Part shown: positions 1 through 64,000 of the stretch, piece by piece | How the letters are laid out: the number at the start of each line of letters is the position of its first letter | How positions within the stretch are numbered: the first letter of the stretch is position 1 | Source: Sinorhizobium glycinis | Lineage (GTDB): Bacteria; Pseudomonadota; Alphaproteobacteria; Rhizobiales; Rhizobiaceae | Direction of reading: 5' to 3' | Assembly: GCF_001651865.1 (NCBI RefSeq) | Contig: NZ_LPUX01000055.1 | Coordinates: 1-64,000, forward strand | DNA length: 64,000 nucleotides | Translations under genes and position numbers: made by a program | Notes under the pieces: generated by a model | What the model saw: the letters and a program-made list of their open reading frames with translations, nothing else | Database searches by the model: none | Told to the model about the DNA's origin: nothing

Positions 1-158
1 TCCGGGTCGGCGCCGGAAAGCGTGAAGTCGTCGGTATGGCAGATGCCGGTGGCCTTGACCTCGACCAGCACCTCGCCGGCCTTGGGGCCCTCGAGCTGAA
101 CGGTCATGATTCCGAGAGGTTTGCCGGCCTCAGTGGCGACGGCGGCGCGTACGTCCAT
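1..158 (-). CDS. frmA: S-(hydroxymethyl)glutathione dehydrogenase (class III alcohol dehydrogenase), 5' part only
   Basis: Only the first 52 codons lie in the window; the gene runs off the left edge. The translation starts MDVRAAVATEAGKPL and contains ATGICHTDDFTLSGADPE, the N-terminal zinc-binding Cys region typical of glutathione-dependent formaldehyde dehydrogenase. The start at 158 is preceded on the minus strand by a GGAG-type ribosome site. The enzyme oxidises S-hydroxymethylglutathione formed from formaldehyde, so it fits directly downstream of xoxF-xoxG-xoxJ as the next step after methanol oxidation. The family call is firm; the exact symbol (frmA, flhA or adhC) is a naming choice. 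Confidence 0.9.
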   Translation of the reverse strand, partial: MDVRAAVATEAGKPLGIMTVQLEGPKAGEVLVEVKATGICHTDDFTLSGADP

Positions 159-314
159 TTCTCCATCCCCCTTTGAGTATCATATTCGTCATGGGTTGGT
201 CCGTCAGATGATACCCGACGGATGCAGCCCTTTTCCCAACCATCGGCGGTCAGCGGATGCCGATGACCCACCGGTATCCCACGTATCGAACCATCCGAGC
301 CACGCTGCGGTACG

Positions 315-1175
315 TCACTGAGTGATCCTCTCGTCGTGTTCATCGAGCAGAGGCACACCATAGGAGAGCAGCAGCTTTTTGATTTCCGCCTGATGGTCCT
401 TGATGAATACGTTGAGCGTGCGTTTCCATTGCTGGTCGGACGGACGCACACCCATCGTGATCCGATAGATCATGCGCGAACCGCCTTTCTCCCTGGTCAA
501 GGGCACCATCGCCAGATCGGCCCCGGACTTGCGGGCATAATAGCCTGCCATCGGCCCCCAGACTACGGCGGCGTCAATCACGCCTGCCACCATGTCCCGG
601 ATCATCACCTCGGCCATAGACGGCGCTGTCTGCGTGTTGACCACGAGAGGATAGACCTTCGCTTTGCGCATCAGCTTTGCCGCCGCCATATTCGCGGAGG
701 GTGGTGTTGCGTGGACCACGCCGATCCTCTTGTCGAGAAGCTTCGGATCGCTCAGCGCTTCGACACCGGCAAGATCGCCATCCTTCCTGTAGATCAGCAC
801 ATAGGAAGAGCGGTAATAAGCATTGGTATTCTGGACGAGTTCGTCCCCTTGCGCGTATCCCATGATGATGTCGCAGCGATTGGCGCCGAGAGTATTGCGC
901 ACGAAACCAGGGATTGAGGGGAACCAAGTATAGGCGACGGAGCTGCGGCCTGTCGCGGCTGCGACCATCTTGGCGAGCTTGTCCTCGAATCCCTCGCCGC
1001 TCTTGTCGGAGAAGGGCATGTTGGACGGGTCGGCGCAGACCCGCAACGTCTCCGGGTCGACCAGTTCGCCAGCGGCGCCCAGCCCGGCGCTCTGGGATTG
1101 CGCTTGCAATGGGATCAGCACGGCCGCGGCCAGAGAGACGATGGTCCTGCAGGTCCGATGGGCGCGGTGTGCCAT
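315..1175 (-). CDS. xoxJ: XoxJ-like periplasmic solute-binding protein of the methanol dehydrogenase system
   Basis: 286 residues. A signal peptide (TIVSLAAAVLIPLQAQSQSA) is followed by a family 3 solute-binding fold (LRVCADPSNMPFSDKSGEGFEDKLAKM near residue 45 is the usual opening). MoxJ/XoxJ proteins accompany PQQ methanol dehydrogenases and are thought to help activate the enzyme or its cytochrome rather than import a solute. The reading frame is open further upstream, but the start at 1175 lies one base past the xoxG stop and gives a clean signal peptide. It is co-transcribed with xoxF and xoxG, followed by the formaldehyde dehydrogenase gene. Confidence 0.88.
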   Translation of the reverse strand: MAHRAHRTCRTIVSLAAAVLIPLQAQSQSAGLGAAGELVDPETLRVCADPSNMPFSDKSGEGFEDKLAKMVAAATGRSSVAYTWFPSIPGFVRNTLGANRCDIIMGYAQGDELVQNTNAYYRSSYVLIYRKDGDLAGVEALSDPKLLDKRIGVVHATPPSANMAAAKLMRKAKVYPLVVNTQTAPSMAEVMIRDMVAGVIDAAVVWGPMAGYYARKSGADLAMVPLTREKGGSRMIYRITMGVRPSDQQWKRTLNVFIKDHQAEIKKLLLSYGVPLLDEHDERITQ

Positions 1176-1176
1176 G

Positions 1177-1695
1177 TCATCCCCCCATGCAGGACGCTTC
1201 GTAGGCCGTAGCCGCTTCGGGCTTGTCGGCCTTCTTGGGCGGACGGCCTCGGGGCGCAGCGCCGACAGCGCGGGCGCGCAGGTAGATGTAGATGTCGTCC
1301 AGGTAGCAATAGACATTCTTGTTCTCGCCGAAGGCCGGCATGACGACCTCTTTGCCGCCGACGACGCTCTTGCGTCCTTCGGCGACGATCGAAAGGAATG
1401 TCCCGTAGTCGATATTCCGTGTGGTCTTGGCGAGCGCGGGCGCATAGGACGACCCTTCGCCATCGGGTCCGTGGCAGACATGACAATCGGCGTGATAGCG
1501 GCGATATCCGTTGAACGTGTACCAATCGACAACGCCGTTCTCGATCTTGAAGGTGGGATTGCCTTCGGCGTCGAAATGTTTCCCGTCTTCCTCTTTGACG
1601 CTGGCCGCCTTTTCCTTGCTGTCCTCGGCGCGGGCAGTGCCGATCGCAAGCGGCAGAACCACGGCAACCGCCGAAATGATGAAGCGTGCAAACAT
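1177..1695 (-). CDS. xoxG: XoxG-like cytochrome c, electron acceptor of XoxF
   Basis: 172 residues with an N-terminal signal peptide (MFARFIISAVAVVLPLAIGTARA). A single haem-c site, CHVCH, lies at about residues 71-75 and a likely axial Met at about 119 (VVMPAFGENKN). XoxG/cytochrome cL takes electrons from the PQQ methanol dehydrogenase in the periplasm. The frame is open 47 codons upstream, but 1695 is preferred because it begins the signal peptide and has a GAGG ribosome site. The C-terminal Pro/Lys-rich tail (RPPKKADKPEAATAYEASC) follows the haem domain. It sits between xoxF and xoxJ, the standard order. Confidence 0.9.
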   Translation of the reverse strand: MFARFIISAVAVVLPLAIGTARAEDSKEKAASVKEEDGKHFDAEGNPTFKIENGVVDWYTFNGYRRYHADCHVCHGPDGEGSSYAPALAKTTRNIDYGTFLSIVAEGRKSVVGGKEVVMPAFGENKNVYCYLDDIYIYLRARAVGAAPRGRPPKKADKPEAATAYEASCMGG

Positions 1696-1832
1696 TCGTG
1701 ACCTCGTTCTCCAGCCGCGATGGTCCATTGGCTGACGGGCATGAGATTCTTGTCTGGTGAAACCGAGAGCCCGGCAGCGTTCGCTGCGATTTGGTCCGGG
1801 CTCTCGCTTCGGCAGCCGGATCTGCCCCGTGA

Positions 1833-3737
1833 TCAATCCGGAAGACCGAATACCGTCAGTTGTCCGCCCAGCGTCGTGTATTCGGCCAGCGCGGCGTAGC
1901 CGCCTACTGCGCCCAAGCCTGCTGTGGCGATGCTTTGGCTTTCTTCGGTCGGAGCTCTCTCACCAGCCACCGCTTGCTGCCACGCTGCGGCACCCTCGGC
2001 TCCCAGAAGGCCGCCGGCGAGTCCTATGCCTGCCCAGCCGCCAACACCCGACAGAACGGCGATGTATTGCTTGCCGCCGTGCTCGAAGGTGTTGATGTTG
2101 CCGATGATGCCGGAGGGAGTCTTGAACTTGTAGAGTTCATTTCCCTGCATATCCACCGCCTTGATGTAGCCTTCAAGCGTGCCGTAGAAGATGACGTCAC
2201 CTTCAGTCGCGAGCGCCCCCGACCACACCGAGAAAGGCTCCGGCTTCGACCAGACGATCTCACCCTTGGCCGCATCCCAGGCGATGAAATTGCCCATGCC
2301 GCCGTGGCTGTTGGGGGTCGGGTACATGTTCACGGTCGCGCCCACATAGGCCTGACCGGCCGTGTAGCTCACTCTGTACGGCTCGTAGTCCATGCAAACA
2401 TGGTTGGTCGGCACGTAGAACAGCTTCGTCTTCGGCGAATAGGTTGCCGGTTGCTGGTCTTTTGTTCCGAGCGCTGCCGGGCAGACACCCGTGGTGTTGA
2501 CGTCCTCGCCGTTATGTTCGGTGGAGTACTGGTCTACAACCTGCGGACGCCCATACTTGTCGCTCTTCGGATCCATCACAACCTCGGTCGCCCAGTTCAC
2601 CGTCGGGTCGTACTTCTTGGCAACCAGAAGCTCACCCGATGTACGGTCGAGGGTGTAGGCGAAGCCGTTGCGGTCAAAATGCACGAGCACGTCGCGCGGT
2701 TGACCCATGATTTCCATGTCGTCGACAAGGATCATTTCGTTGACGCCGTCATAATCCCATTCGTCATGGGGCGTCATTTGATAGGCCCACTTGGCCATAC
2801 CCGTATCGGCATCGCGTGCGAAGATCGTCATTGACCAACGGTTGTCGCCGGGTCGCTGGTTGGGGTTCCAGGTCGAAGGATTCCCCGTACCATAGTAGAT
2901 CAGGTTGAGCTCCGGATCATAGGCGTACCATCCCCAAGTGGTTCCGCCGCCGGTCTTCCACTGCTCGCCTTCCCAGGTGTTCATCCCGGAGTCCTTGCCT
3001 ACCGGTTTGCCGAGATGTGTCGTCTTCTCCGGGTCAATCAGCGTTTCTGAGTCGGGACCGGTCGAATATGCCCGCCAGGCGCGCTTGCCATCACTCAGAT
3101 TGTAGGCCGTGAGGTGACCGCGGACACCATACTCGGCACCGGATATGCCGACGATGACCTTGTCCTTGACCACCATGGGTGCGGACGTGCCGGATTCGGA
3201 CAGGCTTCCGTCCTTTTTCTCCCCGTTCTGGACTTGCCAAGCGACCTTGCCGGTCTTGGCGTCGAGTGCCGTGACCGTCGTATCGGCCTGGTACAGGATG
3301 ATCTTGCCGTCACCGTAGGCCGGCCCGCGGTTGACGGTGTCGCAGCACATTATCGCAATGACGTTCGGATCCTGCTTCGGTTCGTATTTCCAGAGGATCT
3401 TGCCCTCGTTCTTGAGATCAAGCGCATAGACGATGTTCGGGAACGGCGTATGGACGTACATCACGTCGCCGATCACGAGCGGCCCGCCTTCATGGCCGCG
3501 CAACACGCCGGTGGAGAACGTCCACTTGACCTGCAGGTCCTTGGCGTTGTCCTTGTTGATCTGGCTCAGTTTGGAATAGCGGTGATTGGCATAGTCGCCG
3601 GTGGGCATCGCCCAGTTCTTCGAGTCGGCCGCAAGGGCCTTCAGTTCGTCATTGGCCATCGCATTGCCGGCAAGAGTCGCTGTCAGAACTCCAGCCGCGG
3701 CCATCGGCAGATAAGCGAATTTTCCAAGCATGCGCAT
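1833..3737 (-). CDS. xoxF: Lanthanide-dependent PQQ methanol/alcohol dehydrogenase XoxF
   Basis: 634 residues, a secreted eight-bladed quinoprotein. Visible landmarks are the signal peptide ending near ANAMAND, the vicinal disulfide pair CC at 131-132, the PQQ/metal ligands Glu202 (GAEYGVRG) and Asn286 (GTGNPSTWN), and the EWDYDG motif at about 326-331. Its second Asp (330) is the extra carboxylate that marks XoxF-type lanthanide enzymes over calcium MxaF. A GGAGGAG ribosome site precedes the ATG at 3737; a second ATG lies two codons on. Compared with the XoxF sequences I remember, about 28 extra residues ([10 protein letters not shown]...EESQSIA) interrupt the C-terminal GIGLAGGLL...[10 protein letters not shown] region. 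First gene of the xoxFGJ-frmA run. Confidence 0.94.
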
Positions 3738-4164
3738 GCGAACTCCTCCCGATGTCGATAGTCACCCGAGGCGCGTCGTCATAAATCCGCAGGCGACCAC
3801 AAAGGCCAGCCCAAGCGTTGTCGTGCTTGTCGTGGGATATGCGCTTCCGTCAGCGTGTCACGGCTCATTTGGATCGGCAGAGGGCACCGTTATTGCCAAA
3901 CCTCTTGATGAACGAGACTTCGCCACTCCCAAGACAAGGCTTGAAGCCGGAAACCGCAGGATAATAGGCCATTAGGCAGACTAAAGCAAGATTAATTATA
4001 CGTTTATTGTTGCGCTGCGAAACGTGTAATGCTGCTTCGCAACACGAATATTACTAATATTTGACGTATTTTGATTGGCCAGGGTCCGCATATTTACTAT
4101 ACTTATACGTCGTAACGCTGAGCTTAACTTGAAAGCTGTCTTATGCGTCGATGCCCATGGAGAT
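3738..4164. promoter_or_regulatory. Divergent intergenic region between xoxF and the small secreted protein gene
   Basis: 427 bases without a convincing gene. The half nearest 4075 is AT-rich, unlike its surroundings, and should hold the promoters of xoxF (leftward) and of the gene at 4165 (rightward). A 7-bp inverted repeat lies at 4008-4044 and is listed separately. No sigma-70 hexamers could be assigned with confidence. Confidence 0.5.
4008..4044. promoter_or_regulatory. Candidate operator: inverted repeat TGTTGCG-N23-CGCAACA
   Basis: Perfect 7-base arms at 4008-4014 and 4038-4044 in the AT-rich part of the xoxF divergent region. The position suits a regulator site acting on xoxF or the opposite gene. 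Arms this short can arise by chance, so the call is tentative. Confidence 0.25.
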
Positions 4165-4515
4165 ATGACGGTGAGTACTGGTAACTTGGAAGTGATCGCC
4201 TTCCTCGCAGCGCTTGCATTGCCTCCGACGGCATCGGCAGCGGGAGACTACCCGACGGTTGCCGTCGTCGATTATGTGTATGGCTGCATGAAGGCCAATG
4301 GCGAAACACGGGCGGCGCTTGAGAGCTGTTCTTGCTCCATCGACGTCATCGCCTCGATCATGCCATACGAGCGCTATGAGGTGGCCGCGACGTTCAGGAG
4401 CCTGGGCCTTCTGACAGGCGAGAGAGGGGTTCTGTTCCGGCAGAGTGCGCCCGCGAAATCCGCCGACACCGAGCTTAGGCGAGCACAGGCTGAAGCGGAA
4501 GTCCGCTGCTTCTGA
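4165..4515 (+). CDS. Small secreted Cys-containing protein of the xoxF locus, function unknown
   Basis: 116 residues from the ATG at 4165. A signal-peptide-like N-terminus (LEVIAFLAALALPPTASAAG) is followed by a mature domain with Cys in YGCMKAN, ESCSCSID and a C-terminal VRCF. The even number of Cys suggests disulfides in the periplasm. The frame is open upstream to 4075, but the 4165 start puts the signal sequence at the N-terminus. It is divergent from xoxF and convergent with the ABC gene run ending at 4588. I recall similar small proteins near PQQ alcohol dehydrogenase genes but cannot assign a function; a role in dehydrogenase assembly or electron transfer is inference. Confidence 0.75.
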   Translation: MTVSTGNLEVIAFLAALALPPTASAAGDYPTVAVVDYVYGCMKANGETRAALESCSCSIDVIASIMPYERYEVAATFRSLGLLTGERGVLFRQSAPAKSADTELRRAQAEAEVRCF

Positions 4516-4524
4516 TCGCTCGCC

Positions 4525-4562
4525 GTCCTTAAATCGGCTGCTATTCGAGGAAACATGCAGTA
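4525..4562. repeat. Dispersed palindromic repeat, module B
   Basis: CCTTAAATCGGCTGCTATTC followed by GAGGAAACATGCAG, an imperfect palindrome shared with copies near 9851, 12369, 25940, 44328 and 52275. It lies ten bases past the stop of the 4165 gene, between two convergent genes, where it could also act as a transcript 3' end structure. Confidence 0.6.
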
Positions 4563-4587
4563 GCGGATGGCCCGGCGGTTTGGGGGA

Positions 4588-5328
4588 TCAAACCGTGTCC
4601 GAAAACCTCTTGTGAAACTCCGAAACAAGATGGTCCAGCGACGGCGCCTCACGCAAATGGCGCGGCAGACCCACGTCAAAGATACCCAGCACATGGGCCG
4701 GACGCGGTGACAGCACGACGATGCGATCGGCAAGCAGAAGGGCCTCGCGCAGATTGTGCGTCACCATCAGGGCAGTGGTGGGCCTGGCCGCCCACACCGT
4801 CATCAAAAGGCGGCGTAATTTGTCGGCAGTTCGTTCGTCGAGCGAGGCGAACGGCTCGTCCAGAAAGAGAATGGCGGGCTCCGTGGCGAAGGCCCGTGCC
4901 AGGGCGGCGCGGCGCGCAAGGCCGAGCGAAAGCTCCGAAGGGTAAAGCGACCTCATGGCGGAGAGACCCAGAATGTCGAACAGCCAGTCCAGGTCCTTGT
5001 CCCTGAGGCGCGGAGGCAGGGCAAGACGGATGTTCTGCTCCACCGTCCGCCAGGGGAGAAGCACGGGCTCCTGGAAGACCGCAGCGATGCGCTTGGAGCC
5101 GCCTTCGGGCAACTGGTAACTGCCCGAAAATTGCCGGTCGAGACCCAGCAGAATGCGCAAGGTCGTGGTCTTGCCGCAGCCGGACGGGCCGAGCAGGCAG
5201 GCAAATTCACCCTGCCTCACCTCGAAGGAAAGTCCGCGCAATGCGACAATCGTAACGCCCTCCGCCGATCGGAACGTCTTCTCGTCAATGTCGACTTTAA
5301 GCGGAGCGGCGGCGCCAGCGGGTTGCAT
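4588..5328 (-). CDS. ABC transporter ATP-binding protein, NitT/TauT type
   Basis: 246 residues from the ATG at 5328, which overlaps the end of the permease gene by 32 bases. Walker A is GPSGCGKTT, Walker B is ILFLDEPFASLD, and the switch His is in VTHNLREA. The signature motif reads LSLGLARRAALARAF instead of LSGGQ-R, so the second half of the ABC signature is degenerate. Such ATPases power import of small anions, sulfonates or thiamine precursors with the permease and binding protein upstream. It is the last gene of the minus-strand run from 12163. The substrate is unknown; the location suggests a link to PQQ-dependent alcohol metabolism. Confidence 0.85.
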   Translation of the reverse strand: MQPAGAAAPLKVDIDEKTFRSAEGVTIVALRGLSFEVRQGEFACLLGPSGCGKTTTLRILLGLDRQFSGSYQLPEGGSKRIAAVFQEPVLLPWRTVEQNIRLALPPRLRDKDLDWLFDILGLSAMRSLYPSELSLGLARRAALARAFATEPAILFLDEPFASLDERTADKLRRLLMTVWAARPTTALMVTHNLREALLLADRIVVLSPRPAHVLGIFDVGLPRHLREAPSLDHLVSEFHKRFSDTV

Positions 5329-6124
5329 GTCGTTCAAGTGGCTGCACCAGAAGGAGTTCGATCGCCAGCATGATAGCCACGAAGGCAAGCGTGTAGGCAA
5401 GGATGGCGGCAACGTCGAATATCTGAAAGTAGAGATAGATCTGGAAGCCGACACCGCTGGAGCGGCCGAGCAGCTCGACGACGAGCACGATCTTCCAGAT
5501 CAACGCAATGCCGGAGCGCGAGGCGGCGGCGAAATAGGGCTGTAGCTGCGGCACCAGAACGTGGCGAATCTGGTCGAGCGGCCCCAGCCGGTAGACCGTG
5601 GCCATTTCCGCGTAACGGGGTTCGAGCGCGCGCGCGCCCTCGCGCATGGTGACGACGACGTTGGGTATCTTGTTGACGGCAACGGCGCCGATCGCGGCGG
5701 CCTCCGTCAGGCCGAACCAGATGTAGGCGAGGACGATAACGACAAGTGCCGGGAGGTTGAGGAAGAGCACAAGCCACGGATTGAAGAAGGAATCCGCGCG
5801 CCGGTGCATGCCGAGCAGGACGCCGAGGACCGAACCGACAACCATGGCGACGACATAGGCCGCCGCGACCCGCCAGAGCGTCATGGCCAGATGGAAACCA
5901 AGATCGCCGCTCGCCGCCTCCTTGAGAAGCACCCGCCAGACCTCGAGCGGTGGCGGAAAGGCGCGGCTCGGCCACATTCCGGCGGCGAGGCCCCAGAGCA
6001 GGCACAGTGCGAGGAGCGATGCCGCGGCCGAAGCCGCAGGCAAGGCGACGCCACTCCCGCGAGAGACCATGCGCGCGCGCCGGGGTGAAGGTCGCGCGTT
6101 ATCCGGTCCGAATTCTGCCGTCAT
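5297..6124 (-). CDS. ABC transporter permease, NitT/TauT (SsuC/TauC-like)
   Basis: 275 residues with about six membrane segments and the BPD_transp_1 coupling region (EPRYAEMATVYRLGPLDQIRHVLVPQL). The start at 6124 overlaps the binding-protein stop as ATGA, so translation is coupled; the open frame continues upstream but only as antisense of that gene. It forms the membrane pore for the ATPase at 4588 and the binding protein at 6121. The substrate cannot be read from the sequence. Confidence 0.87.
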   Translation of the reverse strand: MTAEFGPDNARPSPRRARMVSRGSGVALPAASAAASLLALCLLWGLAAGMWPSRAFPPPLEVWRVLLKEAASGDLGFHLAMTLWRVAAAYVVAMVVGSVLGVLLGMHRRADSFFNPWLVLFLNLPALVVIVLAYIWFGLTEAAAIGAVAVNKIPNVVVTMREGARALEPRYAEMATVYRLGPLDQIRHVLVPQLQPYFAAASRSGIALIWKIVLVVELLGRSSGVGFQIYLYFQIFDVAAILAYTLAFVAIMLAIELLLVQPLERHATRWRRRSA

Positions 6125-7113
6125 GTCTTCAATGCAGCCCAGAACGTGCCGGGAGCCATCTGCCGCGCCTCGCCGACGAGCTTCTCCCCGCCCAGTTCGG
6201 CAAGAATTTCGTAGAGCTTGGCGGCATCGCGTTCCTCTTCGGCGAGGGGCCGTTTTGGAATGCCTTCCCGATAGCGATCGCGCAGCACCTCGAGTTCCCC
6301 GCCCTCGGCCCGCACGACGGGAGCCAAACGCCGCCACTCGGCGTCCGATTCATCCAAGAGCTTCTTGGCCTGTGCGCTCGCCTTGACAAAGCTCATCGCC
6401 GCATCCGGATTTTCGTCCGCCCACTTTTCGCGAAATACATATCCGAGCGCCGAGACCGGTCCCGATGCCCCGAGCGCCTTGGCTGCATCGTCGGCACCGA
6501 TCAGACGCCGAAAGCCGTTTGCCTCCAGCCGCGCGCAGAAATGCCAAAAGTTCAGGACAGCATCGAGTTCGCCAGAGAGGGCCTTTTCCGACAGCAGGGG
6601 CGGCGCACCGAAAACGACGTCCCCCTCCTTGCCCAGATCTATTCCGTGGTCACGCCGTGCAAGTCCCTGGATTAGAAGCCAGCTCTTGTCGAGCGATCCA
6701 CCGGCGACGCCGATTTTCTTCCCCACCAGGTCGGGAATGCCACGGATTGGCGAGACATTCTTGACCATGATAGCGCCAACGGCGGTCGAGTAAGGTGCAA
6801 GCGTCAGATCTTCGCCCTCAGAACGCTGGCGCGACACCCACAACCAGTCGGAAACGATGACGTCGAGATCGCCCGCAAGCATAGCCACGTTGGTGGCGTC
6901 TTCGCCGGCGAAATAGACGACTTCCACCTCGATGCCATTGGCTGCGTCGAACTTGTTGTGCTTGATGGTATCGAGCTCCCAATTCACCGTGCCGAACTTC
7001 AGGACCCCCACCCGTATCTTCGGAGCGGAAGGGCTTGCCAGTGCATGAATGCCCAGAGGATTGACAGCAGCCAGCAAAGCCACCCCGCAAAGCGCTCGCC
7101 GCGATATGTTCAT
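6121..7113 (-). CDS. ABC transporter substrate-binding protein, NMT1/SsuA-like
   Basis: 330 residues. A Tat-like or Sec signal (MNISRRALCGVALLAAV...ALASPSAPKIRVG) precedes a type II periplasmic-binding fold with KFGTVNWELDTIKHNKFD and DLDVIVSDWLWVSRQR. A strong ribosome site (GGAAGGTGG) precedes the ATG at 7113, which I prefer over the longer frame. Homologues in this neighbourhood of xoxF or PQQ dehydrogenases are known only by context. It captures an unknown small solute for the permease and ATPase that follow. Confidence 0.85.
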   Translation of the reverse strand: MNISRRALCGVALLAAVNPLGIHALASPSAPKIRVGVLKFGTVNWELDTIKHNKFDAANGIEVEVVYFAGEDATNVAMLAGDLDVIVSDWLWVSRQRSEGEDLTLAPYSTAVGAIMVKNVSPIRGIPDLVGKKIGVAGGSLDKSWLLIQGLARRDHGIDLGKEGDVVFGAPPLLSEKALSGELDAVLNFWHFCARLEANGFRRLIGADDAAKALGASGPVSALGYVFREKWADENPDAAMSFVKASAQAKKLLDESDAEWRRLAPVVRAEGGELEVLRDRYREGIPKRPLAEEERDAAKLYEILAELGGEKLVGEARQMAPGTFWAALKT

Positions 7114-7148
7114 GATTGCCACCTTCCCATCAACTGCTTGCCGCGACG

Positions 7149-7358
7149 TCAAATTTCCCGGTCCCTGACCGGGAAGACACACTTCCATCGCACGATCTTC
7201 AGCGCCGGATGGCTTTCGGACCACTTCGCAATCTCAGCCGGGGCCAACATCATGCATTGGACAAGCGACCCGTGGCTCTCGAAATAGAGGTGCTCGGTGC
7301 GGCAACTTGTAGGGTTGGCCAACGTGCAGACGGTCAGGACGAGATCGACGAGGTTCAC
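7149..7358 (-). CDS. Small conserved-looking protein (69 aa), unknown function
   Basis: GTG start at 7358 preceded by AAAGGTG; the protein begins MNLVDLVLTVCTLANPTSC and contains four Cys and HPALKIVRWKC near the end. No signal peptide is evident beyond a short hydrophobic start. It lies 35 bases upstream of the binding-protein gene on the same strand. I accept it as a gene because the spacing, ribosome site and Cys pattern look real and nothing is encoded opposite it. I recall similar small proteins in PQQ-ABC gene groups but cannot name a family. Confidence 0.6.
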   Translation of the reverse strand: MNLVDLVLTVCTLANPTSCRTEHLYFESHGSLVQCMMLAPAEIAKWSESHPALKIVRWKCVFPVRDREI

Positions 7359-7542
7359 TCAAGCACCTTTCCCGCACGAACGCGCACAGAAACAATTCTG
7401 ACCGGGATGCTTCGCAGGCCAGTCGGACGCTGGCTTTCGCAAGGTGCCTGATGGAAAGCCGACAACGAGGATACGCGTGCGACAAACGAGCGTCAATTAT
7501 CGCGGAAAGCCCGCCGCGCCGTTGTCGGCGACGGCTCCGGGC

Positions 7543-8175
7543 TCATCGTTCGCCCAGCGTCTCCGCGATCGATCTGGCAAGAGCGTACAAGCGCTGCTCG
7601 ATCAGCGTCGGCACCTCGCAGACAAAGCTCAGCGATTGCGCACGCTCCTGAAAAACGCGTGTCTGAAACACCAGCCTGTCGTTTCGCCGTGCAAGCTCCT
7701 GCGGGTCGGCACCGGGTTTGGCCCGCAACGTATCCACGGCTGAAGCCTCCTGCCGCAGAACTGCCGCCATGTCCCGCTGCGCGTGGGCGTAGCGCGCGAT
7801 GCCGGCGACAACGTCGGAGCGTTCCCGGTTCATATGATCGAACAGACCCTGTACGAGCATGGTCATGCGCTGTTCTCTCTCGCCCTCCGACAGGCTTTCC
7901 GCAAAGGCCCTTATCTTTTGCTGTGCCTCCGGAAGCGGAAGACGACGCGCCGACAGGTCCGTCACCAATTGAGAAATGGCCGCATCCTTGGACCAGTCGG
8001 CGGCCGTTGGCGGCAATTCGGCACCCGTCCAAATTTGGCCCAGCGAAAGCTCCGGGACCTTGCGCTGAATGCACGGCCAATCCGGATCGTCCCCCTGCGC
8101 GGCCAGGGCGGGCCATGCGACGATTGCAGCGACTGCCGCGGCCGGGATGATGCGCATCAGGAACAAGCATCGCAT
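7543..8175 (-). CDS. Secreted protein of the PQQ-ABC gene group, unknown function
   Basis: 210 residues with a signal peptide (MRIIPAAAVAAIVAWPALAAQG) and a mature, mostly helical domain beginning DDPDWPCIQRKVPELSLGQIW. The ATG at 8175 overlaps the stop of the ABC-2 permease gene (ATGA), so it is translated with the exporter genes. A second in-frame ATG at codon 7 may be the true start because it begins the signal sequence. Probably a periplasmic partner of the ABC-2 transporter; the function is not known to me. 184 bases without a gene follow before the 69-aa protein. Confidence 0.75.
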   Translation of the reverse strand: MRCLFLMRIIPAAAVAAIVAWPALAAQGDDPDWPCIQRKVPELSLGQIWTGAELPPTAADWSKDAAISQLVTDLSARRLPLPEAQQKIRAFAESLSEGEREQRMTMLVQGLFDHMNRERSDVVAGIARYAHAQRDMAAVLRQEASAVDTLRAKPGADPQELARRNDRLVFQTRVFQERAQSLSFVCEVPTLIEQRLYALARSIAETLGER

Positions 8176-9047
8176 CAGGCGTTTCCTCCGGTATCCTGCC
8201 TGCGGCTGAGCAAACCGTTCGACGGATCATAGGCGAGGATCGCACCGCCCAGAAACAGCGCCGTGAACGCAACCACGATCAAGAGTGATCCCCAGTCGAT
8301 CTGCCCATAAAGGGCGAAGCGGATCAGCTCGACCGCATAAGTGAACGGGTTTGCAACACAGATCTTGTGAAGAAGCGGGCTCGATTCCTGGATGCGCCAC
8401 AGCGGATAGAGCGCGGGCGAGGCAAAATACATCGGGAAGATCACAAAGTTCATGATCCCTGCGAAATTCTCCAGTTGCTTGATCATCGACGACAGGAGCA
8501 TCCCGAGCGAGCAAAGCATCATCCCTGACAGGAACAGCGCCGGCAGGACAAGCAGATAGCCGGTCCATGGTGGCCTGACGCCCCAGAACCAGGCGACGGC
8601 TAGAAAAGCATAGACCTGCATGATCGATACCGTCACGCCCGCGAGCAGCTTGGACACCAGCAGGAACCAGCGCGGAAACGGGCTGACCAGCAGGGTTCGC
8701 ATGTTTCCCATCTCCCGATCATAGACCATCGAGAGCGAGGACTGCATGCCGCTGAACAACAGGATCATGCCGCACAGACCGGGCGTGATATAGACCTCGT
8801 AGAGCACGTAGGTTTTGTAGGGTGGGATGATCGAGACGCCGAGGACCTGACGGAAGCCGGCGGCGAACACGAACAGCCATAGGAGCGGACGAACCAGCGA
8901 CGAGACGAAGCGCTCTCGCTGATTGAGGAAGCGGAGGCCTTCGCGGACGAGGATGCCCTTGAGGCATACGAGATACTGGCGGGCGCTGAATCCACCTCCC
9001 GTCGTGGGGCCGGCCGGAATGCGGTGGGTGGCAGACTGCAATGTCAT
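8175..9047 (-). CDS. ABC-2 type permease of the PQQ-alcohol dehydrogenase-associated transporter (PedC-like)
   Basis: 290 residues with six predicted membrane segments and the ABC-2 pattern (SLSMVYDREMGNMRTLLVSPFPRWFLLVSKLLAG in the middle, NPFTYAVELIRFALYG near the end). This family of permeases is recurrently encoded with PQQ-dependent alcohol dehydrogenases. The start at 9047 overlaps the ATPase gene stop by four bases. It forms an export-type transporter with the ATPase at 9044; what it moves is unproven. Confidence 0.87.
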   Translation of the reverse strand: MTLQSATHRIPAGPTTGGGFSARQYLVCLKGILVREGLRFLNQRERFVSSLVRPLLWLFVFAAGFRQVLGVSIIPPYKTYVLYEVYITPGLCGMILLFSGMQSSLSMVYDREMGNMRTLLVSPFPRWFLLVSKLLAGVTVSIMQVYAFLAVAWFWGVRPPWTGYLLVLPALFLSGMMLCSLGMLLSSMIKQLENFAGIMNFVIFPMYFASPALYPLWRIQESSPLLHKICVANPFTYAVELIRFALYGQIDWGSLLIVVAFTALFLGGAILAYDPSNGLLSRRQDTGGNA

Positions 9048-9832
9048 AGGGGTCCTCCGCCTCCCGTAACCGAAGCGACCCCGGTCAGCGTCGCGAAGGC
9101 GCCTCGAATGCTGTTTGCACCGCAGGAACGGACGACGTCATCGACCTTGCCATCCGCAAGCACCTGGCCCTTGTGGAGTATGACGACGTGATCGCCCTCT
9201 TCGACTTCGTCGATGAGGTGGGTCGCCCAGAAGACGCTGATACCGTCGGTAAACACAAGCTTACGGATGGTGGCGAGGATCTCGGCACGCGACTGTATGT
9301 CCAGTCCCACGGTCGCCTCGTCGAGCAGCAGCAGCGGCGGCCGGTGCAACAAAGCCCTCGCAATTTCGATGCGACGCATCTGGCCGCCTGAAAGGCTGCG
9401 CGCCTTGTCGTGCAAGCGGTCACTCATGCCGATCTGGGCAAGCAGCGCCCCGATCCGGGCGAGAGCCTCTCTCTGCCCGATGCCGTGCAGCGACGCGTGG
9501 TAGGAGAGATTTTGGTAGACGCTGAGATCGAGATCGAGCGTGCGTGACTGGAAGACGATGCCGAGCCGCCGCAGCGCTTCACCCGGTTCGCGGCTGACGT
9601 CGTGGCCGAAGATGCGGATCGTTCCGTGGCGCGTCGCGAAGAGATGGCTGATCAGGGAGAACAGCGTTGTCTTGCCGGCCCCGTTCAGGCCGAGCAGGAC
9701 GGTAAAGCGCCCTGGCACAATCGAAAAGGAAATCTCGGAAAGAACCTGCTTCCGGCCGTAGAAATGACTGACCGCCGACACGTCAAGTGCGGCCGGCAAG
9801 CTCAGTTCATCGTTCGCCTTCACATGCTGCAT
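9044..9832 (-). CDS. ABC-2 type ATP-binding protein, PQQ-dependent alcohol dehydrogenase system
   Basis: 262 residues. Walker A GLNGAGKTT at about residue 48, intact signature LSGGQMRRIEIARAL, Walker B LLLLDEATVGLD, switch His in WATHLIDE. The Thr/Val after the Walker B Glu (DEATVGLD) is typical of the PQQ-associated subfamily. The start at 9832 has AAGAGAAG upstream. A dispersed repeat (9851-9892) separates it from the beta-propeller gene in the same operon direction. It energises the permease at 8175. Confidence 0.88.
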   Translation of the reverse strand: MQHVKANDELSLPAALDVSAVSHFYGRKQVLSEISFSIVPGRFTVLLGLNGAGKTTLFSLISHLFATRHGTIRIFGHDVSREPGEALRRLGIVFQSRTLDLDLSVYQNLSYHASLHGIGQREALARIGALLAQIGMSDRLHDKARSLSGGQMRRIEIARALLHRPPLLLLDEATVGLDIQSRAEILATIRKLVFTDGISVFWATHLIDEVEEGDHVVILHKGQVLADGKVDDVVRSCGANSIRGAFATLTGVASVTGGGGPL

Positions 9833-9850
9833 GGTACCGACTTCTCTTGC

Positions 9851-9892
9851 TGCATGTTTCCTTAGATCGTAGCCGATTTAAGGACAGAAACA
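9851..9892. repeat. Dispersed palindromic repeat, module B
   Basis: TGCATGTTTCCTTAGATCGT then AGCCGATTTAAGGACAGAAACAT; the halves form an imperfect palindrome. It lies between two co-directional genes, six bases past the beta-propeller stop, so it would be transcribed as a hairpin inside the operon mRNA and could tune the downstream ATPase and permease. Confidence 0.6.
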
Positions 9893-9898
9893 TCTCCG

Positions 9899-10873
9899 TC
9901 AGTTCGGATGCACGACCACACCCCAGGGCAGCGACCCGACGGTCACGGATTGAATTGCTTCATCGGTCGCAACGTCGATGAAGGTGATGTCGTTCGACAC
10001 TCCGTTGGTGCTGATGATCGTCTTCTGGTCGGGCGTGAAGGCGAGTTGCCAGACCCGCTGTCCGACGAGCACATATTTTTCGACCTCGTAGGTCTTCGCG
10101 TCGACCACGGCCACGCGATTGGCGGGGCCGAGCGCCACATAGGCCTTCGTGCCGTCGGCAGTGATGCGCACGCCGACCGGCTGGATCGATTCCGAGCGCA
10201 GGCCGGGGATTTCGAAGGTGATCCTGTGTTTTACTTCACGGCTCGCATTGTCGATAACCGAGACGGTACCTCCGATTTCGGAGCTAACCCAGACCTCGGA
10301 ATTGTCAGCCTTGAACTCGGCGAAGCGTGGCCGGGCATCGACGAGGACATTGCCGGTGATCTCGTTGGTTTCCGTGTCGATGAAGTGCGCCATGTTGGTC
10401 GTTTCCGAGGTGTTGACCAATGTCTTCCCGTCCGGGCTGATGCCCATTCCCTCCGGTTCGACGCCAACCGGCACCTCCGCCACCACTCTCTTGCGATCAA
10501 GGTCGATGACTGTGACCAGATTGTCGTCCTCATTGGCGACGTAGAGCGTCTTGCCGTCGGGAGAGAGGACGAACAGCTCGGGGTCCGGTCCGGAGGGCAG
10601 CGATCCGACGATCTCGTAGGTGGCCGTTTCGATGATCTCGATCGTGTCGTCGTCGCTTGCGCACAGATAAATGAACCTGCCGTCGTGAGAAATCGTAATA
10701 CCGCGCGGCCGCTGGCCGACATCGATCGTGCGAACCACTTCCTTCGTGTTCGAGTCGACCACGGATAACGTGTTGTCCTTCTCGTTGGAGACATAGACCA
10801 TGTAGGCGGACGCCGGCGAAGCCATGCTCGCAACAGCAAGTCCGGCCGAAAGATAGGTCAGTCTTCGCAGCAT
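9899..10873 (-). CDS. YVTN-type beta-propeller protein, PQQ-dependent catabolism-associated
   Basis: 324 residues from the ATG at 10873, which has GGGAGAG six bases upstream; an ATG at 10888 would add five residues. A signal peptide (LTYLSAGLAVASMASPASA) is followed by about seven repeats of the form VYVSNEKDNTLSVVDSNT / PDGKTLYVANEDDNLVTVID, the 40-residue YVTN blade pattern. Secreted propellers of this type are encoded beside PQQ alcohol dehydrogenase ABC genes; their role is not established. It lies between the branched-chain-type binding protein and the ABC-2 ATPase. Confidence 0.9.
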   Translation of the reverse strand: MLRRLTYLSAGLAVASMASPASAYMVYVSNEKDNTLSVVDSNTKEVVRTIDVGQRPRGITISHDGRFIYLCASDDDTIEIIETATYEIVGSLPSGPDPELFVLSPDGKTLYVANEDDNLVTVIDLDRKRVVAEVPVGVEPEGMGISPDGKTLVNTSETTNMAHFIDTETNEITGNVLVDARPRFAEFKADNSEVWVSSEIGGTVSVIDNASREVKHRITFEIPGLRSESIQPVGVRITADGTKAYVALGPANRVAVVDAKTYEVEKYVLVGQRVWQLAFTPDQKTIISTNGVSNDITFIDVATDEAIQSVTVGSLPWGVVVHPN

Positions 10874-10894
10874 CTGGCTCTCTCCCATTTCAGG

Positions 10895-12163
10895 CTACCT
10901 CAGCGCACATTCGGTCTCCGGCTGATCGATCCCGAGCGTGTCGAGTTCGGAGAACTGATGCAGGAACCCTTCCTGGGGCGAGGTCGATACGACGGAACGG
11001 CCATCGCCCAGGAAGATTGGCTGGCGCAACTGCCAGTTCCATTTGCGGAAGGTCAGCTTCTGCCCTTTGAAGGCGGCGATCGAGAAATCATCGGTGCGAA
11101 TGTAGGCTGCGAGCTTTTCGGGATCCGCGCTTTGCGTGCGCGTGGCAGCCTCGCCGATTATCCTCGCCGCCGTCCAGGCGGCCATGTCCTTGGACAACAT
11201 TCGTCGCCCATTGGCCTTGGCGAAACGGTTCTGTATCTGCGTGCCGCCCCATTGCTCGCTGGCCGGGTGCCAAGCGGAAGGTATCAGGCCGGCCGTGCCC
11301 GCCACCGGGCGCGGAATCCAGGTCCGGAACGGCACGTAAGTTCCGAAAACCTCGCTTTCGTCTGCCACGAGCAGCACATCGTGATCGGGGAACCCTTGCG
11401 TGAAGACAGGCATCTGCCGCTGGATCTGGACCACGCCGGTGTCGGTACGCCGCGCAGTGCCCGTGTCGGTGAACTCCTTTTCCGCGACGATTTCGCCGCC
11501 AAAGCGCGTGGCGGCACGGCGGAGCGCATCGGCGAATAGCTTGTCGGGCTCATGGGAACCGTAGACCAGCACCCATCGCCGCCACTGCTTCCATATCAGA
11601 TACTGCGCCAGGCCGTCGGCCAGCATGGTGCGTGTCGGCACGGTATGGAAGACGTTCGCCCGGCACTCCTCCTCCCGCAGCCGATCGTCAGCGGCGCCAA
11701 CGTTGAAGATCAGCAGACCCTTGTCGCGAGCGAGATCGGCAATCGACAGAAGCTGCGTAGCGGAGAGATCCGCCAGGATGTATCGGGCCCCCTTTGAGAC
11801 CATCTCATTGAAGGCCGGCACGACGTCGGCGTCCGGTTTCACCTCGGAGATATCGAGCGTGAATCTCTGTCCGAGGAAGCTACCGGTCGTGTTGTTGTCT
11901 GCAATCGCCACTGTCGCTCCCGCAACGCCTTCGTCGCGCGGCGGCACGTCCAGTACCGAAAGGGCGAGCTCAGGCGCGTAGGCGCGAAGGTAACCTAGCT
12001 TGATCTCCGAAACCTGTTCGGCTTGAGCCGTCGTCTCGTTCGCCGCCGGGGAGGACTCCTGCGCAGCGGCGCTGGAGACGCCGGAAGCCGCAAGAAGAGC
12101 CGGGATGAATAGCATGAGGGCATAGAGCACCGCTGATCCCATTTGATCGACAGCATACACCAT
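10895..12163 (-). CDS. Branched-chain-type (LivJ-like) periplasmic binding protein of the PQQ-ABC system
   Basis: 422 residues. N-terminal hydrophobic signal (VLYALMLFIPALLAASGVSSAAAQES) then a type I periplasmic-binding fold (EIKLGYLRAYAPELALSVLD, ARYILADLSATQLLSIADLAR, LVYGSHEPDKLFADALRRAA). This family accompanies PQQ-dependent alcohol dehydrogenase ABC genes but pairs with an ABC-2 exporter rather than a Liv permease, so it may sense a ligand instead of importing it. First gene of the minus-strand run to 4588. The start is uncertain: GGAG abuts the ATG at 12163, and GTG or a later ATG are alternatives. Confidence 0.85.
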   Translation of the reverse strand: MVYAVDQMGSAVLYALMLFIPALLAASGVSSAAAQESSPAANETTAQAEQVSEIKLGYLRAYAPELALSVLDVPPRDEGVAGATVAIADNNTTGSFLGQRFTLDISEVKPDADVVPAFNEMVSKGARYILADLSATQLLSIADLARDKGLLIFNVGAADDRLREEECRANVFHTVPTRTMLADGLAQYLIWKQWRRWVLVYGSHEPDKLFADALRRAATRFGGEIVAEKEFTDTGTARRTDTGVVQIQRQMPVFTQGFPDHDVLLVADESEVFGTYVPFRTWIPRPVAGTAGLIPSAWHPASEQWGGTQIQNRFAKANGRRMLSKDMAAWTAARIIGEAATRTQSADPEKLAAYIRTDDFSIAAFKGQKLTFRKWNWQLRQPIFLGDGRSVVSTSPQEGFLHQFSELDTLGIDQPETECALR

Positions 12164-12210
12164 CTCCGAAACCAGTCGGATCCGTGTATTTCCTCGGTGC
12201 CGCAGACAGC

Positions 12211-12586
12211 TTAGAGCCTTTCCTGGTTAAATGGAACCATCCTGTTGGCTCAAGCGGAGCGCAATGTTTGCTCGGCTGGCGCGCGGCGTAGCCAAAGCTA
12301 CGACGAAGGCAGCCGAGCAAACAGGCCGCCCGCTTCAGCAACCCGAAGGGCCGGGCATCTTTCCGCACTGCATGGTTCCTTAAAATCGGAATCGATTTAA
12401 GGAGAAAATCATGCAGCATTCTAAGTGCTACAGCGACCTTTGCGCGTCTGACCATACGCGCGGCGCTGTAGGATCAGAGGCGATCGCCTCGGCCGTACGT
12501 CCGGGTACGACGCTCGGCAATCGCCTTCTGCCCTGTCGCAAACCTGCTCCGGCAGAATGGTTCCATTTAACCAGGAAAGGCCCTAA
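12211..12586. repeat. Composite mosaic element bounded by 34-bp inverted repeats
   Basis: The left arm 12211-12244 and right arm 12553-12586 are inverted copies matching at all but two positions (core GCCTTTCCTGGTTAAATGG). Inside are three further palindromes: TGTTTGCTCGGCTG/CAGCCGAGCAAACA at 12265-12323 with a nested CGTAGC/GCTACG; module B at 12369-12414; and module A, CTACAGCG/CGCTGTAG, at 12428-12471. No transposase and no credible ORF are present. It resembles rhizobial intergenic mosaic elements. The remaining 286 bases to cysD show no gene and must carry the cysD promoter. Confidence 0.75.
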
Positions 12587-12872
12587 CCGAGATGTCCCCG
12601 ATTTCAACCCGAAGCTGTGTTGTCGGCCATTCTGAAGACCAGGGTTGGCTCGCTCCTCCTGATCCGGCGGACCGCCCACCGGCACTCATTGGCGCCCGCA
12701 ATCGTCTTGTTACTTGAAATAGTAGCGATATAGCGGTTAAATGCCGCCTTTCGGCGGAGCAATTTCAGCCGCCATGCGATTGCTGATACACACCCAATCC
12801 TTACTGGGTGGCGCGCATTCGATAAAGGCATAGAGAAAAGTCTCTTTTTTCAAAAGTCAGAGGGGTTGCGGC

Positions 12873-13772
12873 ATGTATCTTGCCAACCTTCGGCGACTTG
12901 AAGCTGAAGCCATTCATGTCTTTCGAGAAGTAGTCGCGACGTTTTCTAATCCGGTTGTACTTTACTCGATCGGAAAGGACTCGTCTGTTCTATTGCATCT
13001 GGCGATGAAGGCGTTCTTCCCGGCAAAGCCGCCGTTTCCTTTCCTGCATGTGGACACAAGGTGGAAGTTCCGGGAGATGATCGCTTTTCGCGACCGGATG
13101 GCGCGGGAGCTCGGCTTCAATCTTCTCGTCCATATCAACCAGGATGGCGTCGAGCAGGGCATCGGTCCCTTCACGCATGGGTCCAACGTGCATACGCATG
13201 TCATGAAGACGATGGCTCTCAGGCAAGCCCTGGAGAAATACGGCTTCGACGCGGCGCTCGCGGGAGCGCGGCGGGATGAGGAAAAATCTCGGGCCAAGGA
13301 GCGCATGTTTTCGATCCGTAGCGCCCAGCACGGATGGGACCCGAAGCGCCAGCGTCCCGAGATGTGGAAGACCTATAATACGCGCGTCGGTGCGGGCGAG
13401 ACGATGCGGGTGTTTCCGCTCTCCAACTGGACCGAATTCGACATCTGGCAATACATCCTGCAGGAAAACATCCCGATCGTGCCGCTCTATTTTGCGGGGC
13501 GCCGGCCGGTCGTGAATCGCGACGGCATGCTGATCATGGTTGACGACGACCGCATGCCGCTCGAGCCGGGCGAAGAGGTGATGGAACGGATAGTTCGCTT
13601 CCGTACGCTCGGCTGTTATCCACTGACCGGCGCGATCGAATCCGAGGCTGCCACGGTCCTGGACATATTGCGGGAGATGCTGACGGTGCGCACCTCCGAA
13701 CGGCAGAGTCGGCTGATCGACATGGACGAGGCGGGCGCCATGGAGAAGAAGAAGCGCGAGGGGTACTTCTGA
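12873..13772 (+). CDS. cysD: Sulfate adenylyltransferase subunit 2 (small, ATP pyrophosphatase subunit)
   Basis: 299 residues, the normal CysD length. It carries the PP-loop [12 protein letters not shown] near residue 31, [18 protein letters not shown], and the C-terminal [23 protein letters not shown] tail of the family. With CysN it converts sulfate and ATP to adenosine 5'-phosphosulfate. The ATG follows AGAGGGG. Its stop overlaps the cysNC start (TGATG), so the subunits are translated together. No cysH, cysI or sulfate transporter gene is nearby, which points to PAPS for sulfation rather than cysteine synthesis. Rhizobial NodP is a paralogue; no nod genes are visible here. Confidence 0.95.
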
Positions 13773-15673
13773 TGTCGTATCTTCAATCGGTGCCGCCGCA
13801 CGACCTGGAAGCGCATCTGGCCGATCACGACAGCAAGTCGGTGCTCCGGTTCATCACCTGCGGCTCCGTCGACGACGGCAAGTCGACGCTGATCGGACGG
13901 TTGCTCTTCGACGCCAAGCTGATCTTCGAGGACCAGCTGATGAATCTTGGTCGCGTCGGTTCCCCGGGGGCCGCCAATGGCGAGGAGATCGACCTGGCTT
14001 TGCTGCTCGACGGGCTCGAGGCGGAGCGCGAGCAGGGCATCACCATCGACGTCGCCTACCGCTATTTCGCCACATCGAAGCGCAAATTCATCGTCGCCGA
14101 CACGCCTGGCCACGAGGAATATACGCGCAATATGGTGACCGGCGCGTCGACGGCCGACCTGGCCGTCATCCTCATCGACAGCCGCCAGGGCATTCTCCAG
14201 CAGACCCGGCGTCATTCCTACATCGTTTCGCTGCTCGGCATCCGCCACGTCGTGCTGGCGGTCAACAAGGTCGACCTCGTCGAATTTCGTCAATCCGTCT
14301 TCGACGAGATCGCCCGCGACTACGGGGCTTTTGCGAAGAAGCTCGGCTTTGCCAGCATCCAGACGATCCCCATCTCCGCGCGGTTCGGCGACAACGTGAT
14401 TTCGGCATCGCCGAACACGCCCTGGTACAAGGGGCCGGCGCTGCTTGAATACCTGGAGACGGTGCAACTCGACCCGCCCGAGGCGGAGCGGCCCTTCCGC
14501 TTCCCGGTTCAACTGGTCATGCGTCCCAATGCAGATTTCCGCGGCTATGCCGGGCAGATCGCTTCCGGCAGGATCTCGGTCGGCGATCCGGTCGTTGTCG
14601 CGAAATCCGGACAGCGATCGTCGGTCAAGGCAATCGTCACATATGACGGGAATTTGGCGACAGCGGCCGAAGGTGAGGCCGTGACACTCGTCCTTGCCGA
14701 TGAGGTCGACGCCTCGCGCGGCAACATGGTGGTGGCGCCGGCCTCGAGGCCCTTCGTGGCGGACCAGTTCCAGGCGCATGTCATCTGGTTCGACGCCAAT
14801 CCGATGCTTCCAGGGCGAAGCTATATCCTCCGAACGGAGACCGACAGCGTCAGCGCAACGGTCACGGCGCTCAAGCATCAGGTGAACATCAACAGCTTTG
14901 TCCGCGAGGCAGCGAAATCCTTGCAGATGAACGAAGTGGGCGTCTGCAACATCTCGACGCAGGCCCCGATCGCCTTCGACGCCTACAAGGAGAACCGGGC
15001 GACCGGCAATTTCATCTTCGTCGACCGGGTTACCAACGCAACGGTCGGCGCCGGCCTGATCGATTTCCCGCTCAGGCGAGCCGACAACGTGCATTGGCAG
15101 GCGACCGACGTGAACAAGGGCGCGCGTGCGGCAATGAAGAGCCAGCGCCCCGCCGTCCTGTGGTTCACCGGGCTTTCCGGCTCGGGCAAGTCGACGATCG
15201 CCAACGCGCTCGACCGGCTCCTGCATGCCCGCGGCAAACACACCTACATGCTCGACGGCGACAATGTGCGCCACGGGCTCAACCGGGACCTTGGCTTCAC
15301 CGAAGCCGATCGCGTCGAGAACATCCGCCGGGTCGCAGAGGTCGCCAAGCTGATGGCCGATGCCGGGCTGATCGTGCTGGTGTCCTTCATCTCGCCGTTC
15401 CGCGACGAACGGCGCATGGCGCGCGAGCTGATGGAGGAGGGCGAGTTCATCGAAATCTTCGTCGACACGCCGCTTGAGGAATGCGCGCGCCGTGATCCGA
15501 AGGGGCTCTACGAGAAGGCTCTCGCAGGCAAGATCGCCAATTTCACCGGCGTCTCCTCGCCCTACGAGGCGCCTGAGAACCCGGAACTGCATCTCAAGAC
15601 GATCGAGGACGATCCGATCGCCCTTGCGCTGAAGATCGAGGCGTTCCTCGATGGACAAATGGAGACGAAATGA
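13772..15673 (+). CDS. cysNC: Bifunctional sulfate adenylyltransferase subunit 1 / adenylylsulfate kinase
   Basis: 633 residues. The N-terminal GTPase CysN has G1 [15 protein letters not shown] near residue 29, G3 [12 protein letters not shown] and G4 NKVDLV, followed by elongation-factor-like beta domains to about 430. The C-terminal CysC kinase has [19 protein letters not shown] near 465 and [15 protein letters not shown]. The fusion, also seen in NodQ, makes PAPS from sulfate, ATP and GTP in one complex with CysD. It is coupled to cysD upstream and overlaps cysQ by four bases. PAPS is presumably used by the sulfotransferase at 26036. Confidence 0.95.
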
Positions 15674-16521
15674 CGCCGCTCTGCGAACTCTTCGAACGCA
15701 TCGCGCTCGAGGCCGGCGCGTCGATCCTTGCTGTCTACGACGCTGGACCGACCGTCTGCTACAAGGAGGATCGTTCGCCCGTGACCGAGGCGGATGAGCG
15801 GGCCGAAGCGATCATTCTCGGCAGGCTGGCGGCGGCGTTCCCGCATATTCCCGTCGTTGCCGAAGAGGCCGTCGCTTCCGGCTGTGTCCCTGATATCAGT
15901 TGCGGCACATTCTTCCTGGTCGATCCGCTCGACGGCACGAAGGAATTCATCAACCGGCGCGACGACTTCACCGTCAATATCGCGCTGATCGAAGGCAACG
16001 TCCCGGTTGCCGGCATCGTCTACGCGCCGGCGCTGCGCTGTGCCTACGTCGCCGACAAGGGGAGGGCGGAGAAGCTCGCGTTCGGCAGCGGCGCCCACGT
16101 GGGTCATCGCCAGGCGATCCGGGCGCGCGCCCGCGGCCCGGCGCTGACCGCCGTCGCAAGCCGTTCGCACAACAGCTCCGAGACCGAGGCATTTCTCGCC
16201 GTTCACGGCGTCACGGACTACACCTCCGTCGGTTCGTCGCTCAAGTTCTGCCTGCTCGCCGAAGGCCGGGCGGATGTCTATCCGCGTTTCGGCCGAACGA
16301 TGGAATGGGACACGGCGGCGGGCAATGCGGTGCTCAACGCCGCCGGCGGCTCGGTCGTGCGGCTGGACGGTTCGCGGCTCCTCTACGGCAAGATGAGGCA
16401 GGCGGACGACAGCGACTTCGCAAACCCGCATTTTGTCGCCTGGGCGGACATGTCTTCGGAGTCCGCCCTCTCGTCGTCGCTTGTTGCGGAGTCAGTTCCA
16501 GACATTCGCCCAAAGGCCTGA
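15670..16521 (+). CDS. cysQ: 3'(2'),5'-bisphosphate nucleotidase
   Basis: 283 residues of the inositol-monophosphatase superfamily, with the metal-binding motifs [10 protein letters not shown] near residue 84 and [15 protein letters not shown] near 216, plus EEAVASG upstream. CysQ removes 3'-phosphoadenosine 5'-phosphate, the product of sulfotransferases, and can limit PAPS. The start ATG overlaps the cysNC stop. Together cysD-cysNC-cysQ form a closed PAPS synthesis and clean-up unit, as expected for a sulfation locus. Confidence 0.92.
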
Positions 16522-16538
16522 TCGAGGGCACATCCAGC

Positions 16539-17279
16539 ATGGACCCGCAGGAGAGAAAGAGCACCAGCAAGCCCGTGTTCCACCGGTTTCGGGACCTTGG
16601 CCAGGCGGAAGTGAATGTGGACCTCCAGGTTCATACGACCTGGACCGACGGCCAGGCAACCGTGCTGCAAGTCCTGCAGACGGCTCGCGAACGCGGGCTC
16701 GGTGCGCTGGCTTTCACGGAACACGTTCGCGAGGACACCGCCTGGTTTGGCGACTTCAGGGAGGAAGTCCTTTCCGCCGCCCGTGATTTCGACGACCTTC
16801 AGGTCTTTGTCGGCTGTGAAACCAAGGCGATGGATGCCGATGGCAGGCTGGATGTGTCGCAACGGGTGCTCGATGCGTGTGACATCGTTCTCGGCGTCGT
16901 CCACCGGCTTCAGGATGGGCGGGGCGGCTACCTGGACTTCGGACAGCTTTCGTTCGAGCAGACCGCCGACATCGAATTTCAGCTTTCGATCGGCATGGTC
17001 AGGAATGCGCCCATCGATGTGCTGGGACATCCGGGCGGCATGAGCCTGAGGCGACACGGCCGTTTCCCGGAAGAGTATTTTCGCGCGATGATGATGGCGA
17101 CGCTCGAACGGCAGATCGCGATCGAGATTAACTCCTCGTACCTGGCCGACATGCCGGCATTTCTGGCCCTGTGCGAAGAAGTCAACCCGCTCGTTTCCGT
17201 CGGCTCCGACGCGCATCGGCTGGAACAATTGGGTCACTGCAGGGACCGCTTGCTGGAATTGGGGGTGGGGCGGTCATGA
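16539..17279 (+). CDS. PHP-domain metal-dependent phosphoesterase/hydrolase
   Basis: 246 residues from the ATG at 16539, 17 bases past cysQ; the longer open frame upstream is antifunctional overlap with cysQ. PHP motifs are visible: LQVHTTWTDG near residue 28 (Gln-x-His as in PolX-type PHP rather than His-x-His), TEHVRED, GCETKA, VHR, GHPGG and SVGSDAHRLEQLG at the end. PHP proteins hydrolyse phosphoesters or, in some cases, C-N bonds. The 3' end overlaps the ATP-grasp gene by four bases. The reaction in this locus is unknown; a modified sugar phosphate or aminoacyl substituent is a guess. Confidence 0.82.
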   Translation: MDPQERKSTSKPVFHRFRDLGQAEVNVDLQVHTTWTDGQATVLQVLQTARERGLGALAFTEHVREDTAWFGDFREEVLSAARDFDDLQVFVGCETKAMDADGRLDVSQRVLDACDIVLGVVHRLQDGRGGYLDFGQLSFEQTADIEFQLSIGMVRNAPIDVLGHPGGMSLRRHGRFPEEYFRAMMMATLERQIAIEINSSYLADMPAFLALCEEVNPLVSVGSDAHRLEQLGHCRDRLLELGVGRS

Positions 17280-18268
17280 AGGTCTTTGTCACGGGGGCAG
17301 GCGCCTTGCTCGGACAAGGCATTATCCGGGCCTTGCGGCGTTCCACCTTGGACGCGAGGATAATCGTCGCCGACCCGAGTCCGCTCTCCGCCGGTCTCTA
17401 TTGGGGAGACGCCGCCTACCTGTTGCCGATGGCGAAGGATCCCCATTATCTGGACAGGCTGGGCGAACTTCTCGGAGCGGAACGGCCGGACGTGTTGATC
17501 CCCGGAACCGACGTGGAACTCCCGATCCTCTCGGCAAATCGCGAGGCGATCGAAAAAGCCTACGGCACCAGGGTGATCGTCAGTTCGCCTCGTGTCGTGT
17601 CGATCGCCAACGACAAGTGGCTCACCTCGGAGTTCCTGCGCGAGCACGGCTTGGGCTTCGTTCCTTCATGTCTGCCGGGCGAGGAGGCAGCCCTGATCGA
17701 ACAATGCGGATTTCCGCTTGTCGTTAAGCCGAGGGTAGGCGCCAGATCGATTGGCTTCAGTGTCGTTGGCAACCGCGAGCAGCTGGATCGGGCGATTGCC
17801 GAGCAGCCCGGCATCGTCATACAGAAGTATGTCGGTTCGGAAACAAGCGAATTCACTGCGGGCACGGTGACCTTCAATGGGAAATGCCGTGCGACGATCG
17901 TCATGCGCAGGGATCTTCGCGACGGCAACACCTACCGCGCCTTCGCCGAGCCCTTTCCCGCCCTCAATAGAGCAATGGCGGAGGCCGCCGACGCCCTCGC
18001 TGCCGACGGTCCGGCGAACTTCCAGTTTCGCCTTGACGAAGGTGTTCCCCGGATTTTCGAGATCAACGCGCGGTTTTCGGGGACCACGGCGGTAAGAATC
18101 CACGCGGGGTTCAATGAGGTTGAAATGTGCATTCGGCATATCCTCTTCGGAGAGCCGGTCGTCCAACCGGACATCACGCCGGTCACGATATTGCGGCACT
18201 GGTCGGAGACCGTGGTGAAACCCGGCGACCTGGTTACAGTTTCGGCTCCCCTGGAAGAAGAAGTGTGA
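17276..18268 (+). CDS. ATP-grasp ligase (carbamoyl-phosphate-synthase-like)
   Basis: 330 residues. The N-terminal pre-ATP-grasp Rossmann part starts MKVFVTGAGALLGQGIIRAL; the ATP-grasp core has FPLVVKPRVGARSIGFSVV, and the metal-binding strand PRIFEINARFSGTTAVRIHAG lies near residue 262. Such enzymes join a carboxylate to an amine or thiol through an acyl phosphate. The ATG at 17276 overlaps the PHP stop. In a polysaccharide locus it could attach an amino acid or similar group to a sugar carboxylate, but no partner is identifiable. Confidence 0.85.
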   Translation: MKVFVTGAGALLGQGIIRALRRSTLDARIIVADPSPLSAGLYWGDAAYLLPMAKDPHYLDRLGELLGAERPDVLIPGTDVELPILSANREAIEKAYGTRVIVSSPRVVSIANDKWLTSEFLREHGLGFVPSCLPGEEAALIEQCGFPLVVKPRVGARSIGFSVVGNREQLDRAIAEQPGIVIQKYVGSETSEFTAGTVTFNGKCRATIVMRRDLRDGNTYRAFAEPFPALNRAMAEAADALAADGPANFQFRLDEGVPRIFEINARFSGTTAVRIHAGFNEVEMCIRHILFGEPVVQPDITPVTILRHWSETVVKPGDLVTVSAPLEEEV

Positions 18269-18283
18269 GGCGGAAGATCGGCC

Positions 18284-19228
18284 GTGACCTTCAGGGAACT
18301 GGTTGTAACCGGTGCGACGGGCTTTATAGGTACGAGACTGATCGAACAGGCGCTGGCGAGAGGCTACGCCGTGACGGCGCTTGCACGCCACCCGGATCGG
18401 ATCGCAGCGCGGAATGATGCTCGCTTGCGCATTGAGGAGTGGTCGATTGGCGCGCCGCTGCCGTCGTTAAGCCAAGCGGATGCCCTTCTTCATCTCGCGG
18501 CCTATATTCCCGCCGACCTCAGCGACCCCCGTCAGGCCGCCAGATGCTTCGAAATCAACACGAACGGCGCGCTAGACGTCGCGATCGACGCCGCCTCGCA
18601 AGGCGTGCGGCGGTTCATCTATTTTGGATCGGGGCAGGTGTATACGCCCGCCCCGGAGCCTGCCTCGGAAACAAGTCCCACCTTTCCCGTCAGTCGCGCA
18701 AGCTACTATCTGGCGAGCAAACTCTCCGCAGAGATTTGCCTGCTCGCCTTCGGAAAGGTGAAGGCGATGCCCGTGACGGTCTTTCGCCTCGCCTCGGTCT
18801 ACGGTCCAGGCATGCACGGCAACGGCATGGTGACGGCGTTCATCGGTGCGCTTGCGCGCGGGCATTCCGTGATTATTCGTGATGGGGGCGCCTATCGCGC
18901 GGATCTTGTCTATGTCGACGACGTGGCCTCCATGGCTCTCGGGACGGTCGCGGGCGAAAGCGAGGGCGTCTTCAACGCCGGAAGCGGGCACGCCTGCACC
19001 TCACTCGAGGCGGCCCATATCATTGCCGAGGTGATTGGAGCGGACCCCTCCCTGATCAAAGTGGAGGGTGAAGGCGGAGGCGCAGCGGCGGGGGGATTTG
19101 CGGCGCTGGATGTCGCCAAGGCCGTCGAACAACTGGCTTACACGCCGCGCGCGTTCCGCCAAGGCATCGAGGCATGGAAAGCAGAAACCGGGTTTGCGGA
19201 CGTCCTGAACGCGAGCGGGCAAGACTGA
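18284..19228 (+). CDS. NAD-dependent sugar epimerase/dehydratase (extended SDR)
   Basis: 314 residues, GTG start at 18284 preceded by GAGGCGGAAG. The nucleotide motif GATGFIGTRL lies near residue 11 and the catalytic region reads SASYYLASKLSAE (YxxxK) near 144. Probably converts a nucleotide sugar for the polysaccharide. It lies 15 bases past the ATP-grasp gene and is the last of the cysD operon; the next gene is convergent. Substrate unassigned. Confidence 0.88.
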   Translation: MTFRELVVTGATGFIGTRLIEQALARGYAVTALARHPDRIAARNDARLRIEEWSIGAPLPSLSQADALLHLAAYIPADLSDPRQAARCFEINTNGALDVAIDAASQGVRRFIYFGSGQVYTPAPEPASETSPTFPVSRASYYLASKLSAEICLLAFGKVKAMPVTVFRLASVYGPGMHGNGMVTAFIGALARGHSVIIRDGGAYRADLVYVDDVASMALGTVAGESEGVFNAGSGHACTSLEAAHIIAEVIGADPSLIKVEGEGGGAAAGGFAALDVAKAVEQLAYTPRAFRQGIEAWKAETGFADVLNASGQD

Positions 19229-19278
19229 TGCTTGCCGCGAAGTGCCCGGGGGCCAGCGCCTGCGCGTGTCGATCTCGC

Positions 19279-20511
19279 CTATTCAAGTTGCATGCGCTCC
19301 AGCAGCAGCCGGTTGACGGCGTGAACGTCGAACTTGCTCTTCGCTATCTCGCGCGACTTCTCGCCCATCCTCGCAACCAGCTCCGGATCTCGAGCCAGCG
19401 CGATCATCGCGTCCGCCAGACTGACCGCGTCACGCGCCTTGACAGCGAAGCCGTTGACGCCCGGCTGCACGGTGTCGCGGCAGCCGGGGAGGTCCGTGGT
19501 GATGATCGGCCGACCGGTCGCCAGAGCCTCCAGTATGCTGCGGGGAATGCCTTCGCGATAGTAGGAAGGCAGCACGAAGACGGAGCAGGCGGCGAGATAG
19601 GGCCGGACATCGTCGGTACTGCCGAGGTAGTCCAATATCCCCTCGCGAACCCAGCCGTCGATCTCCGCCCGGGAAACGGCGGTCGGGTTGCCGTCGAAGG
19701 GGCCGAGGAGCTGGAACCGGGCTTCGGGAGACGACCGACGGACGACCCGCGCCGCCTCGACATATTCCACGATGCCCTTGTCGCGCAGGAGCCGGGCGAC
19801 CATGAGGAAGACCGGTGCGCCTTGCGGCGGCCTCGAGAAGATGAAGTGGTCGGGATCGACTCCGGACCCCGGGACGATGGTGATCAGCGAGCTGTCCCGC
19901 AGCATCCGGTGGTTACGGATGTCCGCGACATCCGCGTCGTTATAGGCGAACACGACTTTGGCGCCGCGGAAGGCCATCCGATAGAGCCAGACGCAGAGAT
20001 GCCGTACGAGCCTGGACTTCACGGAGGCGCTTGCTTGCTCGGAGAACATGTGCCCGAGACCGGTCACGAGAAAGCAGCGCTCTCTGATCCCCAGCATGCG
20101 CGCCGCGATGCCGCCATAGATGATCGGCTTCATCGTATAGGGCAGAATCAGGTCAGGCCGCAGATGCCGGAAGCTCTCCCGCAGGGACCAGAGGGTTCTC
20201 AGGTCCTCGATCGGATTGAGACCCGTACGCGCCATCGGAACGCGGCGGAACTCGACGCCGATCTCCGCAAGCTGGTGCTCGACCTTCGCGTCCTGTTCCG
20301 GAGCAAGGGCGACGACGCGGTGCCCTGCCGCAACCAGCCTCTTCAGCAGGTCCAGCCGGAAAATCGTCAAGGAGGGGGTAAAACTCGCGACGACCGCGAT
20401 GACGCGCCGACTGCCGTGGCGGATTTGCGGTGCGGACGAGCTTTCGGCACGAGGCAAGCCCGGCGCCGCAGCCTCGGCTCCAGCCCGTAAAGTCTGACCT
20501 ACCGGTTCCAC
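19279..20511 (-). CDS. Glycosyltransferase family 4
   Basis: 410 residues from a GTG at 20511 with GGAGGGATCC upstream; the frame is open further but that part only overlaps the preceding gene. The N-terminal GT-B domain starts RRVIAVVASFTPSLTIFRLDLLKRL; the donor-binding C-domain has VARLLRDKGIVEYVEAA and REGIPRSILEALATGRPIITTDLPGCRD, the E-x7-E region of GT4. It overlaps the upstream glycosyltransferase gene by 13 bases. Adds one sugar of the repeat unit at the cytoplasmic face; donor and acceptor unknown. Confidence 0.88.
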   Translation of the reverse strand: MEPVGQTLRAGAEAAAPGLPRAESSSAPQIRHGSRRVIAVVASFTPSLTIFRLDLLKRLVAAGHRVVALAPEQDAKVEHQLAEIGVEFRRVPMARTGLNPIEDLRTLWSLRESFRHLRPDLILPYTMKPIIYGGIAARMLGIRERCFLVTGLGHMFSEQASASVKSRLVRHLCVWLYRMAFRGAKVVFAYNDADVADIRNHRMLRDSSLITIVPGSGVDPDHFIFSRPPQGAPVFLMVARLLRDKGIVEYVEAARVVRRSSPEARFQLLGPFDGNPTAVSRAEIDGWVREGILDYLGSTDDVRPYLAACSVFVLPSYYREGIPRSILEALATGRPIITTDLPGCRDTVQPGVNGFAVKARDAVSLADAMIALARDPELVARMGEKSREIAKSKFDVHAVNRLLLERMQLE

Positions 20512-21665
20512 GGATCCCTCCTGTACGATGCGCTTCGGTGAAGCGCCATCTCGTAAAGCTTCAGATGTCGGGCGACATAGGTCGCGAGCGAGAAGTTCTC
20601 GATGACACGTCGGCGCGCCGCCATGCCCAGTTGCCGCCGGTCGGCCGGGCAAAGCGAGAGCAGCCTGGCAACGACTTCCGCCTGCGCCACCGCATTGTTG
20701 GGCTCAGAGATCAGCTCCAGATCGCCGACCAGCCAGGCACAGTCGCCAACATCGGTTGCCGCCGCCGGGACGCCACAGGCCATCGCTTCCGCGACGCAGA
20801 GCGGAAAAGCCTCGCCCCATGAGGATGAAAGCATGAAGACGTCCAGGCCCGGCAGCAACGCGTTGATGTCGGAGCGGGCGCCCGACGTCGTCAGCCGGCC
20901 GTCCATGCCGAGGTCGCGGGCAGTCTGGCGGGCAGCACCCGATTCGTGGCCGTCGCCGATGATCAGCCCATGCACGTCGTATCCACGGTCCCGAAGAACG
21001 GCGAGCGCCTTCACGAAAGCGGCGTGATCCTTCATAGGATGCGCGCGCGCCACATTGCCTATGATCGATCGCGTCGGCGGGATGTTGAATAGCTGGTGCA
21101 GCCTGTCCTTGGCTCCGTTCAGCGGCTGGAACTCTGAACAATCGATGCCGTTCGGAATGACATGCCTTTTCAAGGCGTCGAAGCCGAGGGCTTCGTGCTG
21201 GTCGGCCGCCACTCTCGAGCAATAGGAGATGGCGGCCGTCCAGGGCGACAAGCGTGCCCCAAGCGTGATCAGCCGCCGCGTCATGCGCTTCTCGGCGTCG
21301 ATATTTGCAACGGAGTGATGGATGCTCCAGATCACCGGTTGCCGCCGGTGCATCAGCGCACCCACGGAGGCGGCAATGTTTCCGTGGTACATCCAGCCAT
21401 GGAGGAGCGCCGGCTCCGTTGTTCGGATCGCCTGCCTCAACCGCCACAGCGAGTTCAGCCTTGGCCTCGCCTGAGGCATTCCGATCGTCTGTATGTCGAC
21501 TTCCGAAAGCGCCATGCTTTCGGCGACGGGACCCGGCGTCATCAGCGAGAGCACCGAAGGGCGGTACCGGTTCCCGGACAATCCCCTGGCGAAGCGGGCG
21601 AGCATGTATTCCGCTCCGCCTACATTCAACCCGGTGATGCAATTGAGGACGCGGATGTCACTCAC
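20499..21665 (-). CDS. Glycosyltransferase family 4
   Basis: 388 residues, GTG start at 21665. The GT-B opening is VLNCITGLNVGGAEYMLARFARGL, with GNVARAHPMKDHAAFVKALAVL and SWGEAFPLCVAEAMACGVPAAATDVGD in the C-domain. It is similar in style to colanic-acid/EPS GT4 enzymes acting on a lipid-linked oligosaccharide. The ribosome site is weak. It follows the dehydratase gene (21771) on the same strand and overlaps the next glycosyltransferase. Confidence 0.88.
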   Translation of the reverse strand: MSDIRVLNCITGLNVGGAEYMLARFARGLSGNRYRPSVLSLMTPGPVAESMALSEVDIQTIGMPQARPRLNSLWRLRQAIRTTEPALLHGWMYHGNIAASVGALMHRRQPVIWSIHHSVANIDAEKRMTRRLITLGARLSPWTAAISYCSRVAADQHEALGFDALKRHVIPNGIDCSEFQPLNGAKDRLHQLFNIPPTRSIIGNVARAHPMKDHAAFVKALAVLRDRGYDVHGLIIGDGHESGAARQTARDLGMDGRLTTSGARSDINALLPGLDVFMLSSSWGEAFPLCVAEAMACGVPAAATDVGDCAWLVGDLELISEPNNAVAQAEVVARLLSLCPADRRQLGMAARRRVIENFSLATYVARHLKLYEMALHRSASYRRDPWNR

Positions 21666-21743
21666 AGTGAGCCTATCTCTTTAGAGCCGCGGCGGGTCGT
21701 GCGGCTCCCAGGTGGCGAGCCGCACGGACCTGTCCTCCCGCTA

Positions 21744-21774
21744 GAGCCTCCCATTCAACCAGGAAAGGTTCTAA
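21744..21774. repeat. Dispersed repeat, module C (same sequence as the arms of the 12.2 kb element)
   Basis: CCATTCAACCAGGAAAGG followed by TTCTAA matches the right arm at 12553-12586. Read on the minus strand, its TTAG supplies the TAG stop of the dehydratase gene at 21771, so the repeat forms the 3' boundary of that gene. Confidence 0.6.
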
Positions 21775-23957
21775 TTTCCCGGCAGGTTGAGTTCGCCGCG
21801 CTTGCGGCCCTGAACCCCGGAACGGCGTCGCGGACCCTCGACGCGCCGCCGCGGCGGCACGGCCCGCTTGCCCGACGATGGTCGCTTTGCTCCCTCCGCC
21901 CCGTGTTGGTAATGCGGGAGCAGTTCATGCATCACGCTCACCACCGCCCGTTCATTGCCGCGCTCCGCATGGCGCTGCAGGCGCATGAACGCGTCCTTCA
22001 ACTTCGGCAGCGGGATCGGATCCGGAACCGCGCCGAGCACACCTGGAACCGGCAGGCTTATGCGCTTGTCGGTCTCGTCGAAAAGCTCCTCGAAGAGCTT
22101 CTCGCCCGGCCTGCAGCCGATAATCTTGATCTCGATCTCCTCGTCCGGCGTGAAACCCGCCAGCCGGATCATGCGCCTGGCGATGTCGATGATCTTGATC
22201 GGCTCGCCCATGTCGAGGACGAAGATCTCTCCCTGCCCGAGCTGCTGCTCGAAACCGTAGGCGGAGGCCTGCAGCGTCAGTTCCACGGCCTCGCGGATGG
22301 TCATGAAGAAGCGTGTCATGTTGGCGTCGGTCACCGTGAGCGGGCCGCCCCTTGCGAGCTGCCGTTCAAACAGCGGTATCAAGGAACCGCTCGATCCCAG
22401 CACGTTCCCAAAACGAACGGTCATGAACCGCGGCGCCTGGCCTGTCTCGATGCCATCCAGGTCCAGCGCCTGGCAGTAGAGTTCCGCCAGGCGTTTCGAC
22501 GCGCCCATGACGCTCGTCGAGTTCACCACCTTGTCGGTGGAGACCTGGACCATAGCAAGCGTGCCGCATTTCTTGGCAGCATTGGCGACGTTCATGGTGC
22601 CGATGACATTGGTGAGCACGCCCTCGCACGGGTTCATCTGAACCATGGGCACATGCTTCAGGGCGGCGGCGTGAAAGACGAGCTCCGGTCTATGGCGCTC
22701 GAAAATCTCCTCCACCCTCTGGCAGCGGCGAACGCTGCAGAGGTAGCAAGACCGCGGGACGTCCGGGAAGTTCTCGTTCAACTTCATGTCGATGGAGTAG
22801 AGGTTGTATTCCGTATTGTCGATCAGAACGATCTCCGCGGGTCCGCAGGCAGCGACCTGAGCGGTCAACTCGCTGCCGATCGATCCGCCCGCGCCGGTAA
22901 CGAGGATGCGCCTGCCGCAAATGAGGCGAGCAATCGCTGCCGTGTCGAGTGCTGCCTGCGGCCGCTCGAGAAGATCGGTCAGCTCGATCGACCGCAATTC
23001 ATAGGGGTTGTCGTTCTTGGCGCGTTTGAGTTCGGTGAGCTGTGACAATCGCGAGACCGCGATCCCGAGCCGCTCAGCGGAGTGCACAAGCTCTTCCGAG
23101 GCCTTTTCGCCGAAGGCGGCTGGGGCCTCCGTGAACACCACGTGACGCGGCTGCTTGTTGACCAGCTGCAGTTCTGCCACGACCCGCTCGAAATCCGCGA
23201 TGCTGCCGGCAATCGGCACACCGCGCAGGCTCATGCCGACCTGGTCGCCATGTTTGTCCAGGCAGGCGACCGGTATGTGGGTCGCATTTGGATCCCGGGC
23301 GAGCGCGCGGAGATAGAGATCTGCGGCGTCGCCGGCGCCAACAAGCAGCAGTGGAACGTAATGTTGCTCATTGGCCTTCTTGAAGACCGGCCGCGCGAGC
23401 GGGATTTCTTCGGCGCGGAAGCTCAGTCGCGATGCCGCGAGGAACGCGATCAGAAGGAGAGACTGCATAGGAACGACCGTTCTCGGAATCTCGCTCAGCC
23501 GGGTCGAGAAAAAGAGCAACGAGACGAGCAGCAAGGACGTCAGCAGCACGGCGCGCAGGATGATGAACAGGTCGGAGATCGACCCATACCTCCAGTTGCG
23601 GCTGTAGAGCCCGGAGAACGGAAAAACGAAAGCGCAAATGGCAAGATATTGAGCCCCGGACCAAAACAGGACGGACGCAGTTTCCGGTCTCGCCTTCAGC
23701 TCTGTTATGCCATAGCGCAAGAGCAGCGCCACCGCGAGGGCAATGCCGGCGGAGCCGAGATCGGCAAGGTAGAGCAAGGAGCATTTTTGGATGCTGCGTG
23801 CAGCACCTCGTATGCGCCTTAGCCCGATGTCCACGGCCGCTTCGCCCACGGCCCATAGTCTTCCTTTAGTCGTCCGGTTTGCTGCCCCTTGTCCCAAGCC
23901 TGGCCACATTAGAAAATTGTCACGAATTGCCTTCGCGGCGGCGTGTAAACGCTGCAT
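21771..23957 (-). CDS. Membrane-bound nucleotide-sugar 4,6-dehydratase, FlaA1/CapD/WbpM type
   Basis: 728 residues. Four N-terminal membrane segments (for example LADLGSAGIALAVALLLRYG) and a CoA/NAD-binding-like middle domain (VPLLLVGAGDAADLYLRAL) precede the catalytic domain, with ILVTGAGGSIGSELTAQVA near residue 350 and STDKVVNSTSVMGASKRLAE, where Met replaces the usual Tyr as in WbpM. These enzymes dehydrate UDP-GlcNAc on the way to 6-deoxy aminosugars such as QuiNAc, FucNAc or bacillosamine. The start has GGAAGGG upstream. The amino-sugar product fits the aminotransferase and formyltransferase in the locus. The C-terminal Arg/Lys-rich tail (RRRVEGPRRRSGVQGRKR) looks non-family, and the stop codon lies in a repeat. 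Confidence 0.9.
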   Translation of the reverse strand: MQRLHAAAKAIRDNFLMWPGLGQGAANRTTKGRLWAVGEAAVDIGLRRIRGAARSIQKCSLLYLADLGSAGIALAVALLLRYGITELKARPETASVLFWSGAQYLAICAFVFPFSGLYSRNWRYGSISDLFIILRAVLLTSLLLVSLLFFSTRLSEIPRTVVPMQSLLLIAFLAASRLSFRAEEIPLARPVFKKANEQHYVPLLLVGAGDAADLYLRALARDPNATHIPVACLDKHGDQVGMSLRGVPIAGSIADFERVVAELQLVNKQPRHVVFTEAPAAFGEKASEELVHSAERLGIAVSRLSQLTELKRAKNDNPYELRSIELTDLLERPQAALDTAAIARLICGRRILVTGAGGSIGSELTAQVAACGPAEIVLIDNTEYNLYSIDMKLNENFPDVPRSCYLCSVRRCQRVEEIFERHRPELVFHAAALKHVPMVQMNPCEGVLTNVIGTMNVANAAKKCGTLAMVQVSTDKVVNSTSVMGASKRLAELYCQALDLDGIETGQAPRFMTVRFGNVLGSSGSLIPLFERQLARGGPLTVTDANMTRFFMTIREAVELTLQASAYGFEQQLGQGEIFVLDMGEPIKIIDIARRMIRLAGFTPDEEIEIKIIGCRPGEKLFEELFDETDKRISLPVPGVLGAVPDPIPLPKLKDAFMRLQRHAERGNERAVVSVMHELLPHYQHGAEGAKRPSSGKRAVPPRRRVEGPRRRSGVQGRKRGELNLPGN

Positions 23958-24350
23958 GACGGCCCTTCCCTAACATCAAAAGCCTTGCCGTCCTGCCGAA
24001 TGACAACGCCATCACCGCCAAGTCCTGCTGGCGGTTCAAGAGTTGGGTATCTTTAGTGTTGCCTCGTCGACCGGCCTGAAGGCTAGAGTAACTTAAAACA
24101 ACAAAGACGAGTGCTCGCGACTGGATAGATCGCGGCACCAAAATTTTCCGGCATATTCGAAGTTAGTAATAAAAACACGTTACTACGGGGTTGTAAATAG
24201 TCGTTCCTAGTAACGCTGCAAGAATGATTATATATTAAAAATATGTATTTATCAGAGAACCTCAGGTTGCGATCTCGCCGCGGTGCGTGAGGCCGAGAAA
24301 GCAATTCTCGCCCCCGGTGAGCCGTCCGCGGCCTGCCGAGGGCAACGCAG
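23958..24350. promoter_or_regulatory. AT-rich intergenic region upstream of the dehydratase/glycosyltransferase operon
   Basis: No credible gene. From about 24140 to 24260 it is much more AT-rich than the surroundings. An 8-bp inverted repeat CGTTACTA (24178-24185) / TAGTAACG (24208-24215) with an additional TTAGTAA at 24163 could be a regulator site for the minus-strand genes starting at 23957. Confidence 0.35.
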
Positions 24351-25253
24351 TCAGTGGAGTTTGCTGTGAATCGGCGGCCGCTTGCCAAAGGGCGTTTCCC
24401 AGGCAACGACCTCGATGCATTCGCCGTCTCCGCACCGTACGACGAAGCCTGTCTCGGTATGCGCCTGGACCTGACCGTCGAGCCCGATGAACCGGCCGGA
24501 ATTCGCGACCGCGACCGCGCTGTCGATGCGGATCTTCTCGCCGGTCCGCCATGTGAAGGCCCCGGGATAGGGATCGCCGACCGCCCGGATCAGGCGCAAC
24601 ACGGCGGCTGCCGGTCGGTGCCAGTCGATCAGGCCGTCCTCCGGACTCCGCTTCGCGCAATAGCTTGCCTGGTCATGATCCTGTTGCGTCCGAGGCGCGC
24701 TGTCCGATTCCACGAGCGCGGCGGCCTCTACGACCATTTCGGCAAGATTTGCCGTTTGCTTGGCATATAGGCTCCTCGCGGTTTCGTCGGCCTCCACTGG
24801 GAACAGTCGCTGGAGCAGAACAGGCCCGGAATCGATCCCGTCGTCCAGCCAGAACAAGGTCGAGCCGGTTTCCTCCTCGCCCTGGAGGATTGTCCATGGG
24901 ATGACGCCACGACCGCGAAAATGCGGCAAGGCTGCCGGATGGAACCCGACGGTGCCCTTGCGCGCTATGTCTCGGAATGGCCGCCGACAGATTTGCGACC
25001 AGCCGATGACAAACGTGAGGTCCGGTCGGACCAATGCCATGGCTTCGAGCGTCGCGGCAGCATTGACGTCCGTCGCGTAGCAGACCGCGCTCCCGGTTGC
25101 CCGCGCCAGGTCGGCTATATCCGCAAAATCGGAATGACGTTCCGCCGCTTCGGGCGGGAGTGTTACGACCAAGACCGGGATGCGCTTGGCCTTTATGAGC
25201 GCCTCCAGAGCGATCCTGGAGCTTTCGACGGCGCCGACGAAAACGATACGCAT
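24351..25253 (-). CDS. Methionyl-tRNA formyltransferase-like sugar N-formyltransferase
   Basis: 300 residues. The N-terminal formyl-transfer domain has GFHPAALPHFRGRGVIPW at 103-120 and GSTLFWLDDGIDSGPVLLQRL at 130-150; the C-terminal domain has SPEDGLIDWHRPA, common in ArnA/Fmt-type proteins. The canonical catalytic Asn of the N-x-H motif is Gly103 here, while His105 and Asp141 are kept. Too short for ArnA and not next to fmt/def housekeeping genes, so it probably transfers formyl from N10-formyl-tetrahydrofolate to a sugar amine in the EPS. GGTGGGACC precedes the ATG. Confidence 0.82.
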   Translation of the reverse strand: MRIVFVGAVESSRIALEALIKAKRIPVLVVTLPPEAAERHSDFADIADLARATGSAVCYATDVNAAATLEAMALVRPDLTFVIGWSQICRRPFRDIARKGTVGFHPAALPHFRGRGVIPWTILQGEEETGSTLFWLDDGIDSGPVLLQRLFPVEADETARSLYAKQTANLAEMVVEAAALVESDSAPRTQQDHDQASYCAKRSPEDGLIDWHRPAAAVLRLIRAVGDPYPGAFTWRTGEKIRIDSAVAVANSGRFIGLDGQVQAHTETGFVVRCGDGECIEVVAWETPFGKRPPIHSKLH

Positions 25254-26035
25254 GGTCCCACCAAGAAATCCAAATGTATGAAATCAGCGGGTGCTCTACT
25301 CACCTGTCGGACAATGAGTAATGCGATCCAGAGTGAGCGTCGGCTCATCGAACACAATAGCGGCCACGGCGTCCAGGGTAAAGCGGCGCACCTGACGCAG
25401 ACTTGTAGATTCGGTCCTGCAAGTCGGTCAAAAATCTCGATCGCCGAATATGCAATGTTGGCGAAAAGGCGAGAATGAAGTACGTTCACGCATATCGCAG
25501 TAATGGGGGCCTGTTTAGGCCGGCGATAGAGCATTCACCGTTGAAAGCAATTTGATTTTGTTGTTGGGGAGATGCCCGGGCAGTCATGCAGGGCAAAATG
25601 GAGATGACCGGTCTTAGGCGCGGTCTGCCGATCAGCTTGCCGATGGCTGTGACGTCTCATTTCCACTACAGCGCCGTGCGTCTTTCAGACGCCACAGTAC
25701 GCGACAGTAGCGTTGGCGGATGCTTTTTCGCCCTCATCCCTGTGCTTGTCACAGGGATCCAGCAGCGCCGCGTTCGCGGTGCGAAAGAGACTTTTCAGCC
25801 CAAGGACTTGGGCTGGCTGGATTCCTGTGACGAGCACAGGAATGAGGACGGAGGAGAGGCCCTGCCGTACGCAACCGACGAAGCCCAGTCGGCTGCTGCC
25901 GTGTACTGTGATCAGACGCGCATAGGTCGCTGTAGCACTTTGAATTGCTGCATGTTCTTGTCCTTAATCGGCTACGCTTCAGGAAACATGCAGTAGGGTT
26001 CTGACCCTGGAAGCATCAGCCAATGGAAGGCTCAC
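25254..26035. repeat. Intergenic stretch built largely of dispersed palindromic repeats
   Basis: 782 bases without a real gene. It holds module A at about 25666-25710, a long hairpin (25732-25847, own entry) and modules A+B at about 25911-25995 (GCTGTAGCACTTTGAATTGC then CCTTAATCGG...GAAACATGCAG). A 136-codon frame at 25586-25996 consists of these repeats and is rejected. Promoters for the formyltransferase (leftward) and sulfotransferase (rightward) must lie here but cannot be assigned. Confidence 0.6.
25732..25847. repeat. Long inverted repeat with 32-bp arms
   Basis: The left arm 25732-25763 (CCTCATCCCTGTGCTTGTCA...) and right arm 25816-25847 (...GTGACGAGCACAGGAATGAGG) pair with only a few mismatches around a 52-base loop. 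It looks like the abundant rhizobial intergenic palindrome and could form a large RNA hairpin or cruciform. Confidence 0.7.
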
Positions 26036-26962
26036 ATGATGCCCTCGCAACCGGTTCGCATTGCTTATATTGCAGGTTACGGACGCAGCGGGACGACCGT
26101 CCTCGACATTGCATTGGGGCAACATGCAGGTGTGCTGGGGGCCGGCGAGATAACGGCGCTTACGAGACATGTCTGGCGCCATAACGAATATTGTGCATGC
26201 GGCAATCCCATTCGCGACTGTGCCTTCTGGAGTAAGGTTATCCAAGAATGGTCGGAAGGCGGGGATTCGAACCTTGTGTCGGAGTATGGCGCTCTTCAAG
26301 AAAAGTTTGAAGGATTGCCCGTGTTCCTAAGCGTACTTTCCGGAATGGGTCTCGGAAAGCTATTTCCAGCATATGCGCTTCACACAAAACGTCTATTCGA
26401 TGCAATGGCGTCGTGCTCCGGAAGGCAAATCATCGTCGATTCTTCAAAGCTGCCGGGAAGAGCCCTGGCGCTTGCGCAGATTCCGGGCGTCGACATGCGC
26501 ATCATCCATGTGGTGCGCGATGGGCGCGGAGTTGCCTGGTCGTTGCTGAAAGCCTATGACCGCGACGTAAAATCCGGATTGCAGAAGGAAATCAAGCCAA
26601 AGCCGGTATTCAGGACGGCGTTGCGATGGAACATTGTCAATCTTGCCGTCGAATATCTCTCGCGGAAATTGGGTCCGCAAAAGGTGATGCGGGTAAGATA
26701 TGAGGATTTCGCGTCCAACCCGGCGGCGGCCATGCAGCAGATCGGGGCGTTTCTCGAACTCGACTTAAGTCAAGTCGGTTCATCTCTGCAAAGCGGCGCG
26801 TCGATCGAGCCGGGGCACCAGGTTGCAGGGAGTCGATTGCGCATGAGACCATCGATCGCACTCACCAAAGACGAGACGTGGCGGACAGGGATGCCGGCCG
26901 CTCAGCAGCTTTCCTTTCAGCGCCTGGGCGGGTGGATGCTCAGGCGCTATGGCTATCTTTGA
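26036..26962 (+). CDS. PAPS-dependent sulfotransferase
   Basis: 308 residues. The 5'-phosphosulfate loop is AGYGRSGTTVLDIALGQH near residue 13-30 and the 3'-phosphate loop HVVRDGRGVAWSLLKA near 155-170, as in carbohydrate and NodH-type sulfotransferases. Two ATGs are adjacent (26036 and 26039), preceded by GGAAGG. It transfers sulfate from PAPS to a hydroxyl, most likely on a sugar of the polymer made by this locus; the cysDNCQ operon 13 kb upstream would feed it. ACACGNPIRDCAFW holds a Cys pair that may bind metal or form a disulfide. Confidence 0.88.
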   Translation: MMPSQPVRIAYIAGYGRSGTTVLDIALGQHAGVLGAGEITALTRHVWRHNEYCACGNPIRDCAFWSKVIQEWSEGGDSNLVSEYGALQEKFEGLPVFLSVLSGMGLGKLFPAYALHTKRLFDAMASCSGRQIIVDSSKLPGRALALAQIPGVDMRIIHVVRDGRGVAWSLLKAYDRDVKSGLQKEIKPKPVFRTALRWNIVNLAVEYLSRKLGPQKVMRVRYEDFASNPAAAMQQIGAFLELDLSQVGSSLQSGASIEPGHQVAGSRLRMRPSIALTKDETWRTGMPAAQQLSFQRLGGWMLRRYGYL

Positions 26963-27135
26963 CCGGTTGGCAGCATGCCGGTTGCCTCGTGAGCGAATTC
27001 GCGGGGGCATCGAACGGCATGCTGGCGCTGCTGCAATGTTTTGTCGCTCGCAAACGGTGCAACGTTCGCGAGCCTGTCATCTTATGAATACGCTCGGGGA
27101 AGGACGAATTCGGCTTCAACTTGGTGGCGCGAGGC

Positions 27136-28605
27136 ATGACAAATATGATCCAGTCACGTGAAGTAGGCGCATTTCGTTTCACGGTCGCACGCTCGCTGAT
27201 CCTGGCAGGGCTACTCTGCGGATCACTGATCGGCCAACCGCCGGGGGCCATTGCCCAGTCTGCAACCGCGCCCGACGAGCCTCTCTCACCCAAGCTTCAA
27301 GACGGTCGACAGCGCGCCTTCCCCACGGCCGAAGGCTTCGGCGCCGCTTCTCAGGGAGGGCGGGGCGGAAAGGTGATCTATGTCCTCAACACGGACGAGT
27401 CCGGCCCCGGTTCCTTGCGGGCATGCATCGAAGCGTCCGGGCCGCGCGTCTGTATCTTCCGCACGGGCGGAACCATTGTTCTTCGCGAGAAATCGCTGGT
27501 TATTCGCAATCCGTTCCTGACCATCGCCGGGGAGACGGCGCCGGGCGGCGGAATCGCTATCCGGAACGGCAAGACGCAAATCCGTCCTTCAATTGAAATC
27601 TGGACCAATGATGTCGTCATAAGACACATTCGTCTTCGCCCTGGACCGCATGCAGTCAAGGCTTGTTGTTCCGGGGCTCTCGGATTGTACTCCGAAGCGG
27701 CGAAAAATATTATGCTGGATCATATCTCGGCCAGTTGGGGGTCCGACGAAACAATCGATTCTGAGGATGCGAGTCACTTCACCTGGCAGTGGGGCATTAC
27801 GAGCGAGCCGCTCCTGCACGGCGGGCCGGGGAAAAGGAACCGCGCGCGCAACATGCTGTTCACCAAGGGTGGCAATATCTCTGTGCACCACTCCCTCTTT
27901 GCTTTTGGCAGGTTCAGAAATCCTCAAATCAAGATGAAGCATCCCGGCGCAATAGCGGATGTCGTGAACAATGTCTTTTACTCGCCTCAATGGGATTATG
28001 TCGTCAGTTTCGGCGATGAATGGACGCGTATCCAGGCCAATGTTGTCGGCAACTACAAGATCAAGGGAGAGAAGCTGCACGACGATCACATGGTCCATCT
28101 TTTCGAGGAAAGCGGGCTTGGGCACCAGATTTATGTGAAGGACAACTACGACGAACCCTACCGTACTGAGGCGGGCCAAGATGATGGCCTGATCATAGCC
28201 GGGGAACAGAGGCACTTTGTTTCCGCGAAGCCATTTGACGCGCCCCCCATCCGCACCTCCCAACCGATGCGCGCCTATGAAGACGTCCTCGCGGGTGCCG
28301 GCGCAACGAAGCCTGAGCGCGACGCCGTCGATAGGCGCATGATCAAAAAAATCGAGGATCGCGGCGGGAAGCTGCTCAAGACGGATCCGCAGGACGTCGG
28401 CGGGTGGCCGGAGCTTGCCGGCGGGATGCCGTACAAGGACGGCGACAAAGACGGCATTTCAGATGACTGGGAAGCCAGGAACGGCATAGACCCGACGAAC
28501 GCTGACGATGGCCAACAGGACATGGATGGCGATGGATGGACAAACCTCGAGGAGTTTCTCCATTTGATGGCTGGAGATGCCGAGATCGCCTCAGGTCAGG
28601 AATGA
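27136..28605 (+). CDS. Secreted pectate-lyase-like beta-helix protein with C-terminal calcium-binding repeats
   Basis: 489 residues from the ATG at 27136; the ATG at 27145 has better ribosome-site spacing and a TTG at 27121 is possible. A signal peptide (SLILAGLLCGSLIGQPPGAIAQS) is followed by a right-handed beta-helix like PL1/PL9-type lyases (AFPTAEGFGAASQGGRGGKV, FRTGGTIVLREKSLVIRNPF, ISASWGSDETIDSED). The C-terminus has thrombospondin-3/dockerin-like DGDKDGISDDWE and DMDGDGWTNLEEF. Likely cleaves or remodels a uronate-containing polymer outside the cytoplasm; a catalytic set was not verified. Confidence 0.82.
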   Translation: MTNMIQSREVGAFRFTVARSLILAGLLCGSLIGQPPGAIAQSATAPDEPLSPKLQDGRQRAFPTAEGFGAASQGGRGGKVIYVLNTDESGPGSLRACIEASGPRVCIFRTGGTIVLREKSLVIRNPFLTIAGETAPGGGIAIRNGKTQIRPSIEIWTNDVVIRHIRLRPGPHAVKACCSGALGLYSEAAKNIMLDHISASWGSDETIDSEDASHFTWQWGITSEPLLHGGPGKRNRARNMLFTKGGNISVHHSLFAFGRFRNPQIKMKHPGAIADVVNNVFYSPQWDYVVSFGDEWTRIQANVVGNYKIKGEKLHDDHMVHLFEESGLGHQIYVKDNYDEPYRTEAGQDDGLIIAGEQRHFVSAKPFDAPPIRTSQPMRAYEDVLAGAGATKPERDAVDRRMIKKIEDRGGKLLKTDPQDVGGWPELAGGMPYKDGDKDGISDDWEARNGIDPTNADDGQQDMDGDGWTNLEEFLHLMAGDAEIASGQE

Positions 28606-28773
28606 GTCTTTCGATTGCCGATGACGGTCGTGATGCTCATTTCTCAAGCCCCCTGGTTCCTTGCCTTAGCGAGCCGGTCAGGACTGCAGCGTTTGCTGGA
28701 GCGAGGTCCTCGCTCTTTTTCGTCGCGCCGATGATCAGAAAGTCGGTGTCCCGTATTCCAACTTCGGCCCCTT

Positions 28774-29997
28774 TCATCGATTGCCGGGCAGAGCCATTCG
28801 GTCGAGGCGATCATGGTGCTTTGCCCGTCTGCCCAGGAGTTTCTCGTAAAGTCGGCTGATCCCGTCGATATGTGCCCTGCTGCCGTATTTCCGGAGGGCG
28901 TTCTGCCGTGCGGCCGTGCTGATCCGCGCCCATTCGTTTGGATCGAACAGTAATCTTTCGAGCGGTGCTACGAAGGCTTCCGGCCGGTCCGCTTCCACAA
29001 GGTAACCAGTCGCCCCGTCGTCGATCGCCTCCGGGTTGCCGCCATGGTTGGTGGCGATTACCGGCGTTTCGAGAAGCATGGCTTCGATGAGGGTGCGTCC
29101 GAAAGGTTCGTTGACGGCCGTGACGAGGAGGGCGTCCAGGGCGCCCATGCAGGGGGCGACAGGGGAGCGAAAACCCATGAGGTGGATCCTGTCAGAGATG
29201 CCGAGTTCATCCGCACGCTTGCCGACAACGCCTTCGAGCGACGGCACGTTTGTCGCAGATCTCCCGAAGATCAGGCCGGCGATCGGAAAATCGGGGTGAT
29301 GCTGGAGAAAGGCATGCACGGCTTCGACGAATCTGAGGGGTCTCTTGCGCTCGGTCAGCGTGCCGACATACCCGACGAAGCGCGTGTCGGCGCGGAGCTG
29401 CAGCTCGTCAACGTAGTGCCTTCGACAGGCATCGCGATCCGGCAGCGCCGGAGGATGATCGAAGGGGCTGTGCAACACGGTCGTCTTGTGCCTGACCGGG
29501 ACGATCGGTTTTGCCGGTTCGACGAATTTCGACACTGTGACGATGTGATTGGCGAGCAAGGGCGCGAGCACGTTGACGCCCCAGGCTCTCGGATCGCCTC
29601 GATGATGCCACAGCAGCTTCGCGCCCGACAGCCGCGCGGCCAGCGCCCAGGTCGCGTGCATCTGGCCGTCGTTGGTATGCACGAGATCGACTTTGTGATC
29701 GCGCAGGAACCGCGCAAGCTTTGCCGTCATCCGCAGGAAGCGCAGTCCTGCGGCCATGCGACCCGCCCGGTCGCGACGCTCGCCTCGAGAGATAAACGCG
29801 ACTTCCGGCGCAAGTGTCAGCGGAAGCCCGCGCGCCTTGAAGTAGTCCTCCAGCACCAGCCCGCCCTTATGAAGGACGACGATCGGCTCGAACCGCTCTC
29901 TGTCGAGGCCGGCAATCAAACCGGCCGCCGAAATGTGGCTTCCGCCCAGGTCATCCCCGACGAAAGGAAACGCGATGACGATCTTCCTGAGACTCAC
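28774..29997 (-). CDS. Glycosyltransferase family 4
   Basis: 407 residues, GTG start with AAGGAAA upstream. GT-B fold: N-domain KIVIAFPFVGDDLGGSHISAAGLIAGL, linker FVGYVGTLTERKRPLRFVEAVHAFL, C-domain VNEPFGRTLIEAMLLETPVIATNHGGNPEAI. Works with the other glycosyltransferases on the lipid-linked repeat unit. It stands alone on the minus strand, convergent with the lyase-like gene; the 168 bases between them show no gene. Confidence 0.88.
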   Translation of the reverse strand: MSLRKIVIAFPFVGDDLGGSHISAAGLIAGLDRERFEPIVVLHKGGLVLEDYFKARGLPLTLAPEVAFISRGERRDRAGRMAAGLRFLRMTAKLARFLRDHKVDLVHTNDGQMHATWALAARLSGAKLLWHHRGDPRAWGVNVLAPLLANHIVTVSKFVEPAKPIVPVRHKTTVLHSPFDHPPALPDRDACRRHYVDELQLRADTRFVGYVGTLTERKRPLRFVEAVHAFLQHHPDFPIAGLIFGRSATNVPSLEGVVGKRADELGISDRIHLMGFRSPVAPCMGALDALLVTAVNEPFGRTLIEAMLLETPVIATNHGGNPEAIDDGATGYLVEADRPEAFVAPLERLLFDPNEWARISTAARQNALRKYGSRAHIDGISRLYEKLLGRRAKHHDRLDRMALPGNR

Positions 29998-30351
29998 GCA
30001 AGTGTTTCCTTCTACAGGCTGCGTTTGACATCAGTTCCTGGCTTTCGTGCCCGTCAGGACTTTCATTCAGGGCGAACAACTCGGGCGTTGAATCGTGCTT
30101 TTGAACATGCAGTACAAAATGATGCGCCCGCGTTCCCGTTCCGACCTGTAAAAGCGTCGGTCGAGTATGTTCTGTAGCGAGGCTGCGAGATAACTCTCCG
30201 AGAAAGAGACCTCACTTAAATGTTAAGCCCGGCAATAGTTGAAATGCTAAACTCTTTTGGGGAATTCTTACAACAATACGCAGCAAGATACCCCGCTCGG
30301 TTTGGCGGTTCAACATGTTTCCATGAGCGGCGGCAGCAGGGCGCGTTCCTC
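29998..30351. other. Intergenic gap, no gene seen
   Basis: 354 bases between two minus-strand genes. No ORF with gene-like features and no member of the repeat family was found. It should include the promoter of the glycosyltransferase at 29997 and the 3' end of the flippase transcript. Confidence 0.5.
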
Positions 30352-31704
30352 TCATGGTGTCGGAGTGCGGCGGTAACTCACCATCATTGTCGACAGCCAG
30401 AGCGAGGCCATGACGATGTGGGCGACATTCGCCCCCATGGCGCCGATCGCCGGAATGAGTGTAAGCGCGGTCGCATGAAAGGCGGCCGTGGAGATGAGCA
30501 CGCTGTGAAGCACCTGATCTTCACGACCCATCGCCAGGAGGGCCGAGCGGATCACCGCGCCGCACAAGGTCATGGTTACCGCAATCGATTGTACGACAAC
30601 GAGCGGACCGGCTGCCAGGAAGGCTGGGCCAACGGCCCATTTCAGTACCGGGTCGATGAGGAGGTAAAGGCCTCCGATCAGCAGCAGGCCGAATCCCAGC
30701 AGAAGCCCCTGCATTTGTGCGACGGCCCGGTGGAACGTAACAGTCGCCCGCGCCGCCCAGGCACGGGCAAGCTCCGGATAGAGCACCGCTTGGACTTGGA
30801 CGCCGGCCTGCTGGGCGATCCGGCCGACCCGCTTGGCGATGTGATAGAACCCGGCGGATGTCGGATCGGCAAGATAGCCGACGAGCAATGTATCGAATTC
30901 ATTGGCGCTCGTGCGAATAGTCAGCGACAGGTTCGTCGAGATCGAAAATCTCCAGAGGCCGGGGAAAAGCGCGGTGATGCCGCGAACGGGTGCAGTCACG
31001 AGACCCGCCAGCATTTCCTGCCGGCGCAGTTCGACGACGGCGAGCGCGACGAGGACCGATGCGCCAATGATCTGCGCAGCCATCCAGATCAGCGCGAATT
31101 CGAACAGCCCGCCGCCGGCGAGCGCACCGATCGCGCAGAGAGAGACGCGAATGAGGCTGGTTGCGACTTGGCCATAGGCGAGCCCCATGAACTTGCCATA
31201 GAGCCGCAACACCGCCGTCGGCGTCCCCGAGAGCTGAAACGGGAGAACGGAACAATAGAGTATGACGAGGCCCGACATGTCCTCCGATATGCCGAGCCAC
31301 GGTGCGAACGTCAGCACGAGCACGACAGCAATCAGCCAGCCGGCGAGTGCCGCGGAAATGTCCAGCAGCAGGCCGAACTTGAGCAGCGAGCGCAATTCGT
31401 TCGCTCCCTGGTCATCTCGCTCCTGCACCTGTGCTCCGTATTTGATCAGCGGCTGCCAGGACTGGAAGCTGACGAGCCTTTCGATTGCCCGCGTGTAGGA
31501 GAAGCACAATGCGAGTATGCCGTAGCCCGCCGGGCCCAGTGCCCGGGCGGTAAGCGCGAAGCCGATGAGACCCACAATCGAGCTCAGCACATTCCCCGAG
31601 AGCAGGTGCGCAATATGCTGCAGGCGTTCCTTCAAGCTCTGTTCACGATCGAGAAGTTGTCGGAGCCGCTTAAGTTCATATGAAAATTTTCTTTGAAACA
31701 ACAC
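30352..31704 (-). CDS. wzx: Wzx-type polysaccharide flippase (MOP superfamily)
   Basis: 450 residues, GTG start with GGAAGG five bases upstream. It is strongly hydrophobic with about 12 segments; the opening LLSGNVLSSIVGLIGFALTARALGPAGYGILAL is typical of polysaccharide transporters of the MATE/MOP group. It moves the undecaprenyl-linked repeat unit across the inner membrane for polymerisation by the Wzy-like protein at 39965. A 487-codon frame on the opposite strand is only its shadow. Confidence 0.87.
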   Translation of the reverse strand: MLFQRKFSYELKRLRQLLDREQSLKERLQHIAHLLSGNVLSSIVGLIGFALTARALGPAGYGILALCFSYTRAIERLVSFQSWQPLIKYGAQVQERDDQGANELRSLLKFGLLLDISAALAGWLIAVVLVLTFAPWLGISEDMSGLVILYCSVLPFQLSGTPTAVLRLYGKFMGLAYGQVATSLIRVSLCAIGALAGGGLFEFALIWMAAQIIGASVLVALAVVELRRQEMLAGLVTAPVRGITALFPGLWRFSISTNLSLTIRTSANEFDTLLVGYLADPTSAGFYHIAKRVGRIAQQAGVQVQAVLYPELARAWAARATVTFHRAVAQMQGLLLGFGLLLIGGLYLLIDPVLKWAVGPAFLAAGPLVVVQSIAVTMTLCGAVIRSALLAMGREDQVLHSVLISTAAFHATALTLIPAIGAMGANVAHIVMASLWLSTMMVSYRRTPTP

Positions 31705-32145
31705 AGGAACCTTCCTACGGATATCAAGGAAACACGGGAATGGACCTCAGCCCTCGATCGCCGCCCCTGCTTTCCCGCCCCCTGAGCATCGCGCGGCTTT
31801 CTCGCCTGTCACCATGATTTGAAAAAAGTATAGGCGGCGGAAAGTCCCGGAAATTGTTTCCAAGCCTGCAGCCGGCGGTCGAATTTGCCCGCCGGCTTCT
31901 CCGCAGAGGAAACGCTTGATCATGTCAGTATAAGCATTTGCCTGCAATGCCGCTGCCTGCGGGACGCGCAAAGCTTTTCTGCAACACTTTGAAGTGGCGG
32001 CGATTTCTTTCCTGAACCGGATCCGATCGCAGCGCAGGGAGCGCAGAAACAGTTTATTCCTTTGACGGGGCAGCATCCCGAAGAATATAGTCGCCGAGTA
32101 TTTTTATAGAGCTTTCCTTATTGATGCTTTTTGGAGTGCTGTGCG
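31705..32145. other. Intergenic region between wzx and the exoF-like gene
   Basis: 441 bases in which the genes diverge. A 109-codon minus-strand frame (31747-32076) lacks a signal, ribosome site or family features and is not accepted. The part from about 32085 is AT-rich and probably carries the promoter of the exoF/exoY-like genes. No clear operator was found. Confidence 0.45.
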
Positions 32146-33396
32146 ATGGGACTTTCACGAGCAGCAACCGGAACGCGCGTCCCCTGGGGGCCTTTTGCGA
32201 CCGGCCTGCTGGCAATTGTGCTGTGGGGGTTCTTGCTGATAGGCGGAACGACGGCCGTTCATGCCGGCGAGTACAGGCTATCGACGGGCGATGTGCTGAC
32301 CTTCGATTTCCTCGACGACGCGGAGCTTCCCGTTACGGCGACCGTCGCTGGTGACGGAGAGGCCCAGTTTCCCCTGATCGGGGCGGTAGGCGTCGTCGGG
32401 CTGACGATACCGGAGGCTCTGGAGAAGCTTCGGAACGAATACCGCAGTCGCGAGATTCTGGTCGATCCGAAACTGTCCCTCAACATCTCGACCTTCCGGC
32501 CGATCTTCGTTCTCGGTGAGGTCAAGAATCCGGGTTCGTTTCCGTTCTATAACGGCCTGACGGTCGAACAGGGCATAGGTCTCGCGGGGGGCACCCTGAT
32601 CGTCGCCGCCAACGCATCCGACCGCATCATCGCACGGGCTCGGCTGCGTGGGGAGATCGAGGGCGCGACTGCCGAAGTGATCCATGAAGCGGTCTACGCC
32701 GCGAGGTTGACGGCGCAGTTGACGCACCGTGCCAAGATCGATCTGAACGACGTTCCGGAAATTGCACGCGAATATGTGAAGGGCGTGCCGCTTGGGGGAG
32801 TCGTCGAGCTCGAAGAGAAGATCCTCAAGGCGGACCTCGCCGCCAGCAGGTCTCAGGCCCAGATTCTTGCGGAAGGTATCGCCCAATCCGAGGCCGGGAT
32901 CGAGATTTTGAACGAGCTCGTCCAGCAACAGAAAGAGGTCATCAAGAACACGGAGCAGGACCTGGAGCGCATCAATTCGCTTCGCAAGCGCGAACTGAAC
33001 ACGGAGAGCGAACTTTCCCGAGCCAAGAACACAGCCTCGACCGAGAAGGCTCAGCTCCTTGAAATCTTTGCGACGCTTTCACGTTCAAGGCAGGAACTCA
33101 GCGAACTGAAGCTGCAATTGGCGCAACTCGAGGCGGACAGGGAAAAGGATATCCTCACGAAGCTCCAGGAGCGCGAAATCGCCATCAAGAAGCTGATCTC
33201 GCAGAAGCACACCGCGGAAGAACAGATACTCCTGATGGCCGCAGTGGAAGCTGACGAAGCCAAGGACAACCAAATTTCCTACACTTATGAAATTCGCCGC
33301 AACCCGGTTGGTGGCACGCCCACCAGCATAAAGGCATCCACCCTGACGGAAATGTTGCCCGGCGACGTGTTGGTCGTGGGTATTGCCGGCATGTAA
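32146..33396 (+). CDS. exoF-like: ExoF-like polysaccharide export protein (Wza/OPX family)
   Basis: 416 residues from the ATG at 32146 (TTGGAG nine bases upstream; five codons shorter than the full frame). A signal/anchor (FATGLLAIVLWGFLLIGGTTAVHA) precedes the Poly_export domain (YRLSTGDVLTFDFLDDAELPVTATV) and an SLBB domain (VLGEVKNPGSFPFYNGLTVEQGIGLAGG). From about residue 225 to 370 there is a long coiled coil rich in Glu, Lys and Leu, as in rhizobial ExoF. It forms the periplasmic/outer-membrane export path with the ExoP-like protein at 41970. ExoY-like transferase follows. Confidence 0.9.
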   Translation: MGLSRAATGTRVPWGPFATGLLAIVLWGFLLIGGTTAVHAGEYRLSTGDVLTFDFLDDAELPVTATVAGDGEAQFPLIGAVGVVGLTIPEALEKLRNEYRSREILVDPKLSLNISTFRPIFVLGEVKNPGSFPFYNGLTVEQGIGLAGGTLIVAANASDRIIARARLRGEIEGATAEVIHEAVYAARLTAQLTHRAKIDLNDVPEIAREYVKGVPLGGVVELEEKILKADLAASRSQAQILAEGIAQSEAGIEILNELVQQQKEVIKNTEQDLERINSLRKRELNTESELSRAKNTASTEKAQLLEIFATLSRSRQELSELKLQLAQLEADREKDILTKLQEREIAIKKLISQKHTAEEQILLMAAVEADEAKDNQISYTYEIRRNPVGGTPTSIKASTLTEMLPGDVLVVGIAGM

Positions 33397-33461
33397 GGAC
33401 CATTTCGATCGCCATTTGAGACGAGCGCTCGACGAGCTCCAGGCGCCAGGGAGACATTGAG

Positions 33462-34151
33462 TTGAAGGTCAATCGCGAGCATGCCCTCACCAGCTTTGGC
33501 TTGCCGATCTCCTCGGGTGCCCAACGTCTCAAGCGCGGCGTCGAATGCATTCTCGCAGCGACGGCCTTCGTGCTCTGCCTGCCGCTGATGGCGCTGACGG
33601 CGGCGATCGTCTGGTTCAGCCTCGGTCCTCCGCTGTTCTTCATCCAGGCGCGCGCCGGCTTGCAGATGCGCGTTTTCACGGTTGCCAAGTTTCGCACGAT
33701 GACCGAGGCGTGTGCCCCCGATGGCACCCTCCTGCCGGACGCGTTGCGTCAGACGAAGGCGACGGCGCTGTTGCGGCGGTTGCGCTTCGACGAGCTGCCG
33801 CAACTCCTTGCCATTCTTGCCGGCGATATGTCCATGGTGGGGCCGCGTCCCCTCCCGATCGCCACCGTCGCGGCGTTTGGCGAACTCGGCCGCATGCGCT
33901 GCCTGGTGGCGCCGGGCATGACCGGCTGGGCCCAGGTGAACGGCAACACGCGGCTGTCAGACGAGCAGAAGATCGCGCTCGATCTCTGGTACGTCGCTCA
34001 TACCAATCTGTGGCTCGACTCGCGCATCCTGTTCCTGACCTTGAAGACGCTCCTTGCCGGTGAACGCATCAACGCGGATCACCTGAGAGTGGCCGAGGAA
34101 TTTCTCGACAGTCGGATTGGCGTGCTGCGTTCGAAAGCCGGAGGCCGCTGA
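33462..34151 (+). CDS. exoY-like: ExoY-like undecaprenyl-phosphate sugar-1-phosphate transferase
   Basis: 229 residues, TTG start with GGGAG eight bases upstream. One hydrophobic segment (ILAATAFVLCLPLMALTAAIVWFSLGPPLFF) is followed by the catalytic domain with VAKFRTMTE, LRRLRFDELPQLLAILAGDMSMVGPRPLP and GMTGWAQVNGNTRLSDEQK. It starts the repeat unit by loading Gal-1-P, Glc-1-P or a HexNAc-1-P onto the lipid carrier. The shorter ExoY form lacks the extra N-terminal membrane domain of WbaP. 65 bases downstream of the exoF-like gene, as in exo loci. Confidence 0.9.
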   Translation: MKVNREHALTSFGLPISSGAQRLKRGVECILAATAFVLCLPLMALTAAIVWFSLGPPLFFIQARAGLQMRVFTVAKFRTMTEACAPDGTLLPDALRQTKATALLRRLRFDELPQLLAILAGDMSMVGPRPLPIATVAAFGELGRMRCLVAPGMTGWAQVNGNTRLSDEQKIALDLWYVAHTNLWLDSRILFLTLKTLLAGERINADHLRVAEEFLDSRIGVLRSKAGGR

Positions 34152-34157
34152 GGGCTA

Positions 34158-34172
34158 TCCCACCTAGTGGGA
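34158..34172. terminator. Short palindrome TCCCAC-CTA-GTGGGA after the exoY-like gene
   Basis: Perfect 6-bp arms with a 3-base loop starting seven bases past the exoY-like stop. No T-run follows, so it is a weak or Rho-dependent end, or a processing hairpin. Confidence 0.3.
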
Positions 34173-34310
34173 CGTGGCTCGCGACCCCGAAGACATTCAG
34201 GAAGCGGGATTTCGCCTGGGCTGGCGACGCGGCCCGGGAATTTTGATCTGTCTGGCAGCAAGTCTGCTCATTGCGCCGAAACGGCGGGGGAATTCTTCTC
34301 AGGAGGTCTC

Positions 34311-34997
34311 ATGCGTGACCCGTGCATGTCTTTCGGTCGAACGCTGGTCGTGGCCCCGCATCCCGATGACGAGGTGCTCGGCGCGGGAGGGACGATCTCC
34401 AGGCTTGTGTCGGAGGGCGAGGAGGTTTTCGTCGCGGTGGTGACCGAGGGGAAACCTCCCGAATTTGATCCGGAGGACGTCGCGAGGATACAGGCCGAGG
34501 CCTGCCGGGCGCATGAAGCGCTAGGTGTGAAGGAGACCTTCTGGCTCCGGCTGCCGGCGGCGCAATTGGCGGAGACGGCACATTCAGCCCTCAATGCCGC
34601 GCTGGTCGACCTGATGCGGCGCCTGTCGCCGCAAACCGTCCTGACGCCCTTTGTCGGCGACATGCACATCGACCATCAGTTGACCTTCGCGTCGGCGTTG
34701 GTCGCCTGCCGGCCGCATCAGGCGGATTTCCCCAAGCGCATTCTCGCCTACGAAACGCTTTCGGAGACGAACTGGAACGCACCCTATTTGTCGCCGGCAT
34801 TCGCACCGAATGTCTTCGTCGACATCTCCGATCATATCGAGGCGAAGCTGGAAGCCATGCAGCTATTCGCATCGCAGCTGCGCCAGCCGCCGCATGAACG
34901 TTCCACCGCGACCTTGCGCGCGCTTGCGACGCTGCGCGGGGCGACAGTCATGCGGCCGGCGGCCGAAGCCTTCGTGCTGGTGCGCGAGGTGGTGTGA
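34311..34997 (+). CDS. PIG-L family deacetylase
   Basis: 228 residues from the ATG at 34311 preceded by AGGAGG. It has the LmbE/PIG-L motifs: zinc site VVAPHPDDEVLGAGGTISR near residue 13-30 and DMHIDHQLTFASAL near 119. These enzymes remove acetyl from N-acetylated sugars or related conjugates. In this locus it may expose an amine for formylation or other decoration; that is inference. The 3' end overlaps the aminotransferase start (GTGTGA). Confidence 0.88.
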   Translation: MRDPCMSFGRTLVVAPHPDDEVLGAGGTISRLVSEGEEVFVAVVTEGKPPEFDPEDVARIQAEACRAHEALGVKETFWLRLPAAQLAETAHSALNAALVDLMRRLSPQTVLTPFVGDMHIDHQLTFASALVACRPHQADFPKRILAYETLSETNWNAPYLSPAFAPNVFVDISDHIEAKLEAMQLFASQLRQPPHERSTATLRALATLRGATVMRPAAEAFVLVREVV

Positions 34998-36376
34998 AGA
35001 AGTCGAAGCCGGGCGAGATCGCGCCGGAGGGCTCGTGCGGCGCCCCATCTGACGCAACACTGCGGCGTCCTGTCGGGCACGACGTCACGAACGCGGAAGT
35101 GGAGAGACCAATGGGGCGCTGGCCGGTTTATGATGAGGAGCAGATCCAGGATGTGGTGTCCGTGCTTCGATCCGGCGAGGTGAATGCCTGGACCGGGCCG
35201 CACGTGCGAAACTTCGAAGCGGCCTATGAGCGCTTTCTCGGCGTGGAGCACGCAATCGCCGTGGCGAACGGAACGGTGGCGCTTGATCTTGCGCTTTTTG
35301 CGCTCGGGCTTCGGCCGGGCGACGAGGTCATCGTGACGCCGAGGAGCTTCATCGCTTCGGCCTCCACCGTGCCGATGGCCGGCGGCCGGGCCGTCTTCGC
35401 CGATGTCGATCGCGACAGTCAGAACATCACCGCAGAGACCATCAGGGCGAAGCTGACACCGAGAACCAGGGGCATCATCGCCGTGCATCTCGCCGGTTGG
35501 CCGTGCGACATGCCGGCGATCATGGCGCTTGCCCGCGAGAAGGGACTCTGGGTCGTCGAGGACTGCGCGCAGGCTCATGGCGCCGAGATCGATGGCCGGC
35601 CGGTAGGCAGCTTCGGCGACATCGCCTGCTTCTCCTTCTGCCAGGACAAGATCCTCACGACCGGGGGCGAGGGGGGGCTTGTCGCCGTCAACGACGAGGA
35701 TCTTTGGAAGAAGGCCTGGAGCCGCAAAGACCACGGCAAGTCCTTTGATGCCGTTTATCACAAACGGCATCGTCCCGGCTTCCGCTGGCTGCACGAAACG
35801 ATCGGCACCAACTGGCGCATGATGTCCATCCAGGCCGTGCTCGGACTGCGGCAATTGCAGCGCCTTGAGCAATGGCGCAGCATAAGGGCGCATAATGCCG
35901 CCATCCTCGCGAGGGCCGCAGAGGAAATAGAAGCGCTGCGCACGCCGCAGCCACAGAGCCGGTATCAGCACGCCTGGTACCGCTTCTACACCTTCGTTCG
36001 GCCTGAGTTCTTGAAGCCGCGGTGGAGCAGGGACCGGATCGTCGCCGAGATGAATAGCGCCGGCGTCGCCTGCTTCAGCGGCAGCTGCTCGGAAATTTAC
36101 CTCGAAAAGGCATTCGCCGACATTGGCATGGTGCCGGAGCAGAGGCTGCCGAACGCGCGCGAACTCGGCGAGACGAGCCTCGCTTTCCTGGTCGATCCGG
36201 CCCTCGACACGGCGGCGATGGAAAAGGCGGCGCATGCTCTGCGGGGTGTGCTCGCAAGCGCCACCGGGCAATGGCAAGGACGCGCAGCGATTCCAAGTGC
36301 TACAGCGACCTTCGTGCGCCGCAGACGACATGCAGAAGCAGGTCGGCAAGCCGGTGGGAAAGTGCCACGGCGGTGA
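34994..36376 (+). CDS. DegT/DnrJ/EryC1 sugar aminotransferase with repeat-derived C-terminus
   Basis: 460 residues. The PLP fold shows VANGTVALDLALFALGLRPGDEVIV, IIAVHLAGWPCDMPAIMAL, VVEDCAQAHGAEIDG and the Lys motif SFCQDKILTTGGEGGL. It makes a 3- or 4-amino nucleotide sugar from a keto intermediate such as the product of the 21771 dehydratase. The GTG at 34994 is coupled to the PIG-L stop; ATG 35111 (after GGAGAG) is an alternative closer to usual family starts. The last about 30 residues (PSATATFVRRRRHAEAGRQ...) are encoded by a dispersed repeat and the antisense of the next gene, so they are not family sequence. Confidence 0.87.
   Translation: MKKSKPGEIAPEGSCGAPSDATLRRPVGHDVTNAEVERPMGRWPVYDEEQIQDVVSVLRSGEVNAWTGPHVRNFEAAYERFLGVEHAIAVANGTVALDLALFALGLRPGDEVIVTPRSFIASASTVPMAGGRAVFADVDRDSQNITAETIRAKLTPRTRGIIAVHLAGWPCDMPAIMALAREKGLWVVEDCAQAHGAEIDGRPVGSFGDIACFSFCQDKILTTGGEGGLVAVNDEDLWKKAWSRKDHGKSFDAVYHKRHRPGFRWLHETIGTNWRMMSIQAVLGLRQLQRLEQWRSIRAHNAAILARAAEEIEALRTPQPQSRYQHAWYRFYTFVRPEFLKPRWSRDRIVAEMNSAGVACFSGSCSEIYLEKAFADIGMVPEQRLPNARELGETSLAFLVDPALDTAAMEKAAHALRGVLASATGQWQGRAAIPSATATFVRRRRHAEAGRQAGGKVPRR
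36289..36330. repeat. Dispersed palindromic repeat, module A, inside two overlapping gene ends
   Basis: GATTCCAAGTGCTACAGCGA then CCTTCGTGCGCCGCAGACGA matches module A at 12420-12460 and near 25925 and 44271. It encodes the tail of the aminotransferase on the plus strand and, on the minus strand, the last residues CGARRSL and TAG stop of the GMC oxidoreductase. Confidence 0.65.
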
Positions 36377-37904
36377 ATGTCGGCGTGTCGTTGCCGGCGG
36401 TCGGGAAGACCGAGCTGCCGGCCACGAAAAGGTTGTTGACGCTATGAGCCTTGCACTGGGCGTCCACCACTCCCTTGTGTGGGTCCTCATGCATGCGCGT
36501 CGTGCCGATGTGATGCCATGTCCACATCGGCCGCTCGAGCTGTTCCCATTCGTCATCTGTTGCGACCAGCCGGGCCGCACCAGCCGCAAGAAACTCCGCC
36601 TGCAGGATCTGAAAGGTTCGGCGCAGCGACCTCAGAGTCGCGTCCGAGATCCGCCAGTGCAAGTCGATCTTGTTCAGGCCGAAACGGTCCTTGACCTGCG
36701 AGAGCTTGACGGCGCTGTCGGCGCAGGGCTCGGGCTCGACGATATGTTGCAACCGAAATGAACGCGCCAACCCGGCCGGGCGGGCCATATGCATGATCTT
36801 GGCCCAGTTGAGGGCCCGAAAATCGTCAAGGGTTCGGGAGACCATGGTTTTTCTCGAACCCCGAAGGCCGAGGTCGCGACGGAACAGAAGTTCCGACTTG
36901 AGCGCTTCGAGTGCCTCGCTTCCGAGACCCGGAAAGACCGGTTCCACCCAGGCGCGGTGATTGAGGAGTTGCTCCTCTCGCTGCGCGTCGAACGACAGCG
37001 CCAAGCCTTTGACGGTATAGTGGCGCCGCGAGTTCGGCCAGATCAGTCTTTCCACTCGCTGGCGCCGGGCAATGCGGATGCGGTCGAAGCTCAGCAGCTT
37101 TGCAAAGGCTTCCTTTTTCAACGGTACCAGCGTTCCCACCGAAAAACGCGGATGGTCCATGAAATATCGGCCGATCAAGTCCCGTTGTCGGCCTGTGGGC
37201 CCTTCACTGAGAAGCAACAACCGGGCATTCTCCAGCCCGCCAGCCGCCAGGACATAGGCGCGCGCCGTAATGCGCAGCGTTCGGTCGCCCCCCGCATCGA
37301 AGACAACCGAGGTCACGTTCTGCCTGGAATTGTCGAATTCGAGATAGAGAGCCGTCGACTGAAGAAAAACGGTGGTCGATGCGGATTGCTCGATGGTCGA
37401 CCGCAGGCGTTCGCCGAGTCTCAAGTTCCGGCAGAGCGCCACGTTGTCGCTCGCCAGCCTGTCGGAACGATTCGCAAAAACAGGGTCGCGGAGGCGCAAC
37501 AGGTCGATACTCGCGGTACCGAGCGTTTCCCCGGCTCTTTCATAGTAGGGTCTCAGGTGTTCGAAGCCGAATGGCCATCCGCTGTCCTTGACCCAGGGAC
37601 GATAGGCAAAATCCTGCTCATCGAAAGGTTTGCACAGGCCACCCCATCCACCGGCGCGCGTGCTGCCGCCAAATCCGCGCAGGCGGCTGGTGTCGAGCGG
37701 GGCATAGGGCAATCCGGAGCATTCGCCAGTGGCGAGCTCCGACGGGCCGAGGGCGTTCCGGTCGCCGCCGCTTTCAAGCACACATACTCTGATAGGTTTG
37801 CCGGCAAGTACCGAAGCAATTGTCAGCCCGCTCGCACCGGCCCCGACAATGCAGACATCGAATTCGGATGCCGTTTCTTGTCCCGCACGCGTAACAATTG
37901 CCAT
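36300..37904 (-). CDS. GMC-family FAD-dependent oxidoreductase
   Basis: 534 residues. The FAD-binding opening is DVCIVGAGASGLTIASVLAG near residue 16, followed by FGGSTRAGGWGGLCKPFDE, AYVLAAGGLENARLLLLSE, and the C-terminal GMC pattern MWTWHHIGTTRMHEDPHKGVVD and VAGSSVFPTAGNDTPTFTAVALSHRLADLL. The C-terminal His and Asn of GMC enzymes are visible. It oxidises an alcohol, perhaps on a sugar or lipid-linked saccharide; the substrate is unknown. No signal peptide. It converges on and overlaps the aminotransferase by 77 bases. No strong ribosome site precedes the ATG. Confidence 0.87.
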   Translation of the reverse strand: MAIVTRAGQETASEFDVCIVGAGASGLTIASVLAGKPIRVCVLESGGDRNALGPSELATGECSGLPYAPLDTSRLRGFGGSTRAGGWGGLCKPFDEQDFAYRPWVKDSGWPFGFEHLRPYYERAGETLGTASIDLLRLRDPVFANRSDRLASDNVALCRNLRLGERLRSTIEQSASTTVFLQSTALYLEFDNSRQNVTSVVFDAGGDRTLRITARAYVLAAGGLENARLLLLSEGPTGRQRDLIGRYFMDHPRFSVGTLVPLKKEAFAKLLSFDRIRIARRQRVERLIWPNSRRHYTVKGLALSFDAQREEQLLNHRAWVEPVFPGLGSEALEALKSELLFRRDLGLRGSRKTMVSRTLDDFRALNWAKIMHMARPAGLARSFRLQHIVEPEPCADSAVKLSQVKDRFGLNKIDLHWRISDATLRSLRRTFQILQAEFLAAGAARLVATDDEWEQLERPMWTWHHIGTTRMHEDPHKGVVDAQCKAHSVNNLFVAGSSVFPTAGNDTPTFTAVALSHRLADLLLHVVCGARRSL

Positions 37905-38728
37905 TGCTGCTGACCCGATGAATTGCCAACAAGGGCATAAGAACAGGATCGCATATGCATAAAATTGAAAACTGCCCCCGAAGAGAAGTCCCGCGGCTTT
38001 CAGGTGCTACTATCTGGTGGGAATTGATGCCAAGTATCTCTATAGGAGAATCGAATTTGGAGCAATGTCGGCCCATGCAAAAGCGTGCTTGGCAGCTGCC
38101 CTTTCGTCGTCAGCCACCGCTTGCAGCGTCGATCGAGAACCTAGCGAAACCAGTGCGGCCTGATTTCGGATAGGAGATCAGAAAACCGTCGGCCTGGGGA
38201 GCGGATGCGGTCAACGGCGCCTGTTTTTTCATCCGGAGCCATGCACGACCGAGAATGCTAGCCATCGCCTCTTCCTCGAGCCGCCATTTGATTTGATCAA
38301 ATATAGGTGAATGCGTATTCGGAGGTCTTTTGGATTACTAGATTTTGTCGGTCATGCAGAGGATATTACAAGAGTATAATAATTGAAATAGACGCCGCTG
38401 CCGCCGCTTATCATCACGCTTTATTGGGGAAGTGCTTCCGGGCTCCGAAAATCATCAGCGCACGTCCAAATCAGTTCTCTAAGTGTTTTCCTGGAGAACT
38501 CAATTGGATTACGCCTATTTTGTATTAGGCCTTCTGGAAGAAATTTTAGCAAGTTGAATATGAAATGAAAAACACGCATTCTGTCAATGGCGTGCCTGGG
38601 ATCAAACGAGGAGCCGAGCGGAAGCCGTGCCTGTGCGGGACGTGCTGCAACTAGGGGGACCGGCGAAATCCGGACGAAAGTGTGACACTTCGCTCGGATC
38701 GCTCAACGGCCGAGGAGGACAATTCGAG
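37905..38728. other. Long intergenic region, no gene seen
   Basis: 824 bases separating divergent genes. About 38280-38580 is AT-rich compared with the flanks and has a perfect 12-bp palindrome ATTTGATCAAAT at 38291-38302, a candidate operator. Small frames at 37955-38173 and 38307-38528 lack ribosome sites and family features. Promoters for the GMC gene and for the glycosyltransferase at 38729 are expected here. Confidence 0.45.
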
Positions 38729-39877
38729 ATGAACGATGGTCCGAATTCCTGGGCGTTTGCTGTGTCGAGGCTGTCCGGCGCGCGGATCACGATCGTCGCT
38801 CCCGCGCTCGGTGCGGGCGGCACCGAACACGTAGTGAATCTGATCGCGAACCATTGGACCTCCATCGGCTGCGCGGTGACACTCATCACGCTGGAGCGGG
38901 GAGATGCGAAGCCCTACTACGACTTCGATGCCAGGATCTCCATCGAGCGCCTGGGCCTGCCTCCGCAGAAAACCTCGAAGCTACGCTCCGGTGCGCTCGT
39001 GCTCCAGCGGATACAGGGCTTGCGCTCCGCCATCCGGCGCTCCCGACCCGACTTCGTCCTGAGCTTCCTGACGCGAACAAATGTGCTGACGCTGCTCGCC
39101 ACCATCGGGCTGGCGGTTCCGGTAATCGTTTCGGAGCGCAACAATCCGGCGCTGCAGCCCTTCGGTCCTGCCTGGAAATGGCTCCAGCGCAGCCTGTATC
39201 CGCGGGCCTTCGGCCTCGTGACGATGACCAGAGGGGCGCTTGACTACTTCCCGCAGACGATGCGTCGAAGGGGATGGGTGATCGCCAATGCCGTCGATTT
39301 GCCGGCTGGCTGGCAGAAACGGCGCGGCAACAATGTGCTGACCGCAGTTGGCCGCCTGACGCGTCAAAAAGGCTTCGATCTCCTGCTCGAGGCCTTCGCC
39401 AGAATTGCCGCCAAGCATGCCGGATGGAAGCTCGTCATTTGGGGCGAAGGCGAGGATAGGAAATCGCTGGAAGCCCTCAGGGACGAGCTTGGCCTTGAGG
39501 ACAGAGTCGAGATGCCGGGGGTCACCGACCGGCCGGGACAATGGGTCGAGACCGCCGACATCTTCGTCCTGTCGTCGCGCTACGAGGGATGGGGCATCGT
39601 CCTGTTGGAGGCCATGGCGGCAGGGCTGCCCGTCGTGTCCTTCGCGTGCGAGTGGGGTCCGTGCGACATGGTGAAGCACGGCGAGGACGGAATTCTCGTT
39701 CCAGGCAACGACGTCGAGGCCCTTTCCGAAGCGCTTTCCAACATCATAGGCGATGCGGCCTTGCGGGACCGGCTTGCCGTCAATGCTGCCTCAAGTGCGA
39801 AAAAATATCTGCCGGAGCGAATTCTTGCGGAGTGGGATTCGGTTGCCGCATCAACCCTGGAGCGCCCGGTTGCATGA
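38729..39877 (+). CDS. Glycosyltransferase family 4
   Basis: 382 residues from the ATG at 38729, preceded by GAGGAGG; the frame is open upstream without a better start. N-domain GARITIVAPALGAGGTEHVVNLIANHW; C-domain VLTAVGRLTRQKGFDLLLEAFARI and YEGWGIVLLEAMAAGLPVVSFACEWGP. It resembles GalNAc- and mannosyl-type GT4 enzymes of O-antigen loci, but the donor cannot be told. Transcribed with the polymerase gene 87 bases downstream. Confidence 0.89.
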   Translation: MNDGPNSWAFAVSRLSGARITIVAPALGAGGTEHVVNLIANHWTSIGCAVTLITLERGDAKPYYDFDARISIERLGLPPQKTSKLRSGALVLQRIQGLRSAIRRSRPDFVLSFLTRTNVLTLLATIGLAVPVIVSERNNPALQPFGPAWKWLQRSLYPRAFGLVTMTRGALDYFPQTMRRRGWVIANAVDLPAGWQKRRGNNVLTAVGRLTRQKGFDLLLEAFARIAAKHAGWKLVIWGEGEDRKSLEALRDELGLEDRVEMPGVTDRPGQWVETADIFVLSSRYEGWGIVLLEAMAAGLPVVSFACEWGPCDMVKHGEDGILVPGNDVEALSEALSNIIGDAALRDRLAVNAASSAKKYLPERILAEWDSVAASTLERPVA

Positions 39878-39964
39878 CCGAGGTGAGGCGAATTGGGTCG
39901 CCAAACCGTGAAGCGTGATCGGTTCTGCCGGGAAGGGCTGGAGAAACGTCGATCGGGAGGAATC

Positions 39965-41263
39965 ATGGCACGCGGGACTGTCGAATGGGCCAGTGATCGT
40001 CTTGCAGGCGCTCCGATTTCCGTGTCGCGGCCGCGGTCGTCAGCGCAGTCGGGCATCGAGGATTACATCATCTATCTCGCGGTGTTCCTTTCGCCTTTTC
40101 TGGCTCTCAGGACGGATATCGTTTTCTTCACGATCAGCGACGGGCTTTACAGCCTGGCGCTCGGCTTCCTGCTCTTTCGGGGCCGATTGCCGCGCGCTCC
40201 TCTTGGCGCGGCGTCGCTGTTTTGGATTACGGCTTTCGTTCTGACCGTGAGCGGACTCCTCGTCAGCAGTCTTTTCGTCGGCGACCCCGTGCGAGGGCTG
40301 ATATTGCTAATGCAGTATTTCTTCTGTTTCATGATCCTGCCCTATATTCTCATGCTGGGGGACGAGCGGGCGGCCTATCGACGCATCCTGGTGTTCCTCC
40401 TGGGGGTCGTCGTCCTGGACCTTCACGGCATCATCACATTCTACACCGTCGGCTATGTACCGGGTGCGGTGACCGTGACCGGAGGCAGACGGCTTGCGAC
40501 CCTGGTCGGGGATGCCAACGCGGCAGCGTGCCTGAATGCGATGGCAATCGTCATTGCTCTCTGGTTGCGCTCGATCAAGCGGCTGGCCGTTGTGCCGTTC
40601 ACCGTGTTCTCCGCCGTGATGGTCCTCGCTCTTGTGCTCACGAGTTCCAATAGCGGCCTTATCGCGGCCTCCGTCGGCATCCTCGTATATACGGCACTGA
40701 CATTCCGGGTGGGTCTGTTGATGAAGATGCTGCCGCTTGCCGTCTGCGCGGCCCTGTTCATTCAGTTCGGCGGCATCGAATATCTGCCTACAACCTTCCA
40801 GAAGCGCGTTCTGCCGGCGGTCGTCTCAGGAGATTTTTCCGAGGCGGGCACCTTCGCCGATAGAACCGACCTGATGGCCGAGGCCCTGAACCTGATCGGG
40901 GACAAGGACATCGCCCTGCTTGGCATTGGAGCCGACCAGTTCCGGCTGCAGAGCGTGCAGGAAGCGCCCGTTCACAACACTTTCCTGCTTCTGTGGGTGG
41001 AAGGGGGATTGCTGTCGTTTGCCGGGTGGTTGTTGCTTTGCTCGCTCGGCATGATCCTCTGGCTGCTCGCCTGGCGCAAAGGCATCGCTCGTCAAAGCGG
41101 GAGCGCGGTTTTCGCAAGTTTCCTGGTCTTTGCGGCAATGGCCAGCACCAACGCGCATATCTACCAGCGTTATCGGTATACGATACTGCTGCTGGTGATG
41201 TACCCGCTGTTGCTCGAATTCGCCCGGTCAAGGCGACCGACGGGGCAAACCGGTAGGCCATGA
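39965..41263 (+). CDS. wzy: Wzy-like O-antigen/exopolysaccharide polymerase
   Basis: 432 residues from the ATG at 39965 with GGGAGGAATC upstream. About eleven hydrophobic segments (DYIIYLAVFLSPFLALRTD, RILVFLLGVVVLDLHGIITFY, VVPFTVFSAVMVLALVLT) and a large periplasmic loop containing LLGIGADQFRLQSVQEAPVHNTFLLLWVEGG, the H-N-x-F/L region typical of Wzy_C/O-antigen ligase proteins. It polymerises the flipped repeat units in the periplasm. A WaaL-type ligase is the main alternative; with Wzx, ExoF and ExoP present, a polymerase is more likely. Confidence 0.8.
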   Translation: MARGTVEWASDRLAGAPISVSRPRSSAQSGIEDYIIYLAVFLSPFLALRTDIVFFTISDGLYSLALGFLLFRGRLPRAPLGAASLFWITAFVLTVSGLLVSSLFVGDPVRGLILLMQYFFCFMILPYILMLGDERAAYRRILVFLLGVVVLDLHGIITFYTVGYVPGAVTVTGGRRLATLVGDANAAACLNAMAIVIALWLRSIKRLAVVPFTVFSAVMVLALVLTSSNSGLIAASVGILVYTALTFRVGLLMKMLPLAVCAALFIQFGGIEYLPTTFQKRVLPAVVSGDFSEAGTFADRTDLMAEALNLIGDKDIALLGIGADQFRLQSVQEAPVHNTFLLLWVEGGLLSFAGWLLLCSLGMILWLLAWRKGIARQSGSAVFASFLVFAAMASTNAHIYQRYRYTILLLVMYPLLLEFARSRRPTGQTGRP

Positions 41264-41969
41264 CCAGGTTGGCTGCGAATGCATGGCAAAGGGAGCGCCA
41301 TCGCGACTCGTCAAATCAAAGATCATTCAAAGACTTAAGCTTCGCGACTCTGAACAGGCGGGCGGCCTGTTGGAGGTTTTTCATTGTTCCCGCTAGGCGC
41401 GCGTGATAAACAGGACACTCCAATTTCTTTATATTGATACTTGATGACGTCGTCGACTAGTGATTGTGACTGGATTTTGCCATGGCTGAGTCTGTGCAGA
41501 CCGTGCATTCCAATCCGCCTGTTCCCACGGCATGCCATGTTCCTTGGTGTCGCAGCCCTGGAATCTCGGCAAGATTGGCGTCAAGCTTTTCTTTTTCATA
41601 CGTGGTTTTGCTGTACTATCGACTGGCGCCAGTCGTCAGGTGCTACGGGCCCTGGGCGCGCGCCCGGCGGCGGAGTCATATCGTGCTCGGCCCGGTAGAC
41701 GATTTGGATGCGAAGTATTGTTGCTCTTGAGGCGACGATCGAAAGAAGAAAATCGTTCTGAAATTGCTCTCATTCTCTGCGCAAGTATTTTTGCAGCGCA
41801 GCGGCTAGTTTGACTTTAGGAGCGTCAAGCAGCTTCGAAAGACTGGAGCGCCGAGCGTATCGGTGACGCGCAAAGGACGCTCACATAAGTCCAGGTATTT
41901 GACCCGCTTTCAGTGATCCCAGTCGGAAAGCGGGATGTTCTGGTATCCGATAAGTTGGGAGTGGGCGTT
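41264..41969. other. Intergenic region upstream of the exoP-like gene, no gene accepted
   Basis: 706 bases. Three overlapping small frames (41441-41813) cover the same DNA in different phases, with no ribosome site or family pattern; none is accepted. The sequence is less GC-rich than the flanks and probably carries the exoP-like promoter. No member of the repeat family was recognised. Confidence 0.45.
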
Positions 41970-44321
41970 ATGCTGATTTTCGATCGGGATTTCGAAGCTC
42001 GCGAACAGGCACGGCAACGCGTTGGGACAAGCACCGGCGTGACGGAGCGCGAAGACTCGAGCTATACGCTCTCCGATATCCTGGAACTGCTGCGACGCTA
42101 TGCCAAAGTCATCGTCGGAATTACACTTTTCGGCACGCTTCTGTCGGCTGTCGTGACATTCACCATGACGAAGACCTATACCGCCCATTCTACTCTGGTG
42201 TTCGATCGCAACGACACACGGCCTTATGAATCGGTGCTCGAACTGCAGCAGCTCGAACGCGACAAGTCGGCGATGGACACCGAAATGGACTTGGTCACGT
42301 CGCGCGAGTTCTTGGGTTTCGTTGTCGATGACCTGAAGCTTATGGATGATCCCTATTTCAACCCGAACGCCGCAGCAACCCAATCGGCCGGAGAGTCGGC
42401 ATGGCTCCCGAATTGGCTTCCGTTTGCCGCGGCGCCCGGCAGTGACATTGCGAAGGGCCGCGCCGATTTGCGCGAGCGCCTCCTGGCCGGCGGCTTCCAG
42501 CGAGACCGGGCGATTACGCGCCTTTACGACTCCGTATCGGCCGCCCGTCGGGGCGAAAGCCTGGCGATGACGATCTATGTCGAGCACGAATTTCCACAAC
42601 AGGCAGCGGAAATCGCCAATGGCGTTGCCTCGAACTATGTCGTCTGGACATCGACGCTCAAGGAGCATGCCGCGAAGAACACGCTGAATTACCTGCGAAC
42701 GCAAGCAACGGCCTTGACCGAATCGATCGCCAGGAAAGAACGCGAGATGGCCGAGTTCACAAGCCGCAGCGATCTTACATTCGATCCGAGAGACGACGTG
42801 CTGCGCGCTCGTATGGAGCAGTTGAACGAACAGTTCACTTTGGCGCGCGTCGACGAGGCCGGCGCGTGGGCCAAATACAATGAGGCAAGGCAGCTGCTCA
42901 CCAAGGGCGTGGACGAGGTTGGCCGAGTCCTGACCTCGGATTTGCTGAGCACTTTGAGAACGGAGGAAGGTCGCCTGCTGCGCACCAAGGCTCAGCTCAC
43001 GGCGAAGTTCGGACGCAACCACCCCCTGGTCATGGATGCGGACGCGGAGATCGTTTCCAACCGCCGTTTGATCGACGAGGAGGCCAGGCGCATCGTTCAG
43101 GAGCTGGAGAACGATGCCAAGGTTACGACGGTTCGGGTCCAGAAGTTCCAGCAGGAAGTCGGCAAGATCCAGAAAGAGATGCAGAACCGAAATCTCGACG
43201 AGATCCGCCGAAGAGAATTGGAGCGCGATCTGCTGGCGGCGCAGAAGCGCTATGATGAGCTCGTCTTGCGGCTCGGCTCGTTTGACCCGGAACAGGAAGA
43301 GGTGAAGGCAACCGCGCGTATGGCTTCCTTTGCGGAAGTTCCGTCGGAGCCTTCGTTTCCCAAGCCCGAGCTCACCATACCGGTGGGGGCGATCGCATCC
43401 CTGTTGGCTGCCGTGATGATAGCCATCACCCTGGATGTGCTGGACAAGAGAGTCCGAAACGCCAACGCGGCCGAGGCGATCGTCAAGCGCCCGAACCTGG
43501 TGTCGGTCCCGAGCGTGCAATGGGCGCTGAAGCCGGGCGAGACCCCATATCATCACATGCTGGCCAATCCCCATTCGGCCTTTGCCAGGGCGATGCGTTC
43601 CCTCTGCCTTGCCTGGCGGTCCCTTAGGCCCGGCACGGAGCCGAAGGTCGTCATGTTCTGCTCCGCCTCGGCAGGCGACGGAAAGACGACGTGCGCCTTG
43701 GGGATGGCGGCGATGGCCACGACCAGCGGCCTGCGCGCCGTCATACTGGACATCGATCCGAAGCCGGACGGCGCCGCAGCGGTCCTGGACATTCCGAACA
43801 GGAACCTGTCGCTGGGGATGGTGCTCGAGGGCACTGTGGACCTCGACGCGCTGATCGCGGTCGCTCCCGAGTATCCGTTCCTGCGCGTGATCGATTCCCG
43901 CCTCGGGCTTCATGATCACGACAGGCTTTTCGAGGAGCTTCGCCGCCGATTTGATATGATCATCGTCGACGCGCCAAGCCTCGACCGCGATGACGACGCT
44001 ATATGGGTATGCTCCCACGTCGATGCCGTACTCCTGGTGGTGGCGGCCGAGAGAACCAGGCAACAGGACCTGACGGAAGCGATCGAACGGCTCAGCGTCA
44101 ACCGCGCACCGATCGCCGGCAGCATCCTCAACTTCGCCGTGGCCCGTGAGACTTCGCCGCGCCGCGCGCTGCGGTCGCTTCCGAAGAAACTAAAGGAGAG
44201 CTTTAGACGTCTGGCCGCAGGGGACGTAGAGAATTCTGGCGGTCGTGACTCCCGGTCCGTCCCCGGCAATCTACAGCGCCGCGCGCGTTTCAGGCGCACC
44301 AAGGACGTCGCAGCACTTTGA
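41970..44321 (+). CDS. exoP-like: ExoP/Wzc-like polysaccharide co-polymerase with BY-kinase-type domain
   Basis: 783 residues from the ATG at 41970 (GGGAG eight bases upstream). Wzz domain with membrane segments near 47-65 (VIVGITLFGTLLSAVVTF) and 470-488 (IPVGAIASLLAAVMIAITL); a long periplasmic coiled coil between them; cytoplasmic ATPase with Walker A SASAGDGKTT near 565, A' VILDIDPKP near 591 and B MIIVDAP near 663. It controls chain length and export with ExoF and Wzy. Unlike typical ExoP/Wzc it has no Tyr cluster at the C-terminus; the final residues (LQRRARFRRTKDVAAL) and stop come from a dispersed repeat, so the native tail may be lost. Confidence 0.9.
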   Translation: MLIFDRDFEAREQARQRVGTSTGVTEREDSSYTLSDILELLRRYAKVIVGITLFGTLLSAVVTFTMTKTYTAHSTLVFDRNDTRPYESVLELQQLERDKSAMDTEMDLVTSREFLGFVVDDLKLMDDPYFNPNAAATQSAGESAWLPNWLPFAAAPGSDIAKGRADLRERLLAGGFQRDRAITRLYDSVSAARRGESLAMTIYVEHEFPQQAAEIANGVASNYVVWTSTLKEHAAKNTLNYLRTQATALTESIARKEREMAEFTSRSDLTFDPRDDVLRARMEQLNEQFTLARVDEAGAWAKYNEARQLLTKGVDEVGRVLTSDLLSTLRTEEGRLLRTKAQLTAKFGRNHPLVMDADAEIVSNRRLIDEEARRIVQELENDAKVTTVRVQKFQQEVGKIQKEMQNRNLDEIRRRELERDLLAAQKRYDELVLRLGSFDPEQEEVKATARMASFAEVPSEPSFPKPELTIPVGAIASLLAAVMIAITLDVLDKRVRNANAAEAIVKRPNLVSVPSVQWALKPGETPYHHMLANPHSAFARAMRSLCLAWRSLRPGTEPKVVMFCSASAGDGKTTCALGMAAMATTSGLRAVILDIDPKPDGAAAVLDIPNRNLSLGMVLEGTVDLDALIAVAPEYPFLRVIDSRLGLHDHDRLFEELRRRFDMIIVDAPSLDRDDDAIWVCSHVDAVLLVVAAERTRQQDLTEAIERLSVNRAPIAGSILNFAVARETSPRRALRSLPKKLKESFRRLAAGDVENSGGRDSRSVPGNLQRRARFRRTKDVAAL

Positions 44322-44372
44322 ATCGCTGCATGTTTTCATCCTTAAACCGGCTAGGATTTAGGAAGCATGCAG
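44271..44372. repeat. Dispersed palindromic repeat, modules A+B
   Basis: CTACAGCGCCGCGCGCGTTT...GGACGTCGCAGCACTTTGAA (module A) then TGCATGTTTTCATCCTTAAA...GGAAGCATGCAG (module B). The TGA in CACTTTGA is the stop codon of the exoP-like gene. The most complete copy in the window. Confidence 0.7.
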
Positions 44373-44471
44373 AAGGCTTGAACCGGCGAGCGATTTCCGA
44401 CCTGACGCACGCAGCAAACGTTTGATATAGTTGGCGTTGCAACTATCCAGCGCGTTGACGGGGGCGCTTGC

Positions 44472-46592
44472 ATGATTCCGGCATTGAGGCTTGGTGGGCA
44501 AGGCGCAGTCCTGGTTCTGTTCGTACTCATTCTCCAGCTGCTTCTCGGCCTCGCCGCTCCTTCGGCAGCTCAGGAGGCTGCGGCGGCCGCGCCGCCGCCC
44601 AAGGTCCAGCAGTTGATCGAGCTGCTGGACGATCCGGAGGTGCGGCAATGGCTGGCAGCCAAGCAGACCGTGCCGCCGCCGGCGTCTGCCGTGCCGCCGA
44701 AGGGGGTTGCCTCGCAATGGGTCGCGCAAATCAGGGGACATCTCGGTGGCATGCGCGAAGCCGCGCCGCGGTTGGTCCCCGAATGGATGGCGGCAAGAGA
44801 GCGCATAACGGCGGAGATGCACCAGGGGAGCATGCCGATCCTGCGCGGTTTCGGCTTGGTGCTCCTTGTCGGCTACGGCGCCGAGTTTCTGCTGCGCTAT
44901 CTCCTGCGGCGGAGCGCCAAAGGGAGCGCAGTACAGGCCGGACACGGCCTTTCCGCCTTTGTTCGCATTGCGCCGCTCGTCGTCTTCGCAATCGCGGCGA
45001 TCGCCGCTTTCGTACTTGCCGACTGGCCGAGCCGGCTGGAGGCGGCGGTCGCGCCGCTCTTGATCGCCTGGATCGTCGCCCGTCTGCTGATTGCAGTCGC
45101 TGCTGCAATGGCGAAACCGGCAGAAGAGAATGCGGATGGGGTCGAGGCCCCTGCGGCAGACACGTCGCCCGCGCCGGATGTGGTACAGTTCTGGTACAGG
45201 CGTTTCGTGCTGATCGTTTGCGCCGCCGCCGCCCTGTGGGCCGTCATGGATATGATGCAGGCCCTCTCGTTCCCGGCCGACGTTCGGGACCTGACCGGCG
45301 CCGCTCTTGGCCTCGTCTTGCTCGGCATCGGCATCGCCACGGTGCTCCACCGGCCAGCTCCGGACATTGCTGTCGGGCGGCGGATCTTGCGCAACGCGCT
45401 GCTCGTTGCTTTCCTCATCCTGCTGTGGCTCCTCTGGGTCGCTGGAATGAGGGTCGGATTCTGGATCGGCATCTATGCTCTCGGCCTGCCGCCGCTGTTG
45501 CGCACCGTCAGTGCTGCGACGCGGACGATGTTGGATGCACAGGCGGCCGACAATGTCCGGGTGATGCGCAATGTGCTGATCGACCGAGGCGCGCGGTTCG
45601 CCATCATCGCGCTCGCGGCCGCCTGGCTCGCCATCGTCTTCCGCTTCAACGGCAGCGCTATGATGCAGGATGATGTCTTCAACCGCGTCTTCCGGGGCGT
45701 ACTTTCCGGGATCGTCATCCTGCTCGCTGCGGATCTGATCTGGCAACTGACGAAGGAGTTTATCAATCTGCATGTCAAGCGGGCCAGCGTCGACGTCGCC
45801 GACCCGGTTCAGCTCGCCCGCGGCATGCGGCTGCGCACACTGCTGCCGATCCTGCGCAACTTCCTAGCCGCCTTCATCGCCGTCGTCGCCGGCATGATGG
45901 TGCTCTCCGGCCTCGGCGTCGAGATCGGCCCGCTGATCGCCGGCGCCGGCGTCTTTGGCGTCGCCATCGGCTTCGGCTCGCAGACGCTGGTCAAGGACAT
46001 CATCAGCGGCATCTTCTACATGATGGACGATGCCTTCCGAGTCGGCGAGTACATCCAGAGCGGCAGCTATATGGGGACGGTCGAATCCTTCAGCATTCGC
46101 TCCGTCAAGCTGCGCCACCACCGGGGGCCGGTGTTCACCGTGCCTTTCGGCTCGCTCGGCGCGGTCCAGAACATGAGCCGAGACTGGGTCATCGACAAGT
46201 TCAAGATCAACGTCTCCTACGACACCGATGTCGCCAAGGTGAAGAAGGTGGTGAAGGGGGTCGGGGCCAAACTGCTCGAGGATGAGGAGCTCGGGCCGCT
46301 GATCATCGAGACCGTCAAGATGAAGGGCGTCGAGCAGTTCGGCGACTACGGTATCACCTTGAGCTTCGCCATGACCGCCAAGCCGGGTCACCAGACCCAG
46401 ATCAGGCGGCGGGCCCAGGCGATGATCAAGGAGGCCTTTGACGCCAATGGTATCAATTTTGCCTCGCCGACCGTGCAGGTTGCAGGCGACGATGCGCAAG
46501 CGAGCGCCGCCGCCGCCGCGACCCGCGATGCGATCGCCAAGAAGAACGCCGCCTTGGCTGCCCCGCAAGGAGGGGAGGCCGCCGCGGAGTAG
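44472..46592 (+). CDS. Mechanosensitive ion channel, MscS family, with long N-terminus
   Basis: 706 residues, much longer than MscS. A signal peptide (LVLFVLILQLLLGLAAPSAAQE) and a periplasmic Pro/Ala-rich region to about 115 precede about ten membrane segments and the MscS core: GPLIAGAGVFGVAIGFGSQTLVKDIISGIFY is the pore-lining TM3, followed by VGEYIQSGSYMGTVESFSIRSVKLRHHRGPVFTVPFG of the beta domain. It opens under membrane tension to relieve osmotic shock. Its location between two polysaccharide gene sets suggests no specific role beyond stress protection. 150 bases with a repeat separate it from the exoP-like gene. Confidence 0.9.
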   Translation: MIPALRLGGQGAVLVLFVLILQLLLGLAAPSAAQEAAAAAPPPKVQQLIELLDDPEVRQWLAAKQTVPPPASAVPPKGVASQWVAQIRGHLGGMREAAPRLVPEWMAARERITAEMHQGSMPILRGFGLVLLVGYGAEFLLRYLLRRSAKGSAVQAGHGLSAFVRIAPLVVFAIAAIAAFVLADWPSRLEAAVAPLLIAWIVARLLIAVAAAMAKPAEENADGVEAPAADTSPAPDVVQFWYRRFVLIVCAAAALWAVMDMMQALSFPADVRDLTGAALGLVLLGIGIATVLHRPAPDIAVGRRILRNALLVAFLILLWLLWVAGMRVGFWIGIYALGLPPLLRTVSAATRTMLDAQAADNVRVMRNVLIDRGARFAIIALAAAWLAIVFRFNGSAMMQDDVFNRVFRGVLSGIVILLAADLIWQLTKEFINLHVKRASVDVADPVQLARGMRLRTLLPILRNFLAAFIAVVAGMMVLSGLGVEIGPLIAGAGVFGVAIGFGSQTLVKDIISGIFYMMDDAFRVGEYIQSGSYMGTVESFSIRSVKLRHHRGPVFTVPFGSLGAVQNMSRDWVIDKFKINVSYDTDVAKVKKVVKGVGAKLLEDEELGPLIIETVKMKGVEQFGDYGITLSFAMTAKPGHQTQIRRRAQAMIKEAFDANGINFASPTVQVAGDDAQASAAAAATRDAIAKKNAALAAPQGGEAAAE

Positions 46593-46670
46593 GGAAGCAG
46601 GAAAATCGCCTGCCACGCGCTCCGCCTCGATGTTGACATCGCAAGGGGAAGGCGGGATAGCTCGCGGCGC

Positions 46671-47768
46671 ATGAAGATCGCCTTCTACGCGCCATTGAAG
46701 TCCCCGGATCATCCCGTCCCCTCTGGCGACAGGCAGATGGCGCGCATGCTGATCGAAGCGCTCAGGCTTGCCGGACACGAGGTCGAAATCGCATCGCAGC
46801 TGCGAGCTTTCTCGCGCGAAGCGTCGGACGCGGCCTACCTGAATTTGCGCAGGCAAGCAGATGAGGAAAGCGCGCGCCTTCGCCGGACCTGGGCAGATAA
46901 CGGGGCCCCGGACGCATGGTTCTGCTATCATCCCTATTACAAGGCCCCTGACCTTGTCGGTCCCGCCTTGGCCGCCGAATTCGCCATGTCCTACGTCACG
47001 GCGGAAAGTTCCTATTCGTCACGGCGCAACGAAGGGGCGAGAAGGCTTGCCCAGGATGCGGTCGCGGCTGGCGCAAGGCAGGCGGCGGTGAACATCTGCT
47101 TTACGAAGCGCGATCGCGAAGGGCTCGAAGAGGCCGTGCCGGAGGGGCGCTATGCCATGCTGGCGCCTTTCATCGACGTGCGACGTTTTCAGGCAACGCC
47201 GAGGAGGAAACCGGACGAGGCCCGCCTGATCGCCGTCGCGATGATGCGCCCGGGCGACAAGATGGACAGCTACCACATGCTCGCGGCTGCTCTGCGACTG
47301 GTCGTCGACATTCCCTGGACGCTGACGATCGTCGGCGATGGCCCATCGCGTGCGGAGGTGCAGTCGGCGTTCGCCGGATTGCCGGCGGAGCGGCTGGACT
47401 GGGCCGGCGAGAATGCGCCCGAAACGGTGGCGGGCCTCCTCTTCGGTAGCGATCTCTATGTCTGGCCTGGATGCGGCGAGGCCTACGGCCTTTCCTATCT
47501 GGAGGCGCAGGCGGCCGGCCTGCCGGTTGTGGCGCAGGCGACCGCCGGCGTACCCGAGGTCGTCAGAAATGGGGAGACCGGGCTGTTGACGGAGACAGGT
47601 GACGTCGAACTTTTCGCCGGCGCGATCCGGCGCTTACTCATGGATCAGGGGCTGCGCGCCGAACTCGGGACCAGGGCGCGGCGCTTTGTACTCGGGGAGC
47701 GCTCCTTGACTGCCGCGGCCGCGCGGCTTGAGACTATTTTCGGCGCTTTCGTGAGGAAGACGGAATGA
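46671..47768 (+). CDS. Glycosyltransferase family 4
   Basis: 365 residues. The N-domain opens MKIAFYAPLKSPDHPVPSGDRQMARMLIEAL; the C-domain has ARLIAVAMMRPGDKMDSYHMLAAAL and CGEAYGLSYLEAQAAGLPVVAQATAGVPEVV. It overlaps the NodB-like deacetylase gene by four bases, so the two act in one pathway, perhaps adding and then deacetylating a HexNAc. Start ATG 46671 follows AAGGCGGGATAG. Confidence 0.87.
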   Translation: MKIAFYAPLKSPDHPVPSGDRQMARMLIEALRLAGHEVEIASQLRAFSREASDAAYLNLRRQADEESARLRRTWADNGAPDAWFCYHPYYKAPDLVGPALAAEFAMSYVTAESSYSSRRNEGARRLAQDAVAAGARQAAVNICFTKRDREGLEEAVPEGRYAMLAPFIDVRRFQATPRRKPDEARLIAVAMMRPGDKMDSYHMLAAALRLVVDIPWTLTIVGDGPSRAEVQSAFAGLPAERLDWAGENAPETVAGLLFGSDLYVWPGCGEAYGLSYLEAQAAGLPVVAQATAGVPEVVRNGETGLLTETGDVELFAGAIRRLLMDQGLRAELGTRARRFVLGERSLTAAAARLETIFGAFVRKTE

Positions 47769-48535
47769 AGACGGGGCCCATCTGGCAAGCGCTTGTCGAC
47801 CGGCTCGACCAAATGCAGGAAGCCGGTCAACGCGCCGATTTCTGGCTGCGCGACGACGATGCGATCGAACCGACGGCGGCGCTTCATCGATTGCTCGACT
47901 TGACGGACCGGTTTTCGGTGCCGCTGACCCTGGCGGTGATCCCGGCGCATACCGACGCGCGCCTCGAGCGCTGCCTCGCCGGCCGCCGTGACATCAGCAT
48001 CGCGGTTCATGGCTGGTCGCACGAAAACCATGCGCCGCCGGGAGAGAAGCGCCAGGAACTCGGCGGCCATCGTCCCGGCGGCACGGTTTCCGAAGAACTG
48101 CGCGCCGGATATGCCCGTCTCAAGGCGCTCTTTCCCGCTTCCTTCGTGCCGTTGCTCGTCCCTCCGTGGAACAGGATCGATACGGACATCGCCGCTGGAC
48201 TGGGCGGCATCGGGTTTCGGGCGCTGTCCGTCTTCGGGCCGGAGGCGAGCGGCAAAGCCGCCGCTCTTCTTCGTCCGGGACTGCAGATCATCAACACCCA
48301 TGTGGACGTCATCGATTGGCACGGAACGCGCGGCTGCCGCGATCATGTGCAGATCGTTCGGGATATTCTCACGAGAGTGGAGCAGGTTGCCAAGGGCGGA
48401 GGCACGGTCGGCATTCTCACGCATCACCTCGTCCATGACGAGAATGTGTGGGTGTTTCTGTCGAAGCTGTTCGAGACCACTGCCACCCACCCGGCCTGCC
48501 GCTGGCGGAACGTATCCGACCTTATAGGTCGATGA
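47765..48535 (+). CDS. Polysaccharide deacetylase-like (NodB-fold) protein
   Basis: 256 residues. Metal-binding motif 1 reads FWLRDDDAIEPT near residue 27 in place of TFDDG; motif 2 is VHGWSHENH near 80; later PPWNRIDTD and GILTHHLVHDENVWVF. This divergent branch of the NodB fold is found beside glycosyltransferases. It probably removes acetyl from a sugar of the product made by the upstream glycosyltransferase. No signal peptide, so it acts in the cytoplasm. Converges with the MBL gene, overlapping by 14 bases. Confidence 0.82.
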   Translation: MKTGPIWQALVDRLDQMQEAGQRADFWLRDDDAIEPTAALHRLLDLTDRFSVPLTLAVIPAHTDARLERCLAGRRDISIAVHGWSHENHAPPGEKRQELGGHRPGGTVSEELRAGYARLKALFPASFVPLLVPPWNRIDTDIAAGLGGIGFRALSVFGPEASGKAAALLRPGLQIINTHVDVIDWHGTRGCRDHVQIVRDILTRVEQVAKGGGTVGILTHHLVHDENVWVFLSKLFETTATHPACRWRNVSDLIGR

Positions 48536-49352
48536 CCTGATGGTCGCGGGCCGCAAAGGCCCCCCCGAAGAATGCCTGTACTTCCTGTTCCATTGCCGCA
48601 AGCGCCGCATCGGTGCGCGACGGGTCGTGGTGGAACATGGCAAGGCGCGGAATGCTGGCGGCCATCGCCAGGCGCGAGCCGTGCATCCCGGTCGAATGCC
48701 CGTAGCCGCGGTAGGCTGCCATCTCCGATTCCAGATAGGTGCAATCGTAGACCAGCAGGTCGGCGCCCGCGATGAACTCGAGAAGTTCCGGATCGAGGAT
48801 TCCCGGTTCATGCTCCGTGTCGTAGATGAGAACGACGGCGCGGCCGCGCCAGTCGACCCTATAACCGACGCAGCCGCCTGGATGGACGAGGCTCATCGTG
48901 CGGATCGATACGTCCTTTCGCGGCGAAAGCGTCTCGCCCGGACGGAAATCGACGGTGTCGAGGCTTGCCTGACAGATGCCCGGGCCAACCGGGAACCACG
49001 GTGGCCGCATGAACTCGTTGATCATTTCCGCCGTGGACATCTTGCCGTGCAGATGGCCGGACCAGAAACGTACCGCCGAACTGCAGCGGTAGATCGGCTT
49101 GAAGTAGGGCAGGCCGATAATGTGGTCGTAATGGGTGTGGGTGAAAAAGACGTCGAATTCCGAGACGCCCTCGGACATCAGCGACAGGCCGGCTTCGCGC
49201 AATCCCGAGCCGGCGTCGAAGATCAGCACCTCGGCGCCGCAACGGACTTCGATGCAGGGCGTATTGCCTCCATAGCGTAGGAACTGCTCACCGGATACCG
49301 GCAAACTGCCCCTTACGCCCCAAAACTTCACTCGAAAGGTGTCGTCCTGCAT
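48522..49352 (-). CDS. Metallo-beta-lactamase-fold phosphodiesterase-like hydrolase
   Basis: 276 residues. VKFWGVRGSLPVSGEQFLRYGGNTPCIEV and the zinc motif FTHTHYDHIIGLPYF near residue 71-85, then LIYDTEHEPG, HSTGMHGSRLA and FHHDPSRTDAAL. The pattern matches the PhnP/RNase Z-like group of MBL proteins, which cleave cyclic phosphodiesters or nucleotides. Its two plus-strand neighbours at 49607 and 52618 look like nucleotide cyclases, so a cyclic-nucleotide phosphodiesterase role is attractive but unproven. Divergent from the DUF3095 gene; the 254 bases between them have no gene. Confidence 0.83.
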   Translation of the reverse strand: MQDDTFRVKFWGVRGSLPVSGEQFLRYGGNTPCIEVRCGAEVLIFDAGSGLREAGLSLMSEGVSEFDVFFTHTHYDHIIGLPYFKPIYRCSSAVRFWSGHLHGKMSTAEMINEFMRPPWFPVGPGICQASLDTVDFRPGETLSPRKDVSIRTMSLVHPGGCVGYRVDWRGRAVVLIYDTEHEPGILDPELLEFIAGADLLVYDCTYLESEMAAYRGYGHSTGMHGSRLAMAASIPRLAMFHHDPSRTDAALAAMEQEVQAFFGGAFAARDHQVIDL

Positions 49353-49606
49353 TCCGTTTCGGTTTCATCCTGCTCGCTCGGGCACTTTGCCCGGGCGCGC
49401 TGATTAGACAAGCACAAATCATGAGGGTCCTGCAATGCCATTGGCACTCCAGAACGCGGAATGCTTGCCGGCCGGCTTCTTGAAAGCTTATCGTCGTCGG
49501 GCTTAACCTGATTTAAGTATTGTCTTAACCGGTTCAAAATTGAGAAGTTCCGCCCGAGCCCTGAGAATCGGAACCAATCATTCGCAAGGTTAAGGGGGCA
49601 GCATTC

Positions 49607-50794
49607 ATGGCGCAGCCGGCCGACATGCAGTTTTACGAGAGCCTGCCTCTTTTCGAAGAGTTCGAGGGCGTCGCCGACGAGGCGAATTACAGGCCTCTGC
49701 CTGAGGGGTGGTCGCTGGCGGTTGCCGACATCGTCGATTCGACCGGGGCGATCGCCGACGGGCGATACAAGAGCGTCAACATGGCTGGCGCCAGCGTGAT
49801 CTCGGCCCTCATGAACGCACTGGACGAAAGAAACCTGCCTTTCGTCTTCGGTGGCGACGGGGCGCTCGCCGTCATACCCGCAGCCTTGGCCGCCAAGGCA
49901 CGCACGGCACTTGCGGCCGTCAGGACGTGGGTAGCGGAAGAGCTCGGCCTTGAACTCAGGGCGGCGCTCGTCCCGGTCGCCGACATTCGCGCCGAAGGTC
50001 TCGACATGCGCGTCGCCCGCTTCAAGGCGAGCGAGGAGGTTTCCTACGCGATGTTCTCGGGCGGTGGCGCAAGCTGGGCGGAAGCGGAGATGAAGGCGGG
50101 ACGCTACCGGATCGACGCTGCGGCGCCGGGGACCAGACCGGACTTGACGGGGCTCTCCTGCCGCTGGAATCCGATCGTCGCCCACCACGGCTTCATTGTG
50201 TCGATCATTGCCGTGCCCGGCGAACGAGGCAACGGTCCCGAATTTCACGCATTGATCGCCGACATCGTCGCCTTGGCCGAGGGCGAAGAGCGCGGCGGCC
50301 ATCCCGTCCCGGAGAACGGTCCCGAGCCGCGCCTTTCGATGCCTGGGATCGCCATGGAATCGCGCGCCCTCGCCTCACCGGGCAAGCGCCTTTTGGTCTG
50401 GCCATGGATAGCGCTGCAGAGCGCCCTTCTTTTCGTGTGCTTCAGGATCGGGCTCAATATCGGCAGGTTTGATGTCGCCCAGTACAAGCACGATCTCGCC
50501 AACAATTCCGACTTCCGCAAATTCGACGACGGCCTGAAGATGACGATCGATGTCAGCGCCGGCCGGCTGAACCAGATCGAGGAGCGGTTGAAGCGGGGCG
50601 CGGAGGAGGGCGTTTCCCGCTACGGGCTGCATCGGCAGGATTCCGCTTTGATGACCTGCATCGTGCCGTCCCCGATGAGCCGCGATCACATGCACTTCAT
50701 CGACGGCGCGGCCGGCGGTTACGCCATGGCCGCACGCAACCTCAAGGCAGCCCTTGCAGGACACGGGCCGCAAGCCCGCGTATTCAAGCCTTGA
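49607..50794 (+). CDS. DUF3095 family protein, class III cyclase-like
   Basis: 395 residues, AAGGGGG ribosome site. The N-terminal part has VADIVDSTGAIADGRYKSVN near residue 39 and FVFGGDGALAVIP near 79, resembling the two metal-binding Asp sites of class III cyclases. The C-terminal half (FRIGLNIGRFDVAQYKHDL...DFRKFDDGLKMTIDVSAG) is the characteristic DUF3095 region. No membrane segment except a weak hydrophobic stretch (WPWIALQSALLFVCFRIG). Activity has not been shown for the family to my knowledge. It converges with the UDP-sugar dehydrogenase, overlapping by 11 bases. Confidence 0.82.
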   Translation: MAQPADMQFYESLPLFEEFEGVADEANYRPLPEGWSLAVADIVDSTGAIADGRYKSVNMAGASVISALMNALDERNLPFVFGGDGALAVIPAALAAKARTALAAVRTWVAEELGLELRAALVPVADIRAEGLDMRVARFKASEEVSYAMFSGGGASWAEAEMKAGRYRIDAAAPGTRPDLTGLSCRWNPIVAHHGFIVSIIAVPGERGNGPEFHALIADIVALAEGEERGGHPVPENGPEPRLSMPGIAMESRALASPGKRLLVWPWIALQSALLFVCFRIGLNIGRFDVAQYKHDLANNSDFRKFDDGLKMTIDVSAGRLNQIEERLKRGAEEGVSRYGLHRQDSALMTCIVPSPMSRDHMHFIDGAAGGYAMAARNLKAALAGHGPQARVFKP

Positions 50795-52133
50795 CGATGT
50801 GATCGGCTGCCAGGCCACGCCGCGCAAAGACGTTGCGGGTATCGACGATCAGCGGCGCCCAATCGAGAAGAGCGCCGTAATCGATGGCGTCATGGTCCGT
50901 TGCAACGAGCACGGCGTCGAAATTGCGCACGTTCTTCTCGTCGAATGCGATCGACCGGCGGCCCTTGAGCGCAATGTGCTCCCGGGTCGAGGGAATTTCC
51001 TCGACATGCGGATCGTAGAAGGCCGCCTTGCCGCCGCGTTCCTCGATGAGTTCGATTAGCCGAAGCGAGGGGCTTTCGCGAATGTCCGGCACGTTCTTCT
51101 TGTAGGCGAGGCCGATGATCAGCACGTTCGAACGGCTGAGCGCCTTGCCCTGCCTCAGGTCGAGCGCCTCGGCAAGCCGCGTTACCACGTGGCGCGGCAT
51201 GGCAGAGTTGATCTCCCCCGCCAGTTCGATGAAGCGCGTCGGCAGTTCGTATTCGCGCGACTTCCAGGTCAGGTAGAAGGGGTCGATTGGAATGCAATGT
51301 CCGCCAAGCCCGGGACCGGGATAGAAGGGCATGTAACCGAACGGTTTCGTCTTCGCTGCTTCGATGACTTCCCAGATATCGATGCCCATTGCCTCGTAGA
51401 CGACCTTGAGTTCGTTGACGAGCGCGATATTGACCGCCCGGAAGATGTTTTCCGTAAGCTTCACCGCCTCGGCCGTCGCATTGGACGAGACCGGCACGAC
51501 GGTCTCGACTACGGCGGCGTAGAAGCGCTCCATCAGCGCTGCCGCGAGCGGCCCGTCGCCGGCCACGACCTTCGGGATGCTCGCCGTCTCGAAGTTCCGG
51601 TTGCCGGGGTCCTCCCGTTCAGGCGAGAAGCCCAGGAAGAAGTCCTCGCCCGATTTCAGGCCGGTCTCTTCCAAGATCGACCGGACGATCCCATCGGTCG
51701 TACCGGGATAGGTGGTCGATTCGAGAACGACGAGCTGGCCCGGCCGCAGGCAGGCCGCGATCGAGCGCGACGTCCTCTCCACGAAGGAAAGATCGGGGTC
51801 GCGATGCCTGGTAAGCGGCGTCGGCACGCAGATGACGATCACGTCGCAACCGCCGAGTTCGGCAAAGTCGGTCGTCGAGCGAAACCGCCCGGCGGCGGCC
51901 TCCCCGCTGAGCGCCTCGTCCGAGACGGCCTCGATATAGGAGTGTCCGCCGTCGAGCGCGATGATTTTTTCCGGGTCGATGTCGAAGCCGGTGACCGAGA
52001 AACCTGAGCGCGCGACCGCGATGGCAAGAGGCAGGCCGACATAGCCGAGGCCAATGATGCCGATCTTGGCCGTGCGGGCGGAGATCGATTCGAGAAGCCT
52101 GTCGTGATGAAGGGAGGTCAAGGTCGTTTCCAA
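50784..52133 (-). CDS. UDP-N-acetylhexosamine/UDP-hexose 6-dehydrogenase (WbpA/TviB/UDP-ManNAc dehydrogenase type)
   Basis: 449 residues from a TTG at 52133, whose ribosome site is weak. NAD site IGIIGLGYVGLPLAIAVARSG near residue 25; catalytic Cys near 280 in GLGGHCIPIDPFYLTWK; C-terminal UDP-binding domain VLIIGLAYKKNVPDIRESPSLRLIELI. It oxidises a UDP-sugar C6 to the uronate. The CIPIDPFYL motif is typical of the HexNAc-type branch (WbpA, TviB, WecC) more than of UDP-glucose dehydrogenase. It would supply an acidic sugar that the lyase at 53975 could cleave. Transcribed alone. Confidence 0.9.
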   Translation of the reverse strand: METTLTSLHHDRLLESISARTAKIGIIGLGYVGLPLAIAVARSGFSVTGFDIDPEKIIALDGGHSYIEAVSDEALSGEAAAGRFRSTTDFAELGGCDVIVICVPTPLTRHRDPDLSFVERTSRSIAACLRPGQLVVLESTTYPGTTDGIVRSILEETGLKSGEDFFLGFSPEREDPGNRNFETASIPKVVAGDGPLAAALMERFYAAVVETVVPVSSNATAEAVKLTENIFRAVNIALVNELKVVYEAMGIDIWEVIEAAKTKPFGYMPFYPGPGLGGHCIPIDPFYLTWKSREYELPTRFIELAGEINSAMPRHVVTRLAEALDLRQGKALSRSNVLIIGLAYKKNVPDIRESPSLRLIELIEERGGKAAFYDPHVEEIPSTREHIALKGRRSIAFDEKNVRNFDAVLVATDHDAIDYGALLDWAPLIVDTRNVFARRGLAADHIVKA

Positions 52134-52617
52134 TTTGGTGGGCGAACAAGCCGTTCTGGGGACGGGTGGCCGCGCGAGTTGGTTCGGTTTTGTTGGCGAG
52201 AAAGCCGCGCCAAGTCAAGCGCGGGCCTGCGGCGCCGTGCATCTTGCACAAAGGACGCTGCAGCACTTTGAATTGCTGCATGTTTTATCTTTAAACCGGC
52301 GACGATTTAGGGAATAGGTGCAGCGTCGTTCCATCGACAACCCCGACAATTAGAGGGTGTAAACGGATAGCCGGTTCCGTGTAGGATTCACCTACGATTA
52401 AAAATTGTGAATCTCACTGGAAATCTGGCCCGGCGGTGAATATCTGCAAGGCAGAGTCGTGGCGATCGGATCGCTGCGCGCCGCCGCCGCCGGATGCGGC
52501 CGGAGCCTTTCTTTACTGACGGTGCCACAGCCAATGCTGCCGGGGCAGGCGATCTCGTTCGCCAGTTCTACAGGGCGTGCGGGCGGCATTCGCCGTCGCG
52601 ACAATGAGGACGTGGGA
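52134..52617. repeat. Divergent intergenic region with a module A/B repeat
   Basis: 484 bases. The repeat at about 52249-52323 (AAAGGACGCTGCAGCACTTT then GAATTGCTGCATG...TTTAAACCGGCGACGATTTAGG) lies upstream of the dehydrogenase gene. Beyond it is a short AT-rich stretch (52385-52415) that may be promoter. The cyclase frame is open leftward to 52459 but this part lacks gene features. Confidence 0.55.
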
Positions 52618-53967
52618 ATGAGTGCGATCAACGACAATGTTTCCGAAATCCTCCTGGACAAGGTCGCGGATTGGTTGATGCGGACGTCGCTCAGTGACGA
52701 ATCGCTCGAGACGATCGTGCGCGGCTTCTGCGAGCGACTGGCGGCGGCCGGCCTGCCTCTCATGCGCGTCCACCTGTCCTTTTCGATGCTTCATCCGCTT
52801 TATGACGCGCTCGGCTTCACCTGGTGGCGCGGCCGGGGCGTAGAGGTCAGCGGTCTTCGCCACGAGGAACTGGCGCTCAATCCCGATCGGTTCCTCCGCA
52901 GTCCCTATTACTATCTGCTCAGCAACAACCTTGACCACGTGCGGCGACGGATCGACCCGGCCCTGCCTTCCGAGTTCCCGATCTTCGATGAACTCAAGGA
53001 ACAGGGAGCGACCGACTATATCGCTTTCATGCAGCCGCTCGGCGCCGTCTCCGAGCACGGCATGGTCGGCTCCTGGACGACTGATCGCCACGGCGGCTTC
53101 AGCGACGACGTCATTGCCGCCTTGCTTCGGCTGCAGAACCATCTGGCGATCGCTGCCAAGGTCGCCGTGCTCGGCAAGCTCGCCGACAACATGTTGACCA
53201 CCTATCTCGGCGCGAATGCCGGGCGACGGGTGCTGAGCGGTCAGGTCCGCCGGGGTGATGGCGAGACGGTTCGCGCCGTCCTGGTCATGGCCGACATGCG
53301 CGACTCGACCGTTCTTGCGGAAAAGGAGGGGCGGCAGGCCTACATCGAAACGCTGAACGGTTTCTTCGACGCGATCGCGACGCCGTTCAACCGCCATGGC
53401 GGTCAGATCCTGAGCTTCGTCGGCGATGGGTTCATCGCCGTCTATCCCTGCGGCCGGCACAAGGAACCCTCGGAACTTGCCAGCCGCGAAGCCTTCGCCG
53501 CGGTCGGCATGGCGCGCGCCCGCGTCGCCGCACTCAACGCTGATCGGAAAAGGCAGGGCCGCGAACCGATCGGCTACGGCGTCGGCCTTCACGTCGGCAA
53601 CGTCATGTTTGGCAATGTCGGACTGCGGGACCGGCTCACCTTTTCGGTTTTCGGCTCGGCCGTCAACGAGGTGCAGCGGCTGCAGAACCTGACGAAGAAG
53701 TATGGCCACAACGTCGTCGCGAGCGAAGCCTTCGTCAATTATTGCGGCGGCGATTGGCTGACGCTCGGGCAGGAGAGGTTGCGCGGCGTGCGCCAGAAAT
53801 TCACGGTTCTCTATCCCAAGGACGCGGCCCTCACCGCCATTGCGCAGGAACGCGCCGACGATCAGACAGAGGATGGACTTTCCGAAGCGGAGCATGTCAT
53901 GCTGCTCTATCGCAACAAGATCGGGCCGCCGGGGCCGCGCGGCCTGATCGACAAGATGCTCCAATGA
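52618..53967 (+). CDS. Class III adenylate/guanylate cyclase
   Basis: 449 residues from the ATG at 52618 (GAGGA seven bases upstream; the open frame extends 53 codons further). An N-terminal sensor-like region of about 215 residues (LHPLYDALGFTWWRGRGVEV, QPLGAVSEHGMVGSWTTDRHGGFSD) precedes the cyclase domain: metal site 1 VMADMRDSTV near 224, metal site 2 LSFVGDGFIAVYP near 266, and RLTFSVFGSAVNEVQRLQ near 340. The purine-specifying Lys position appears to be Ser (QILSFVGDG), so substrate and activity are uncertain. Soluble. Followed at seven bases by the lyase-like gene. Confidence 0.87.
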   Translation: MSAINDNVSEILLDKVADWLMRTSLSDESLETIVRGFCERLAAAGLPLMRVHLSFSMLHPLYDALGFTWWRGRGVEVSGLRHEELALNPDRFLRSPYYYLLSNNLDHVRRRIDPALPSEFPIFDELKEQGATDYIAFMQPLGAVSEHGMVGSWTTDRHGGFSDDVIAALLRLQNHLAIAAKVAVLGKLADNMLTTYLGANAGRRVLSGQVRRGDGETVRAVLVMADMRDSTVLAEKEGRQAYIETLNGFFDAIATPFNRHGGQILSFVGDGFIAVYPCGRHKEPSELASREAFAAVGMARARVAALNADRKRQGREPIGYGVGLHVGNVMFGNVGLRDRLTFSVFGSAVNEVQRLQNLTKKYGHNVVASEAFVNYCGGDWLTLGQERLRGVRQKFTVLYPKDAALTAIAQERADDQTEDGLSEAEHVMLLYRNKIGPPGPRGLIDKMLQ

Positions 53968-53974
53968 GGGATAA

Positions 53975-54943
53975 ATGTTTCGCGTAGCTTTGCTGGCCGC
54001 CACTCTTCTCGTACCGAGCATCGCAAATGCTCAAGCACTGCAGCAACAACCGCCTCTGGAGCAGAAGCTGGTCGACGGTTTCGAAGGCAAGGACTTTGCC
54101 CCCGAGGGCGGCCTCTATTACCGCGAGAACTTCGAGCAGAGCGCCGGCACCGTCGAGTTTCAGGGGGCGGTCAAACGGACGGGCAATGGCGGGCTGAAGC
54201 TCAGCGTGGTGCCGCATTGCCCGACCTCGAATGACGGCTGCAGCGAGCGGGCGGAAATCTGGGAAAAGACGGCGCTCCGCGTCCCCTATGACCGGGGCGT
54301 CTGGTACGGCTTCGCCGTCAAATTCGAAGACCCCATTCCGAGCGGTGACCACCGTTATCTTATCGCGCAGTGGAAGCGCGAGATCGATCCCGGCGCCGAC
54401 GGGGATTTCAGCCCCTTTCTGGCGCTGCGCATGGACCTCGGAAAGCTCTTCGCCACGATCGAGACCAATTACCAGCCGCCGGTTTCCACGGCGCCGGAGG
54501 GTACACCGGCCCGCTGCGGGCCGGGTGAGGTACCGGCCTGGGCCAGGCCCGACGTCAATCAGGTGCGCATCCTGGTTGCCACGGATCCAAACTGGACGCC
54601 GCAGGACAGTAGCCTTTTCAACTCCTGCACGAAGGCGGTGACGGTCACCGATCACGGCAACCCGCTCCCCGAGCCGAATTCCGGCTGGATCGATTTCGCG
54701 ATCTTCACCAAGCCCGGGCCGGACGGTACGGGGCACATCGAGCTGTTTGCCAACGGTAAGCCGGTCATAACGGTCAAGGGCCATATCGGCCATGCCGACA
54801 AGGGGCTCGGAGAGAATCAGTATTTCAAGTTCGGCCCCTATCGCGCCGCCGACACCACCGACTGGACGCTCTACTACGACGACTTCCGCCGCTCACCGCG
54901 CTGCGCCGATGTCCTGACAAACGGCGTTTGTCCCTTTCCCTGA
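53975..54943 (+). CDS. Secreted heparin-lyase-like polysaccharide lyase
   Basis: 322 residues with a signal peptide (MFRVALLAATLLVPSIANAQA). The mature part matches the heparin lyase I/glucuronan lyase fold (jelly roll): YYRENFEQSAGTVEFQGAVKR, CSERAEIWEKTALRVPYDRGVWYGFAVKFED, RYLIAQWKREIDP and a C-terminal TTDWTLYYDDFRRSPRC. Cys residues form likely disulfides. It may trim a uronate-containing polymer during export, fitting the UDP-sugar dehydrogenase upstream. It shares an operon with the cyclase (seven-base gap). Confidence 0.8.
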   Translation: MFRVALLAATLLVPSIANAQALQQQPPLEQKLVDGFEGKDFAPEGGLYYRENFEQSAGTVEFQGAVKRTGNGGLKLSVVPHCPTSNDGCSERAEIWEKTALRVPYDRGVWYGFAVKFEDPIPSGDHRYLIAQWKREIDPGADGDFSPFLALRMDLGKLFATIETNYQPPVSTAPEGTPARCGPGEVPAWARPDVNQVRILVATDPNWTPQDSSLFNSCTKAVTVTDHGNPLPEPNSGWIDFAIFTKPGPDGTGHIELFANGKPVITVKGHIGHADKGLGENQYFKFGPYRAADTTDWTLYYDDFRRSPRCADVLTNGVCPFP

Positions 54944-55031
54944 GGTGCGGCCGCGACTTCCGAACCCCTCCTCGCAGCCGTCCGGTGGCGTGCTGGACAG
55001 CCTGCGGAAGCTAAGCTACTGTTTCGAATGG

Positions 55032-55124
55032 CGGACGCTACAGCGCCGCGGGGCTCGTCAAGGTCGCTGTGACACTTGAAATTGCTTGCATAGTACTCCG
55101 CCGAAGGCGGGGGTCATGCAGGAG
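55032..55124. repeat. Dispersed palindromic repeat, modules A+B (diverged)
   Basis: GGACGCTACAGCGCCGCGGG...AAGGTCGCTGTGACACTTGA then a hairpin CTCCGCCGAAGGCGGGGG and CATGCAG. It lies between the lyase-like gene and the peptide ABC operon, 24 bases from the ABC gene start. Confidence 0.6.
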
Positions 55125-55147
55125 GGGAATGAGGGTAGTGTGTTGCA

Positions 55148-57040
55148 ATGACATCAGGAGCGGACCTGTTAAGGGTTGAGGGTCTGCGGATCACATTTTC
55201 CGTGCTTGGCGGCGAAGTGGAGGCCGTCCGGGGAGCCAATTTCAGGATTTTGCCGGGGAAGGTCACGGCGCTCGTCGGCGAGTCCGGTTCGGGCAAGTCG
55301 GCTATCAGCCAGGCGGTCATGGGCATCCTGCCGACCGTCGCGAGCGTGAGCGGCCGAGTTCTGTTCAACGATCCGGCGGCTGGCGCAAAGCCTGTCGACC
55401 TGCTTTCGCTCGAGACCGACGGGCGCGAGATTCAGGACATCCGCGGCGCAAGGATCAGCAAGATCTTCCAGGAGCCGATGACCTCGCTGTCGCCGCTCCA
55501 CACGATCGGCAACCAGATTTCCGAAGTGTTGAAGATCCACACCGAGGCGGACGCGGCCGAGCGGCGGGCGCGAACCGAGGAGCTTCTGGGTTATGTCGGC
55601 TTCGCCAATCCGAAGCGGGCCTATGACATGTACCCCTTCGAGCTTTCCGGCGGAATGCGGCAAAGGGCGATGATAGCCATGGCGCTGATCTGCCGCCCGG
55701 CACTGCTGATCGCCGACGAGCCGACAACGGCGCTCGACGTGACGGTGCAGGCGCAAATTCTGCAGTTGCTCCGCGAACTCCAGTCCAAGCTCAACATGGC
55801 CATGCTGCTGATCACGCATGACCTTGGCGTCGTCGCCAACATGGCCGACGAGGTCGTCGTCATCTATCACGGCGATATCGTCGAGGCGGGGCCGGTCGAC
55901 GCGATCTTCCGCAATCCGCAGCATCCCTATCTCAAGGGGCTGATGGCGGCCGTACCGCATTTCGACATGAAGCCGGGCGAAAGGCTGAAGGCGCTTCGCG
56001 AAGTGCCGGTCAAGGCAGGGACGCTTCTCGGAAGCCAGGAAGTCAGAAGGGCCGCCGGACCGGACGTCCTCGTCTCGGTCCGCAATTTGTGCAAGACGTT
56101 CTCGACGCGTTCGTCGGGCTGGTTCGGCAACGGCAGCACGTCGCGTCACCGCGCCGTCGACGATGTGAGCTTCGACATCCGCCGCGGCGAATGCCTGGGG
56201 CTGGTCGGCGAGAGCGGCTGCGGCAAGACGACCGTCAGCAAGATCCTGATGCGCGCGGTGACGCCGGACCAGGGTTCGGTCACCTTCGACGACGGGGAGG
56301 GCGCCGTCGACGTCCTGAAGCTCGATGGCGCCGAGCTCAAGGCTCTGCGCGCCAAGATCCAGATGGTCTTCCAGGATCCGGTCTCGTCGCTTTCGCCGCG
56401 CATGACGGTGAAGAACATCCTCAGCGAACCGCTCGAGATCCACGGGCGAGGCAACCCGAAGTCACGAGTCGAAACCGTCCGTTCCCTGTTGCAGGCGGTC
56501 GGCCTCGACCAGCGTTTCATCAATCGTTACCCGCACAGCTTCTCCGGCGGTCAGCGGCAGCGCATCGGCATCGCCCGGGCACTTGCGCTCGTGCCGCAGC
56601 TGCTGATCTGCGACGAGCCCGTTTCGGCTCTCGATGTCTCCGTTCAGGCCCAGATCCTCAACCTCCTCAAGGATCTGCAGAAGGAACTCGGCCTGACGAT
56701 GTTGTTCATCTCCCACAACCTCGCGGTGGTCGACTACATGGCGGACCGGATCGCCGTCATGTGTTCGGGGCGGATCGTCGAGCTCGCACCGCGCGAGGTG
56801 CTGATGCGCAATCCGGTACATCCCTATACGAAATCGCTGCTGGCAGCCGTGCCCTATCCCGATCTGGATCGGAAACTCGATTTCGACGCGCTCCAGGCGA
56901 GCGGGTGCTCCGACCAGAGTCAATGGGGAGCGCAATTCTGGGACGGCGGCGAGGAGAACGCGCTCTTTCCGGCCGATCTTGGCGGCGGTCACTATGTGCT
57001 CGCCAGGAAATCGGCAGATGCAAGGGAGTTACGCTCGTGA
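55148..57040 (+). CDS. yejF-like: Dipeptide/oligopeptide ABC transporter ATPase, two fused nucleotide-binding domains (YejF-like)
   Basis: 630 residues. First domain: Walker [13 protein letters not shown] near residue 43, signature [16 protein letters not shown], Walker [13 protein letters not shown]. Second domain: [15 protein letters not shown] near 354, [28 protein letters not shown]. Both carry oligo_HPY-type C-terminal segments ([24 protein letters not shown]). It powers a complete importer encoded in the order ATPase, binding protein, permease, permease, all overlapping or nearly so. Substrate could be peptides, opines or glyco-peptides. Confidence 0.92.
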
Positions 57041-58938
57041 TTACCCGAAGAACAGCACTCGCCATTCTCGCTTCAACCGCCCTGCCGAGGGTCCTGCTCG
57101 CCGCAGCCGGCGGAGCCGACGCCCTGGCGCCGCTTGTCGCAGAAGGCAAGCTTCCGCCGCTCAGCGAACGACTGCCGAAAACGCCCCGCGTGATCAACGT
57201 CGCGGCGATGGGGAGACAACCCGGCCGGCATGGCGGGACGATTCGCAGCCTCATCGGCAGCGCCAAGGACATTCGCCTGATGACGATCTACGGCTATGCG
57301 CGGCTGGTCGGCTACGATGCGGCGCTCAACCTCCACCCGGACGTTCTCGAGCGCTATGAGACCGTCGAGGACCGGATCTTCACCTTTCATCTGCGCGAAG
57401 GGCACAAGTGGTCGGACGGCACTCCGCTGACGACCGAGGACTTCCGCTACTGCTTCGAGGACGTGCTGCTCAACGAGGACCTGTCGCCTGCGGGCCTGCC
57501 GACGGCGATGGTCATGGATGGCGAGGCGGCGAAGTTCGAAATCCTCGACGAGCGCACGCTGCGCTACTCCTGGCCGATGCCAAATCCGGACTTCCTGCAG
57601 AAGCTGGCGGCGCCGCAGCCGCTGGTTCTCGCCATGCCCTCCGCTTATCTCAAGCAGTTCCACGAGAAGTATCAGGAAGAGGACAAGCTGAAGGCGCTCA
57701 TGAAGGAGGAGAGGGTCAAGAAGTGGCACCAGCTCCACCAGCGCATGGCGCGCTCCTACAGGCCGGAGAACCCGGACCTGCCCACCCTCGATCCGTGGCG
57801 CAACACGACGCCGCTGCCGGCCGAACAGTTCGTCTTCGAGCGCAATCCGTACTTCCACCGCGTCGACGAAAACGGCCTGCAGCTGCCTTACATCGACAAA
57901 TTCGTGTTGAGCGTCAGTTCATCGGCGCTCATCCCGGCAAAGACGGGCACGGGCGAAAGCGACCTGCAGGCGGCGGGGATCGACTTCGTCGACTATACGT
58001 ACCTGAAAGACGCCGAGAAGCGTTATCCCGTGAAGGTCAAATTGTGGAAGAAAACGTCCGGCTCCCGCCTGGCACTGCTTCCCAACCTGAATTGCGCCGA
58101 TCCGGTCTGGCGGGCGCTCTTGAGAGACGCGCGGGTCCGCCGGGCCCTGTCGCTGGCGATCGACAGGCGCGAGATCAACTTGGCGGTCTTCTACGGGCTG
58201 ACGAAGGAGAGCGCCGACACGGTCCTGCCGGATAGTCCGCTGTTCCGTCCGGAATTCGCGAGTGCCTGGATCGCCCATGATCCGGACCAGGCCAACGCAC
58301 TGCTCGATCAGGCTGGACTTGCCAAGCGCGACGGCGACGGGATCCGCATCCTTCCCGATGGCCGCAGGGCGCAGATCGTCGTGGAAACGCCTGGCGAAAG
58401 CACGCTCGATACGGATGTGCTGCAGCTCATCACCGACTACTGGCAGAAGGTCGGCATTTCGCTCTTCATACGCACCTCGCAGCGCGATACCTTCCGCAGC
58501 CGGGCGGTCGGCGGCGAAATCATCATGTCCATGTGGTTCGGCATCGACAACGGCGTGCCGACGGCGGACATGAACCCAGGGCAACTCGCGCCGACAGCCG
58601 ACGATCAGCTGCAATGGCCGGTCTGGGGCCTGAACTATATTTCCCATGGGGAGATGGGCGAGACCCCCGACCTGGAGCCGGTCGTCGAGCTGCTCGCCCT
58701 GCTCAAGCGCTGGCGGCATTCCGCAGACGATGCCGAACGGGCGGACATCTGGAGGCAGATGCTGTCCATCTATACGGACCAGGTTTTTTCGATCGGCATC
58801 GTCAACAGTTCGTTTCAGCCGATTCTCGTCACGACGAAGCTGCGCAACATACCGGATGAGGCGCTTTGGGGCTTCGACCCGACGAGTTACTTCGGCGCCT
58901 ACAAGCCGGATACGTTCTGGCTGGAACAGGATAGCTGA
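57037..58938 (+). CDS. yejA-like: ABC transporter substrate-binding protein, family 5 (YejA/OppA-like)
   Basis: 633 residues. GTG start at 57037 overlaps the ATPase stop (GTGA) and has AAGGGAG upstream. The N-terminus [25 protein letters not shown] is a twin-Arg type signal. SBP_bac_5 landmarks: LRLMTIYGYARLVGYDAALNLHPDVLERYE, FHLREGHKWSDGTPLTTEDFRYCFEDVL, RDARVRRALSLAIDRREINLAVF. It captures a peptide or similar large solute in the periplasm for the permeases that follow. Confidence 0.9.
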   Translation: MITRRTALAILASTALPRVLLAAAGGADALAPLVAEGKLPPLSERLPKTPRVINVAAMGRQPGRHGGTIRSLIGSAKDIRLMTIYGYARLVGYDAALNLHPDVLERYETVEDRIFTFHLREGHKWSDGTPLTTEDFRYCFEDVLLNEDLSPAGLPTAMVMDGEAAKFEILDERTLRYSWPMPNPDFLQKLAAPQPLVLAMPSAYLKQFHEKYQEEDKLKALMKEERVKKWHQLHQRMARSYRPENPDLPTLDPWRNTTPLPAEQFVFERNPYFHRVDENGLQLPYIDKFVLSVSSSALIPAKTGTGESDLQAAGIDFVDYTYLKDAEKRYPVKVKLWKKTSGSRLALLPNLNCADPVWRALLRDARVRRALSLAIDRREINLAVFYGLTKESADTVLPDSPLFRPEFASAWIAHDPDQANALLDQAGLAKRDGDGIRILPDGRRAQIVVETPGESTLDTDVLQLITDYWQKVGISLFIRTSQRDTFRSRAVGGEIIMSMWFGIDNGVPTADMNPGQLAPTADDQLQWPVWGLNYISHGEMGETPDLEPVVELLALLKRWRHSADDAERADIWRQMLSIYTDQVFSIGIVNSSFQPILVTTKLRNIPDEALWGFDPTSYFGAYKPDTFWLEQDS

Positions 58939-58939
58939 G

Positions 58940-59938
58940 ATGCTGCGGTACATTCTCTGGCGCATCGCGGTGATGGTGCCGACCCTGCTCATCATCTCGG
59001 CGCTCGTCTTCACCATCATCGAGCTGCCGCCGGGCGACTATTTCGAAAGCTACATCGCCGAGCTCAGGGCGCAGGGCGAAGGCGTCGACATGGAGCAGAT
59101 CGATTCTCTTAGGCAGCAATACGGCTTCGACCAGCCGCCGCTGCTGCGCTACGTCTATTGGGTCGGCGGCATGCTGCAGGGCGACTTCGGCTATTCCTTC
59201 GAATATGAACTGCCGGTGAGCGAGGTCGTCGGCGACCGGCTGTGGCTGACGATCCTGGTGTCGTTCTTCACGATCATGTTCACCTGGATCATCGCCTTCC
59301 CGATCGGCATCTTTGCGGCGACGAACCAGTACAGCTGGGGCGATTATGGGCTTTCGCTCATAGGTCTCATCGGCATCGCCATCCCGAACTTCATGCTCGC
59401 GCTGATCCTCATGTATTTCGCCAATATCTGGTTCGGCACGTCGATCGGCCATCTTATGGACCAGAAATACCTTTCCGAACCGATGAGCTGGGAGAAGGCG
59501 AAGTCGATTCTCGAACACATCTGGATTCCGGTCATCATCGTCGGCGCCGCGGGCACGGCCGGGATGATCCGGCGGCTGCGGGCCAACCTGCTCGACGAAC
59601 TGCAGAAGCAATATGTCGTGACCGCAAGGGCCAAGGGCCTCTCGCCGACGCGGACGCTCGTCAAATATCCGCTGCGCATGGCGCTCAACTTCTTCATCTC
59701 CGACATCGGCTCGATCCTGCCGGCGATCATCTCGGGGGCGGAGATCACCGCGATCGTGCTGTCGCTCGAGACCACCGGGCCGATGCTGATCAAGGCGCTG
59801 CAGAGCCAGGACATGTATCTTGCCGGCTCGTTCCTGATGTTTCTGGCGTTCCTCACCGTGATCGGCGTCCTGATTTCCGATCTGGCGCTCGCCGTCCTCG
59901 ACCCCAGAATCCGCCTGCAAGGCAGGAGCACCAAGTGA
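58940..59938 (+). CDS. yejB-like: ABC transporter permease (YejB/DppB-like)
   Basis: 332 residues from the ATG at 58940, one base past the binding-protein stop (TGAG ATG). First membrane segment RYILWRIAVMVPTLLIISALVFTIIE, later TILVSFFTIMFTWIIAFPIGIF, and the coupling loop KQYVVTARAKGLSPTRTLVKYPLRMAL (EAA-type). It pairs with the permease at 59935. Confidence 0.92.
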   Translation: MLRYILWRIAVMVPTLLIISALVFTIIELPPGDYFESYIAELRAQGEGVDMEQIDSLRQQYGFDQPPLLRYVYWVGGMLQGDFGYSFEYELPVSEVVGDRLWLTILVSFFTIMFTWIIAFPIGIFAATNQYSWGDYGLSLIGLIGIAIPNFMLALILMYFANIWFGTSIGHLMDQKYLSEPMSWEKAKSILEHIWIPVIIVGAAGTAGMIRRLRANLLDELQKQYVVTARAKGLSPTRTLVKYPLRMALNFFISDIGSILPAIISGAEITAIVLSLETTGPMLIKALQSQDMYLAGSFLMFLAFLTVIGVLISDLALAVLDPRIRLQGRSTK

Positions 59939-61110
59939 CGTCACCGATTCCTGCCCCCGGCGAGCCGCTACCGCATTACGTGTCGACCGCCCCCTTCGAT
60001 CCCTATTCCGTCGAGGTGATGACGGAGGAGCAGGTGCGCGTCAATCAGGCGTCGCAGCTGCGGCTGATGTGGTGGAAGTTCAAGCGGCATCGGGTTGCGC
60101 TGGTGTCCGGCATCTTCCTGGCGGTGCTCTACGGCATGATCCTCATCTGCGAGTTCCTGGCGCCCTACAACCTGCACACGCGCAACATGGATTTCATCTA
60201 CGCGCCTCCGCAGCGGGTGCATTTCATCCATGAGGGGGACTTCGTCGGCCCGTTCGTCTACGGGCGGACGATGCAGCTCGACATGGATACGCTGAAGCGG
60301 AACTACTCGGACAACCCCGCCGACATCCAGCCGGTCCGCTTCTTCTGTCGCGGCGACGGCTATCGCTTCTGGGGCCTGTTCGAAAGTGACCTGCATCTGG
60401 TCTGCCCTGCGCAGAATGGCCAGCTGTTCCTGCTCGGCAGCGACAGACTTGGGCGCGACGTGCTGTCGCGCATCATCTACGGCGCGCGGATTTCGCTCAC
60501 GATCGGACTGCTCGGCATTACCGTGAGTTTCGTGCTCGGCATCGTGATCGGCGGCCTTGCCGGCTATCATGGCGGGGTGTTCGACCTTGTCGTGCAGCGG
60601 TTGATCGAAGTTCTCCAGTCGATACCGAGCATTCCGCTCTGGCTTTCGCTGGCGGCGATCATGCCGGCGACATGGAGCCCGATCCTCATCTATCTCGGCA
60701 TAACCGTCATCCTCGGCCTTCTCGATTGGACCGGCCTGGCGCGTGCCGTCCGCTCGAAGCTCCTTGCGCTCCGGGAAGAGGACTACGTGCTCGCCGCCCA
60801 GTTGATGGGCGCGAAAAGCAGCCGCATCATCGGCCGGCATCTCGTGCCGGGCTTCATGTCGCATCTGATCGCGACGGCGACGATCTCGATTCCGGGCATG
60901 ATTCTCGGAGAGACGGCGCTCAGCTTTCTCGGCCTCGGGCTGCGCCCGCCGATCACGAGCTGGGGCATCCTGCTGACCGAGGCAAAGAGCGTCAGCGTGA
61001 TTGCCTTCTATCCATGGCTACTGTTTCCGACTATACCAGTCATTCTTGTAATATTGGCGTTCAACTTCCTGGGAGACGGGTTGCGCGACGCCGCAGATCC
61101 CTACAAATAG
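59935..61110 (+). CDS. yejE-like: ABC transporter permease (YejE/DppC-like)
   Basis: 391 residues; GTG start overlaps the previous stop (GTGA) with AGGAG six bases upstream. An N-terminal cytoplasmic stretch, one membrane segment (VALVSGIFLAVLYGMILICEFLAP), and a large periplasmic insert of about 110 residues (including NPADIQPVRFFCRGDGYRFWGLF) precede the permease core with LGSDRLGRDVLSRIIYGARISL and EEDYVLAAQLMGAKSSRIIGRHLVP. The long insert is typical of YejE. Last gene of the importer. Confidence 0.92.
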   Translation: MTSPIPAPGEPLPHYVSTAPFDPYSVEVMTEEQVRVNQASQLRLMWWKFKRHRVALVSGIFLAVLYGMILICEFLAPYNLHTRNMDFIYAPPQRVHFIHEGDFVGPFVYGRTMQLDMDTLKRNYSDNPADIQPVRFFCRGDGYRFWGLFESDLHLVCPAQNGQLFLLGSDRLGRDVLSRIIYGARISLTIGLLGITVSFVLGIVIGGLAGYHGGVFDLVVQRLIEVLQSIPSIPLWLSLAAIMPATWSPILIYLGITVILGLLDWTGLARAVRSKLLALREEDYVLAAQLMGAKSSRIIGRHLVPGFMSHLIATATISIPGMILGETALSFLGLGLRPPITSWGILLTEAKSVSVIAFYPWLLFPTIPVILVILAFNFLGDGLRDAADPYK

Positions 61111-61188
61111 CCCCCGTGTCGCCGCTCGATCCCAAGCAGGCGCTGCAGCGGAATTGGCGTTTCCACGTATGAGAGAAAGGTTCTTCGT

Positions 61189-62403
61189 ATGGTACGGCGC
61201 TTCGAAGATGCCCGGATTCTCATGTACAGCCATGATACCTTCGGCCTTGGTCATCTCAGACGCTGTCGCGCCATCGCCCATGCGCTCGTGGAGGACTACA
61301 GCGGCCTGCAGGTGCTGATCATTTCCGGGGCGACCATCGCCGGCGCCTTCGACTATCGGGCGCGCGTCGATTTCGTGAAGATCCCCAGCGTCATCAAGCT
61401 GAGGAATGGCGAATACACGTCGCTCGACCGCCACATCGACCTGCATGAGACGCTGAAGATGCGTCAGTCGATCATTCGCTCGACCGCCGAGACCTTCAAG
61501 CCTGACATCTTCATCGTCGACAAGGAGCCGATGGGCCTGCGCGGCGAGGTCGAGGACACGTTGACCTATCTGAAGATGCACGGGACCAGATTGGTTCTAG
61601 GGCTTCGGGAAATCATGGATGCGCCGCACCTGCTCGAAGAAGAGTGGAAACGCCGCGACACGATGCGCAAGATCGAGCAGTTCTACGATTCGATCTGGGT
61701 CTACGGCCCCCCGGATTTCTACGACCCGCTGGTCGGCCTCGACGTGCCGGCGGCGGTGCGCGATCGAATGAATTTCGTAGGCTTCCTGCAGAGAAGTGTT
61801 CCGCACGACGGATTGCCCGATCACAAGCCGGAGGGCGACTATATTCTCGTCACCACCGGCGGGGGCGGCGATGGCGCCGAGCTCATCCATAACGTCATCC
61901 ATGCCTATCAGCAGGATCCGAGCCTCAAGCATGATGCCCTTGTGGTCCTCGGCCCCTATATGCCCGCCAAGCAGCGCAACAAGCTGATCCGGAAGGGCAG
62001 CCGTATCCCTTTCATCAAGATCATCGAGTTCGACAACCGGATGGAGGAACTGGTCGCGGGTGCCCGCGGCGTCGTATCGATGGGCGGTTACAATACCTAT
62101 TGCGAGATCCTGTCCTTCGACAAGCCGGCGCTGATCGTGCCGCGCCTGCAGCCACGCGAGGAACAGCTGATCCGGGCGCGGCGCGCGTCCGAACTCGGCC
62201 TTGTCGACATGTTGCTGCCCCACGAGGCGGAGGATCCGTTGCGCTTTGCAGAGGCACTCAGGGCCCTGCCACAGCGTGCGGCACCGTCGCGCAACAAAAA
62301 CGGCCTGAGGCTCGAAGGCCTTGTCCATATATCCGAGACTGTCGGAGCATGGCTCGATCACCGGTCCAAGGAACACCTGAGCGTCGTCAAGCAGACAAGC
62401 TGA
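61189..62403 (+). CDS. MurG-like glycosyltransferase (family 28 type)
   Basis: 404 residues, AGAAAGG upstream. N-terminal motif MYSHDTFGLGHLRRCRAIAHALVE near residue 12-35 (G-x-GH-x-x-R as in GT28/UDP-sugar transferases), DIFIVDKEPMGLRGEV in the middle, and YILVTTGGGGDGAEL and GVVSMGGYNTYCEILSFDKPALIVPR of the donor-binding domain. It starts a three-gene set of glycosyltransferases at the right end; all are co-directional and close together. Acceptor unknown. Confidence 0.85.
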   Translation: MVRRFEDARILMYSHDTFGLGHLRRCRAIAHALVEDYSGLQVLIISGATIAGAFDYRARVDFVKIPSVIKLRNGEYTSLDRHIDLHETLKMRQSIIRSTAETFKPDIFIVDKEPMGLRGEVEDTLTYLKMHGTRLVLGLREIMDAPHLLEEEWKRRDTMRKIEQFYDSIWVYGPPDFYDPLVGLDVPAAVRDRMNFVGFLQRSVPHDGLPDHKPEGDYILVTTGGGGDGAELIHNVIHAYQQDPSLKHDALVVLGPYMPAKQRNKLIRKGSRIPFIKIIEFDNRMEELVAGARGVVSMGGYNTYCEILSFDKPALIVPRLQPREEQLIRARRASELGLVDMLLPHEAEDPLRFAEALRALPQRAAPSRNKNGLRLEGLVHISETVGAWLDHRSKEHLSVVKQTS

Positions 62404-62410
62404 AATACCC

Positions 62411-63658
62411 GTGCCGCAAACTCGAAAGATCGCCGTTGTCCTGAAGGGCTATCCACGCCTCTCCGAGACCTTCATTGCCCAGGAACTGTTGGGCCTCGAA
62501 AGGGCAGGGCACGACCTCGTCCTCGTTGCGCTGCGGCGTCCGACCGACGTGAAGCGCCACCCCGTTCATGACGAGATCCGCGCCAAGGTGTTCTATCTGC
62601 CGGAATACCTGCATGACGAGCCATGGCGGGTGTTTCGTTCGCTGTTGAAGTCGCTGCCCAAGCCCGGCTTCTGGCAGGCTCTGGTTCCCTTCCTTCGGGA
62701 TCTTCGTCGTGACTGGACGCGCAACCGCTTCCGCCGTTTCGGCCAGGCGCTGGTGCTCGTCGCCGAGTGGCCCGAGGGCGCCCGCTGGTTGCACGCGCAT
62801 TTCATTCATACGCCGGCCTCGGTTACGGCCTATGCGAGCATCATGGCCGGTGTCCCATGGACCTGCTCGGCGCACGCCAAGGACATCTGGACCTCTTCGG
62901 ATTGGGAGCTGTCGGAAAAGCTCGCGCGCGCCTGCTGGACGGTGACCTGCACGCGCAGCGGCTACGAGCACCTCAAGAGCCTGGCGGCCGAGACATGCCG
63001 GGTGCATCTGAGCTATCACGGCCTCGATCTCGATCGCTTCCCGAGCTTCGAAGGCGATCATTCCAACCGCGACGGATCAGATCCGAGCGATCCGGTGCGG
63101 ATCGTCAGCGTCGGGCGCGCCGTCGCCAAGAAGGGCTACGACGTTCTCCTCAAGGCGCTGTCGTTGCTGCCCGAAGACCTCAGCTGGCGCTTCGAGCATA
63201 TCGGCGCAGGCGATCTGACCAAGGACCTTCGGTTGCTCGCCGGCCATCTCGGCCTTGCCGAGCGTGTCGCCTGGCACGGCGCGCTCGATCAGAAGGACGT
63301 GCTCGCGCGCTATCGCGAGAGCGACATTTTCGCACTTGCCTGCCGTGTCGCGGTCGATGGCGATCGCGATGGACTGCCGAACGTGCTGGTCGAGGCATCG
63401 AGCCAGCGGCTTGCCTGTGTTTCGACGCGGGTATCCGGCATTCCGGAATTGCTGAACAATGACGAGAACGGCCTTGTGGTGCCGCCCGAGGATCCCCGCG
63501 CCCTCGCTGCAGCGCTCGAGCGGCTCATCCGCGACCCGGCCCTGCGCAGGAGGCTTGGCGCCGCGGCGGAAAGGCGCGTGCGAGCCGACTTCGATCATCA
63601 CTCGAGCGTCAGCCAGTTGAGCGGCCTTTTCAAAAGTGAATGGAGAAAGTATCCATGA
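62411..63658 (+). CDS. Glycosyltransferase family 4
   Basis: 415 residues, GTG start eight bases past the previous gene. N-domain RKIAVVLKGYPRLSETFIAQELLGLERAGHDL, ARWLHAHFIHTPASVTAYASIM, AHAKDIWTSSDWELSEKL; C-domain RIVSVGRAVAKKGYDVLLKALSLL and RDGLPNVLVEASSQRLACVSTRVSGIPELL. The SETF motif and AHAKDIW are typical of the colanic-acid WcaL-like branch. It overlaps the third glycosyltransferase by four bases. Confidence 0.88.
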   Translation: MPQTRKIAVVLKGYPRLSETFIAQELLGLERAGHDLVLVALRRPTDVKRHPVHDEIRAKVFYLPEYLHDEPWRVFRSLLKSLPKPGFWQALVPFLRDLRRDWTRNRFRRFGQALVLVAEWPEGARWLHAHFIHTPASVTAYASIMAGVPWTCSAHAKDIWTSSDWELSEKLARACWTVTCTRSGYEHLKSLAAETCRVHLSYHGLDLDRFPSFEGDHSNRDGSDPSDPVRIVSVGRAVAKKGYDVLLKALSLLPEDLSWRFEHIGAGDLTKDLRLLAGHLGLAERVAWHGALDQKDVLARYRESDIFALACRVAVDGDRDGLPNVLVEASSQRLACVSTRVSGIPELLNNDENGLVVPPEDPRALAAALERLIRDPALRRRLGAAAERRVRADFDHHSSVSQLSGLFKSEWRKYP

Positions 63659-64000
63659 ACAAGCGTCGCGTTTTCTTCTATGTGCAGCACCTGCTCGGTA
63701 TCGGCCACCTGGCAAGGGCCAGCCGTATCGCAAAGGCGCTTCTCAGGCGCGGCTTCGACGTGACGATGGTGACCGGCGGACTGCCCGTACCGGGCTTCCC
63801 AGGAGAGGATGTGATGACGGTTGTCCTTCCGCCGGTGACGGCGGGCGACAAGGGCTTCACCGGCCTGGCCGATGCCGAGGGCAATCCGGTCACGCCCGCT
63901 TTCCAGGAGCATCGCAGGGATCTGCTCCTGGAGGCGCTTCGTCTCTCCGAGCCGGATGTGGTCATCATCGAGGCCTTTCCGTTCGGCCGCCGCCAGATGC
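63655..64000 (+). CDS. MurG-like glycosyltransferase (family 28 type), 5' part only
   Basis: The ATG at 63655 overlaps the previous stop (ATGA). The visible 115 residues begin KRRVFFYVQHLLGIGHLARASRIAKALLRRGFDVTMVTGG, again with the G-x-GH-x-x-R motif, and run to EPDVVIIEAFPFGRRQM at the window edge. A paralogue of the gene at 61189. Truncated by the window. Confidence 0.8.
   Translation, partial: MNKRRVFFYVQHLLGIGHLARASRIAKALLRRGFDVTMVTGGLPVPGFPGEDVMTVVLPPVTAGDKGFTGLADAEGNPVTPAFQEHRRDLLLEALRLSEPDVVIIEAFPFGRRQM

Follow-up and report, generated by a model that had tools for sequence, protein, structure and literature searches.

Whether genes for PAPS synthesis that lie beside a polysaccharide assembly cluster provide sulfate for the product of that cluster, or for some other molecule, is the question raised by the 64,000-nucleotide stretch of DNA analyzed here (the window), which belongs to a Sinorhizobium genome near S. 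shofinae. The original prediction was that an exopolysaccharide is sulfated from a dedicated PAPS supply, a combination considered uncommon in bacterial EPS loci. Our analysis indicates that the locus probably builds a sulfated Wzx/Wzy-type polysaccharide, surface-bound or secreted, with PAPS from CysDNC, since its APS kinase is the sole one, the motifs and fold of the sulfotransferase fit, and gene order and linkage to Wzx/Wzy genes are conserved. The basis is sequence and its comparison among genomes: gene content, the single APS kinase, an APS-type reductase, no NodH or NoeE, conserved linkage and purifying selection. The sulfated polymer can thus be upheld as an inference, while the words "dedicated" and "uncommon" cannot.

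Table 1. Predicted features of the locus, in window positions; bits are profile scores and percentages are amino acid identities.
Feature	Position	Strand	Evidence and remarks
cysD (nodP2-like), ATP sulfurylase small subunit	12873..13772	+	TIGR02039 522.7 bits, cut-off 396.6; 89% to pSymB
cysNC (nodQ2-like), ATP sulfurylase large subunit and APS kinase fusion	13772..15673	+	PRK05506 1041 bits, cut-off 715; PF01583 238.8 bits
cysQ, PAP phosphatase	15670..16521	+	TIGR01331 287.4 bits, cut-off 228.8
PHP-domain protein	16539..17279	+	PF02811 39.8 bits, scanned from 16563; ATG at 16539
ATP-grasp protein	17276..18268	+	PF15632, PF02655
NAD-dependent sugar epimerase/dehydratase	18284..19228	+	PF01370 132 bits
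Family 4 glycosyltransferase	19279..20652	-	PF13692/PF00534; start uncertain, frame overlaps next gene
Family 4 glycosyltransferase	20499..21665	-	PF00534 83 bits; just 29% to pSymB gene at same place
Nucleotide-sugar dehydratase	21771..23957	-	PF02719 359 bits
Formyltransferase, possible sugar N-formylation	24351..25253	-	PF00551, PF02911
Sulfotransferase, 308 aa	26036..26962	+	PF13469 54.7 bits, cut-off 27; counterpart of S. meliloti pSymB sulfotransferase at 803184 (SMb21237 by gene order)
Predicted secreted beta-helix protein, pectate-lyase fold	27121..28605	+	start perhaps ATG 27136 or 27145
Second sulfotransferase gene, 5' stub (SMb21243 type)	28712..28771	-	tblastn 20 aa, E 2e-5, four short intervals searched
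Family 4 glycosyltransferase	28774..29997	-	PF00534 93 bits; 44% to pSymB relative
Wzx flippase	30352..31704	-	PF01943 56 bits
ExoF-like outer-membrane export protein	32131..33396	+	PF02563, PF10531
ExoY-like priming sugar-phosphate transferase	33462..34151	+	PF02397 162 bits
PIG-L type deacetylase	34167..34997	+	PF02585 90 bits
DegT sugar aminotransferase	34994..36376	+	PF01041 314 bits
GMC oxidoreductase	36300..37904	-	PF05199 74 bits; no match in pSymB cluster
Third sulfotransferase gene, 5' stub, 40 codons (SMb21249 type)	38146..38265	-	tblastn 72.5% over 40 aa, E 5e-15, four short intervals searched
Family 4 glycosyltransferase	38627..39877	+	PF00534 148 bits
Wzy polymerase	39893..41263	+	PF04932 44 bits; 46% to pSymB relative
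ExoP-like co-polymerase with kinase-like domain	41913..44321	+	PF02706 40.8 bits; 26% to pSymB relative

The cysD, cysNC and cysQ genes all lie on the plus strand and overlap by 1 and 4 bases, as had been described, and their products pass the NCBIfam cut-offs against which they were scored. The cysNC gene gives the genome's single PF01583 match, and no other APS kinase was found; a second CysQ above cut-off is encoded on contig C47. The reported lack of a nearby cysH was borne out, as the only PF01507 match on the window's contig is cysD, out of three genome-wide, and cysH lies with a second cysD on C53. There it forms a housekeeping set, cysH-cysD-cysN, whose cysN carries no APS kinase and whose CysH is an APS-type reductase (TIGR02055 276.5 bits, cut-off 235.3) that stays under the cut-off for the PAPS type (TIGR02057 137.6 bits, cut-off 254.2). 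Cysteine synthesis should therefore proceed without PAPS.

The sulfotransferase contains the announced GYGRSGTT sequence and is above the PF13469 cut-off. GYGRSG and RDGRGVAWS, which we take to be the 5'-phosphosulfate loop and the 3'-phosphate motif, are invariant across 21 orthologs. Among 32 relatives S18, G19, T21 and RDGRGVAWS are invariant and G14, G16 and R17 nearly so, the constancy of RDGRGVAW being by construction, because these loci had been retrieved with two patterns, of which it is one. The best Foldseek matches of an AlphaFold2 model (pLDDT 92.3) are tyrosylprotein sulfotransferases, among them human TPST2 with PAP (E 1e-8, TM about 0.56, rmsd 8.2). By family cut-off, motifs and fold the protein is assigned to the PAPS-dependent sulfotransferases (PF13469), its activity being predicted; no signal peptide was seen by eye. 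Its gene lies 10.4 kb from cysNC with minus-strand genes in between, so the two do not form one operon.

The Wzx, Wzy, ExoF-, ExoY- and ExoP-like genes do follow the sulfotransferase, all five past position 26962, where the locus had been drawn to end, and run to 44321. Flippase, polymerase, co-polymerase, outer-membrane exporter and priming transferase of a Wzx/Wzy-dependent locus are thereby all present, and cysD, cysNC and the sulfotransferase stand within this one polysaccharide cluster, which thus has its own PAPS genes. The Wzx, ExoF-like, ExoY-like and Wzy proteins all score above their Pfam cut-offs; the ExoP-like protein is over the PF02706 cut-off and under that of TIGR01005 (172 bits, cut-off 412), and the nucleotide-sugar dehydratase is CapD/WbpM-like. 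Against S. shofinae, dN/dS was 0.10-0.22 for 23 genes (22 cluster genes and a neighboring mechanosensitive-channel gene), with the caveat that for 19279-20652 and 34994-36376 the S. shofinae frame in the alignment is interrupted by a stop, perhaps because the frames used begin too far upstream. The cluster genes are under purifying selection, and because these ratios are low and the gene order recurs in relatives, the cluster is more than a chance assembly.

Next to the sulfotransferase is a gene whose pairing with it was overlooked by the original prediction, and which adjoins it in 20 of 21 genomes. The encoded protein matches PDB 9buj (E 1e-21) and VexL (6fi2, E 1e-7), the periplasmic depolymerase of the Vi capsule, and in Foldseek the pectate lyase PfPL1 (E 5e-15). 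VexL and PfPL1 resemble it in sequence and fold, but identity over the fold is 17 and 22% and no curated family cut-off is reached: NCBIfam PelZ, of polysaccharide lyase family 1, gives 131 bits versus the 840 of its cut-off, and Pfam has zero matches at E 0.001. R266, N267 and P268 are kept in 25 of 25 sequences and may be the RxP with conserved Arg of pectate lyases. The same pair recurs beside Wzx/Wzy genes in Sphingobium and Erythrobacter. It offers a handle on the polymer: if the neighbor is a lyase of the type its fold suggests, the polymer may well contain uronic acid.

In the proposed mechanism, CysDNC would form PAPS and CysQ clear the PAP, the sulfotransferase would modify a lipid-linked repeat unit in the cytoplasm ahead of flipping by Wzx, Wzy and ExoP would polymerize the units, ExoF would export the chain, and the lyase-fold protein would trim it outside the cytoplasm; the substrate of the sulfotransferase, the sulfation step and the lyase activity are those we infer. 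The PAPS unit would serve this polymer first and also feed at least two other sulfotransferases. Three Pfam families were used to find sulfotransferases in the genome. PF13469 detects just the cluster enzyme and a second one, ST2, at C55:257764, which is 87% identical to a sulfotransferase inside the equivalent cluster of genome L131 and may belong to the same polymer; a Stf0-type enzyme on C65 shares 75% identity with an Stf0 protein of S. meliloti and adjoins a family 2 glycosyltransferase. A "dedicated" supply was therefore too strong a wording, since these two enzymes, at a minimum, have to draw on the genome's one APS kinase as well.

The nodP2-smb21248 cluster on pSymB of S. meliloti is the counterpart of the locus, with largely the same gene order and shared genes 66-89% identical: the PAPS genes, sugar enzymes, sulfotransferase, lyase-fold gene, Wzx, ExoF, ExoY, deacetylase and aminotransferase. 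The idea of a sulfated polymer is not new, as Zou et al. (2017) proposed a sulfated polysaccharide for this cluster (PMC5498481). What is added here is the sole APS kinase, the APS-type housekeeping reductase, nodA without NodH or NoeE, and the NodH-APS kinase pattern in 21 genomes described below. Wzy and ExoP sit elsewhere in S. meliloti, and because they and two glycosyltransferases are just 26-46% identical (Table 1), the polymer of the window may differ and facts on the S. meliloti polymer may not hold here. S. meliloti also carries nodPQ with nodH on pSymA, whereas the window genome has neither NodH nor a second APS kinase. According to the same paper, Clr-cAMP induces seven genes of the counterpart cluster, nodP2 and nodQ2 included; the sulfotransferase gene listed as induced is SMb21243, whereas the intact gene of the window corresponds to another one (PMC5498481). 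The window contains no Clr-box of the published consensus.

Of 32 other Sinorhizobium genomes, 20 have an ortholog of the sulfotransferase, which with the own genome gives 21 cluster genomes. In 17 of these 21 an APS kinase lies within 45 kb of it, and the gene order recurs in relatives; the linkage is conserved, and within the genus the arrangement is not uncommon. Eleven of the 12 cluster genomes with NodH hold a further APS kinase of full strength no more than 7 kb from NodH, while all nine without NodH have one full-strength copy, in eight within 45 kb of the sulfotransferase. Around more distant sulfotransferase loci, relatives of Wzx, Wzy, ExoP, ExoF or ExoY lie within 10 kb in 16 of 23, and up to the same distance 22 of 23 showed neither a cysD nor a cysN relative.

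Other uses of the PAPS unit have to be weighed. It is unlikely that it mainly serves sulfation of LPS or K-antigen through the Stf0-type enzyme or ST2, with the cluster sulfotransferase secondary: both enzymes are encoded in the genome and sulfated LPS and KPS of S. meliloti are cited in PMC5498481, but cysNC stays within 45 kb of the cluster enzyme in most cluster genomes, the Stf0-type gene sits on a different contig in this genome, and ST2 may share the cluster polymer. We regard it as improbable that the cluster enzyme modifies something other than a polymer, for instance a lipid or a tyrosine of a protein, as the tyrosylprotein sulfotransferase matches would suggest; fold does not tell the substrate, and the enzyme is steadily linked to Wzx/Wzy genes and the lyase-fold protein. 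A spare set for cysteine assimilation, suggested by CysD and CysN being common to both pathways, is very improbable, given the set already present on C53, beside which an APS kinase would be superfluous.

Sulfation of Nod factors, which the name nodPQ and the presence of nodA would favor, can be given hardly any credit. NodH and NoeE have no match in the genome at E 1e-15, although PF13469 detects both controls, so that nodPQ is accompanied by neither nodH nor noeE. Four soybean strains make Nod factors without sulfate, though just one of the four lacks nodPQ on the symbiotic plasmid, and the authors suggest a lack of nodPQ expression (PMC6275314). Two published statements count against the sulfated polymer of the cluster: S. 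meliloti is said to use nodPQ exclusively for Nod factor (PMC4053727), and the available text of PMC6275314 mentions no sulfate in the exopolysaccharide of the four soybean sinorhizobia, a polymer not tied to the window cluster.

PAPS genes and a sulfotransferase inside one polysaccharide cluster are already in print for the sulfated capsules of Vibrio sp. KMM 8419 and Cobetia marina KMM 1449, for which polymer structures are reported (PMC11641403, PMC11766843). Those capsules are exported by ABC transporters (kps), whereas the window has Wzx/Wzy with ExoP and ExoF. The synechan (xss) cluster of Synechocystis is of Wzx/Wzy type as well, has two sulfotransferases and makes a sulfated exopolysaccharide; unlike in the window, PAPS genes are not listed in it and the word PAPS is absent from the main text (PMC8205485).

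If the sulfated polymer is real, nodPQ-type genes acquire a job in Sinorhizobium species without nodH, such as S. saheli and S. fredii, which have one nodPQ copy (PMC4053727), and a small gene set is named whose deletion could reveal an unseen polymer. For the S. meliloti counterpart, Zou et al. regard the polymer as a candidate signal controlling secondary root infection (PMC5498481). A wider speculation, rather unlikely as a whole, is a "sulfate and cut" module in which the sulfotransferase modifies an acidic polymer inside and its lyase-fold neighbor clips it outside. On this view sulfated oligosaccharides would be freed as potential signals to host plants, with cAMP in control in S. meliloti. 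Given the pair in Sphingobium and Erythrobacter, sulfated polymers with a lyase of their own would be widespread in Alphaproteobacteria, and the name "nodPQ" in nodH-less sinorhizobia would wrongly label PAPS genes that serve a polysaccharide.

The window also holds two sulfotransferase stubs that had been overlooked, so that one intact gene and two remnants stand against three genes in the S. meliloti cluster, the SMb21243 type being present as a stub only. S. shofinae retains both genes, and about 875 bp (SMb21243 type) and about 746 bp (SMb21249 type) of its DNA are absent here.

The genes for PAPS supply (cysD, cysNC, cysQ), a sulfotransferase and Wzx, Wzy, ExoF, ExoY and ExoP relatives lie in one locus of the window, as the original prediction stated and as gene order and family matches bear out. 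The first six genes of this cluster run head to tail, neighbors overlapping or standing no more than 17 bases apart, and, judged by family matches, the cluster genes are the full set for a Wzx/Wzy polymer. The locus is best explained as a sulfated-polysaccharide cluster, a reading that we hold to be quite probable and in which the sulfation is what we infer. A frame at 20704-21642 (-) was dropped as a gene in favor of the glycosyltransferase at 20499-21665. No match to the published Clr-box consensus occurs on either strand of the window, a promoter and terminator scan of 25000-29000 gave 1 and 3 sites, respectively, not above shuffled sequence, and phage records hold nothing matching 12800-37700. 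The genes flanking the cluster were also recorded; the dehydrogenase, the cyclase-like gene and the PF14099 lyase to its right are kept on the Sinorhizobium meliloti megaplasmid pSymB (88.5, 94.5, and 77%, respectively).

Features of the window and of the same contig (C55)
Feature	Coordinates	Strand	Remark
PQQ-dependent dehydrogenase-like gene, NMT1-type and Peripla_BP_6 binding proteins, YncE-like propeller	1833-12163	-	left of cysD; also ABC transporter genes, judged by eye
Cluster, cysD through exoP-like gene	12873-44321
cysD	12873-13772	+
cysNC (CysN fused to APS kinase)	13772-15673	+
cysQ	15670-16521	+
PHP protein, ATP-grasp protein, sugar epimerase	to 19228	+	head to tail with cysD-cysQ
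Missing 1.7-kb piece	between 19235 and 19275		relative to S. shofinae
Two glycosyltransferases, CapD/WbpM-like enzyme, formyltransferase	20499-21665 (glycosyltransferase)	-	after the sugar epimerase
Sulfotransferase	26036-26962	+	after the formyltransferase
Lyase-fold gene	27121-28605	+	directly 3' of the sulfotransferase gene
Missing, about 875 bp	28607-28684		relative to S. shofinae
Glycosyltransferase, Wzx		-	after the lyase-fold gene
ExoF, ExoY, deacetylase, aminotransferase		+	after Wzx
Missing, about 746 bp	38105-38136		relative to S. shofinae
GMC oxidoreductase		-	after the aminotransferase
Glycosyltransferase, Wzy, ExoP		+	after the GMC oxidoreductase
UDP-glucose/GDP-mannose dehydrogenase (-), adenylate/guanylate cyclase-like gene, second polysaccharide lyase (PF14099, 120 bits)	50784-54943		right of the cluster
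Second PF13469 sulfotransferase	257764-258354 (L010:12693-13658)		230 kb from the window sulfotransferase

The counterpart on pSymB, nodP2-smb21248, is described as a Clr-cAMP-induced cluster with three sulfotransferases, for which a sulfated polysaccharide was proposed as candidate signal; the Clr-induced sulfotransferase listed there is SMb21243 (PMC5498481). PAPS genes and sulfotransferases are reported together in clusters for sulfated capsules of given structure (PMC11766843, PMC11641403), a combination called a hallmark in PMC11641403, and synechan is made by a Wzx/Wzy cluster with sulfotransferases (PMC8205485). In the open-licence literature no report of the polymer of the S. meliloti cluster itself was found, and PMC13001267 makes no mention of nodP, sulfat-, polysaccharide or SMb212 terms. 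What the present analysis adds is the pairing of sulfotransferase and lyase-fold genes, the partition of PAPS units by their sulfotransferase neighbor and the loss of two sulfotransferases.

Contig C55 resembles pSymB in this region. Identity between the two is 66-89% for the PAPS genes, sugar enzymes, sulfotransferase, lyase-fold gene, Wzx, ExoF and also ExoY, but it falls to 46% for Wzy, 26% for ExoP and to 29 and 44% for two of the glycosyltransferases; nothing on pSymB matches the GMC oxidoreductase, with tblastn matches below 40% of the query length dropped. The SMb21243-type sulfotransferase, Clr-induced in S. meliloti, is only a stub in the window (SMb locus tags were assigned by gene order on pSymB 1021). 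The distance of Wzy and ExoP from their S. meliloti relatives, and the fact that the Clr-induced sulfotransferase listed there is a different one, slightly lower our confidence in a sulfated-polysaccharide cluster and slightly raise that in two rival explanations. To judge from these identities, the polymer need not equal that of S. meliloti. The whole window version of the cluster is present in S. shofinae (84-95%).

The sulfotransferase model is confident (mean pLDDT 92.3) and has the sulfotransferase fold, the nearest structures being PAP complexes of tyrosylprotein sulfotransferases (E 1e-8, TM about 0.56). Its GYGRSG and RDGRGVAWS motifs are invariant in all 21 Sinorhizobium orthologs. 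Among named strains, S. shofinae CCBAU 251167 has the closest one (89%; others 74-81%), which places the genome of the window in Sinorhizobium. A scan with two exact peptide patterns, which yields a sample, returned 36 loci: 13 from Sinorhizobium/Ensifer or the locus L131 (73% identical) and 23 others, several of which stop early at contig ends. Within 10 kb of the sulfotransferase gene, 16 of these 23 have a Wzx, Wzy, ExoP, ExoF or ExoY relative, and cysD, cysN, cysC and cysQ-like genes adjoin it in a single one (L154); thus, the enzyme accompanies polymer genes more widely, whereas its company with PAPS genes is mainly a Sinorhizobium trait. L154 is a contig of a flavobacterial (Pricia) metagenome-assembled genome, and its sulfotransferase relative is 33% identical.

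The neighboring lyase-fold gene or a close relative (74% or more) lies directly 3' of the sulfotransferase gene, on the same strand, in 20 of the 21 genomes; in the exception, G012, the relative is 37% identical and about 4 kb distant. Such a close relative never occurs without the sulfotransferase in the 120 genomes searched. The protein has an apparent signal peptide (by eye) and a modeled beta-helix (pLDDT 82), and both its sequence and its fold match the pectate lyase PfPL1 and VexL, the depolymerase of the Vi capsule, with no curated family cut-off passed. Among the 23 distant loci a lyase-fold gene follows the sulfotransferase directly in eight and lies within 6 kb in two; at L150 it is about 7 kb away on the opposite strand. 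No paper on such pairing in Wzy loci was found in the open-licence literature, which is no proof of absence.

Three cluster sulfotransferases occur in S. shofinae, as in S. meliloti, and at least two are visible in 17 of 20 relatives within the stretches compared, those of G003, G024, G026 and G030 covering part of the cluster. Relative to S. shofinae, the window has two separate deletions, each removing most of a sulfotransferase gene. The first codons of both lost genes are kept as stubs. In a search limited to four short intervals, one gave a 20-aa match (E 2e-5) and the other a 40-aa match with 72.5% identity (E 5e-15), the 20-aa one being weak alone and identified also by its position. 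At the place of the missing 1.7-kb piece, S. meliloti has a gene for an RTX calcium-binding protein. Comparison with S. shofinae shows purifying selection on the genes that are left (dN/dS 0.10-0.22, 23 tested; 0.11 for the sulfotransferase). The cluster is real and probably working, and its polymer is predicted to be less sulfated than that of S. shofinae. The second PF13469 sulfotransferase on C55 is 87% identical to one inside the equivalent cluster of L131 and is perhaps a displaced cluster gene; it is 85% identical to its match in S. americanum CCGM7 and adjoins a 382-aa frame without Pfam match.

In the draft genome (6.04 Mb, 68 contigs), of which the window is C55:1-64000, the only APS kinase match is the C-terminal domain of the window CysNC. 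A second cysD, on C53, accompanies cysH and a cysN without APS kinase. This CysH scores 276.5 bits against the APS-reductase model, above its cut-off of 235.3, but 137.6 against the PAPS-reductase model, below its cut-off of 254.2, so that cysteine synthesis in this genome should not pass through PAPS. CysQ was dropped as unique, since a second one of equal score lies on C47. Searches with PF13469, PF00685 and PF09037 gave two PF13469 matches, the window sulfotransferase and the second one on C55, and a Stf0-type enzyme on C65 that adjoins a family 2 glycosyltransferase and is 75% identical to an S. meliloti Stf0 protein. One PAPS unit must feed these at least three enzymes, and the proposal of a supply dedicated to the exopolysaccharide was therefore too strong. 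The genome has nodA, and neither of the Nod-factor sulfotransferases NodH and NoeE was found, both recognized by PF13469 as controls. The nodA frame lies on an 11.4-kb contig (C58, L115) and over 229 aa shows no difference from the S. fredii CCBAU 25509 frame.

Of 32 other Sinorhizobium genomes, 20 have a close relative of the sulfotransferase (74-89%). None of 87 genomes from other genera has one; G101 and G106 among these gave weak matches. In 17 of the 21 genomes, that of the window included, the distance from the sulfotransferase to an APS kinase is at most 45 kb, the exceptions being G003 (284 kb), G011 (171 kb, to an APS kinase with a weaker match) and G024 and G030, where the two are on different contigs. 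NodH is present in 12 of the 21, and in 11 of these a further APS kinase of full strength (a score of about 225 bits or higher, among the matches listed) lies 0.3-6.3 kb from NodH; in the twelfth, G018, no further one is visible near NodH on its contigs, which hold a single full match plus a fragment at a contig edge. Each of the nine genomes without NodH, among them G013 with NoeE, has exactly one full-strength APS kinase among the matches listed, within 45 kb of the sulfotransferase in eight; matches of 112-117 bits in G011, G012 and G023 (S. shofinae) and short fragments were left out. Extra PAPS units thus follow NodH and the present unit follows the polysaccharide sulfotransferase, a pattern and not a statistic, as the genomes are related and the counts not independent.

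S. saheli and S. fredii are reported to have one nodPQ and no nodH, and nodPQ of S. meliloti is stated to be used exclusively for Nod factor (PMC4053727). Four soybean strains were described as making unsulfated Nod factors, one of them lacking nodPQ on the symbiotic plasmid, with the explanation that nodPQ is perhaps not expressed (PMC6275314). A polysaccharide role for the PAPS unit would account otherwise for the observations of both studies.
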